Assembly: GCF_022763245.1 (NCBI RefSeq)
Contig: NZ_JALEGV010000019.1
Coordinates: 1 to 35,028, forward strand
DNA length: 35,028 nucleotides
Reading direction: 5' to 3'
Source of the DNA: Oricola sp.
GTDB lineage: Bacteria > Pseudomonadota > Alphaproteobacteria > Rhizobiales > Rhizobiaceae
Below the pieces are notes generated by a model. The model did no database searches, was not told where the DNA came from, and saw only the letters and a program-made list of their open reading frames with translations. Shown here in pieces: positions 1-35,028 of this stretch (its first letter is position 1; each line of letters starts with the position of its first letter). A program made the position numbers and the translations under genes.

Positions 1-91
1 CCATTATCAGTTTACGTGCTAATTCTCAGATTTAAGTGCAAAGCTAAGCTATTGAAATCGCGGGGAACAAATTATCATCTTTAAGAGCTAA

Positions 92-652
92 GTGACACCG
101 GATTGGGATGAAGGTGAACGGATTGCAGAATGGCTCGATCTGGCGAAGACGGCCGAAAGACTTCCGGCCACGCTGGCCGCGGCGCTTCTCTGGGATGCGT
201 GGGAGCATCTCGAACCCCTGCAGCGTCAGCACTGGCTCGGCAAGCTGCTCGTCTCGGATTACCTGCGATCGCGCGGAAAAGTCCGATCTCACCTGCTGGC
301 ATTTGCCGTCGGGCTGCGTGAAATTCCGCGCGAGCGTCGTCGGGCCCGTGATCGGGTAACGAGGCTTGTCGCGTATCTCGATGCGATAAGCGCGGCTGCG
401 GCGGCCGGAATGAAGGATATCGACCGACTGACGCTCGCGAAACGGCAGCTTGAGCGGAAGGCAGCAGGCCGGCGGGCGACCAGTAGCCTTCCGGTCGCCG
501 TTGATCTGCTGATGTCGCGGCCGATCGTGTCGGCGCAGATGGTCGCGAAGGCGGCGAGGATCACACCGCGCGGGGCCTTGAACCTGGTCAGTGAACTCGG
601 CGTCCGCGAGATTACTGGGAGGGGACGTTATCGCGCGTGGGGGATACTGTGA
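92..652 (+). pseudogene. 5'-truncated DUF1612/helix-turn-helix protein (C-terminal part)
   Basis: The 186-aa product starts at a GTG and matches, from memory, the C-terminal half of the plasmid-associated DUF1612/HTH family (RHE_PE00001-like, usually about 370 aa). Recognisable family stretches are AALLWDAWEHLEPLQRQ, the Arg-rich IPRERRRARDRVTRL, and the C-terminal HTH segment ending TGRGRYRAWGIL. In the same frame upstream there are stops at 20-22, 53-55 and 89-91, and the first 90 bp are AT-rich and unrelated, so the N-terminal domain is gone. No Shine-Dalgarno sequence precedes the GTG. I infer a remnant cut by recombination at the island edge. A short functional HTH protein is the less likely alternative. 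The 179 bp between it and the helicase gene's end hold nothing I recognise. Confidence 0.7.
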
Positions 653-831
653 CTGCTTTGCGCCCCTTTTTCGATCATTCGGACCGGCTACCTTTTAATC
701 TGAAACCGGCCATTTGTTGACACGGACCTACGTGTTTTTGAGGGTCTGCCAAAGCGGGCGACTACCTTTGTCCAATCCATCAACTGCGGGGGTACGAGTG
801 TCTCCGATATTCTGTGACAATAGTTGTGTCC

Positions 832-2715
832 TCATATCGCGAGCTCAGGCACCCCCGCATCAGTCAGAAGCTGATAGAGCTCAGCTACATTGTTTCGCTC
901 TCCGCGTTGTTGGCAGAATGCGAAGATGGCGCGTTGTGTCGCCCGAGAGAGGGCGACGAAAAACGCTGCGACGCCTTCGGGGTCGCCGGGCGTGTGGGCC
1001 CACCAAGCCCGGTCATCGAGGCCAACAAAGATGATGGTGTCGTATTCGAGCCCCTTGCTCTTATGGACGGTCATCATCGGAATCTGATTGACCCCCTCGA
1101 ACGCATCTAGGCAGGCCGTCCAGTTCGGCGAGCCATCGGCAGAAGCGAAGAAGTGGATGCAAAAGGCTTCAAGGATGATCTGAAGCAAGTCGCCAACGCC
1201 ATATTCGGCATAGGTTCGGGCGATCGCCCCGAGATCGAGATATTCGAAAACCCGTCTGACGAAATCGATAGCGCTTTGCCGCGACGGGGCGGTGGCCGCC
1301 ATATCGCTGCGCAAGGCAGTGAGAAATGCGCTGAGTTCCGCCTCGACCTTGGCCGCGCGCGCATCGTCGTCTTGCCCGGTAGCGCGCAGCGCCAGGACAG
1401 AAGACGAGACCAGCTGCCATGCGGCCGGCGCACGGCGTGTCGCGCCCAAGCGGAAGATCGCAATCGCGAGCCGGCTTAAGTCATCGGAAAGCAAATCCTG
1501 AAGCGAGGTTTTGCCGAGGGTATGGCTCTCGTTGCGGATCCGCAGACCGTGAGCTGCGAAGGCTCCAGCGAGTTCGTGCTCATAATCGTCGGATTTCTGC
1601 TTCACGAGGAGCGCGTAGTCGCGCGGCACTCGTCCGCGGGTGGCCATGTCGTTAGCGATCCATTGCGCCAGGTGGGTGGCTTCCGCCGCCTTTGTTTGGC
1701 TGGTCCAGACCTGAGCCACGTCGCCATCCACTTGGCGCGCCGTCTGAGCGACCGTTGGGACGGTGTTCGGATCCAGAGCGCGCGCGACAACGTGCTGGAT
1801 AGCGACCAAGTCGGGCGAGGAACGGAAGTTGAAGAGGAGGGGGAAGCGGGCTCCCCCGAAATCGGCCTGCAGACGCTGAAAGGCGTCCTGGCGCGCGCCA
1901 GCGAAGACCATGATCCGCTGCTTGTCGTCACCGACGCCGGTGATGACGGTGGGCCCCCCAAAAAAGGCCGAAAGCAGGAAGTCGTATTGCGCGTAGGTCG
2001 TGTCTTGGAATTCATCGACGAAAACGAAGGGATAGGTGGCGACAAGCGCCCGACGGATGTGGGGATTGGCCCGGAGAAGCAGCTCCGCGAGCCGGTTGAT
2101 GCCGACGAAGGTAAGTGCAGAGGGCTGGCCTGGCCGTAGTTGCGTTGCCCACCAGCGGGCGATGGCGAACTCGGCGGCGTTCTGGGGCGCGATAGGTCCC
2201 ATGGGCAGGCGGTAGCTGCCGACGATCTTGGATTCAAAGTCGCTCGCGCTGTAGCCGGCGATTTCCGCCTGCCATTCCGGCGGCGCATTGAGCCGGGCGA
2301 GCGTGAGGAAGCCTTCTGTCGCCTTGCGCTTTGGGAAGGAGATTTCGTAGGGCCGGGTCGGGCGCCAGTCGGTAGGGATGGCGTTGAGAAAGCGATCGAC
2401 CAAGCTCTTGGTGAAGGCGTCGAAGGTGACCGACACGAACCGGTTGGCGAACTCTGGCGGGCACCGCTGGCGGACGCGCGACGCGAGATTGTTGGCTGCA
2501 TCTGTTTTGAACGAAATCGCCAGCACGCGGTGCGGCGCTCGGCAGAGGCCCGTCTCAAGCAAATAGTCGGCGCGTTGGGCCAGAAACTCGGTCTTGCCGG
2601 CGCCAGGGCCTGCGACCACACACGCCGAGCCGGCGTGGCGCAGGGCATTCCACGCCGCCGGTTCGAGATCGTTAATGCCGCTCGGGCGCCAGTCCTCTGG
2701 CCGAATACGGCGCAT
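832..2715 (-). CDS. UvrD/Rep-like superfamily 1 helicase (GajB-like)
   Basis: This 627-aa protein is an SF1A DNA helicase. Visible motifs are Walker A AGPGAGKT (35-42), Walker B DEFQDT (234-239), motif III GVGDDKQRI (260-268), motif V MTVHKSKGLEYD (548-559) and motif VI FFVALSRATQ (585-594). The open frame extends further upstream, but that extension is low-complexity Arg-rich shadow sequence inside the upstream ATPase gene. The ATG at 2715 lies two bases after that gene's TGA, so I chose it. An OLD/TOPRIM ATPase followed directly by a UvrD helicase is the arrangement of Gabija (GajA-GajB). Here the helicase is longer than the roughly 500 aa of typical GajB, as far as I recall. The expected role is translocating on or unwinding foreign DNA, or sensing DNA ends, with the ATPase-nuclease. 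It is the last gene of the leftward operon. Confidence 0.88.
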   Translation of the reverse strand: MRRIRPEDWRPSGINDLEPAAWNALRHAGSACVVAGPGAGKTEFLAQRADYLLETGLCRAPHRVLAISFKTDAANNLASRVRQRCPPEFANRFVSVTFDAFTKSLVDRFLNAIPTDWRPTRPYEISFPKRKATEGFLTLARLNAPPEWQAEIAGYSASDFESKIVGSYRLPMGPIAPQNAAEFAIARWWATQLRPGQPSALTFVGINRLAELLLRANPHIRRALVATYPFVFVDEFQDTTYAQYDFLLSAFFGGPTVITGVGDDKQRIMVFAGARQDAFQRLQADFGGARFPLLFNFRSSPDLVAIQHVVARALDPNTVPTVAQTARQVDGDVAQVWTSQTKAAEATHLAQWIANDMATRGRVPRDYALLVKQKSDDYEHELAGAFAAHGLRIRNESHTLGKTSLQDLLSDDLSRLAIAIFRLGATRRAPAAWQLVSSSVLALRATGQDDDARAAKVEAELSAFLTALRSDMAATAPSRQSAIDFVRRVFEYLDLGAIARTYAEYGVGDLLQIILEAFCIHFFASADGSPNWTACLDAFEGVNQIPMMTVHKSKGLEYDTIIFVGLDDRAWWAHTPGDPEGVAAFFVALSRATQRAIFAFCQQRGERNNVAELYQLLTDAGVPELAI

Positions 2716-2717
2716 GG

Positions 2718-4685
2718 TCAGGCACCCGCGGGAGGCGGCGGGGTGAGACGAGCGACAATCGAGGTCAGGAGTGCGCGCAGTTCTTCGGGAGCGGCGGCTG
2801 CGAGGGCAGCCGGGTCTTGTGAACTCAACACCCGAACGTGGGTGCTGGGCTTGCCGCGCCCCAGGAATAGATACCGATACCAGCGCATCAAACCGTCCTG
2901 GTCGGCAGCGTACAGGTGAGGCAGACCGTCGTCGCCGAGAACCGCGGTGCGCGGCTCCCCTGCAGGCGAAGGCCCCTGGCGGCCGGGTTCGACGATCTGA
3001 TAGGCGAGCGGGAGAGCCTTCAGCATCGCGTAGTCGAGGTCGAGGGGCGTGCAGAAGAAGACATTGAACTGGCGCAGCCAATTCATCCAGTTTGTGATAT
3101 TCGCAATGTCCTCGATCGGCAGGGCATCGAAAGCCGCCAGATTGGCGACTGGCTCTTGGGCGTTAAGATGCTGTCCGAAGATTGCCTGTGGTGTGACGTT
3201 GTTTGCGAGTAGTTGCGTGCAGGCTGTCTTGATACGCCCCCATCCACCACCGGCGCGGCCCCAGTCGAGATCCAGCAGCGTTGCGTAGGGGATGTCGAGA
3301 TCGGTCAACAGTCGCCAGAGGTGGTTCACATGGCGACCACCCAACGGAACGACCGCGACGAAGGATCGGTCGATATCGAGCCCCATCGCCTCGGCGATAC
3401 GGGGAAGAACGACCTCCTCGGACGCACCTTCTCCAAGCACTACGAAGCGCGCGAAATAGAGTTCGGGATAGGTCCGCACGGCTTCGCGAATGAATTTCGA
3501 TGCCTCTTCCTCGCCGACGGGGAGGTTGATAGGACGGATGCGGGCCGTTCGATCGTGCGGATCGAGCCGGAAGTGCCGCACCTGCCTCGGATCCACTCGG
3601 GCGAGGATGCTCGGGGAATGGCTGGAGACAACAGCCTGGGCCTGCGGCGAGTTAGTCAGGTCCTGTATCTGCCGGACGATGCGGGAGAGGTAGAAGGGAG
3701 CGAGGTTGTTCTCCGGCTCTTCGATCGCGATGAGCGTGAGCGCCGGTAACGGTACGCCGCCAGCCTGGAAACCGGCTGCAGCAGGATTGGCGACGATCCC
3801 GGCTTCAATGTCCAAGGTCGCCGCGGTCATCGCCAAATGAAAGAGCGATCTCTGGCCGTCGCTCAGGTCATCGAGGGCTCGCTCCCGGCCGGCCTCATCG
3901 GGACGGAAGGCCACCTCTACGTTCCGGATGAAATGCTCAAAACGCAAATCCAGCGGACGGAAGATCGGCGTCGTGTCAGTCCCGGCTGTGTAGACTTCCT
4001 GCCACCGCCGCGTCACCGCTGCGGCAATCACGCCGACCGCCGGCTCCCCGGCGAAGGCGCCGTTCAAGGCGGCGCCGGCGTTTGTGAACGTGTCGCGGAC
4101 TCCCTGCGACCAGTTGATGGCGCGCCACAGCCTGCCGCGCAGAAAGGCTGTTACCTGGGATGCGCCGTCCCGCGTCGCCGGCACGTAGATCATTTGGATC
4201 CGAGCCCGGTCAGCCGCTTTCAATTCAGAGCAATCAGCGTCGGTGAACGTCCCGAAGGTTCTAACCGCCCAGTATTTCTGCTCAATCGCGCCATCAAGCG
4301 AACCGTCATCGGTCCAAGTCGCTTCGAGGCGCAGGCGGCATTTCAGTTTGCCCGCTTCATCCGCAGCCATTTGGTGGAAGAACTCCGGAATTGCCGCACC
4401 GCCAGCGCCGTCGGCATCCAGTTCCGGAAAGGCAATAATTGCCTCAAGAAAGAAGCTTCGTTGGAGCGGCGCGACAAGCTCGGTGGAAGGGACATGGAAG
4501 TCTTGGCGCCGTAAGCGTCTCTGATCGCCGGTCACGCCGAAGAGCCGCTGCAGGGCTTGCATCAGGGCCGTCTTCCCCGCACCATTGACGCCGACAAACG
4601 TGGTAAGTTCGAGAGTGAGGTCTACGCTTGTCGCTTCAGGTCCGAAGCAGCGGAAATTTGTCAGACAGAGCCGCTCAATAAACAT
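2718..4685 (-). CDS. OLD-family ATPase with TOPRIM nuclease domain (GajA-like)
   Basis: The 655-aa protein has an N-terminal ABC/SMC-type ATPase and a C-terminal TOPRIM domain, the architecture of OLD nucleases and Gabija GajA. Visible elements are Walker A GVNGAGKT (32-39), signature LSDGQRS (274-280), Walker B LIAIEEPENNL (318-328), the SSHSP switch (354-358), TOPRIM glutamates in VLGEGASEE (416-424) and an acidic DLD (472-474). About 170 residues follow the TOPRIM core, which makes it longer than GajA as I remember it. I start it at the ATG at 4685, which has an AAGGGGA purine run about 10 nt upstream and begins with the family-like MFIERLCLTNFRCFG. A GTG at 4745 would add 20 residues. A gap of about 150 bp to the nuclease gene may hold an internal promoter. 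Confidence 0.88.
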   Translation of the reverse strand: MFIERLCLTNFRCFGPEATSVDLTLELTTFVGVNGAGKTALMQALQRLFGVTGDQRRLRRQDFHVPSTELVAPLQRSFFLEAIIAFPELDADGAGGAAIPEFFHQMAADEAGKLKCRLRLEATWTDDGSLDGAIEQKYWAVRTFGTFTDADCSELKAADRARIQMIYVPATRDGASQVTAFLRGRLWRAINWSQGVRDTFTNAGAALNGAFAGEPAVGVIAAAVTRRWQEVYTAGTDTTPIFRPLDLRFEHFIRNVEVAFRPDEAGRERALDDLSDGQRSLFHLAMTAATLDIEAGIVANPAAAGFQAGGVPLPALTLIAIEEPENNLAPFYLSRIVRQIQDLTNSPQAQAVVSSHSPSILARVDPRQVRHFRLDPHDRTARIRPINLPVGEEEASKFIREAVRTYPELYFARFVVLGEGASEEVVLPRIAEAMGLDIDRSFVAVVPLGGRHVNHLWRLLTDLDIPYATLLDLDWGRAGGGWGRIKTACTQLLANNVTPQAIFGQHLNAQEPVANLAAFDALPIEDIANITNWMNWLRQFNVFFCTPLDLDYAMLKALPLAYQIVEPGRQGPSPAGEPRTAVLGDDGLPHLYAADQDGLMRWYRYLFLGRGKPSTHVRVLSSQDPAALAAAAPEELRALLTSIVARLTPPPPAGA

Positions 4686-4765
4686 GTTTCCGCTTTCCCC
4701 TTCTCGCTGACTTGTTGCGCCAAGTTTCTCTTGAGCGGTAGCCACGCCATTCTACGATTTTGCTA

Positions 4766-4771
4766 CTTATA
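4766..4771 (-). promoter_or_regulatory. possible internal -10 element before the OLD/UvrD pair
   Basis: The gap between the nuclease and ATPase genes is AT-rich compared with its surroundings and contains TATAAG on the minus strand, about 75 nt before the ATPase ATG. No convincing -35 lies at 16-18 nt. It may allow the OLD/UvrD pair to be expressed apart from the methyltransferase. The support is weak. Confidence 0.25.
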
Positions 4772-4839
4772 CTTCATGAATCAACACAAGGCGTGCTTAA
4801 GTCTTAACAGCGCGATAAAAGTCACGCGCGCCGCTTTCC

Positions 4840-5493
4840 TCAATCGGTCGGCGCGGCGCCCGACGGCTTGGAAAATAGCGCGTGGCGAAGTTCGATCTGT
4901 GATCCGGTTTGGCGGGTGTGCCTTGTTCGGAAGCGCTCAATCGTTTCGATCGCGGCAAGTGGTGTAGGTCCCTCAGCTAACGCGAGAGGGACATGTCCGC
5001 CGATGGCGTCGGCAATCCGTGAATTAGCAAAGGGCAGGTCGCCGTCGAGCACGTAACCTAGCATGCACCCCACAGGCAGCTGCTCGGCATACTGCTCGGT
5101 GAGAAAACGCATCATGCCCTGGGTGACGTACACGGTGGCCAGGGAACTGCGGCTTCCGCCGCTGATCACGTTGAGCCGCTTGCACTCATAGGCCAGGTAT
5201 CGCTCCCGATCCCAGTCGAAGAGTACGGCGATGTCGATGATGCCCTTGCTGTATTTCGACCCGTCAGCCGCTAGGCCGAACGGCTCGAACTGATACTCGA
5301 CCCAATGGCATAACCGACGCACCACAACGTCCTTGGCGAGGCGATCAACGAGGTTAATGGTGATGTCATTTTCCCCTGGCTGTTCCGGAAGAACCGCCAT
5401 GCACTCTGGCCACGCTGCCGCGATCCTCTCCAGGAAGCGGTCGTCAAACGAAACGAAGTTGTCGAGCCATGCCTGCACATCACCGATCAGCAT
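4840..5493 (-). CDS. small PD-(D/E)XK-type nuclease candidate
   Basis: The 217-aa protein has no name I can recall. It carries a restriction-endonuclease-like signature: an aspartate in KGIIDIAV (D87), a hydrophobic strand, then E103-C104-K105 in YLAYECKRL, which is the D...(E)XK pattern. A conserved-looking region, YVTQGMMRF followed by GCMLGYVLDGD, comes after it. Its ATG shares one base with the methyltransferase TAA (TAATG), so the two are probably translationally coupled. By context I infer the restriction partner of the methyltransferase, or a DNA-end-processing enzyme shared with the OLD/UvrD pair. The fold assignment rests on a short motif and needs structure prediction. Confidence 0.72.
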   Translation of the reverse strand: MLIGDVQAWLDNFVSFDDRFLERIAAAWPECMAVLPEQPGENDITINLVDRLAKDVVVRRLCHWVEYQFEPFGLAADGSKYSKGIIDIAVLFDWDRERYLAYECKRLNVISGGSRSSLATVYVTQGMMRFLTEQYAEQLPVGCMLGYVLDGDLPFANSRIADAIGGHVPLALAEGPTPLAAIETIERFRTRHTRQTGSQIELRHALFSKPSGAAPTD

Positions 5494-8400
5494 TAATTCG
5501 CGCCCCGCTGCTGGGGCGCGGCGGCAGCTTGCTGGAGGTCGAGCGCTATTCCATCGGCATCGGCGAGCGCCGTGGAGCGCAGCCAGAAGCGCATCTGCAT
5601 AGGCTTTATGAGGTATAGGCAGTCCCCGACGAAAACGCGCAGATCCGGCATGAGCTGGAAGTTACCGTCGAGGGGCCTGTGGATGTGAGCCGCAAGCTGC
5701 TCGAGTACGTCGCTGAGTTCGCCGGCTGCATGTTCGGCATAGTCTTCATGGCCGCCCAGATGCAGACGCAGGATTGCCAGATCAGCGCCGCGCGCGACAA
5801 GGCGCGCATCGATCTTCTTGCCTTTGAACCAGTCCGCGAGGCTCGCCGACAATGTGCGCGCGTATTGAGCGCGTTGCGGTTCGTCAGGCGCGCCCCAGAG
5901 TTTTGGGAAGTGGCCTTCATGGGGCTGAATCGCAGGAAGGATCGCCTCGACAGTGTCGTCGATTAGCGCTATCTCATCGGGAGACAGGCAAAAATATTGG
6001 TACGCTAGCCGGTCGATCGTCCGGAGGATCTCGCTGTCATCGACCTGCATCGAGAACGGCTCGTTGGAGCGTTCGCGTGCGTCGTCCACAATCGCGATTA
6101 GCTCAAGGGCCGCTTGGGCTGCTGCGGCTTGATCCGGGAGATCGTCGGGCGATGGGAACGGCAAGCGGAGCAGGTCGGCCTGCTGGACTTCGGGTCGATC
6201 CGACCCGAACGAAGCGGTGCCGTGAAAAGCGTACCAGACCGCGATCCGACTATTGAGTATCGCGGTCAGGAGCTTGGCACGGTCGCTCTCTCCCTCCGGC
6301 ACCACGATCGCCTGGAAGATATGCTGGAAGGTCAGCGGCCGATCGCAATAGGCGGCGCGAAGGCGGTTCTGCGACGTCTCGACTCCACGCGGGATAAGGA
6401 TCCGCGAGCCATCGAAGCCGGCCTCGAAGCCGCGGCGACGAACCGTCGACGATGTGGCCGGCATTAAGCCTTCCACAGTCTGGGCTAGGCGTGAGTAGGC
6501 CGCAATGGGTAGGTCCGGCAGTCGGCCGACATACGCGCTTTCGAGTGGAGGCGCATCGCTATCGCTGTCTTCATTGAAGGGCTGATAGCCTTGCCCGATC
6601 ACCCAGCGATCGCCCGGCTCTTCGCGGCGACGGCTTAGGCCGCCAAAATCATTGACGAAGGCCTCTAGCTTGGGAAGCCGTGCGAGGTAGCCGAAAAGTT
6701 TGGCGTCCGGTTCGCGCATCCAAAGGCGCTGCTTGAAGATGAGCGGGTTATCGAGAACCCCGCCCACCCCGAGCGAGGCCTTGTCCGCGCTGCTCAGCGT
6801 GATGACACGCTTGATGCGCAGGTTGAGGTCGGCCTTCGGCGCCCAGTAGTCGAAGCGATACGGGAAACTACCCGCATTCGCGCTGCCGTAGATGATCAGA
6901 GCTGTGGGGCGATGGGCTTTCTCAAAAAGCTGAAAGCGAAGGTCGGCGAAGTTGATGACGCGGCGGACATGGGATTTCCGGAAGAACGCGTCACGCGCTT
7001 CGACCGTCTTTTGGGCGTGGTTATGCAAAAATCCCATCGCCGGTAGCAGGAACGCGATCAGTCCGCCGTCGGCAAGATGCGACAGCGCTTTCCAACTGAA
7101 TGCCCAGGCGTCCTCGCCACCGGGCATGGGGTGGCCGGCTTTTTTGCTCCACTGCACAGACGAACGCGCCGGACCGCGGCGGCTGGTCCATGGCGGGTTG
7201 CCGATGATGACCTCGTATTGGGCGCCGTCCGGTGACACTTCGAAAAAGTCGCGGCAGACGAGAGTCTTGCCCCAAAGTTCCGGGAGGAGTTTCCCCCGAG
7301 TGATGAGCTTGCGGATGTCGCGTGGCGAGACCTCTTCGAGTAAGGCGACGTAGAGCGAAAACACGGCGACCCGAACGGCGGCGCCATTCAAATCCCAGCC
7401 ATGGATTTGGCTCAGTAAGGACAGCAGCGTTTTCCAGGAAATTGATTGCGTCTTGTGCTTGGCGCGCCAGTGTTCGCAGAGCCGCTGGAACGAGCGGACG
7501 AGAAAAACGCCTGAACCACAGGCCGGGTCGAGGAAGTTTCCTGTCGTCCTTGTCGCATCCGGCAACATTTCCCATGCTTGGGAAACGACCGTGTCTGCAA
7601 GGAACATGGGAGTGTAGTAGGCGCCGTTGGCGCGGCGTTCGACCTCGCGTTCACCCAAGAACCGATCGTAGACGGCGCTAACGAGCTCGATAGGGATATA
7701 GCGGAAGTCATAGCCCCAGAACCGCTGCTGTCCGGAATGCGCCATTTCTTCACGGCCTGACCGGAACCGCGCCAGGATCGTCAGATGGGTATGCGTGACT
7801 TCTGGCGCCTCGCTCGTGGCCTCGAAGGAGCACGGTGCGACGAACAGATCGCCGTTGAAATCCGCGTGGAGGGTCCGGAACAAAGACTGGAACAGATTGA
7901 CGTCGCCAGTTTCGAGCAGCGTCGAAAAATTCTCCACGCTCTTCTCGGAGACGGCTGCAAAGTAGGCGGGCGTTACTATTTCCCGGTCCTCAAGGTAGGC
8001 GATGAACATTGCCTGTATAAGTAGGGCCTGGGCCGCATCTGGAGCGAGCGCGGCCTTTTGCAGGAGACTATGGGAAGCTTTCAGATTGTCGAGGAGAACC
8101 TGATCGATACGTTCTTTTGGGGGGAAATACTCGCCGTAGTCCTTCCAGAGGCGTCCAGATTCCGCGCCATAGATGAGATTCTGAAACCGCAGCGCTTCGG
8201 TCGTCAGACTGAGGCTATCGATAAGGCAGCGGGTCTCGAAGTCGTCGCCTGGATCGCTAAGCGGAGTGCGAGCGAGCGAAAACGCTCTGAGCGTGTCTTC
8301 GGCGATGACCAGCAACAGGCTCGCGAGGCCCTGATTCCACAGCGCGCCGTGAAGGTCGATTATTGTGGCGCGATCATACTGATCGGTTTCCAGGATCGCC

Positions 8401-8585
8401 ACAGTTGGGATGCCCTGGACGCAGAAGATCGCTGATACGCCCATTTCTGTTAGGGCGGCTCGGATCGCCGACGCATGCGGCACGTCGCTGACGGCCTCGG
8501 CTGACTCGTAGAGTTCAGGCAAGCGTCGATGCGTGAGCCCCAAGCGGTCTTTCCACTCCGGCCCTAATGTGGATGCCGAGGTCAT
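5493..8585 (-). CDS. Eco57I-like class I SAM-dependent N6-adenine DNA methyltransferase
   Basis: This 1030-aa protein is a large gamma-class DNA adenine methyltransferase. Visible motifs are motif X GAYYTP (321-326), motif I DPACGSG (353-359), an acidic motif II GWDLN (397-401) and catalytic motif IV NPPW (463-466). The N-terminal 200 residues contain LHGALWNQG (78-86), a stretch I associate with the non-catalytic N-terminus of type II R-M methylases, and I see no clear PD-(D/E)XK motif there. The roughly 550 C-terminal residues presumably hold target recognition. The true start is the ATG at 8585, which overlaps the preceding gene's stop as ATGA. The longer frame up to 8711 is shadow sequence. 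It probably marks host DNA so that the downstream nuclease and ATPase-helicase spare it. Confidence 0.9.
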   Translation of the reverse strand: MTSASTLGPEWKDRLGLTHRRLPELYESAEAVSDVPHASAIRAALTEMGVSAIFCVQGIPTVAILETDQYDRATIIDLHGALWNQGLASLLLVIAEDTLRAFSLARTPLSDPGDDFETRCLIDSLSLTTEALRFQNLIYGAESGRLWKDYGEYFPPKERIDQVLLDNLKASHSLLQKAALAPDAAQALLIQAMFIAYLEDREIVTPAYFAAVSEKSVENFSTLLETGDVNLFQSLFRTLHADFNGDLFVAPCSFEATSEAPEVTHTHLTILARFRSGREEMAHSGQQRFWGYDFRYIPIELVSAVYDRFLGEREVERRANGAYYTPMFLADTVVSQAWEMLPDATRTTGNFLDPACGSGVFLVRSFQRLCEHWRAKHKTQSISWKTLLSLLSQIHGWDLNGAAVRVAVFSLYVALLEEVSPRDIRKLITRGKLLPELWGKTLVCRDFFEVSPDGAQYEVIIGNPPWTSRRGPARSSVQWSKKAGHPMPGGEDAWAFSWKALSHLADGGLIAFLLPAMGFLHNHAQKTVEARDAFFRKSHVRRVINFADLRFQLFEKAHRPTALIIYGSANAGSFPYRFDYWAPKADLNLRIKRVITLSSADKASLGVGGVLDNPLIFKQRLWMREPDAKLFGYLARLPKLEAFVNDFGGLSRRREEPGDRWVIGQGYQPFNEDSDSDAPPLESAYVGRLPDLPIAAYSRLAQTVEGLMPATSSTVRRRGFEAGFDGSRILIPRGVETSQNRLRAAYCDRPLTFQHIFQAIVVPEGESDRAKLLTAILNSRIAVWYAFHGTASFGSDRPEVQQADLLRLPFPSPDDLPDQAAAAQAALELIAIVDDARERSNEPFSMQVDDSEILRTIDRLAYQYFCLSPDEIALIDDTVEAILPAIQPHEGHFPKLWGAPDEPQRAQYARTLSASLADWFKGKKIDARLVARGADLAILRLHLGGHEDYAEHAAGELSDVLEQLAAHIHRPLDGNFQLMPDLRVFVGDCLYLIKPMQMRFWLRSTALADADGIALDLQQAAAAPQQRGAN

Positions 8586-9058
8586 GCTCGATTCCCGCGC
8601 CGTTCCCGCTGCTTGGCCACGGAAGTAGGGGGGAACTGGAGATATCCTTGCACTTGATCGATTTCGGTCGCCGTAAGCGCCGAGCGCAGTCGCCCTATGA
8701 TTGGCGCGCACGGCACGCAGATGATGGAAGTATCCGGCGAGCGGCGATGGGCCGCGTTTGCGTCGACCAGGCGGAAGTTGTCGGCTTCGATCAAGGCTAC
8801 ACAGCTTTCAAGCGAGAGCCAGGACCGCCCCTGACACTCCTTGAACAGCTGATCGAAACGGCCGCTGACCGTTCCCACGCGCACACCGAAATTCCTGACC
8901 AGTTCGGCGACAATAGCCATGGCGACAACATCTCCCGGCGTGAAGCTGGGGGCATGCCCTTTATGTAGGGCCAGTGCGGGAATGGCATCCCGCCACGTAC
9001 GAAAGGCATCTACAGAAATGGAAAGAAGTTCACGAATCTGGCTTTGAGTATAACGCAT
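8582..9058 (-). CDS. small MerR-like helix-turn-helix DNA-binding protein
   Basis: The 158-aa protein opens with a MerR-like winged-HTH segment: YTQSQIRELLSISVDAFRTW, then a 'wing' and GDVVAMAIVAELVRNFGV (about 1-60). After that comes a less recognisable region predicted to be alpha-helical. It is the first gene of the leftward operon and overlaps the methyltransferase by ATGA, so I infer an autoregulator or controller protein that times methyltransferase against nuclease. A TGCCA-N8-TGGCA inverted repeat overlaps the candidate -10 directly in front of its ATG and could be its operator. No Shine-Dalgarno sequence is visible. A DNA-sensing subunit of the defence complex is an alternative role. 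Confidence 0.7.
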   Translation of the reverse strand: MRYTQSQIRELLSISVDAFRTWRDAIPALALHKGHAPSFTPGDVVAMAIVAELVRNFGVRVGTVSGRFDQLFKECQGRSWLSLESCVALIEADNFRLVDANAAHRRSPDTSIICVPCAPIIGRLRSALTATEIDQVQGYLQFPPTSVAKQRERRGNRA

Positions 9059-9061
9059 TTG

Positions 9062-9093
9062 CCAACATTAGCTGGCATTGTTTCCCATATCAA
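9062..9093 (-). promoter_or_regulatory. candidate promoter and operator of the leftward defence operon
   Basis: On the minus strand TTGATA (9088-9093) is followed after 17 nt by TAATGT (9065-9070). The predicted start, 6-7 nt further on, falls at or next to the ATG at 9058. That would give a leaderless mRNA, in line with the missing Shine-Dalgarno sequence. TGCCA-N8-TGGCA lies across the -10 region. Confidence 0.5.
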
Positions 9094-9173
9094 TACGGGG
9101 TTAATCCCGTTTGTGTACCCTATTTGTTCCAAGTTTGCACCACTTATTCCTACGGTTGCGCTGACTTCTATGC

Positions 9174-9240
9174 GTCCGAAGAATGTAGCATATTTCGGAC
9201 AATCTTGCGCATGTCCGAAGAATGTAGCATATTTCGGACA
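9174..9240. repeat. two identical 28-bp palindrome-like repeats (probable AbiEi operators)
   Basis: Exact copies lie at 9174-9201 and 9213-9240, with an 11-bp gap and a 39-bp period. Each has perfect 7-bp outer arms, GTCCGAA and TTCGGAC, around a 13-bp centre. The second copy ends on the A of the AbiEi start codon. AbiEi antitoxins are known to repress their own promoter by binding paired inverted repeats, so these are very likely its operators. Two copies with an 11-bp gap exclude a CRISPR array. Confidence 0.8.
9205..9240 (+). promoter_or_regulatory. candidate abiE promoter, possibly leaderless
   Basis: TTGCGC (9205-9210), 17 nt, then CATATT (9228-9233) lies inside the second repeat. The predicted start at about 9240 is the A of the AbiEi ATG, and there is no Shine-Dalgarno sequence. 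Repressor bound to the repeat would cover the -10 directly. Confidence 0.45.
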
Positions 9241-9908
9241 TGACCTCTCCAGCTCAAGATACAGATCTGCGCTCCAGGCTACTCGCCCGGGTTGCGTCTC
9301 AGCCCGACGAGGTCTGGACGCCCGCCGATTTCGCCGATCTTGGCGGGCGCGCCGCCATCGACAAAACCCTGCAGCGCCTCGCCGCTGCCGGTGAGCTTCG
9401 CCGTATTGATCGCGGCCTCTATGATCGACCACGCAAAAACTCTCTGACCAGACAGCCCACCATACCGGATTATCGGGCTGTGATCCGCGCCGTGACCCGT
9501 CGCGACAAGGCGCGAGTTGTTGTCGACGGCATGACCGCCGCAAACGATCTCGGCCTTACAACGGCCGTACCGGCGCGTGTCGAGGTGCTGGTTGATGCGC
9601 GGCTGAAGCCGATCAAACTCGGCAATCAGGAGATTCATTTCAAGTTCGCCGCACCAAGCCGGCTCTACTGGGCCGACCGGCCCGGCATGCGGGTTGTCCA
9701 GGCCCTGTATTGGATGCAGGACATGCTGACCCAGGACGATGAGCGAAACCGGGCACGAAATACGCTGCGCCGATTGTTCGCCGATCCGAAACACGGAAAG
9801 GCGATCCGTGACGACCTTCGCGCCGGCCTTTCAGCCTTGCCGATCTGGATGCAGGAATTCCTGCGCGACCTTGTCACTCCCGTCGATACCAACGAGGCCG
9901 AGCAATGA
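9240..9908 (+). CDS. abiEi: type IV toxin-antitoxin antitoxin, AbiEi/DUF6088-like
   Basis: The 222-aa protein has an N-terminal winged helix, WTPADFADLGGRAAIDKTL to IDRGLYDRPR (about 26-65), followed by the AbiEi-type core with VVVDGMTAANDLGLTTAVP. It is the antitoxin and transcriptional repressor partner of the next gene, which it overlaps by ATGA. In the abortive-infection system AbiE the antitoxin opposes the nucleotidyltransferase toxin without a stable protein complex (type IV). The tandem repeats that end on its start codon fit self-repression. There is no ribosome-binding site upstream and a -10-like element lies 7 nt before the ATG, so translation may be leaderless. It is divergent from the methyltransferase operon across 181 bp. 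Confidence 0.88.
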   Translation: MTSPAQDTDLRSRLLARVASQPDEVWTPADFADLGGRAAIDKTLQRLAAAGELRRIDRGLYDRPRKNSLTRQPTIPDYRAVIRAVTRRDKARVVVDGMTAANDLGLTTAVPARVEVLVDARLKPIKLGNQEIHFKFAAPSRLYWADRPGMRVVQALYWMQDMLTQDDERNRARNTLRRLFADPKHGKAIRDDLRAGLSALPIWMQEFLRDLVTPVDTNEAEQ

Positions 9909-10951
9909 GCACGACCGCCTACAAGCAGGTCGTCGAGACCCCCGCGCGGGACCGGCTCGATCTATTCCTGGCAACCGCTAACCGTCTCGGAGCGCCAGTG
10001 GGTAATATCGAGAAGGACTTCTGGGTGTGCTGGACCCTGAACGCGCTCTATCACGAGCGACCTGCCGGAGCGCCGCGCCTCCTCTTCAAAGGCGGCACAT
10101 CGCTGTCGAAAGCTTACGGTCTCATTCAACGGTTCTCCGAGGATATCGACATCACCGTTTTCCGCGATGATCTCCACGAACCGGCGTCGGTCGAAGAACT
10201 CGAAGCCCTCTCGAACAAGAAACGCCGTGCCAGACTGGATGCGATCCGGGACGCGTGCCGCGCGTATATCACCGGCCCGCTTCGAGAACTTCTTGCCGAG
10301 CAACTGGCCGACCTAACCGGTGGTGTAGGGCGCATCGAGATCGACGAGGCCGATCCCGACGGACAGACACTTCTCGTCTGGTATCCAGAGGTTGAGCCGC
10401 GCGACGGCGCATATGTGCGCCCAGCCGTTCGAATCGAATCCGGCGCAAAGTCAGCGCTTGATCCTAACCGGCCCGTCACGATCCGCCCCTACATCGCCGA
10501 CGAGGCGTCATCATTGGATTTGGCAGTAGCTGATATAACCACTGTCGAGGCAACACGGACCTTCTGGGACAAGGTTGTCATCGCGCATGGCTTGCGCCGC
10601 TGGTATGAGCGGCGTGGCGTCCTTCGCCAAGAAGGTCAACGCGTGTCGCGGCACTATTACGATCTTCATTGCCTCCTAAACTCAGACGTGGGCCTGGCTG
10701 CCCTCGGAGATTTTGATCTCGGTGCAGATTGCGTCCGACATGCGCGGATGTTCTTCAACCGACCTGACATGGACCTCGCCTCGGCCATGCCGGGTACATT
10801 CGCCATTGAGCCTGTCGACGGCATGGTGGCGGCGCTCAACGAAGACTACGCCAACACGACCGCAATGATCTTCGGAACAGCGCCTGAATTTGAGGACGTG
10901 CTTGCATCCGCAGCAGCGATCGAACATCAATTGAACAAGGTCGCAACCTGA
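9905..10951 (+). CDS. abiEii: type IV toxin-antitoxin toxin, AbiEii/AbiGii nucleotidyltransferase
   Basis: The 348-aa protein is a DNA-polymerase-beta-fold nucleotidyltransferase of the AbiEii family (DUF1814). Diagnostic motifs are FKGGTSLSKAYG (61-72), the catalytic acidic motif RFSEDIDIT (76-84), TFWDKVVIAH around 213-222, and RHYYDLHCLL further on. AbiEii-type toxins transfer nucleotides to RNA targets such as tRNA acceptor ends and arrest growth, which aborts phage infection. The length is close to the family norm and all core motifs look intact, so I expect an active toxin. A large compound inverted repeat begins 11 bp after its stop. Confidence 0.9.
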   Translation: MSTTAYKQVVETPARDRLDLFLATANRLGAPVGNIEKDFWVCWTLNALYHERPAGAPRLLFKGGTSLSKAYGLIQRFSEDIDITVFRDDLHEPASVEELEALSNKKRRARLDAIRDACRAYITGPLRELLAEQLADLTGGVGRIEIDEADPDGQTLLVWYPEVEPRDGAYVRPAVRIESGAKSALDPNRPVTIRPYIADEASSLDLAVADITTVEATRTFWDKVVIAHGLRRWYERRGVLRQEGQRVSRHYYDLHCLLNSDVGLAALGDFDLGADCVRHARMFFNRPDMDLASAMPGTFAIEPVDGMVAALNEDYANTTAMIFGTAPEFEDVLASAAAIEHQLNKVAT

Positions 10952-10962
10952 TGCGAGAAAAA

Positions 10963-11021
10963 GGACGTAAAGCGCCAGAATACAGAGGTGAGAGCTGCGT
11001 TGATATTCTGGTGATACGTCC
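10963..11021. repeat. 59-bp compound inverted repeat after abiEii
   Basis: The outer arms are GGACGTA (10963-10969) and TACGTCC (11015-11021), and the inner arms are CCAGAATA (10975-10982) and TATTCTGG (11004-11011). All 15 pairs are perfect, with a 5x3 internal loop and a 21-nt apical loop. There is no T-run, so it is not a textbook terminator. It may stabilise the abiE mRNA 3' end, be a structured RNA, or be a recombination site. Confidence 0.7.
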
Positions 11022-11117
11022 ATTGGGAGCAGGACAGACGGAACCATCGGGCGTTGGCAATCCGGAGCACTAGAATTAGTCCCGTGTCCTGCGTTCTGAG
11101 ACAAGCTGAGGCAGATG

Positions 11118-11558
11118 ATGGATCAGCTCACCCTCTCCTACGTCTGGAAGCAGAAGCAAATACCTGTTGTGCTGCGCCGTACGGGGCGAGGCGAGCGCAT
11201 TCGCGTGCGACTGCCATTCGCCGACGACAATCGGCACTGGCTTCAGAACGGGCGGCGAACTGCTCCCGAATGGATCGGCGGCCCAGAAGCTTACTGGGAG
11301 TTGCCGAAATCCTGGTTCAATGACCTCGTCGATCGAGCGCTGGTCAGATATGGCAAGATCTACATCATTCAGCCCTACCGCGAGCAGGAGATCTGCGCGA
11401 GAGCATGCCAGGAAGCGCTCGGTCATGAGTGCCAATGTTCATGCATGGGCGCTAACCACGGTGCCGGCAACGACGGAAGCTGGTTCGAAGTCTCCGATAC
11501 CTTTTCGACACGTTGGGGCGACCGGGAACTGGCCTGCCGTTTGTTGACGGCACGATAG
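11118..11558 (+). CDS. unrecognised small protein with Cys-rich motif
   Basis: I do not recognise this 146-aa protein (147 aa from the ATG at 11115). I prefer 11118 because GAGG at 11108-11111 is then 6 nt upstream. The N-terminal half is strand-rich (TLSYVWKQKQIPVVLRR). The C-terminal half has a striking CARACQEALGHECQCSCMG stretch followed by NHG, with five Cys and nearby His residues that could bind a metal. Codon usage looks coding, and the frame closes just before a hairpin. It stands alone between two inverted repeats after a toxin-antitoxin pair, so it could be a defence accessory, an anti-defence gene or a moron-type cargo gene. The function is unknown. Confidence 0.6.
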   Translation: MDQLTLSYVWKQKQIPVVLRRTGRGERIRVRLPFADDNRHWLQNGRRTAPEWIGGPEAYWELPKSWFNDLVDRALVRYGKIYIIQPYREQEICARACQEALGHECQCSCMGANHGAGNDGSWFEVSDTFSTRWGDRELACRLLTAR

Positions 11559-11561
11559 GCA

Positions 11562-11601
11562 GCTACTGACCAATGATTAAATACAATCTTTGGTCAGTAG
11601 C
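11562..11601. repeat. 12-bp perfect inverted repeat after the Cys-rich gene
   Basis: Arms GCTACTGACCAA (11562-11573) and TTGGTCAGTAGC (11590-11601) flank 16 AT-rich bases, three bases after the stop at 11558. There is no U-tract, so a terminator is possible but atypical. A recombination or transposition footprint is the other option. Confidence 0.65.
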
Positions 11602-12101
11602 CAGAACACACGGGCTATTAACAGGCCTGACCCGACAGAACGCTGGCGATTGCTACGCGCTTTTGAGGCCCTGATAATTCTCAGTTATCGTAACCGGTGG
11701 CTTACACTCCGTATGATGCTTGACGCTACTGAATTAGCGTCTCCTGAGTCGAGTCGACCACAATTCACGTCTCGGGTTCGTCTAAAGCTTCAGCGAAATG
11801 ATCGGTGGGCGTTTCCAACCCTTCGGATTGTCTCGTAATCAATGCCGGCGTCTTGTGCATATTTCGGCCCGTTCGCAACGGCCTTGCTGACATTGGAAAT
11901 GAGTGTCTTTGCTTTGGATGGCCTTGTGATGCGGTCTGAGGTGCAGCTTTCTGTATCCACGGCGCAGTGGCGTGTCGGGCTGTGGTCAATCTTTCAGTTG
12001 TCTCGCATCACTACGACACAGAGCTCCTGCGGCGCATTCTTCTCCGGTGTTGACTGTCTCCAAATAGCACCGAATTTCAACGCAAGCGTTGCAACCGTGA
12101 C

Positions 12102-12119
12102 GAAAATACTAAATGATAT
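12102..12119 (+). promoter_or_regulatory. candidate GntR operator, site D
   Basis: GAAAATACTAAATGATAT carries the right half CTAAATGAT shared exactly with the liv-promoter site. It lies about 107 bp before the GntR GTG. TTGCAA at 12089-12094 may be the -35, which would put the site over the -10 region and suggest autoregulation. The left half-site is poor. Confidence 0.4.
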
Positions 12120-12225
12120 AGACCGATAGAAATTCAGATGCGGGCTCAGGATTGTGCTTTTTGAATGCCGCCGACTCCATCGCGGGGACGAGGCAGCCTT
12201 GTCGGATAGGAAAGAATAACGAAAC

Positions 12226-12978
12226 GTGTCTGAAAATCTCGTCACCCGTACCATAAGCAAGTCTGACCAGGTTGCATCGCTTTTACTGAAGACAATTGTC
12301 GATTCCGATCTTCGTCTGGGCGATAGCCTGGGGACCGAAAGTGAACTGATCCAGAAATATGGGGTGAGCCGCCCGACTTTGCGTGAAAGCCTCCGCATTC
12401 TCGAAAGCCAAGGGGTCATTGCCATGCGCCCCGGTCCCCGCGGAGGCATTCTTGTGAGACGGCCCAATGTCGAGTTTGTGGCTCATGCGCTGTCTTTGTA
12501 TCTCCGGTTGAACGAGGTGCCCTTCATCGAAATCGTCAAGGCCCGTCTCGAGATCGAACCGTCGCTTGCCCACAATGCCGCGGAGTTCGGCACGGCCGAG
12601 GATTTCGACGAAATGCAGGCCTCGATCGACCGCATGAAGAAGAACGGAAACGACCCGATGGAGTTTGCGAGCGAGAACAGGGTTTTCCATGCCTGCATTG
12701 CAAAGGCGTCGAAAAGTGCGGTGCTTGAAACCTTCTGGACGGTTCTGTCGATCGTCGCGAGCGGCGAACGGCACGGCATGCGGTATACGGAGAAGAACCG
12801 CCGGGCGATTGTCGAATATCATCAGAAGATACTGAATGCCTGCCGCGACCGCGATCGGGACCTGGCGGCAAAGCTGATGAAGGAACATATCGGCGAACTG
12901 GATCACCTGCTCAGGACGCGGTTCAAGGATCTGTCGAGCGAGCCGACCGATATCTCGGCCCGGCCGAATTCGGCCTGA
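12226..12978 (+). CDS. FadR-type GntR transcriptional regulator (FCD domain)
   Basis: The 250-aa regulator has a GntR winged helix at about 12-78 (LGTESELIQKYGVSRPTLRESLRILESQGVI region, then the wing GPRGGILV). The all-helical FCD effector domain follows from about 95. Three histidines fit the FCD metal site: H155 in ENRVFHACI, H199 in YHQKIL and H221 in MKEHIGEL. The usual fourth ligand Asp appears to be replaced around E150/N151. FCD regulators sense organic acids or acyl-CoA-type ligands. Translation starts at GTG 12226 with AGGAAAG about 11 nt upstream. It lies tail to tail with the catabolic operon and is the obvious regulator of the island. Confidence 0.9.
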   Translation: MSENLVTRTISKSDQVASLLLKTIVDSDLRLGDSLGTESELIQKYGVSRPTLRESLRILESQGVIAMRPGPRGGILVRRPNVEFVAHALSLYLRLNEVPFIEIVKARLEIEPSLAHNAAEFGTAEDFDEMQASIDRMKKNGNDPMEFASENRVFHACIAKASKSAVLETFWTVLSIVASGERHGMRYTEKNRRAIVEYHQKILNACRDRDRDLAAKLMKEHIGELDHLLRTRFKDLSSEPTDISARPNSA

Positions 12979-13033
12979 GCCTCCGAGCGATGCGGGTCCG
13001 TGCCATGGGGCGCGGAGATGGACGGTCGTCCGC

Positions 13034-14473
13034 CTATCGCGCCCGGGAACTGTCGGGACACATGCAGCGGATCAGCGTGGCGGGATCGCCGCCGCCATGC
13101 AGGGCGGAAATGACGCCGCGCAGAGCCGAGGGGGTTCCGTCGGGCCATCGCAGCCCGCTGACATCCAGGCAACCGCGGAACTTGGCGAGGAAATCCGCGT
13201 CGCTCATCGGACGGTCGGGACCGCCCAATGGTCGATCGACCTGGACAGAAATCCGCCCGGCGGCGGTTTCGGCGTCAAGGCGTGTCGGGGAAATTCCGCG
13301 TGACCACGCCCGCTCGATCACGGGATCGGTCTCGACCGTGATGCGCCGAGCGAGGCTACGGACATCTTCGTTCGCCATGCCGCTCTCGCTGAAGTGCCGG
13401 AGGCTTACCTCTCCATCGATCAGGGCGCATGCCACGGTATAGGGAATACTGAACTGCGCCTGCACGATGTTGCGCGGGTTCTGCCGCATCTCGATGGGCG
13501 TCCCCACGGCCTCATGGGATTGGTGGTTGACGCTTGCGACGATGCCGGTGATCTGCGGATCGCCCAAGGAGGCCAGCTTCTCGCGCAGCAGGAGACCGGC
13601 TTCGATCGCGGTGTGATTGAAGCGGCAACAGGGGTAGGGCTTGAAGCTGAGATCGGCGAGTCGAAACCGCTGCCCAAGCTCCTGGCGCAGGATTTCGGGG
13701 GCGTAGTCGCCGCGGAAATACGAGTTGAACAGCCCGTCCAGACCTTCGAAGGTCTTTTGCGCGCCGCTGATGCCGGCCCGGCAGAGCGCTGTCGAGATCA
13801 GCGCCGTCTTGGCGGCGAAACCGGGTTGCATTCGCTTGGTCAGCGCCGCGTCGCGGGTGACCTGATGGGTGCCCGCCGCCTGACTGTAGGCGATGCCGAG
13901 GGCATTCACGGTTTCGGCTGCATCCATCCGCATCACCCGCGCCGCCGCCGCGGTGGCGGCGAAATGGCCGAAGAGCGAGGTATACATATAGCCGCTGTCG
14001 ATGATGCCGATCTTGGTGGCGACCCCGAGGCGGCAGATCAGCTCGAGCCCGGCGGTGATGCCGGCAAGCAGATCAGCTCCGCTGGCCGAGGTTTCGCGCT
14101 CGGCCGCGGCGATGGCGGCCGGTACGACCGAAACGCCGGCGTGCAGCACGGCGGCATCGTGCGTGTCGTCAAAATCGCGGGCATGGGCCATCATCCCGTT
14201 GACCCAGGCCGCGTGATGCGCAGGCACCTGCTGCCCGGTGCACCAGATCGTCGCCTCGGGGCGGCCCCCCCAGCGGGACACCAGCTCGATCAACGGCCCG
14301 ACGCCGTCGGCTGAAATCCCCGCGGCGGCACAGGCAAGCGTATCGAAAATGTCGTCGCGCACCACATCCAGCACGGCGCCCGGAATGTCTGCGACCGTCA
14401 GCGCGCTGGAGAAGGTGGAGAAGACCTCGGAGAAATCCGGGTTTGCGGCGTCGATCGAGGATTGGGTGTCCAT
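13034..14473 (-). CDS. MmgE/PrpD family protein
   Basis: The 479-aa protein belongs to the MmgE/PrpD family, which includes 2-methylcitrate dehydratase, cis-aconitate decarboxylase and iminodisuccinate epimerase. It shows the two-domain pattern: a helical domain with VNGMMAHARDFDDTHD (91-106, acidic and His residues of the active site) and H111, then GFAAKTALISTALCRAGI and KPYPCCRFNH in the second half. Family members dehydrate, decarboxylate or epimerise small tricarboxylates and dicarboxylates. The start is the ATG at 14473, overlapping the thioesterase stop by one base (TGATG). The longer frame upstream is shadow sequence. It is last in a six-gene leftward operon of CoA-ester enzymes. Its exact reaction cannot be read from the sequence. 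Confidence 0.88.
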   Translation of the reverse strand: MDTQSSIDAANPDFSEVFSTFSSALTVADIPGAVLDVVRDDIFDTLACAAAGISADGVGPLIELVSRWGGRPEATIWCTGQQVPAHHAAWVNGMMAHARDFDDTHDAAVLHAGVSVVPAAIAAAERETSASGADLLAGITAGLELICRLGVATKIGIIDSGYMYTSLFGHFAATAAAARVMRMDAAETVNALGIAYSQAAGTHQVTRDAALTKRMQPGFAAKTALISTALCRAGISGAQKTFEGLDGLFNSYFRGDYAPEILRQELGQRFRLADLSFKPYPCCRFNHTAIEAGLLLREKLASLGDPQITGIVASVNHQSHEAVGTPIEMRQNPRNIVQAQFSIPYTVACALIDGEVSLRHFSESGMANEDVRSLARRITVETDPVIERAWSRGISPTRLDAETAAGRISVQVDRPLGGPDRPMSDADFLAKFRGCLDVSGLRWPDGTPSALRGVISALHGGGDPATLIRCMCPDSSRAR

Positions 14474-14913
14474 CAGGCTTCTCCGATGAAGCTGCGGCGG
14501 TGCGCGCCGTCCTGGACACGCATCAAAAGTCCGCTCGCCGTGCCGACCAGCCGGTCCCCGACCCAGGCGTCGCAATCGGCAAAGACCGCGGTGTGGCCTG
14601 CCTTGCGCAGCCTGCCCGAAATCCGGATGAATGCGCCCGGCTTCACGGACCGGGTGAAGTTCACCGTCATGGACGCCGTCGCGATCGGGCTTCCCGGCAT
14701 CGCCGCATGGGCAAGCAGGCCCGCGCAGCGGTCGAAGAGCGTCATGAGAACCCCGCCATGCACATTGCCGCTGAGGTTGCAGTGGCGCTCGGTCGTGCTC
14801 AGGCCGATCTCCGTGCCCTCGTCGCCGGGCCGTTTGAACAAGGCGCCAAGCGCGCCGACATAGGTGTCGTCGGGCATCGGAACCCAGCCATCGGATTCGG
14901 CCATGTCTGTCAT
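14473..14913 (-). CDS. PaaI-type hotdog-fold acyl-CoA thioesterase
   Basis: The 146-aa protein is a hotdog thioesterase. The characteristic GNVHGGVLMTLFDRCAG is at 49-65, with H52-G53-G54 and D61, the position of the catalytic Asp in PaaI enzymes. SMTVNFTRSVKPGAFI and the final strands complete the fold. It would hydrolyse a stalled or product acyl-CoA and free CoA, a common salvage role in CoA-dependent degradation operons. It is coupled to the MmgE/PrpD gene by TGATG and lies 25 bp after the CoA-ester lyase. The substrate cannot be told from the sequence. Confidence 0.87.
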   Translation of the reverse strand: MTDMAESDGWVPMPDDTYVGALGALFKRPGDEGTEIGLSTTERHCNLSGNVHGGVLMTLFDRCAGLLAHAAMPGSPIATASMTVNFTRSVKPGAFIRISGRLRKAGHTAVFADCDAWVGDRLVGTASGLLMRVQDGAHRRSFIGEA

Positions 14914-14938
14914 CTGCTTCGGCCTCCGACCGGTAGCT

Positions 14939-15823
14939 TCAGGCGGCGCCGACTGCGGCGCCGGCGCGTTTCAGGATGCGCTCGGCAAGGCGCTTGTGGG
15001 CGATGTCGATCATCTTGCCGTTCAACTGGGCGACGCCGGTTTCGGCGAGCAGTCCGCAGACCTGGCGGGCCCATTCCAACTCATCCGCTGTCGGGGTCAT
15101 GATCCGGTTGATGATCTCGACCTGCGAGGGATGGATCGCCGCCTTGGCGGTAAAGCCGTCGCGCAGCCCCTCGCGGCATTCGCGTTCGAGCCCCTCGGGA
15201 TCCTTGAAGTCGACATAGACGGCGTCGATGGCCACCGCCTTGGCGGCGTTGGCCGCATAGAGGCATTGCGTGCGCGCATGGCGGCAAGGGTCTGTATATC
15301 GACCCTGCTCGTCCCGGTTCGAGCCGAGCCCGAGATCGGCGGCAAGGTCTTCGGCGCCCCAGAGCAGACCCCAAAGTCGCGATCCGCCATGGCCGGCGGG
15401 TATGGCCAGATTCAGGGTCGCGGTTGCGGTTTCCGTCGCGACCGTGACGATCCGGGTAGCGCCGGGCCTGATGCCGTTGATGGCTTCGGCCATGTCGAGG
15501 TAATGCGCCAAACGCTCCAGATCGGCGGGGCCGCTGCATTTCGGCAACATCACGCCGAACGGGCGCGCCGGCATGATCGCCGCCAGATCGCCGGCGGTCA
15601 TGCCGGTGTCGAAAGCATTGAGCCGCACAAAGACCGGTTTGGTCCGGCCCGCGCTTGTCAAAGCTTCAAGCGTCACATCGCGCGCCGCCAGCTTGAACTC
15701 CGGCCCCACGGCATCTTCGAGATCGACGATCACCGCATCGCTTGCCGAGGCAAGGGCCTTGTGGATTAGCTTTTCCTTGTCGCCGGGGACAAAGAGCAGC
15801 GACCGGATCACCGCGTCCTCCAT
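14939..15823 (-). CDS. CitE-like CoA-ester lyase (HpcH/HpaI family)
   Basis: The 294-aa protein is a citrate-lyase-beta-like enzyme, as in malyl-CoA, citramalyl-CoA and related lyases. Motifs are LLFVPGDKEK (9-18), AVIVDLEDAV (30-39), PVFVRLN with the substrate-binding Arg, a metal-site Glu in VATETATATL, LLWGAEDLAADLG and AAIHPSQVEIIN. It would cleave a 3-hydroxyacyl-CoA dicarboxylate to acetyl-CoA or propionyl-CoA plus an oxoacid. The start is the ATG at 15823, sharing one base with the dehydrogenase TGA (TGATG). The longer upstream frame is shadow. The gene order dehydrogenase, lyase, thioesterase places it at the end of the pathway. In itaconate degradation the same family performs the citramalyl-CoA to acetyl-CoA plus pyruvate step. 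Confidence 0.88.
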   Translation of the reverse strand: MEDAVIRSLLFVPGDKEKLIHKALASASDAVIVDLEDAVGPEFKLAARDVTLEALTSAGRTKPVFVRLNAFDTGMTAGDLAAIMPARPFGVMLPKCSGPADLERLAHYLDMAEAINGIRPGATRIVTVATETATATLNLAIPAGHGGSRLWGLLWGAEDLAADLGLGSNRDEQGRYTDPCRHARTQCLYAANAAKAVAIDAVYVDFKDPEGLERECREGLRDGFTAKAAIHPSQVEIINRIMTPTADELEWARQVCGLLAETGVAQLNGKMIDIAHKRLAERILKRAGAAVGAA

Positions 15824-16986
15824 CACATCATGCCGAAGCTGAGGAAGCCGTCCTCGGGGAAGGCGTCGTAGACGCGTTTGCCGACGAGGTCCTTCAGCGT
15901 CTCGGTCGCCCCGCCGCCAAGCGTGCCGTAGCGCGCGCCGCGGTAGAAATGCGAAACCGGATATTCGTCGGTAAAGCCGTACCCGCCATGCACCTGCAGC
16001 GCGTCGCTGGTGACGCGGATCGCCATCTCGTTCGTCTGGATCTTGGCGATCGCGGCCAAATAGGGATCGGGAAACGGATCGGCCGTCGCGGCGGCGCGGT
16101 ACAGGATCGACCGGGCCACCTCGATCTCGCGGGCCATGTCGGCGATCTTCCACCGCATTCCCTGCATGGAACCGGTCGGACGGCCGAAAATCTCGCGCTG
16201 GCGAACGTATTTCACGGCCTCTTCGAAGGCGCCTTCCGCCAGACCCAGTGACACGGACGGGTTCATGCAGCGTTGCGTGTTGAATGCGGTCAACAGCTTC
16301 TTGAAGCCGTCCTCCCGGATGATCAGGTTCTCCAGCGGCAGTTCCATGTCGCGGAACTGGATCTCGGCCAGGTTCTCGCCTCCCATCGTGTGGTAGCGGG
16401 CCGTCACCTCGAATCCGGGCGTGCCCGGTTCGACCAGAACGCAGCCGATGCCTTCACGCCCCGGCTTGTTGTCGACGCGGGTGAAGACGATGAAGCAATG
16501 GGCCTCGTCGGCCCGGCTGATCAGCGTCTTCGTACCGTTCAGTACGACCCGGTCGTCGTGAACGACGGTGTTGGTCTTGTAGTTCGCGACATCCGTGCCG
16601 GCATGGGGTTCGGTCATGCAGATCGCCAGGATCGTCTCGCCGGTGATGACGCCGGGAAGGAATTTCCGCCTCAGCTCCTCGGGCGCGAAATTGGCGATGA
16701 TGCGGTTCTGGGCGCCCATCGCGCTCATCGCGGCCATCGCCGTCACATAGCAGACCTTGGCCACCTCTTCGAGCACCAGCACGCAGTCCAGAACCGGCAG
16801 GCCCAGCCCGCCATGCTCTTCGGGGACCGCCATGCCCAGGACGCCGATTTCGCCCAGTTCCTTGAGGTTTTCATAGGGAAAGGTGCCGTCCTGCCATTTG
16901 CTGACGCGTTGCCGGAATTTCGTCTGCGCCAGTTGGCGCACTGTATCCAGAATCGCCTTTTGATCGTCGTTCAGTTCGAGCTTCAT
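15823..16986 (-). CDS. acyl-CoA dehydrogenase family protein
   Basis: The 387-aa flavoprotein has the full ACAD fold: helical N-domain, FAD/substrate loop ICMTEPHAGTDVANYK, middle beta domain, and the C-terminal HGGYGFTDEYPVSHFYRGARYG. It would introduce an alpha,beta double bond into an acyl-CoA. The position of the usual catalytic Glu (YEGTSE in MCAD) reads LGGGATE. The alternative Glu used by isovaleryl-CoA and long-chain enzymes appears as Gln in AFNTQR. The catalytic base is therefore not obvious. The start is at ATG 16986, with AAGG 7-8 nt upstream. ATG 17004 is possible. It lies 40 bp after the crotonase gene in the same operon. Confidence 0.88.
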   Translation of the reverse strand: MKLELNDDQKAILDTVRQLAQTKFRQRVSKWQDGTFPYENLKELGEIGVLGMAVPEEHGGLGLPVLDCVLVLEEVAKVCYVTAMAAMSAMGAQNRIIANFAPEELRRKFLPGVITGETILAICMTEPHAGTDVANYKTNTVVHDDRVVLNGTKTLISRADEAHCFIVFTRVDNKPGREGIGCVLVEPGTPGFEVTARYHTMGGENLAEIQFRDMELPLENLIIREDGFKKLLTAFNTQRCMNPSVSLGLAEGAFEEAVKYVRQREIFGRPTGSMQGMRWKIADMAREIEVARSILYRAAATADPFPDPYLAAIAKIQTNEMAIRVTSDALQVHGGYGFTDEYPVSHFYRGARYGTLGGGATETLKDLVGKRVYDAFPEDGFLSFGMM

Positions 16987-17026
16987 TCGTATTACCTTTG
17001 ACATGATGGAGGGGGCCAGGATGCGG

Positions 17027-17800
17027 CTAGTCGAAAACCGGGCTCCTGCGTTCTGCAAAGGCGCAAACGCCTTCGCGATAGTCGCGCGAGCGCAGGATCT
17101 CGGAGATGGCGATCCGTTCGCCGTCGAGCCCCTCGGCGATGGGCAGGTCGAGACCGGCATAGACCACGGATTTGAGCAGTTGCATGCCGCGGCGGGAGCG
17201 CTGCGACACCAGCCGCGCAAATCCGAGCATCGCGGCTTCCATCGCGGCGGCATCCGGAAAGGTCCGGTTGACCAGGCCCCAGGTCTCGGCCTGGCCGGCG
17301 TCGATCGGCTCGCCCGAATACATCATCTCCAGCGCCCGCGCGGTTCCTATCAGGCGCGGCAGGCGCTGGGTGCCGCCGGCGCCGGGAATGGCGCCGATGC
17401 GCGCCTCGGTGAGGCCGATTTTCGCGTTCGCGACCATGAAACGCAGATCGCAGGCCAGCGCGATCTCGCAACCGCCGCCAAGCGCGAGCCCGTTCAACCC
17501 GGCGATCGTCGGAAAAGGCAAGGCGGCGATGTCGTCTGCAAGGCCGGAAATAGCGCGATTATGGGCGAATTTCCGATCGTCCGACATGGTCTTGCGCTCG
17601 GACAGATCGGCCCCGGCGCAAAACCCCTTGCCGTTTGCCGTCAGCAGGAGAACCCGCGCGCCGCGTTCGTTGATCCCGGCCATGGCCGCATGCAGATCGT
17701 CGGTCAGGGCGCTGCTCAGCGCATTGTATTTCTCCGGCCTGTTCAGGCGCAGACAGCAGATGTCCTCCTCAGGCCAGTGCTCGATCAGGTGATCCGCCAA
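17027..17800 (-). CDS. enoyl-CoA hydratase/isomerase (crotonase family)
   Basis: The 257-aa crotonase has the oxyanion-hole segments GFCAGADLSE (59-68) and NGLALGGGCEIALACDLR (103-120). Both hydratase glutamates are present: E112 in GGGCE and E132 in LTEARIGAIPGAGGTQ. It would add water across the enoyl-CoA made by the dehydrogenase next to it, giving the 3-hydroxyacyl-CoA that the CitE-like lyase could cleave. It is 12 bp downstream of the CoA-transferase gene and has a typical family length. In the itaconate pathways I recall the hydratase is MaoC-like, so this operon uses a different hydratase fold. Confidence 0.9.
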   Translation of the reverse strand: MADHLIEHWPEEDICCLRLNRPEKYNALSSALTDDLHAAMAGINERGARVLLLTANGKGFCAGADLSERKTMSDDRKFAHNRAISGLADDIAALPFPTIAGLNGLALGGGCEIALACDLRFMVANAKIGLTEARIGAIPGAGGTQRLPRLIGTARALEMMYSGEPIDAGQAETWGLVNRTFPDAAAMEAAMLGFARLVSQRSRRGMQLLKSVVYAGLDLPIAEGLDGERIAISEILRSRDYREGVCAFAERRSPVFD

Positions 17801-17812
17801 TGTCTTGTCTCC

Positions 17813-19084
17813 TCATCCTGCATGTGCGGCGGCGGCCTGCAACGACCGGTCCAGGGATTCTCGAAAATCGGGATGGGCGATCGCCACCAGCGCGCGGGCG
17901 CGCGCCGGGAAGTCCAGTCCCCAAAGCTCGGCGGAACCGAATTCGGTCACCACGATGTCGATATCGGACCTTGCTGTGGTGACGGGCCGGTTTTCGAGGC
18001 CGGCCACGATCTTCGAGGTCTTGCCGTCCGCTGTCGTCGAAGCAAGCGCGATGATCGAACGGCCGCCCTCGGACAGTCGTCCTCCGCGCACGAAATCCAC
18101 CTGGCCGCCGACTGCGCCGATATATTTGCCGCCGGCGAGTTCCGAATTGACCTGCCCGGTCAGGTCGATCTCGATCGCCGAGTTGATCGTGTAGAACTTC
18201 TTGAGCCGTGCCATCGTTTGCGCGGCATGGGTATAGGCGGCGCCACGCAGGGATACGGCGTTGTTGCCGTCCGAGAAATCGAACAGGCGCCGGTCGCCGA
18301 AGAGCCCCCCGGTCACCATACGCCCTTCGTCCAGTCCCTTGTGGAGGTTGGTGACGGCGCCGTTTTCCAGCAGATCGACGGCGCAATCGGGAATGACGCC
18401 CGAATGGATGCCCAGGTGCTTGTGGCCCGCCAGCGCCGCGCAGACCGCGGTGGGCAGCCCGCCGATGCCAAGCTGGATGGTCGCGCGGTCGGGAACGATT
18501 TCGGCCACCCGCCGGGCGACCTCGATATCCGTCGCGCCCGCAGGCGCGTCGGGAAGCAGGGGTTCCGGTCCGTCGGCCAGGGTCAGGTGGTGGATGCGAT
18601 CGCGGGCGATCAGCGCATCGTCCCCGGTGAGGGGCAGGCGATCGTCGATTTCCGCGATGACGACGCGGGCGGCGTCGACCATTTCCTGCACGAAATCGGC
18701 AACCACGCCGGCCGAGAACATGCCGGGCTCCTCGGTCGGTCGGACCCGCAGCAGAACGACATCGACCGGCAGACGCCGCGACCGGATCAGGCCGGGGACC
18801 GTCGAGACATGGGCGGGCATGATCCGGTTGCCGGAATGGGCGGCCGCGCTCCGCGTGCCGGCCGCGCCGTTGAGGCACAGGAACCGGGCGCCGCTTTCGA
18901 CCAGCGCCTTGGGTGTGCGCGTCGTGGCCATCCCCAGAACCGCGACATAGGCGGGAAGGTCCGGAGTCGCCTCGACAAGAGCGGCGGTCAGCCCCGTCGG
19001 CTCGCCGGTGCCCTGGGGCCAGACGACATGATCGCCGGGCTGCAGGACGGAGGCAAAGTCGAATTCGGAGCTGGGCTTGGTCAT
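17813..19084 (-). CDS. acetyl-CoA hydrolase/transferase family CoA-transferase
   Basis: The 423-aa protein belongs to the family of 4-hydroxybutyrate, acetate and succinyl-CoA:acetate CoA-transferases (family I, Cat1-like). Visible family stretches are INSAIEIDLTGQVNSE, GGQVDFVRGGRLSEGGRS with SIIALAST, and the C-terminal VTEFGSAELWGLDFPARARA. It would activate a carboxylic acid using acetyl-CoA or succinyl-CoA. It opens the six-gene leftward operon and has its own promoter and operator-like site upstream, with AGGA about 11 nt before the ATG at 19084. A second CoA-transferase of a different family lies upstream, so two acids or two pathway stages may need activation. Confidence 0.9.
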   Translation of the reverse strand: MTKPSSEFDFASVLQPGDHVVWPQGTGEPTGLTAALVEATPDLPAYVAVLGMATTRTPKALVESGARFLCLNGAAGTRSAAAHSGNRIMPAHVSTVPGLIRSRRLPVDVVLLRVRPTEEPGMFSAGVVADFVQEMVDAARVVIAEIDDRLPLTGDDALIARDRIHHLTLADGPEPLLPDAPAGATDIEVARRVAEIVPDRATIQLGIGGLPTAVCAALAGHKHLGIHSGVIPDCAVDLLENGAVTNLHKGLDEGRMVTGGLFGDRRLFDFSDGNNAVSLRGAAYTHAAQTMARLKKFYTINSAIEIDLTGQVNSELAGGKYIGAVGGQVDFVRGGRLSEGGRSIIALASTTADGKTSKIVAGLENRPVTTARSDIDIVVTEFGSAELWGLDFPARARALVAIAHPDFRESLDRSLQAAAAHAG

Positions 19085-19132
19085 CTCGGGCGACAGTCCT
19101 TCGGTTCTCGGCGCAAGGTGCCTTAACGCTTA

Positions 19133-19167
19133 AATTGATCTATATGATTAAGATAAGGTTGTGGCAA
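19133..19167 (-). promoter_or_regulatory. promoter of the six-gene CoA operon with operator site B
   Basis: On the minus strand TTGCCA (19162-19167), 17 nt, TATAGA (19139-19144) is a good sigma-70-type promoter. The island motif copy B (19133-19150; plus-strand AATTGATCTATATGATTA) covers the -10 completely, the geometry of a repressor site. It is the best-formed promoter in the island. Confidence 0.6.
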
Positions 19168-19186
19168 GCCGAGCCGATCGTTTTTG

Positions 19187-20404
19187 CTAGAGGACGCGAT
19201 CCTGCCTGAGGGTCTCATATTCCTCGTCCGACAGGCCGAGAAAACCGGTGACGACTTCACGGTTGGCATCGCCAAGCGGGCGGCTCGGCTCGAGCGGAAG
19301 TCGTTCGAGACCCTTGAAGCTGAACGGTGTATGCGGGAGGGTCACGTCGCCCAGGCCGGGATGGGAGACCTTTTGCAGGCTGCCGCGCGCCAGCATGTTG
19401 GGATCGTTCATGACTTCCTTGAGGTTGCGGACAGGGGCGGAAGGCACCTTGGCGGCGAGCATGGCGTCGGCCACTTGTTGTTTCGTGTGCCGCCGGGTCC
19501 ATTCGGTCAGCAGATCGTCCACCAGGGTGACGTTCTGCACCCGCGCCGTGCGCGTGGAGAGCCGCGGATCGTCCTTGAGGTCCGGGCGTCCGATGACATC
19601 GAGGATGGCGCGGAAATGGTGATCGCCGGGGGAGTTGATGACGGCATAGCCGTCGCTGGTTTCATAGGCGTTGTAGGGCGACACGCCGAGGCCGCCGTGG
19701 CGGTTGCCGGTGCGTTCGGGCGCGTCGTCGCCCCTTGCGTGCTGCATCCCGTAATTCGACGCGAGCGAACAATAGGTGGCGTCTTGCATCGAAACTTCGA
19801 CGATGCGTCCCTTGCCGGTTTTTTCACGCTCGTAGAGCGCCGTCATGACGGCGGCATAGAGATGGATGCCGGCGAAGAAATCGCACAGGGCTGCGCCGGA
19901 TTTCACCGGCGGGCCGTCCGGAAAGCCGGTCGAATTGATGACGCCGGACATCGCCTGTACGACGAGGTCCATGGCGGGAAAGTCCTTGTAAGGCCCGTCG
20001 CTGCCATAGCCGGAACTGGAGCCGTAGACGAGCCGGGGATTGATTTCCCGCAAGGTTTCGGCGCCGAGGCCGAGCCGCGCCATCACGCCCGGAGCGAAGT
20101 TTTCGATCAGGATGTCGGCCTTGGCGACCATGGCGCGGAACAGTTCCTTGCCCCGCTCGGATTTCAGGTCCAGCGTGATCGGCTGCTTGTTGGAGTTCAG
20201 CATGGCAAAGGGCAGGTCCGCGCCCCCCATGTCGCCGCGGCTGCGCAGATGCTCGCCTGTATGCGGCTCGATCTTGATGACGCGCGCTCCGGACAGCGCC
20301 ATCAGCAACGTGGCGTAAGGCCCGTTATAGACGTGCGACAGATCCAGTACGGTCACGCCGGAAAGCGGATAGCGGTCGGTCGCTTGCATCTCGGCCTCGG
20401 TCAT
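19187..20404 (-). CDS. CaiB/BaiF family III CoA-transferase
   Basis: The 405-aa protein is a family III CoA-transferase, as in formyl-CoA, succinyl-CoA:mesaconate or itaconate CoA-transferases. It begins VTVLDLSHVYNGPYAT (17-32), contains IKIEPHTGEH (44-52), LILIENFAPGVM-like sequence at about 98-108, and PAMDLVVQAMSG with the catalytic Asp at D146, the Frc D169 equivalent. The C-terminal half carries the family sequence APVRNLKEVMNDPNM. It probably activates a dicarboxylate with succinyl-CoA. It lies 70 bp after the alcohol dehydrogenase gene on the same strand and is probably co-transcribed. ATG 20404 is the first start, and a second Met at residue 6 is possible. Confidence 0.9.
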   Translation of the reverse strand: MTEAEMQATDRYPLSGVTVLDLSHVYNGPYATLLMALSGARVIKIEPHTGEHLRSRGDMGGADLPFAMLNSNKQPITLDLKSERGKELFRAMVAKADILIENFAPGVMARLGLGAETLREINPRLVYGSSSGYGSDGPYKDFPAMDLVVQAMSGVINSTGFPDGPPVKSGAALCDFFAGIHLYAAVMTALYEREKTGKGRIVEVSMQDATYCSLASNYGMQHARGDDAPERTGNRHGGLGVSPYNAYETSDGYAVINSPGDHHFRAILDVIGRPDLKDDPRLSTRTARVQNVTLVDDLLTEWTRRHTKQQVADAMLAAKVPSAPVRNLKEVMNDPNMLARGSLQKVSHPGLGDVTLPHTPFSFKGLERLPLEPSRPLGDANREVVTGFLGLSDEEYETLRQDRVL

Positions 20405-20474
20405 TTCGATTTCGGTCCTTTCTCGTTCGTCGGTCCGGCGCGGTACGTGGGTGGTTGTCTTTGGATTGCGCCGC

Positions 20475-21611
20475 TCACAGCGTTCCGTGCGGCAGCAGCA
20501 CCTGACGGATCACGTCGCCGCTGTCGAGCCGGTCCAGGCTGGCGTTCAACTGGTCGAAGCCGATTGCAGAACTGCGCAGCCGGTCGACAGGCATCTGCCC
20601 TTCGGTGAAAAGTTTCATGTAGTGGGGGATATCCCGTTCGGGAACGCAGCTGCCCATGAACGAGCCGCGAATATTGCGTTCCTGCGATACGAGCGTGGCG
20701 TGCACGAAGTCGTACCTTGCGTCGGAGGCTCCGAGGCCGACGCAGATCACGTCGCCACCGGGGCGGATGAGATCCGGCGCGGATTTCATTGCGGCGGGCG
20801 CGCCGGACATTTCGAAGGCGAAATCCACACCGTCCCCGGTCAGCACGCGGACCTTCTCGACCAGTTCCGGGTCGTCGGCGCGCAGCGTGTCCGTTGCGCC
20901 GAGTTCGCGCGCGATGGGGAACTTGTCGTCGCGCATGTCGATGCCGATGATCGTCTTCGCTCCGGCGACCCGCGCGGCCATAAGCCCGTTCAGTCCGATG
21001 CCGCCCAGACCGATGATGGCGACGCTCGCACCGCTCGGGACCTGCGCCGTGTTGAAGACCGACCCTGCGCCGGTGACCACGGCGCAGCCGAAAAGCGCGG
21101 CCACGTCCAGCGGGATCTGCGGATCGATCTTCACCAGCGATCCGGGCATCGTCACCGCATATTCGGCAAAGCCGGAAATGCCGGAATAGTGATAGATCGG
21201 TGCGCCGTTGCGGCTCAGCCGGCGCTGGCCGTTGGCCAGCAAGCCTTTTGTGCGCGGGGCCGTCACGGACTGGCAAAGCGCGGGACGGTCGCGCCGGCAA
21301 TGAGCGCAGACCCCGCAGCCCGAAACCACGGTCATCACCACATGGTCGCCCTCGCTCAGATGAGTGACGCCCGCCCCGGTCTCGCGTACTATCCCGGCGG
21401 CTTCGTGGCCGCCGACCACGGGCAATTGCCGTTTGCGCAGGCCTTTCACCTGGCTGAGGTCGGAGTGGCACAGCCCGGCGGCGCGGATCTCGACGAGGAC
21501 CTCGCCGGGGCCCGGGCTGTCGAGGTCGACTTCCTCAATCCGGAACGGCTGGCTTTGTTCGAATGGCTTGGGCAGGCCCTGCTCGTACATGACCGCGGCT
21601 GTGATCTTCAT
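20475..21611 (-). CDS. zinc-dependent alcohol dehydrogenase (MDR family)
   Basis: The 378-aa medium-chain dehydrogenase has the catalytic zinc ligands C48 in GLCHSD and H69-E70 in GGHE. The structural zinc cysteines are C99, C102, C105 and C113. The Rossmann motif is GLGGIGLNG, followed by an acidic residue in GIDMRDDK that suggests NAD. It looks like the class III/aryl-alcohol branch and would oxidise a primary alcohol to the aldehyde. The ATG at 21611 has GGAGG 10 nt upstream. An in-frame start at 21644 lacks that. It is divergent from the aldehyde dehydrogenase gene, the natural next step, and both promoters share operator site C. Confidence 0.9.
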   Translation of the reverse strand: MKITAAVMYEQGLPKPFEQSQPFRIEEVDLDSPGPGEVLVEIRAAGLCHSDLSQVKGLRKRQLPVVGGHEAAGIVRETGAGVTHLSEGDHVVMTVVSGCGVCAHCRRDRPALCQSVTAPRTKGLLANGQRRLSRNGAPIYHYSGISGFAEYAVTMPGSLVKIDPQIPLDVAALFGCAVVTGAGSVFNTAQVPSGASVAIIGLGGIGLNGLMAARVAGAKTIIGIDMRDDKFPIARELGATDTLRADDPELVEKVRVLTGDGVDFAFEMSGAPAAMKSAPDLIRPGGDVICVGLGASDARYDFVHATLVSQERNIRGSFMGSCVPERDIPHYMKLFTEGQMPVDRLRSSAIGFDQLNASLDRLDSGDVIRQVLLPHGTL

Positions 21612-21661
21612 ATAGCGAATTCCTCCGGTGTTTAGGCGCGCCACGACAGGTCGTACTGCGG

Positions 21662-21702
21662 TTGCAGCTATTTCATTTAGATGATATTACGCATTTCGAC
21701 AA
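21662..21702. promoter_or_regulatory. divergent ADH/ALDH promoters with operator site C
   Basis: Rightward: TTGCAG (21662-21667), 17 nt, TATTAC (21685-21690). Leftward: TTGTCG (minus, 21697-21702), 17 nt, TAAATG (21674-21679). The motif copy ATTTCATTTAGATGATAT (21670-21687) overlaps elements of both, so one bound regulator could control both directions. Confidence 0.5.
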
Positions 21703-21718
21703 GACTTAGGAGATCAAG

Positions 21719-23158
21719 ATGTCGCGCGTCGAGCAAGGCTGCACGAAAGTCATACACCCGTTGATCGGCGGCCAGCGGGAGGAGGGGCGGGAGTTCGTTC
21801 CGGTTCTCAACCCTTATGACGGTGCTGAAGTGGCGAGCATGCCTGTGTCGTCCGAGGACGACGCCCGCCGCGCAATAGAAAAGGCCGATGCCGCGCGCGC
21901 TGCCATGGCGGCAATGCCGGCGCGGGAAAGGGCGGCCTATCTGCGCCGCGTCGCCGACCTCGTGACCGAGCGGACCGAGGATATCGCCGTCGCCATGACG
22001 CAGGAGACCGGAAAGGCGTTGCGCGATGCGCGGGTCGAAACGGCCCGCTCCGCCGACACGCTTCGGCTTTGCGCGGAAGAGGCGATTCGCATCGAGGGCG
22101 CGCATATCCCGATGGAGGCCAGCGCCATCGGAGCGGGCAAGATCGCGATGACACTGCGTTTTCCCGTGGGCGTCGTCAGTGCGATCACGCCGTTCAACGC
22201 GCCGGTAAACCTTGTGATGCACAAGCTGGGGCCGTCAATCGCGGCGGGGAATGCGACGGTTCTCAAATGTTCGCCGAAGGCGCCGCTTTGCGTCTCGAAG
22301 GCGGTCGAATGCTTCCTGGATGCCGGCGGGCTGCCCGGGGGCGCTCTCAGCGCGCTTTACGGCGACGCGGTCGGCCCGGTCATGGTGTCTGATCCGCGCG
22401 TCGATTTCATCAGCTTCACCGGATCGACCCGTGTGGGCAAGATCATTCGCCAGAATGCGGGCATGAAGCGCGTGGCGTTGGAGCTTGGCGGGGTCGGGCC
22501 GACCATCGTGCATTCGGATGCGGATATCGAGGTCGCGGCGCCGGCCTGCGCACGCAATGCCTTCATGCTGGCCGGGCAAAGCTGCATCTCCGTGCAGAAC
22601 GTGTTCGTCCACCGGTCGATCCACGACGCATTCGTCGCGCGGCTTCTGGCCGAAATCGAAACGCTTCGCGTCGGCGATCCGATGAACCCCGCCACCGAGA
22701 TCGGAACGCTGATCGACGAAGAGGCCGCTCTGCGGGTCGAAGCGATGCTGGATCGGGCCGTTTCGGCGGGCGCCGAACTCCTGGCCGGGGGGAGCCGGAC
22801 CGGCGCGCAGATCCAGCCCGCCGTTCTGCACAAGGTGACGCAGGAGATGGACGTCGCCTGCGAAGAGATCTTCGGCCCGGCCATGTCGGTCATTCCCTAT
22901 GATGATGTCGAGCAGATCTTCCGCGACATCACCGCCTCGCGCTACGGGCTTCAGGCCGGGATATTCACGCAGTCCCTTCCGCTCGCTCTGGCGGCGATCA
23001 AGGGGATCCGCACCGGCGGCGTCATCGTCAACGGCACTTCGCGCTGGCGGTCCGACCAGATGCCCTATGGCGGCGTCAAGGACAGCGGCATCGGCCGCGA
23101 GGGCCCGAAATTCTCGACGCTGGATATGACCGAAGAACGGTTCTTTGTGCTCAACTAG
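21719..23158 (+). CDS. NAD(P)-dependent aldehyde dehydrogenase
   Basis: The 479-aa ALDH has all catalytic elements: N160 in TPFNAP, K183 in VLKCSP, E255 in ALELGG, C289 in GQSCIS, and the C-terminal EEIFGP and GGVKDSGIGREG. The GQSCISVQ variant is typical of the lactaldehyde/glyceraldehyde/semialdehyde branch rather than classical betaine-type enzymes. It would turn the aldehyde made by the divergent ADH into a carboxylic acid, and a semialdehyde to dicarboxylate step fits the context. The start at ATG 21719 has TTAGGAG 7-8 nt upstream. It is probably co-transcribed with the old yellow enzyme gene 43 bp downstream. Confidence 0.92.
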   Translation: MSRVEQGCTKVIHPLIGGQREEGREFVPVLNPYDGAEVASMPVSSEDDARRAIEKADAARAAMAAMPARERAAYLRRVADLVTERTEDIAVAMTQETGKALRDARVETARSADTLRLCAEEAIRIEGAHIPMEASAIGAGKIAMTLRFPVGVVSAITPFNAPVNLVMHKLGPSIAAGNATVLKCSPKAPLCVSKAVECFLDAGGLPGGALSALYGDAVGPVMVSDPRVDFISFTGSTRVGKIIRQNAGMKRVALELGGVGPTIVHSDADIEVAAPACARNAFMLAGQSCISVQNVFVHRSIHDAFVARLLAEIETLRVGDPMNPATEIGTLIDEEAALRVEAMLDRAVSAGAELLAGGSRTGAQIQPAVLHKVTQEMDVACEEIFGPAMSVIPYDDVEQIFRDITASRYGLQAGIFTQSLPLALAAIKGIRTGGVIVNGTSRWRSDQMPYGGVKDSGIGREGPKFSTLDMTEERFFVLN

Positions 23159-23201
23159 GGGCCGGTCACCTCTCAGGAAACAGACAGGAAGGGCGAGAGC
23201 C

Positions 23202-24383
23202 ATGGGGCAGACCTCCAATGAGGGAGCGGTCGCGGCCGCTGCAAATCCACCGCTGTTCAAGCCGCTGCGTTTGCGCGGACTGGTGCTGCGCAACCGGATC
23301 GCCATTTCGCCGATGTGCATGTATTCGGCGCCGGACTCCGTCGCGACCGATTTCCATCTGGCGCATTACACCCGCTTTGCGCTGGGCGGCGCGGGACTGG
23401 TCATGATCGAAGCGACCGCGGTGGTGCCCGAGGGGCGGATCACCCATGGCGATCTCGGTTTGTGGAGCGACGATCAGATCGCGCCGCTGGCGCGCGTGAT
23501 CGCCGCCTGCAAGGTCCAGGGCGCGGCCGTCGGGGTGCAACTCGTGCATAGCGGGCGCAAGGCCGCCCGCCAGAGGCCCTGGCATGGCAACGGTCCGATG
23601 GGCGAGGCGGACGCCGCGCGCGGCGAGTTGCCCTGGCCCATCGCCTCGGCCAGCGCGATCCCCTTCGGCGAGGGGTATCTCACGCCCGAGGCCTTGACGC
23701 CGGAGGGGATCGGAGCGATGCGCCGGGCCTTTGCCGCGGCCGCGGAGCGCGCGGTGCGGGCCGGGGCCGACCTTGTCGAGATCCATGCGGCGCACGGGTT
23801 TCTGCTGCACAGCTTCATGTCGCCCGCCACCAACACACGGGACGACGCCTATAATGGCGACTTCGCCGCCCGGCACAGATTTGCCGCCGAGGTGGCTGCC
23901 GATGTGCGCGCCGCGATCCCCGACGATATGCCGCTTTTCGCCCGCATCTCGATGCATGACGCCGCCGAACCCGCTCGCCCCTTCGGCGAGACGGTCGAAC
24001 TGGCCGGATTGCTGGGGCGCAACGGCGTAGACGTCATCGACTGCTCCTCCGGCGGTATCGGCGGGCACAGCGCCTCGACATCGGGCAAGGCAACCGCCCT
24101 CGGGTTCCAGTTGCCGGATACCGCGCGGGTTCGCGCGGGCTCGGGCATGAAGACGATGGCGGTCGGGCTGATCACCGAAGCAGAGCTTGCCGATGCGGCC
24201 ATACGGGACGGTCGGACCGACCTTGTCGCCATCGGGCGCGAGACGCTCTGGAATCCCAACTGGCCGCATCACGCAAGGGCGGCGCTGTCCGGCCCCTGCT
24301 ATGCCGATTGGCCGGAACAATATGGCTGGTGGCTGGAGCGGCGCGAGCAGCTTCTTGAGAAGATCAGGGCGTCTTCGGGCTGA
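23202..24383 (+). CDS. old yellow enzyme, YqjM-like NADH:flavin oxidoreductase
   Basis: The 393-aa FMN ene-reductase is of the thermophilic/YqjM type. The flavin-tuning Cys is in SPMCMYSA (C39) with Y41, and the substrate-binding His pair is in EIHAAHGFLLHSF (H195, H198). In YqjM the last stretch reads HEF, while here it is HSF. It would reduce an activated C=C of an enone, unsaturated lactone or similar with NAD(P)H. The ATG at 23202 follows AGGAAGGGCGAGAGCC. An in-frame start at 23145 inside the ALDH end is unlikely. Its 3' end overlaps the oppositely oriented MBL hydrolase gene by 20 bp. Confidence 0.9.
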   Translation: MGQTSNEGAVAAAANPPLFKPLRLRGLVLRNRIAISPMCMYSAPDSVATDFHLAHYTRFALGGAGLVMIEATAVVPEGRITHGDLGLWSDDQIAPLARVIAACKVQGAAVGVQLVHSGRKAARQRPWHGNGPMGEADAARGELPWPIASASAIPFGEGYLTPEALTPEGIGAMRRAFAAAAERAVRAGADLVEIHAAHGFLLHSFMSPATNTRDDAYNGDFAARHRFAAEVAADVRAAIPDDMPLFARISMHDAAEPARPFGETVELAGLLGRNGVDVIDCSSGGIGGHSASTSGKATALGFQLPDTARVRAGSGMKTMAVGLITEAELADAAIRDGRTDLVAIGRETLWNPNWPHHARAALSGPCYADWPEQYGWWLERREQLLEKIRASSG

Positions 24384-25203
24384 CGTGCAGCACCTGCAAT
24401 TCGATCCCGGCGACGGTGATTGCGGGATAGTAGGCGCGGACAAGCGCATCGTGGCCGGGAATGACGTGATCAACGTCCCGCGCAAGCTCCCGGATTCGGC
24501 GGTAGGTGTTCAGCGTCGCGTCCACGTCGATGGTCAGCGAGAAGGGGTGGTTTTCGGTCAGGTTGGCATAGGTATGCGCGGCATCCGATGCGATCAGAAC
24601 CGGGCCGCGGGCGGTCTCGACCAGAACCCCCTGAAGCCCCTTGGCGTGGCCGGGGAGAAGATGCAGGCTCAGGCCGGGGAAGAGGGTGGCGTCGCCTTCG
24701 TGGAAATCGACCTGCTCGCCATAGACGCGGCGGACGAAATGCACCACGTCTTCGACATCATAGGGAAACCGCGCGATGTGGTGGCACATGGACCGTCCCG
24801 TGGCATAGGCGATCTCGGCATCCTGAAGATGAATGCGGGCATTCGGAAATTGGTCGAGACTGCCCGCATGGTCGTAGTGCAGATGGGTCAGGATGACATG
24901 CTCGATCCTCTCCGGCGGCAAGCCGATGCGTGCGAGCGCCTCGGCCGGCTCGATATCGACGGGCCGGCCGCGCTCGGCGCCGGCCCGATGCCCGTAGCCG
25001 GTATCGATCAGCACGGTCCGGTCCCGGCTGCGGGCGATCCAGACGAAGAAATCGAGCGGCATCGGCCCGTCATGCATGTCGCGGCGCAGGAAGTTTTCGT
25101 GTATGCGCCGCTCCGGCATGCGGGCGTAGCGCAGCGCATAGATCTCCCAAAGCCCGGGCGCCGCGCCGCATTCCGGCAGGGTGTCGAATATCCTGCGGTC
25201 CAT
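24364..25203 (-). CDS. metallo-beta-lactamase-fold hydrolase, lactonase-like
   Basis: The 279-aa MBL-fold protein has the dinuclear zinc motif LTHLHYDHAG (HxHxDH), PGHAKG, an Asp in ASDAAH, and PGHD near the end. This is the ligand set of AttM/AiiA-like lactonases. Like those it would open a lactone ring, either an acyl-homoserine lactone or, given the neighbours, a carbon-source lactone. In Agrobacterium the lactonase AttM is encoded with an alcohol and a semialdehyde dehydrogenase for gamma-butyrolactone use, and equivalents of all three are present here. GAGGAGAG 5 nt before ATG 25203 favours this start. ATG 25218, overlapping the upstream stop by ATGA, would add five residues. Confidence 0.85.
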   Translation of the reverse strand: MDRRIFDTLPECGAAPGLWEIYALRYARMPERRIHENFLRRDMHDGPMPLDFFVWIARSRDRTVLIDTGYGHRAGAERGRPVDIEPAEALARIGLPPERIEHVILTHLHYDHAGSLDQFPNARIHLQDAEIAYATGRSMCHHIARFPYDVEDVVHFVRRVYGEQVDFHEGDATLFPGLSLHLLPGHAKGLQGVLVETARGPVLIASDAAHTYANLTENHPFSLTIDVDATLNTYRRIRELARDVDHVIPGHDALVRAYYPAITVAGIELQVLHVSPKTP

Positions 25204-25214
25204 GTGATCTCTCC

Positions 25215-27164
25215 TCATGCAATCTCGAGCGCGGTCATCGTACCCTCGCGAATGGCGTCAAAGAACTTGGCCGAGCCTTTCACGTCGCCGACATGATGAA
25301 TTTCCGGGGCAAGGCCCTGCCAGCGTTCCGCATCCTCCATCCGGTTCTCGTATCCGATGCAGGATACGACCGTATCGATACCCGTCAGAACCCGGGGCAG
25401 CTTGTCCTTCGGCGCGATCCGGATCCAGTCAGGCCCGATTTCCTCGACGGCGGTATGCTCGAACACCTCGATCCCCTCCGCGCTCAGCGTATCGCGATAG
25501 TGGACCGCATCCACATGCACCGCCTTTTTCAGAATGCCGCTGCGGGCGATCAGAACCACCTTGTGCCCGAGATGCGCGAGATAGTCGGCGGTCTCGACCC
25601 CGACGAGCCCGCCGCCCAGAACGGCGCAGGTCCCCGACGCGGCTTCCATCCCGGCCAGAAGCTTCCACCCCGTGCGCAGTCGCGCGCGTTCGATGCCGGG
25701 GATGTCCGGGGCGCGGCTGCGAGCGCCGATGGCGATGACGAGACTGTCGGGGCCAAGGGCCGCGATGTCCTCGCGGGTGGGGTCGGTGGCGGTCCGGGTC
25801 ACGATGCCCAGGCGATCGACCTCGCGCCGGTAAAAGGCCAGCAGATCGGCGATCGGCTCGCGCAGGGGCGGCTTGTGCGCCAGATCCAGTTGTCCGCCAA
25901 TGGCTCCGGCGCGTTCAAACAGCGTCACCGCATGGCCGCGCCGCGCCGCGTTCACCGCGGCGGCCAGCCCGCCGGCGCCGGCGCCGATCACCACGACATT
26001 GCGGGGGACGGGTCGCGCGTTCAACAACGGCGCCAGTTCCAGCTCTTTGGTGACAACGGGATTGACAGTGCAGGCCAGCCCCTCGTGGCGATGGATGCTG
26101 GCGACGCATTCGTTGCAGGCGATGCAGGGCGTGATCTCGGGCGCCCGGCCCTCGCGCGCCTTTCTGGCAAATTCGGGGTCGGCGATGAGCGCCCGGCTGA
26201 TGCAGACCATGTCCGCCTCGCCCTTTGCGATAATGTCTTCGGCCAGTTCGGGTGAGGTAATGCGTCCCGTCGCCATCACCGGAATCGAGACATGGCGCGC
26301 GATCTCCGCGGCTCCCCCACGGTTCCAGCCGTTCGGGATCATCATGCCGGGAACGATCATGTAGGGGCGCGAGGCGTGAATGCCCGCAGACACGCTCAGC
26401 GCATCGGCGCCGGCGCTTTCGGCGCATGCCGCGGTGATGCAAGCCAGCGGGACTTCGGTGCCGCCCGGATAGTGATCGGTGCTGTTCATGCGCAGGATCA
26501 CCGGAAAATCGCGGCCGCAGCGGCGTTTGATCTCGGCGATGATCTCGCAGGCGAACCGGGCCCGTCCCTGCTGATCGCGGCCATACTCGTCCTGCCGTTG
26601 GTTGGCCTCCGGCGAGAGAAACTGGGCGACCAGATAGCCATGCGAACCATGTATCTCGACCGCGTCGAACCCGGCGCGTCGTGCCCGTTCCGCCGCGTCT
26701 CCGAACCGTCGGACGATGCGCGCGATCTCGCTTGTGGTTAGTTCACGCGGGGGGCGGGTCAGGCCGCCGCCGGTAAAGGGCGATGCGATCGGAGAGGGGG
26801 CAAGGGGGACCGAGCCCGAAACCTCGGAAACCGCCTCGCGCCCGCCGTGATTGAGCTGCAACGCCACCCGTCCGCCGGCGTCATGGATCGCCTCGGCGAC
26901 CCGAGCCAGCCCTTCTATGTAGCGGTCCTCATGCAACATCGCATTATGGGGAAGACGCCGGCCCTCCATCTCGACATAGGTCGCCTCGACGACGATCAGA
27001 CCGACTTCGCCACGCGCTCGGGTGGCGTAGTATTCCGCCATCGCCTCGCTGGCGAAGCCCTGCGTGTCGGCGAGCTCGGAACTGGATGCCGCAAAGCAGA
27101 TGCGATTTGGCAGGGTCAGGGACCCGATGTTTATCTCTTTGAAAACATTTGGATAATTCTGCAT
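25215..27164 (-). CDS. FadH/trimethylamine dehydrogenase-like FMN/4Fe-4S/FAD oxidoreductase
   Basis: The 649-aa protein has three parts. The first is an OYE-type TIM barrel (1 to about 340) with EIHGSHGYLVAQFLSPEAN. The second is a 4Fe-4S site, CIACNECVASIHRHEGLAC. The third is a C-terminal FAD/NAD(P) domain with VVIGAGAGGLAAAVNAARRGH and AVLGGGLVGVETADYLAHLG. This is the architecture of 2,4-dienoyl-CoA reductase and related enoate reductases. It probably reduces a conjugated double bond or demethylates/oxidises the substrate. It is the second OYE-superfamily enzyme in the island. Purine-rich AAGGGGAGGAA precedes the ATG at 27164. It is co-transcribed with the lactonase-like gene and divergent from the liv operon. 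Confidence 0.9.
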   Translation of the reverse strand: MQNYPNVFKEINIGSLTLPNRICFAASSSELADTQGFASEAMAEYYATRARGEVGLIVVEATYVEMEGRRLPHNAMLHEDRYIEGLARVAEAIHDAGGRVALQLNHGGREAVSEVSGSVPLAPSPIASPFTGGGLTRPPRELTTSEIARIVRRFGDAAERARRAGFDAVEIHGSHGYLVAQFLSPEANQRQDEYGRDQQGRARFACEIIAEIKRRCGRDFPVILRMNSTDHYPGGTEVPLACITAACAESAGADALSVSAGIHASRPYMIVPGMMIPNGWNRGGAAEIARHVSIPVMATGRITSPELAEDIIAKGEADMVCISRALIADPEFARKAREGRAPEITPCIACNECVASIHRHEGLACTVNPVVTKELELAPLLNARPVPRNVVVIGAGAGGLAAAVNAARRGHAVTLFERAGAIGGQLDLAHKPPLREPIADLLAFYRREVDRLGIVTRTATDPTREDIAALGPDSLVIAIGARSRAPDIPGIERARLRTGWKLLAGMEAASGTCAVLGGGLVGVETADYLAHLGHKVVLIARSGILKKAVHVDAVHYRDTLSAEGIEVFEHTAVEEIGPDWIRIAPKDKLPRVLTGIDTVVSCIGYENRMEDAERWQGLAPEIHHVGDVKGSAKFFDAIREGTMTALEIA

Positions 27165-27263
27165 TTCCTCCCCTTTCCCGTTAGAGCGCTCGTGCTTTTG
27201 CGACGCGTCGCAGGGCGCGTTTTCGGATCTGTTTTAACTGGTAGCAAATCGGGCATTTCCTGT

Positions 27264-27285
27264 AAATCAGCTAAATGATTTGACA
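27264..27285 (+). promoter_or_regulatory. operator site A and -35 of the liv/TRAP operon
   Basis: AAATCAGCTAAATGATTT (27264-27281) is the only copy of the island motif with perfect 6-bp arms. It overlaps a consensus -35, TTGACA (27280-27285). The -10 17 nt on is poor (CAGGAT, 27303-27308). The leader also has a run of nine G at 27329-27337. Confidence 0.5.
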
Positions 27286-27382
27286 GATCGTGAGGGGACG
27301 TGCAGGATCGCCTCGATTTTTAGGTATTGGGGGGGGGAACCCATGTGCAAGATTCCATCGGCCTGTCCGCGTCGGGTGCGCG

Positions 27383-28243
27383 ATGAGTGACTTCATCGCG
27401 CAGATCGTGGTGAACGGGGTCTTGTCCGGAATGGTCTATGTGCTGATGGCGCTGGGCTTCACGCTGATTTTCGGGATCATGCGTGTCGTGAACTTCGCCC
27501 ATGGGGAGCTGTACATGGTCGGCGCCAGCGTCGTTCTCGTGCTCTATGGCATGAACGGGGTGAACTATTTCCTCGCCGTTGCGCTGGCGGCGGTGCTGAC
27601 GGCCGGACTCGGGGCGCTGATCGAGATCGGGTTGTTCCGCCGCTTCGTCAAAACCGAGCTGAACGGCATGATCATGTCGCTCGGGGTTGCCATTTCGCTG
27701 CAGGCCATCGCGCTGATCGTGCTGGGGCCGGCCTGGCAGGCGGTCGAACGGCCGATATCGGGCGCAATGCAGCTGGGCGGGGTGGTGGTGCCGTTCGACC
27801 GGCTGTTCGTCGGGGGCTGCGCCCTGGTTATCATCGTCGCCTTCTATCTGTTTCTCAAGCGCACCCGCATGGGGCTGGCCATGCAGACGGTTGCGCAGGA
27901 TGCCGAGATCGCGGCGCTGATGGGCGTCGGGGTCTCGCATGTTTCGGCGCTGGCCTTCGCCATTGCAGCGGGGCTCGCCGCTGTCGCCGGAGGGTTGATG
28001 GCGCCGATCTATTCGGTCGCGCCCTATATGGGCGAGATGCCGATGCTCAAGGCCTTTGTGGTCGTGGTACTGGGCGGACTCGGCAGCATCCCCGGCGCCG
28101 TCGCCGGGGGGCTTATCATCGGGCTGGTGGAATCGGGATTTGCCTCGACTTTCAACAATACCGCCGCGCTGATCGCGTCCTTCGCCATCGTCCTTGTCAT
28201 CGTGCTCGTGCGTCCGAGCGGCCTTTTCGGGAAAGTGACATGA
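27383..28243 (+). CDS. livH: branched-chain amino acid-type ABC transporter permease LivH
   Basis: The 286-aa inner-membrane permease has about eight hydrophobic segments and the LivH hallmark GLLSGMVYVLMALG-like N-terminus, followed by IFGIMRVVNFAHGELYMVGA. The C-terminal VVVLGGLGSIPGAVAGGLIIG stretch is also typical. It pairs with LivM to form the channel of a HAAT-family importer. I start it at ATG 27383, which gives the usual length. The frame extends to 27290, but that part is a Gly/Arg-rich leader with the poly-G run. It is the first gene of a rightward transporter operon and overlaps livM by ATGA. HAAT systems import many acids besides amino acids, so the substrate is open. Confidence 0.92.
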   Translation: MSDFIAQIVVNGVLSGMVYVLMALGFTLIFGIMRVVNFAHGELYMVGASVVLVLYGMNGVNYFLAVALAAVLTAGLGALIEIGLFRRFVKTELNGMIMSLGVAISLQAIALIVLGPAWQAVERPISGAMQLGGVVVPFDRLFVGGCALVIIVAFYLFLKRTRMGLAMQTVAQDAEIAALMGVGVSHVSALAFAIAAGLAAVAGGLMAPIYSVAPYMGEMPMLKAFVVVVLGGLGSIPGAVAGGLIIGLVESGFASTFNNTAALIASFAIVLVIVLVRPSGLFGKVT

Positions 28244-29202
28244 ACGTCCGTGTCGTCGCGCTGGCGGTTCTGGCCGTCCTCGCCGCGGTGCCGATCTGGA
28301 TCGGCGATCGCTATATGGCGCATATCGCGGTGATGGTCTGCCTCATGGCGATCCTGGCGCTCAGCCTGAACATGATGCTCAGGGTTGGCCAGCTTTCGCT
28401 TGCTCAGGTCGTGTTCATGGCCACCGGCGCATATGGCTCGTCGCTGATGTCGATAGGCTGGGGCCTGCCGCCGGCGCTCTCGGTGCCGATCGCGGGCATC
28501 GGGTCAGGGTTCCTCGCTCTGGTGCTGGGCCCTTTGCTGCTGCGGATTCGCGGTGTCTATTTCGTGCTGCTGACCTTTTCGCTCGGCCAGATCGTCAACC
28601 TGATCCTGCAGGATATGACGGGAGTCACCGGCGGCAATAGCGGCCTGTTCGGCATCCCCCGTTTCGAGCTTTTCGGTATGCGTCTGGCGCGGCCCGAGAA
28701 CTTCTATCCCTTTGCGCTCGCCCTGCTGGCGCTGTCTCTCGCTGGCGCGGCGGCCCTCTACCGGTCCCGGGCCGGGGCGGTGATGCAATCCATCGAACAG
28801 AACGAGGATTTGTCGCGTTCGCTCGGCGTGAACGTGCTGGCCTGGCGGGTCGGGGTCTTTGGCCTGTCCGGCTTGCTGGCCGGGATTTCCGGCGCCTGCT
28901 ACGCGCATTTCATCGGGTTCATTTCGCCGGCGGCCTTCACTTTCGCAATCTCGGTGAACATCCTGGTGATCAATGTGATCGGCGGCGTCGCCTCGCCGCT
29001 CGGGCCATTGATCGGCGCCGTGTTGCTGGTGCCGCTGCCCGAAGTCCTCCGCGATGCCCAGCAGTACCAGCTTCTTGTCTACGGGCTGCTGCTGATCGGA
29101 TTTCTTGCCTTCTTCCCGAGCGGGATCACCGGGTTTTTGTTCCGCAAATCGGCCGGAACGGGCCTTGTGGGGAGATCCATGAAACGGTCGAGGCAGAAAT
29201 GA
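28240..29202 (+). CDS. livM: branched-chain amino acid-type ABC transporter permease LivM
   Basis: The 320-aa permease has about nine to ten hydrophobic segments. Family features are LALSLNMMLRVGQLSLAQVVFMATGAY early in the protein, GVYFVLLTFSLGQIV, and the late cytoplasmic coupling region SIEQNEDLSRSLGVNVLAWRV. VNILVINVIGGVASPLGPLIGA then follows. It overlaps livH and livG by ATGA at both ends, so all three are translationally coupled. It forms the heteromeric translocation pore with LivH. Confidence 0.92.
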   Translation: MNVRVVALAVLAVLAAVPIWIGDRYMAHIAVMVCLMAILALSLNMMLRVGQLSLAQVVFMATGAYGSSLMSIGWGLPPALSVPIAGIGSGFLALVLGPLLLRIRGVYFVLLTFSLGQIVNLILQDMTGVTGGNSGLFGIPRFELFGMRLARPENFYPFALALLALSLAGAAALYRSRAGAVMQSIEQNEDLSRSLGVNVLAWRVGVFGLSGLLAGISGACYAHFIGFISPAAFTFAISVNILVINVIGGVASPLGPLIGAVLLVPLPEVLRDAQQYQLLVYGLLLIGFLAFFPSGITGFLFRKSAGTGLVGRSMKRSRQK

Positions 29203-29960
29203 CGGGAACGCTGGAAATACGCGGTCTTGGCCGGAGCTTCGGCGGTCTGAAGGCGCTCGAAGACATTTCCTTCACCCTGGAACCGGGCGAGATACTCGGG
29301 ATTATCGGTCCGAACGGCGCCGGCAAGACGACGTTGTTCAATACGATCTCGGGAGTTTACAAACCATCGGCCGGGGCGGTTTCGCTAGACGGGCGGGACA
29401 TTTCCGGGCTGCGCCCCGACCAGATCGGCCGGCTCGGGATCGGCCGGACCTTCCAGTCCACGACGGTTTTCCCCGAAACCACCGTCCGGGAAACGCTGGA
29501 GCGGGCCCAGTCCTTTCTGTCGGCCTATTCGCCGATGGCCTGGCTGCGCAGCTTCGGCCACCGGGCGGCGGGCCATAGTGTGGACCGCGTGCTCGAACGG
29601 ATCGGGCTTGACCGGATGGCCGATGCGGAGGCCAGCAGTCTGGCCTACGGGTTTCAGAAGATCCTGGGCATCGGAATGGCGCTGGTGCAGGCGCCGCATC
29701 TGCTGCTGATGGACGAACCCGCCGCGGGGCTGAACTCCTCGGAGAAGATCGAGGTGACCGACCTGATCCGCGGTATCCGAGATGAATACGGCATCGGCAT
29801 CCTTCTGGTCGAGCACGACATGAAGATGGTGATGGGCCTGTGTGATCGGGTCAAGGTTATCAGCTATGGCCGCCAGGTCGCCATCGGCACGCCCGAGGAA
29901 ATCCGCAACGACCCCGATGTGATCGACGCCTATCTGGGGAGGGATCATGAGCTTGCTTAA
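29199..29960 (+). CDS. livG: branched-chain amino acid-type ABC transporter ATPase LivG
   Basis: The 253-aa ATPase has Walker A GPNGAGKTT (37-45), the Q-loop region GIGRTFQSTTVFPETTV, Walker B LLLMDEPAAGLN and the H-loop LVEHDM. The signature loop, normally LSYGQQR-like, reads LAYGFQK, with Phe at a usual Gln. This may lower or tune ATPase activity, and LivF (LSGGEQQ) carries the canonical version. It overlaps livM by ATGA and livF by 14 bp. It energises import together with LivF. Confidence 0.92.
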   Translation: MTGTLEIRGLGRSFGGLKALEDISFTLEPGEILGIIGPNGAGKTTLFNTISGVYKPSAGAVSLDGRDISGLRPDQIGRLGIGRTFQSTTVFPETTVRETLERAQSFLSAYSPMAWLRSFGHRAAGHSVDRVLERIGLDRMADAEASSLAYGFQKILGIGMALVQAPHLLLMDEPAAGLNSSEKIEVTDLIRGIRDEYGIGILLVEHDMKMVMGLCDRVKVISYGRQVAIGTPEEIRNDPDVIDAYLGRDHELA

Positions 29961-30657
29961 GATCTCCGGCCTGACGGTGCGCTACGGCACCACCCTGGCC
30001 CTGGACGATGTGTCGATCCAGGCCCCCGAGGGCGAGGTGACCTGCGTTCTCGGCGCAAACGGCGCCGGAAAATCCACCATGTTCCGCACGATCATGGGCC
30101 TGGTAGGCAAAGAGTCCGGCAGCATCCGCTTTGGCGGTGCGGAGATCGCCAACACGCCGACGCAGTCCATCGTGCGGCAAGGTATCATCCTGTGCCCCGA
30201 AGGACGCCGGCTGTTCCCCGAGATGTCGGTGGCCGAAAATGTCCGCATGGGGGCCTATCTCGTCCGTGATTCCGAGATCGTCCGTCAGCGGCTCGACACC
30301 GTTCATCGCCTGTTTCCCCGGATCAGCGAGCGTGAGCATCAGCAGGCGTCGAGCCTGTCGGGCGGCGAGCAGCAGATGGTGGCGATCGCCCGGGCGATGA
30401 TGGGCAATCCCCGACTTCTGCTCCTGGACGAGCCGACCCTGGGCCTTGCGCCGCGGCTGATCCACGAGGTGCTGCAGACCGTCCGCCGGATCCGCGATGA
30501 GGGAACCACCGTGATTCTCGTCGAACAGAACGCGGCGCAGGCGCTCAAGGTGTCGGATCGGGCCTATGTGCTGGAAACCGGGCGCATGGCGATGTCCGGC
30601 AGCAGCGCGGATATCATGGCGGACCCGCGGGTCCGCGAGATTTACCTCGGCGGCTGA
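29947..30657 (+). CDS. livF: branched-chain amino acid-type ABC transporter ATPase LivF
   Basis: The 236-aa ATPase has Walker A GANGAGKST (36-44), signature SSLSGGEQQMVAIARAM, Walker B LLLLDEPTLGLAP and the H-loop-region ILVEQNAAQAL (VEQN, as is typical of LivF). All motifs are canonical. It starts within the last 14 bp of livG, which implies coupling. Its stop lies at the edge of a short perfect palindrome, AGACGGCCGTCT (30657-30668), and the substrate-binding protein gene follows 30 bp later. Confidence 0.93.
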   Translation: MSLLKISGLTVRYGTTLALDDVSIQAPEGEVTCVLGANGAGKSTMFRTIMGLVGKESGSIRFGGAEIANTPTQSIVRQGIILCPEGRRLFPEMSVAENVRMGAYLVRDSEIVRQRLDTVHRLFPRISEREHQQASSLSGGEQQMVAIARAMMGNPRLLLLDEPTLGLAPRLIHEVLQTVRRIRDEGTTVILVEQNAAQALKVSDRAYVLETGRMAMSGSSADIMADPRVREIYLGG

Positions 30658-30687
30658 GACGGCCGTCTAACTCAAAGGGAGGAAAGC

Positions 30688-31833
30688 ATGAAACTTCTAG
30701 GCAAACTTGCGGTGCTGGCCGGTCTGGCGCTTGCGTCGACGGCACATGCCGATACGTTGAAAGTGGGCGTCGTCGCGCCGCTGACAGGCGGCGGCGCGCC
30801 CTGGGGCATGGCCGCGAAGGTCGGCGTCGAGATCGCGGCGAACGAGGTCAATGAAAAGGGCGGGCTCGAGGTCGGCGGCACCACTTATGACGTCGAGGTG
30901 ATTTCCTACGACGACAAATACGCCGCCGCCGATGCGGTGGCCGCCTATAACCGGCTGGTGAACCAGGACGGCGCCAAATACGTGGTTCTGGTCACTTCGG
31001 CCGCGACGATGGCGCTCAAGCAGAATATCGAGGACGACGACGTTCTGGCGCTGACCGCCTCCTACACGATCCAGGCGCTGGATGCGAACAGCCGCCACAT
31101 GATCCGGCTCTATTCGCCGCCTGCCGACTATGTGCCGTCCTTTGTCTCCTGGATGAAGGACAATCTGGAAGAACGGAAGGTCGTGGTCGTCAATCCGAAT
31201 GACGAAACCGGCTGGGACCAGACCAAGCTGTTCAAGGCGGAATTCGAAAAGAACGGTTTCGACGTGGTGGGCGAGGAGCTCTTCGAGCGGGGCCAGACCG
31301 ATTTCACGCCGATGCTGACCAAGATCAAGTCGATGAACCCCCAGATCGTCGAAATCGGCGGCACGCCCCCGGCGACGGCAGGCCTGATCGTGCGCCAGGC
31401 GCGCGAGCTGGGTTATGAAGGTCTCTTCACCAAGATGGGCGGGGCCGGGCCGCACGATATCGTTGCGGCGGCCGGCAAGGAGGCGTCCGAGGGCATCATC
31501 AACATGCTCTATGCCGATCCGGCCAATGAAGGCTTCAACACGCTCCGCGAGAAATACAAGGCGACGGAAGGCCATGATCCGAACGAGATCATCGTGTCGT
31601 TCTATGATGCCGCCAACGTGCTTTTCGACGCCATCAAGGCAGGTGGAAATGTCGCTGATCCTGAAGCGGCTCGCGCGGCCGTTGCCGGCATAATGCCGGT
31701 GAAATCGGTGCAGGGCGACGATCTGACCCTGGGCGGCAAGGACCGCTATGGCGTCGACGCCCAGATCATGTCGGTGAACTATATCGGCGAGATCAAGGAT
31801 GGCGAACCCGTCGTCATCGGCAAGACCGAGTAG
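30688..31833 (+). CDS. periplasmic substrate-binding protein, LivJ/LivK-like
   Basis: The 381-aa protein has a clear Sec signal peptide (MKLLGKLAVLAGLALASTAHA, cut before D22) and then the Peripla_BP_6 opening TLKVGVVAPLTGGGAPWG. It is the solute receptor that delivers substrate to the LivHMGF permease. The start has a strong GGGAGGAAAGC upstream. LivJ-type receptors bind amino acids, amides, aromatic acids or dicarboxylates. Given the operon, the substrate is probably the compound degraded by this island rather than leucine. A GC-rich hairpin follows the gene, as is often seen where a binding protein must be made in excess. Confidence 0.92.
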   Translation: MKLLGKLAVLAGLALASTAHADTLKVGVVAPLTGGGAPWGMAAKVGVEIAANEVNEKGGLEVGGTTYDVEVISYDDKYAAADAVAAYNRLVNQDGAKYVVLVTSAATMALKQNIEDDDVLALTASYTIQALDANSRHMIRLYSPPADYVPSFVSWMKDNLEERKVVVVNPNDETGWDQTKLFKAEFEKNGFDVVGEELFERGQTDFTPMLTKIKSMNPQIVEIGGTPPATAGLIVRQARELGYEGLFTKMGGAGPHDIVAAAGKEASEGIINMLYADPANEGFNTLREKYKATEGHDPNEIIVSFYDAANVLFDAIKAGGNVADPEAARAAVAGIMPVKSVQGDDLTLGGKDRYGVDAQIMSVNYIGEIKDGEPVVIGKTE

Positions 31834-31840
31834 ACCCTGT

Positions 31841-31867
31841 CGCGCCGGCGGTGAGGCCGGCGCGTTT
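31841..31867 (+). terminator. GC hairpin with short T-run between LivJ-like and DctP genes
   Basis: CGCGCCGGC (31841-31849), loop GGTGAG, GCCGGCGCG (31856-31864), then TTT. This 9-bp perfect stem lies 8 bp after the stop. The T-run is short, so it could be a partial terminator or an mRNA-stabilising structure that sets the ratio of binding protein to downstream TRAP genes. Confidence 0.6.
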
Positions 31868-31893
31868 CCCCAAATCGAATTCGGAGACAAAAC

Positions 31894-32904
31894 ATGGCAC
31901 TCGGTTGTCGTATCCTGCCCGCTTGCGCGGTCGCCACGGTTGTGTTGGCGTCGCCGGCCTCGGCCGGCTCAATGGTACTGTCTCATGGCTATTCACCCAG
32001 CCATGTCATCGCGGCCCGGGGGATCGACCCCTGGACGTCCTGCGTCGAGGAGAAATCGGACGGAGATCTCACCTTCGAGGTTTTCCCGTCCGGCCAGATC
32101 GCGTCAATCAAGGAATCGCTCGACGCGCTGAACAATGGCCTTGCCGGTGTATCCGCGATCGCCATCGGCTATGAAAGCGCGCGGCTGCCGCTCAACGGCG
32201 TAACCATGCTGCCCGATATGGGCGGCAGCGTTGAGGAAATGGCGGCGTCCTACCGAGCCGCTCTGGAGAGCGGTCCCCTGGCCGACGAGATGGATGGCAA
32301 CGGGATCCACCCGGTCTTCAACATCATGCTGCCGGTCTACCAGATCGTTTCGGCGGTCGGACCCATCGACACGCTCGATGCGTTCAAGGGCAAGGTCATT
32401 CGTTCGGGCGGCGGCGCGATGAATTTCACCCTCCAATCCGTCGGCGCCTCGCCCTCGGAAATTCCCAGCGCGGACATGTATGTCGCGATGGAGCGCAAGA
32501 CCGTGGATGCGACGCTCTCGGCCTTGTCGAGTGTGAAACCCTACAAGCTGGACGAGTTGGTGAACGCGATCAGCTCGAACGGGCGATTCGGGACATTCGC
32601 CACAGTGTTTGCGATGAACAAGGGCATATGGGACGGTCTTTCCTCCGAAAACCAGGAGGCGGTGACCGCTTGCGGCAAGGAGATCGAGACATCGCTTGCG
32701 GCCTATCTGGACGAGGCCAACACGTCGCTGCAGGAAGAGTTCGCTGCGAAGGGTATTGAGATCTACGCCTTCTCGGACGAGACGCTCGAGGCGATGGACG
32801 CCAAGCTGGGCGAGGTCGCGGACAGCTATATTGCCCGCCTCTCGGAACGCGGGCTGCCTGCGCGCGAGGCCTATGACGCATACCGGATGACGCTGGGCCG
32901 GTAA
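31894..32904 (+). CDS. dctP: TRAP transporter substrate-binding protein DctP
   Basis: The 336-aa periplasmic receptor has a signal peptide ending in SPASA (about residue 24). The DctP fold follows, with the carboxylate-binding Arg in FKGKVIRSGGGAMN and the repeat ERKTVDATLSALSSVKPYKLDE. TRAP receptors mostly bind organic acids through that Arg. It forms a complete tripartite system with the two downstream permease genes. Itaconate clusters of pseudomonads also carry a DctPQM set, as far as I recall, which supports a dicarboxylate substrate here. Confidence 0.92.
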   Translation: MALGCRILPACAVATVVLASPASAGSMVLSHGYSPSHVIAARGIDPWTSCVEEKSDGDLTFEVFPSGQIASIKESLDALNNGLAGVSAIAIGYESARLPLNGVTMLPDMGGSVEEMAASYRAALESGPLADEMDGNGIHPVFNIMLPVYQIVSAVGPIDTLDAFKGKVIRSGGGAMNFTLQSVGASPSEIPSADMYVAMERKTVDATLSALSSVKPYKLDELVNAISSNGRFGTFATVFAMNKGIWDGLSSENQEAVTACGKEIETSLAAYLDEANTSLQEEFAAKGIEIYAFSDETLEAMDAKLGEVADSYIARLSERGLPAREAYDAYRMTLGR

Positions 32905-32923
32905 TCAGGGGTCCCGGGAGCGG

Positions 32924-33436
32924 ATGAACGCGATGTACCGCATTGCCGACCGGACGCTGTCGTTCCTCGAGACCATGGCTGCCATCGTCGCGGGAGCATT
33001 CCTGCTTGCAGCCATGGTCATCGTCAGCGCCGATGCGGCAATGCGATATCTGTTCGCCCGTCCCCTGACCTTCCAGTTCGCCCTGACCGAAAACTACTTG
33101 CTCGTCGGGCTGATCCTGATGGCGCTGCCCTGGGGGTTCAGGACGGGCGGATATATTCGCATCGAGACCCTGCCGCGCCTTCTGCCGCCACCGCTTGGCG
33201 CCGGCCTGATCCGCCTGGGACTGGCGGCTTCCGCGGGTTATCTCGGGGCGTTGACCTTTTACTCCTGGGGGAAATTCCACTCGGCCTGGGTCAAGGGGGA
33301 GGTCGTGCTGGGTGTCATTGACTGGCCGGTTTCGCTGTCATGGATCTGGGTGCCGCTGGGTTGCGGGCTGTTGTCCATCCGCCTGATCCTCAGCGCGCTC
33401 GGGCCTTTGATATCCGATGGGAGCGGCCACACATGA
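32924..33436 (+). CDS. dctQ: TRAP transporter small permease DctQ
   Basis: The 170-aa membrane protein has four hydrophobic helices and the DctQ-typical segment SADAAMRYLFARPLTFQFALTENYLL split across helices 1 and 2. ALPWGFRTGGYIRIE follows. It bridges the receptor and DctM. ATG 32924 has GGGAG only 3 nt upstream, so ATG 32933 (residue 4) is also possible. It overlaps dctM by ATGA and lies 19 bp after dctP. Confidence 0.9.
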   Translation: MNAMYRIADRTLSFLETMAAIVAGAFLLAAMVIVSADAAMRYLFARPLTFQFALTENYLLVGLILMALPWGFRTGGYIRIETLPRLLPPPLGAGLIRLGLAASAGYLGALTFYSWGKFHSAWVKGEVVLGVIDWPVSLSWIWVPLGCGLLSIRLILSALGPLISDGSGHT

Positions 33437-34707
33437 CCTTCGCGATAGGATGCATGCTGCTTGTGGCGCTGATCGTGCTGGGCATCCCCGTGGGCTATGC
33501 TCTGGGCCTGGCCGGGATAGGCAGCCTTTTGCTCGTCACCTCGCCCACGACGATTGCGGCGCTGATGACCAAAGTCGTCCACTCCACCGCCAGCAACTAT
33601 GTGATCCTCACCATCCCGATGTTCGTGCTCATGGCCGAGCTGCTCTCGGCGGGCGGCGTGGCGCAGGATCTTATGGTGGCCTGCGCGCGGCTGACGCGGC
33701 GGGTGCGCGGCGGTCTGGCCATGGCGTGTGTGCTGGCCGGCGCCGTCCTGGCCTCGGCTTCGGGGTCCAGTACGGCTTCGTCGGCCAGCATCGCACGCGC
33801 CGCCTTTCCGTCGATGAAGGCTGCGGGCTATCGGCCCGGCTTCGCGGTAGGCGTGGTGGCGATTTCCGGCACACTCGCGATCATGATCCCGCCCTCCATC
33901 GCCTTCGTGGTCTATGGCCTGATGACCGATGCGTCTATCGGCAAGCTTTTCATCGCGGGGATTATTCCCGGCATCCTGACGGCGGCGGGCTATATGGCGA
34001 CGATCTCTCTCGCCATGCGGTTCCGGCCGGATCTCGGCCCTTCCGCAGGCGACGCAAGCCTGGACCTTCTTCCGCAATCCGCGCCGGTCTGGCCGATAGC
34101 CCTGCTGATACTGATCGTTCTCGGGTCGCTTTACGGGGGCGTGGCCACCCCGACAGAGGTGGCGGCAATTGGCGCGCTCGGGGCGTTGTTGGTCAGCAGC
34201 GCGACCGGCCGCATGACGCGCGGCGCCTTTTTCGAGGGGGTTGGCAATACACTGCGAACGACAGCGATGATCGTGACCATCATCTTCGGCGCGCATCTCT
34301 TCGGCTATTTTGTGTCCTTCAGCCGGATCGCCGACACGCTGCTCGGCTGGATCGGCGAAAGCGGTCTGCCGCCTTATGCCGTGATGCTGATGGTCGTGGG
34401 GATGTACCTCCTCCTCGGAATGGTGATGGACCAGATGGCTATCATCATCCTGACCGCGCCGGTGACGCATGCGCTGATGACCGGGCTTGGCTATGACGAG
34501 ATTTGGTTTGGCGTGGTGATGGTGAAGACCGCCGAGATCGGACTGGTGACGCCGCCGATGGGCCTGAACGTCTATATCGCGGCATCTGCCACTCGGACCG
34601 AACTGCGGCAGGGCTTCCTCGGGATCATGCCTTTCATTGTCTTCGAGCTTCTGATCCTGGCGCTTCTGCTGGCTGTGCCTGATCTGGTTCTGTGGCTTCC
34701 CGGTTGA
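33433..34707 (+). CDS. dctM: TRAP transporter large permease DctM
   Basis: The 424-aa protein has about 11-12 hydrophobic helices and DctM signatures: YVILTIPMFVLMAELLSAGG, SGSSTASSASIARAAFPSMK, IMIPPSIAFVVYGLMTDASIGKLFIAG-type sequence, and the late GLVTPPMGLNVYI. It is the sodium-coupled translocation subunit. Its ATG at 33433 overlaps the dctQ TGA. The longer frame to 33340 is shadow inside dctQ. It is the last recognisable gene of the window. Confidence 0.93.
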   Translation: MTFAIGCMLLVALIVLGIPVGYALGLAGIGSLLLVTSPTTIAALMTKVVHSTASNYVILTIPMFVLMAELLSAGGVAQDLMVACARLTRRVRGGLAMACVLAGAVLASASGSSTASSASIARAAFPSMKAAGYRPGFAVGVVAISGTLAIMIPPSIAFVVYGLMTDASIGKLFIAGIIPGILTAAGYMATISLAMRFRPDLGPSAGDASLDLLPQSAPVWPIALLILIVLGSLYGGVATPTEVAAIGALGALLVSSATGRMTRGAFFEGVGNTLRTTAMIVTIIFGAHLFGYFVSFSRIADTLLGWIGESGLPPYAVMLMVVGMYLLLGMVMDQMAIIILTAPVTHALMTGLGYDEIWFGVVMVKTAEIGLVTPPMGLNVYIAASATRTELRQGFLGIMPFIVFELLILALLLAVPDLVLWLPG

Positions 34708-35028
34708 TATCGTTCCCCTTGTTCGTACGTTTGAGCATTTTCTAAGCAGGCTTTGTGGTTTAGCTCGATCATATAGGTGAGCGCGATAGAGCTGGGCTGA
34801 CTAGGATTTTGCGCATTGCTTCTTCCATCGCCTATGGGCGCGTCCAGCACCGTCGGACCGCGCTCTCGTGCACCGAACTCTGGCTTCGCAGGGTTTCGGC
34901 CCCTTCGGTTTTGATCCCTCGCACGAAGATCTTGGGCGCCGCCCTGCGGGCCGGGCTGTTGGTAAAGCTGAAGCCCGCAAGCGGTCTTCCCCCATCCGGG
35001 CGGCCATCCCTGACGCGAGGATGGGGCG
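34708..35028. other. right-end region without a recognised gene
   Basis: No product I recognise is encoded here. The first 90 bp are AT-richer and hold motif copy E (34766-34783). From about 34,840 the sequence is GC-rich, with an 8-bp inverted repeat CCCCATCC (34990-34997) and GGATGGGG (35019-35026). A 68-aa Arg-rich minus-strand frame lacks support. It may be a leader of a gene beyond the window or the edge of the island. Confidence 0.5.
34766..34783 (-). promoter_or_regulatory. candidate GntR operator, site E
   Basis: On the minus strand this reads CGCTCACCTATATGATCG, with TCA, CTA and ATGAT in the same register as site A. On the plus strand it shares the 9-mer ATCATATAG with site B. It may belong to a promoter for a gene beyond position 35028. 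Confidence 0.35.

Follow-up and report, generated by a model that had tools for sequence, protein, structure and literature searches.

A recurrent five-gene cassette placing a type II-like restriction-modification unit ahead of a Gabija pair in Oricola sp.

Introduction

Several described systems resemble parts of the locus reported here. In type II restriction-modification (R-M) systems with a C protein, a methyltransferase and a separate nuclease are accompanied by a small DNA-binding regulator, encoded first and preceded by a palindrome. To our knowledge, the known C proteins are Xre-like, and such proteins time expression in other R-M systems. Gabija, in which a class 2 OLD nuclease is paired with a UvrD-like helicase, is encoded by tandem genes, gajA for an OLD ATPase with a TOPRIM domain and gajB for an SF1 helicase. 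Hma is a three-gene operon with an m5C methylase and is often found near Septu (PMC8565338).

The locus lies in a stretch of 35,028 nucleotides of Oricola sp. contig NZ_JALEGV010000019.1 (the window). Its first three genes have the components of a C-protein R-M system, but the regulator is MerR-like, the nuclease is in no library searched and the methyltransferase is about 1030 aa long. The last two share with Gabija the full-length GajA and GajB models, the tandem genes and the OLD ATPase, TOPRIM and SF1 helicase domains; the locus differs only by the R-M unit directly upstream, and its GajA is remote in sequence from the one of known structure. Type IIG enzymes align with the methyltransferase core and N-terminal half, whereas here the predicted nuclease sits on a separate 217-aa protein. 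The common N6 methyltransferase core is also found in BREX PglX and MADS MAD2, but both were rejected because P0002 scored far below the curated cut-offs of NCBIfam BREX-2 PglX (E 1e-14, 53 bits against 400) and MAD2 (E 4e-6, 26 bits against 720). Helicase, methylase and ATPase are all present, as in Hma, and a kinship to Hma had been suggested in the original prediction. It was excluded because HmaB is an m5C methylase and the composition differs (PMC8565338), whereas the methylase of the locus is of the N6-adenine type and the helicase and ATPase are those of Gabija.

Results and Discussion

Layout of the locus

The five same-strand genes with tight junctions and one gap of about 150 bp, as originally predicted, were confirmed by the open reading frames and their coordinates (Table 1). 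All five are on the minus strand, in the order HTH, methyltransferase, PD-(D/E)XK, OLD-TOPRIM and UvrD, with junctions of a 4-bp overlap, a 1-bp overlap, the 154-bp gap and 2 bp.

Table 1. Features of the five-gene locus, in gene order from the upstream palindrome.
Feature	Position	Strand	Remarks
Palindrome CGGGATTAACCCCG	9096..9109	-	About 50 bp upstream of the HTH start; 1 mismatch to CGGGGTNNACCCCG
MerR-like helix-turn-helix regulator P0001	8582..9058	-	158 aa; family matches of homologues
N6-adenine DNA methyltransferase P0002 (predicted)	5493..8585	-	1030 aa; Pfam and PADLOC matches, motifs I and IV
PD-(D/E)XK nuclease P0003 (predicted)	4840..5493	-	217 aa; E41, D87, E103, K105
Gap between the two modules	4686..4839	-	154 bp; CATGAAGTATAAGT-like block
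GajA, OLD ATPase and TOPRIM nuclease, P0004	2718..4685	-	655 aa; PDLC00090
GajB, UvrD-like SF1 helicase, P0005	832..2715	-	627 aa; PDLC00103

The CATGAAGTATAAGT-like block in the gap is conserved across most five-gene loci, and no sigma-70 consensus promoter was found within the gap. Transcripts of the R-M genes may continue into gajAB.

The gene order was compared in the best 80 of 378 relatives, which were retained from the genome scan. In 11 of the 26 close relatives, the window included, GajAB follows the R-M genes in the same order and on the same strand. The arrangement spans several families and also occurs in a Methyloversatilis metagenome-assembled genome (MAG), and the gap to gajA is about 145-158 bp in those loci whose gajA is sufficiently complete. 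The window from 831-838 to 9058-9129 is matched as one continuous stretch, at 84-89% identity, in seven of the ten other five-gene loci; the remaining three run off their contigs, and the portion present is 85-96% identical to the window. Outside the shared stretch, none of the ten showed similarity to the window flanks at the threshold applied. Purifying selection acts on each of the five genes in the relatives tested, with median dN/dS of 0.07-0.10 (9 of the 11 five-gene loci; L036 and L071 were omitted, L046 contributed three genes only, and L032 all but GajB). Recurrence as one stretch, with the same order, strand and gap, together with purifying selection on every gene, sets the arrangement apart from a chance meeting of two neighbours.

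The Gabija pair

A PADLOC search, proposed along with the original prediction, identified genes 4 and 5 as full-length Gabija and left the nuclease unmatched. P0004 matched PDLC00090 (659 positions) over residues 1-647 with an E value of 2e-241, and OLD-like_TOPRIM with 2e-16. Since the model covers nearly the whole protein, the long extension at the ATPase C terminus, which had been listed as a point of difference, is not one. The Walker A motif (residues 32-39) and the TOPRIM residues E419/E423 and D472/D474 were located. Similarity of P0004 to the GajA whose structure has been solved is low (E 3e-4). P0005, encoded 2 bp downstream, matched PDLC00103 over its full length (E 4e-219), with Walker A at 35-42 and DEFQD at 234-238. 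Judged by sequence, genes 4 and 5 are an ordinary GajA/GajB pair with predicted defence activity, and the earlier assignment of OLD/TOPRIM plus UvrD to the Gabija core holds.

The restriction-modification unit

P0002 matched N6_Mtase (E 2e-14) and Eco57I (E 1e-10), with motif I DPACGSG at 353-359 and motif IV NPPW at 463-466. Its best PADLOC model was REase_MTase_IIG (PDLC03623, E 3e-80), aligned over residues 11-603, which would be consistent with a polypeptide that itself cuts in a type IIG-like manner, the 217-aa protein being an accessory nuclease. We regard this as unlikely, since no invariant D...ExK signature was seen in the N-terminal regions of the 33 methyltransferases compared (alignment A5, hand-chosen from the 80 loci), and the small protein keeps E41, D87, E103 and K105 in all 41 aligned nucleases (alignment A4, hand-picked from the 80 loci). 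In a wider plasmid set, the D is missing in one of ten nucleases (L028). P0003 had no match in Pfam, NCBIfam or PADLOC, and its predicted structure showed a PD-(D/E)XK-like fold with a structural Z below 8, rated middling by the tool.

The nuclease gene follows the methyltransferase gene in 75 of the 80 genomic loci (best 80 of 378 relatives) and in all 11 plasmid loci among the matches listed, and the earlier view of an Eco57I-like methyltransferase and a small nuclease as an R-M-like pair thus stands. Identical methyltransferase DNA is carried by L016, L040 and L061, which are therefore not independent, and the broken genes of L099, L101 and L103 were omitted from the methyltransferase tree.

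Profile searches of the family libraries gave no significant match for P0001 itself. Among 22 homologues (alignment A6, picked by hand from the 80 loci), Pfam MerR_1 was the most frequent family, matched by 7 with a best E value of 4e-4, whereas Xre-like-HTH was matched by 2; all of these matches are weak. Two distant plasmid homologues carry a MerR family annotation. The first gene was accordingly kept as a MerR-like regulator, as first proposed, and the Xre-like C-protein family was rejected for it. An HTH homologue was undetected in 36 of the 80 relatives (best 80 of 378).

The region upstream of the HTH gene was compared in 24 of the 26 close relatives; the other two, L046 and L103, show no HTH gene. 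The strict palindrome GGGGN4CCCC was present in 20 of 24, the window copy being among the four misses, and all 24 carried it within one mismatch, with 11 different centres. In shuffled controls, the strict form occurred in 22 of 24,000 windows. None of 11 gaps carried the palindrome before gajA. It is probably the operator of the HTH protein.

As read from their sequences, the first three genes make up a type II-like R-M unit, composed of a MerR-like regulator, an N6-adenine methyltransferase and a PD-(D/E)XK nuclease. This unit, whose controller is MerR-like and whose nuclease is uncatalogued, is the least-known component of the locus. In annotations, such units probably go by no more than a lone 'N-6 DNA methylase' or by type IIG.

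Co-occurrence and separability of the two halves

In 13 of the 26 close relatives (best 80 of 378), no GajAB follows the R-M genes; the methyltransferase is broken in three of the 13, and L093 extends only about 300 bp past the nuclease. In two more (L037 and L041), GajAB is present only as remnants. Three relatives have an eroded GajAB beside a methyltransferase and a nuclease that stay open; in L071, a stop at codon 378 of GajA adjoins an open methyltransferase. Among 56 distant loci, 42 of which have at least 5 kb downstream, only two (Sphingomonas L048 and L056) have Gabija near the R-M unit, a different GajAB on the opposite strand. The plasmid scan gave 91 records matched by the methyltransferase (40 listed, 11 loci analysed) and 147 matched by GajA (40 listed, 3 loci analysed). 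The 11 R-M loci, among the matches listed, had no GajA or GajB match.

Conversely, the R-M genes were absent near GajAB in all 13 loci checked outside the cassette, in the DNA retrieved. The nearest lone GajAB among the matches listed is on a Sulfitobacter plasmid, in a stretch without the methyltransferase; it is 86-87% identical, and its homology to the window begins at the gajA start codon. The GajA tree (support 57/78) did not separate a position of this pair inside the five-gene group from one outside it, and the lone pair may therefore derive from the cassette. Since the block recurs in some relatives and each half stands alone in others, we interpret it as a horizontally spread cassette with separable halves.

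The lone pairs bear on the idea that the methyltransferase is a Gabija self-marker that would shield host DNA from GajA, the small nuclease and HTH protein being accessories. The genes adjoin on one strand, and GajA is reported to be a sequence-specific nicking enzyme (PMC8136825). Nevertheless, we consider this very improbable, because the 86-87% identical GajAB lies on a plasmid stretch without the methyltransferase, this methyltransferase is not nearby in any of the 13 loci checked, and it is paired with a conserved nuclease of its own in 75 of 80 loci (best 80 of 378).

Gabija had been predicted to be combined with, or made dependent on, a modification module. The five-gene order does recur in other genera (11 of 26 close relatives). 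Dependence is unsupported, because the halves occur apart, the palindrome does not precede gajA and GajAB is eroded beside open R-M genes in three relatives; an R-M-dependent Gabija was therefore rejected, and the cassette should not be catalogued as a new Gabija type of that kind. The refuting outcome named with the prediction, that the pairs are only chance neighbours, is borne out in part: the halves are separable, yet the cassette has spread as a block.

Proposed mechanism

We consider it likely that the locus holds two self-standing anti-phage modules, arranged head to tail and spreading together. The methyltransferase-nuclease linkage, the separable halves, the palindrome only before the HTH gene and the full-length Gabija models argue for this; the recurrent five-gene order, the purifying selection and the opposite-strand Gabija in L048 and L056 count against it. 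The analysis shows which genes are present, that the catalytic residues and the palindrome are conserved, that the nuclease has a predicted PD-(D/E)XK-like fold and that the halves are separable; how the modules would act is inferred. In module 1 (9109 down to 4840), the type II-like R-M half, the methyltransferase would mark adenine at its own site on host DNA, and the small PD-(D/E)XK nuclease would cut the same site when unmarked on incoming DNA. The MerR-like protein would bind the palindrome ahead of its own gene and time expression. In module 2 (4685 down to 832), GajA and GajB would form one complex, the Gabija system, and attack invading DNA on its own trigger.

Alternatively, the five genes could be one cooperative two-stage defence, in which R-M cuts unmodified DNA and Gabija destroys cut molecules whose ends are shielded by the phage. 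The cuts would create new DNA ends, and phages able to shield them from the end-processing enzymes of the host would escape restriction, only to be attacked by Gabija. The pair would thereby close an escape route and be selected as a unit. This would fit the recurrence as a block in 11 of 26 close relatives, the purifying selection on all five genes and the second R-M/Gabija neighbourhood in another orientation (L048 and L056). It would also fit the attack of Gabija on linear DNA with ends kept from RecBCD, as reported in one study (PMC12407980); however, the end-shielding work concerns Pseudomonas with RecBCD. GajAB is missing (13) or a remnant (2) in 15 of 26 close relatives and is found alone elsewhere, and the palindrome is separate, before the HTH gene and not before gajA. 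Cooperation is hence a doubtful reading, for which the cassette offers a natural test, and two self-standing modules remain our preferred one.

The R-M family has a nuclease unmatched by Pfam, NCBIfam and PADLOC and a MerR-like controller whose palindrome can be recognised as operator-like. By record titles, its relatives here (best 80 of 378) include Proteobacteria, Acidobacteria and Planctomycetes MAGs. In most of the plasmid records retrieved, the methyltransferase is annotated as a lone 'N-6 DNA methylase'.

Gene content of the cassette

The window is the entire 35,028-base contig of a 5.6 Mb genome, and the five same-strand genes claimed at 832-9058 in the original prediction were all present in its ORF content. 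In gene order, the first two junctions overlap by 4 bp and 1 bp, and the next two are gaps of 154 bp and 2 bp.

Chosen start positions of the five cassette genes in the window
Gene	Start	Strand
HTH gene	9058	-
methyltransferase gene	8585	-
nuclease gene	5493	-
gajA	4685	-
gajB	2715	-

Genes 4 and 5 are Gabija, itself an already known system. GajA residues 1-647 were aligned by PADLOC model PDLC00090 (E 2e-241) and GajB residues 1-625 by PDLC00103 (E 4e-219). The Walker A motif and the TOPRIM residues E419/E423 and D472/D474 were all found in GajA, and the helicase motifs were found in GajB. An OLD nuclease and a UvrD-like helicase in tandem form the class 2 OLD arrangement, according to PMC6755086. 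The long C-terminal extension of the ATPase, proposed earlier as a distinguishing feature, is no difference, since the length is normal for the PADLOC GajA model.

Occurrence of the R-M unit and of Gabija

A search of 61 related genomes with the methyltransferase gave a full-length match only in the window's own genome and partial, weak matches in 11 others (best E 4e-15), and this near-absence agrees with recent acquisition. In a genome scan retaining the best 80 of 378 relatives, the nuclease followed the methyltransferase in 75 loci; the others stop at or near a contig end (L053, L081, L098 and L100) or are broken (L099). An HTH homologue was found in 44/80. All 11 plasmid relatives examined had a nuclease homologue and six an HTH homologue; no GajA or GajB match was found in these 11, and in two (L025 and L026) the methyltransferase is in pieces.

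Loci with a methyltransferase at least about 80% identical were counted as close relatives, 26 in all (the window, one plasmid locus, L016, and 24 scan loci). Same-order Gabija lies downstream in 11 of the 26, and three of the 11 run off the contig. GajAB remnants were found in two more: a GajA C-terminal piece in L037 (13755-13901) and the gap with a GajB tail in L041 (9710-10015). No GajAB was found downstream of the R-M genes in the other 13, one of which, L093, shows only ~300 bp past the nuclease; the methyltransferase is broken in three of them (L099, L101 and L103). In L071, one of the 11 with same-order Gabija, gajA stops at codon 378. In L037, L041 and L071, the eroded Gabija genes lie beside an open methyltransferase and nuclease.

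Among 56 distant loci, with at least 5 kb downstream visible in 42, Gabija was near the R-M unit in two, L048 and L056 of Sphingomonas. These represent a second R-M/Gabija neighbourhood, in which the Gabija pair is a different one and runs on the opposite strand (13929-17536 and 13929-17545, respectively), beside an R-M unit 66-67% identical.

Outside the cassette, 13 GajAB loci were collected, three from plasmids and ten by searching 397, 385 and 398 genomes with E cut-offs of 1e-100, 1e-150 and 1e-150, respectively. No HTH, methyltransferase or nuclease was found beside any of the 13 in the DNA examined, which included little flank for L121, L122 and L128. The nearest lone GajAB is 86-87% identical and comes from a Sulfitobacter plasmid; homology between this GajAB locus and the window starts at the gajA start codon. 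Since the GajA tree leaves undecided whether this lone GajAB falls in or outside the five-gene group (support 57/78), its sequence may derive from a cassette.

Conservation and spread of the cassette

The block from 831-838 to 9058-9129 was conserved in seven other complete five-gene loci at 84-89% DNA identity, and the part present in three contig-end loci was 85-96% identical to the window. The flanks of these ten loci showed no similarity to the window flanks at the threshold used. In the DNA comparison of R-M-only and remnant loci, L041 had window 655-1140 in common. Purifying selection acts on each of the five genes, with median dN/dS, from 9 of the 11 five-gene loci, of 0.079 (HTH), 0.071 (methyltransferase), 0.094 (nuclease), 0.079 (GajA) and 0.101 (GajB). 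The median dS of the HTH gene was 1.36, compared to 0.44-0.68 for neighbouring genes, and in L036 and L042 the HTH is 99% identical and the methyltransferase only 90%. The regulator seems to have been exchanged between cassettes.

On the methyltransferase tree, GajAB presence required at least 5 changes with remnants scored as present, and the five-gene label alone 6, three of them forced by well-supported branches. Both a single gain with repeated loss and repeated exchange fit this pattern. The GajA and methyltransferase trees conflict for clades chosen post hoc from the trees (AU p <=1e-4 in three tests, 0.15 in the fourth). Because GajA-GajB identities correlate no better than methyltransferase-GajA identities (0.45 and 0.52), this conflict reflects general mosaicism. 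Relaxase, LPD7, TraG-type or AbiEi genes in some flanks of five-gene loci agree with cassette spread on conjugative elements. In L043, the cassette is closely followed by another large methyltransferase of the Eco57I type (17938-21648), and a gene for a TraG-type coupling protein lies upstream.

Control and mechanism

The HTH start is preceded, at a distance of 49-51 bp, by the palindrome CGGGGTNNACCCCG; the distance is 72 bp in three loci whose methyltransferase DNA is identical. The strict form, GGGGN4CCCC, was found in 20/24 HTH upstreams and a form with at most one mismatch in 24/24, including the window copy with one mismatch; by chance, the strict form occurred in 22/24,000 shuffled and 14/23,241 random stretches. 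At the centre of the palindrome, 11 different sequences occur, and the 28 bp immediately 5' average 45% identity. In the gap before gajA, the palindrome (up to one mismatch) was not found in any of the 11 five-gene loci. A search of the gap for a consensus promoter gave none. From these sites, the HTH protein is likely a self-regulating controller of the R-M genes without direct action at gajAB, which read-through transcription from the R-M genes could possibly reach.

Most likely, the methyltransferase and nuclease would perform standard restriction, its timing set by the MerR-like controller, and Gabija would be a second system that acts independently beside them. The two could possibly cooperate, as restriction makes DNA ends and Gabija is reported (PMC12407980) to attack linear DNA with ends kept from RecBCD; these data gave no sign of cooperation.

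Taken as a whole, the five genes pair two systems of known kinds, and the pairing recurs. The suggested relation to Hma was ruled out, the Hma methylase being m5C (PMC8565338). OLD ATPases recruited beside methyltransferase systems appear in a BREX survey (PMC12839542), and therefore co-location of an OLD nuclease with a modification system is not new as an idea. No description of this cassette or R-M family was found in the literature searched, with REBASE and subscription papers outside that search. The new part is the R-M unit: its nuclease matched none of the family libraries searched, and its controller resembles MerR instead of Xre.

Genes flanking the cassette

A type IV toxin-antitoxin-like pair, a DUF6088 protein and an AbiEii nucleotidyltransferase, occupies 9240-10951 (+), and in L031, too, an AbiEi gene lies beside the cassette. 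The stretch separating this divergent AbiE pair from the HTH gene contains two perfect repeats of 28 nt (9174-9240), which have palindromic ends, are spaced 39 bp apart and are likely AbiEi operators. On the other side, a DUF1612/HTH_13 protein (92-652, +) is convergent with gajB. Four plasmids (L022, L023, L027 and L028) have proteins annotated as 'RHE_PE00001 family', which may be the same family, close to the R-M unit.
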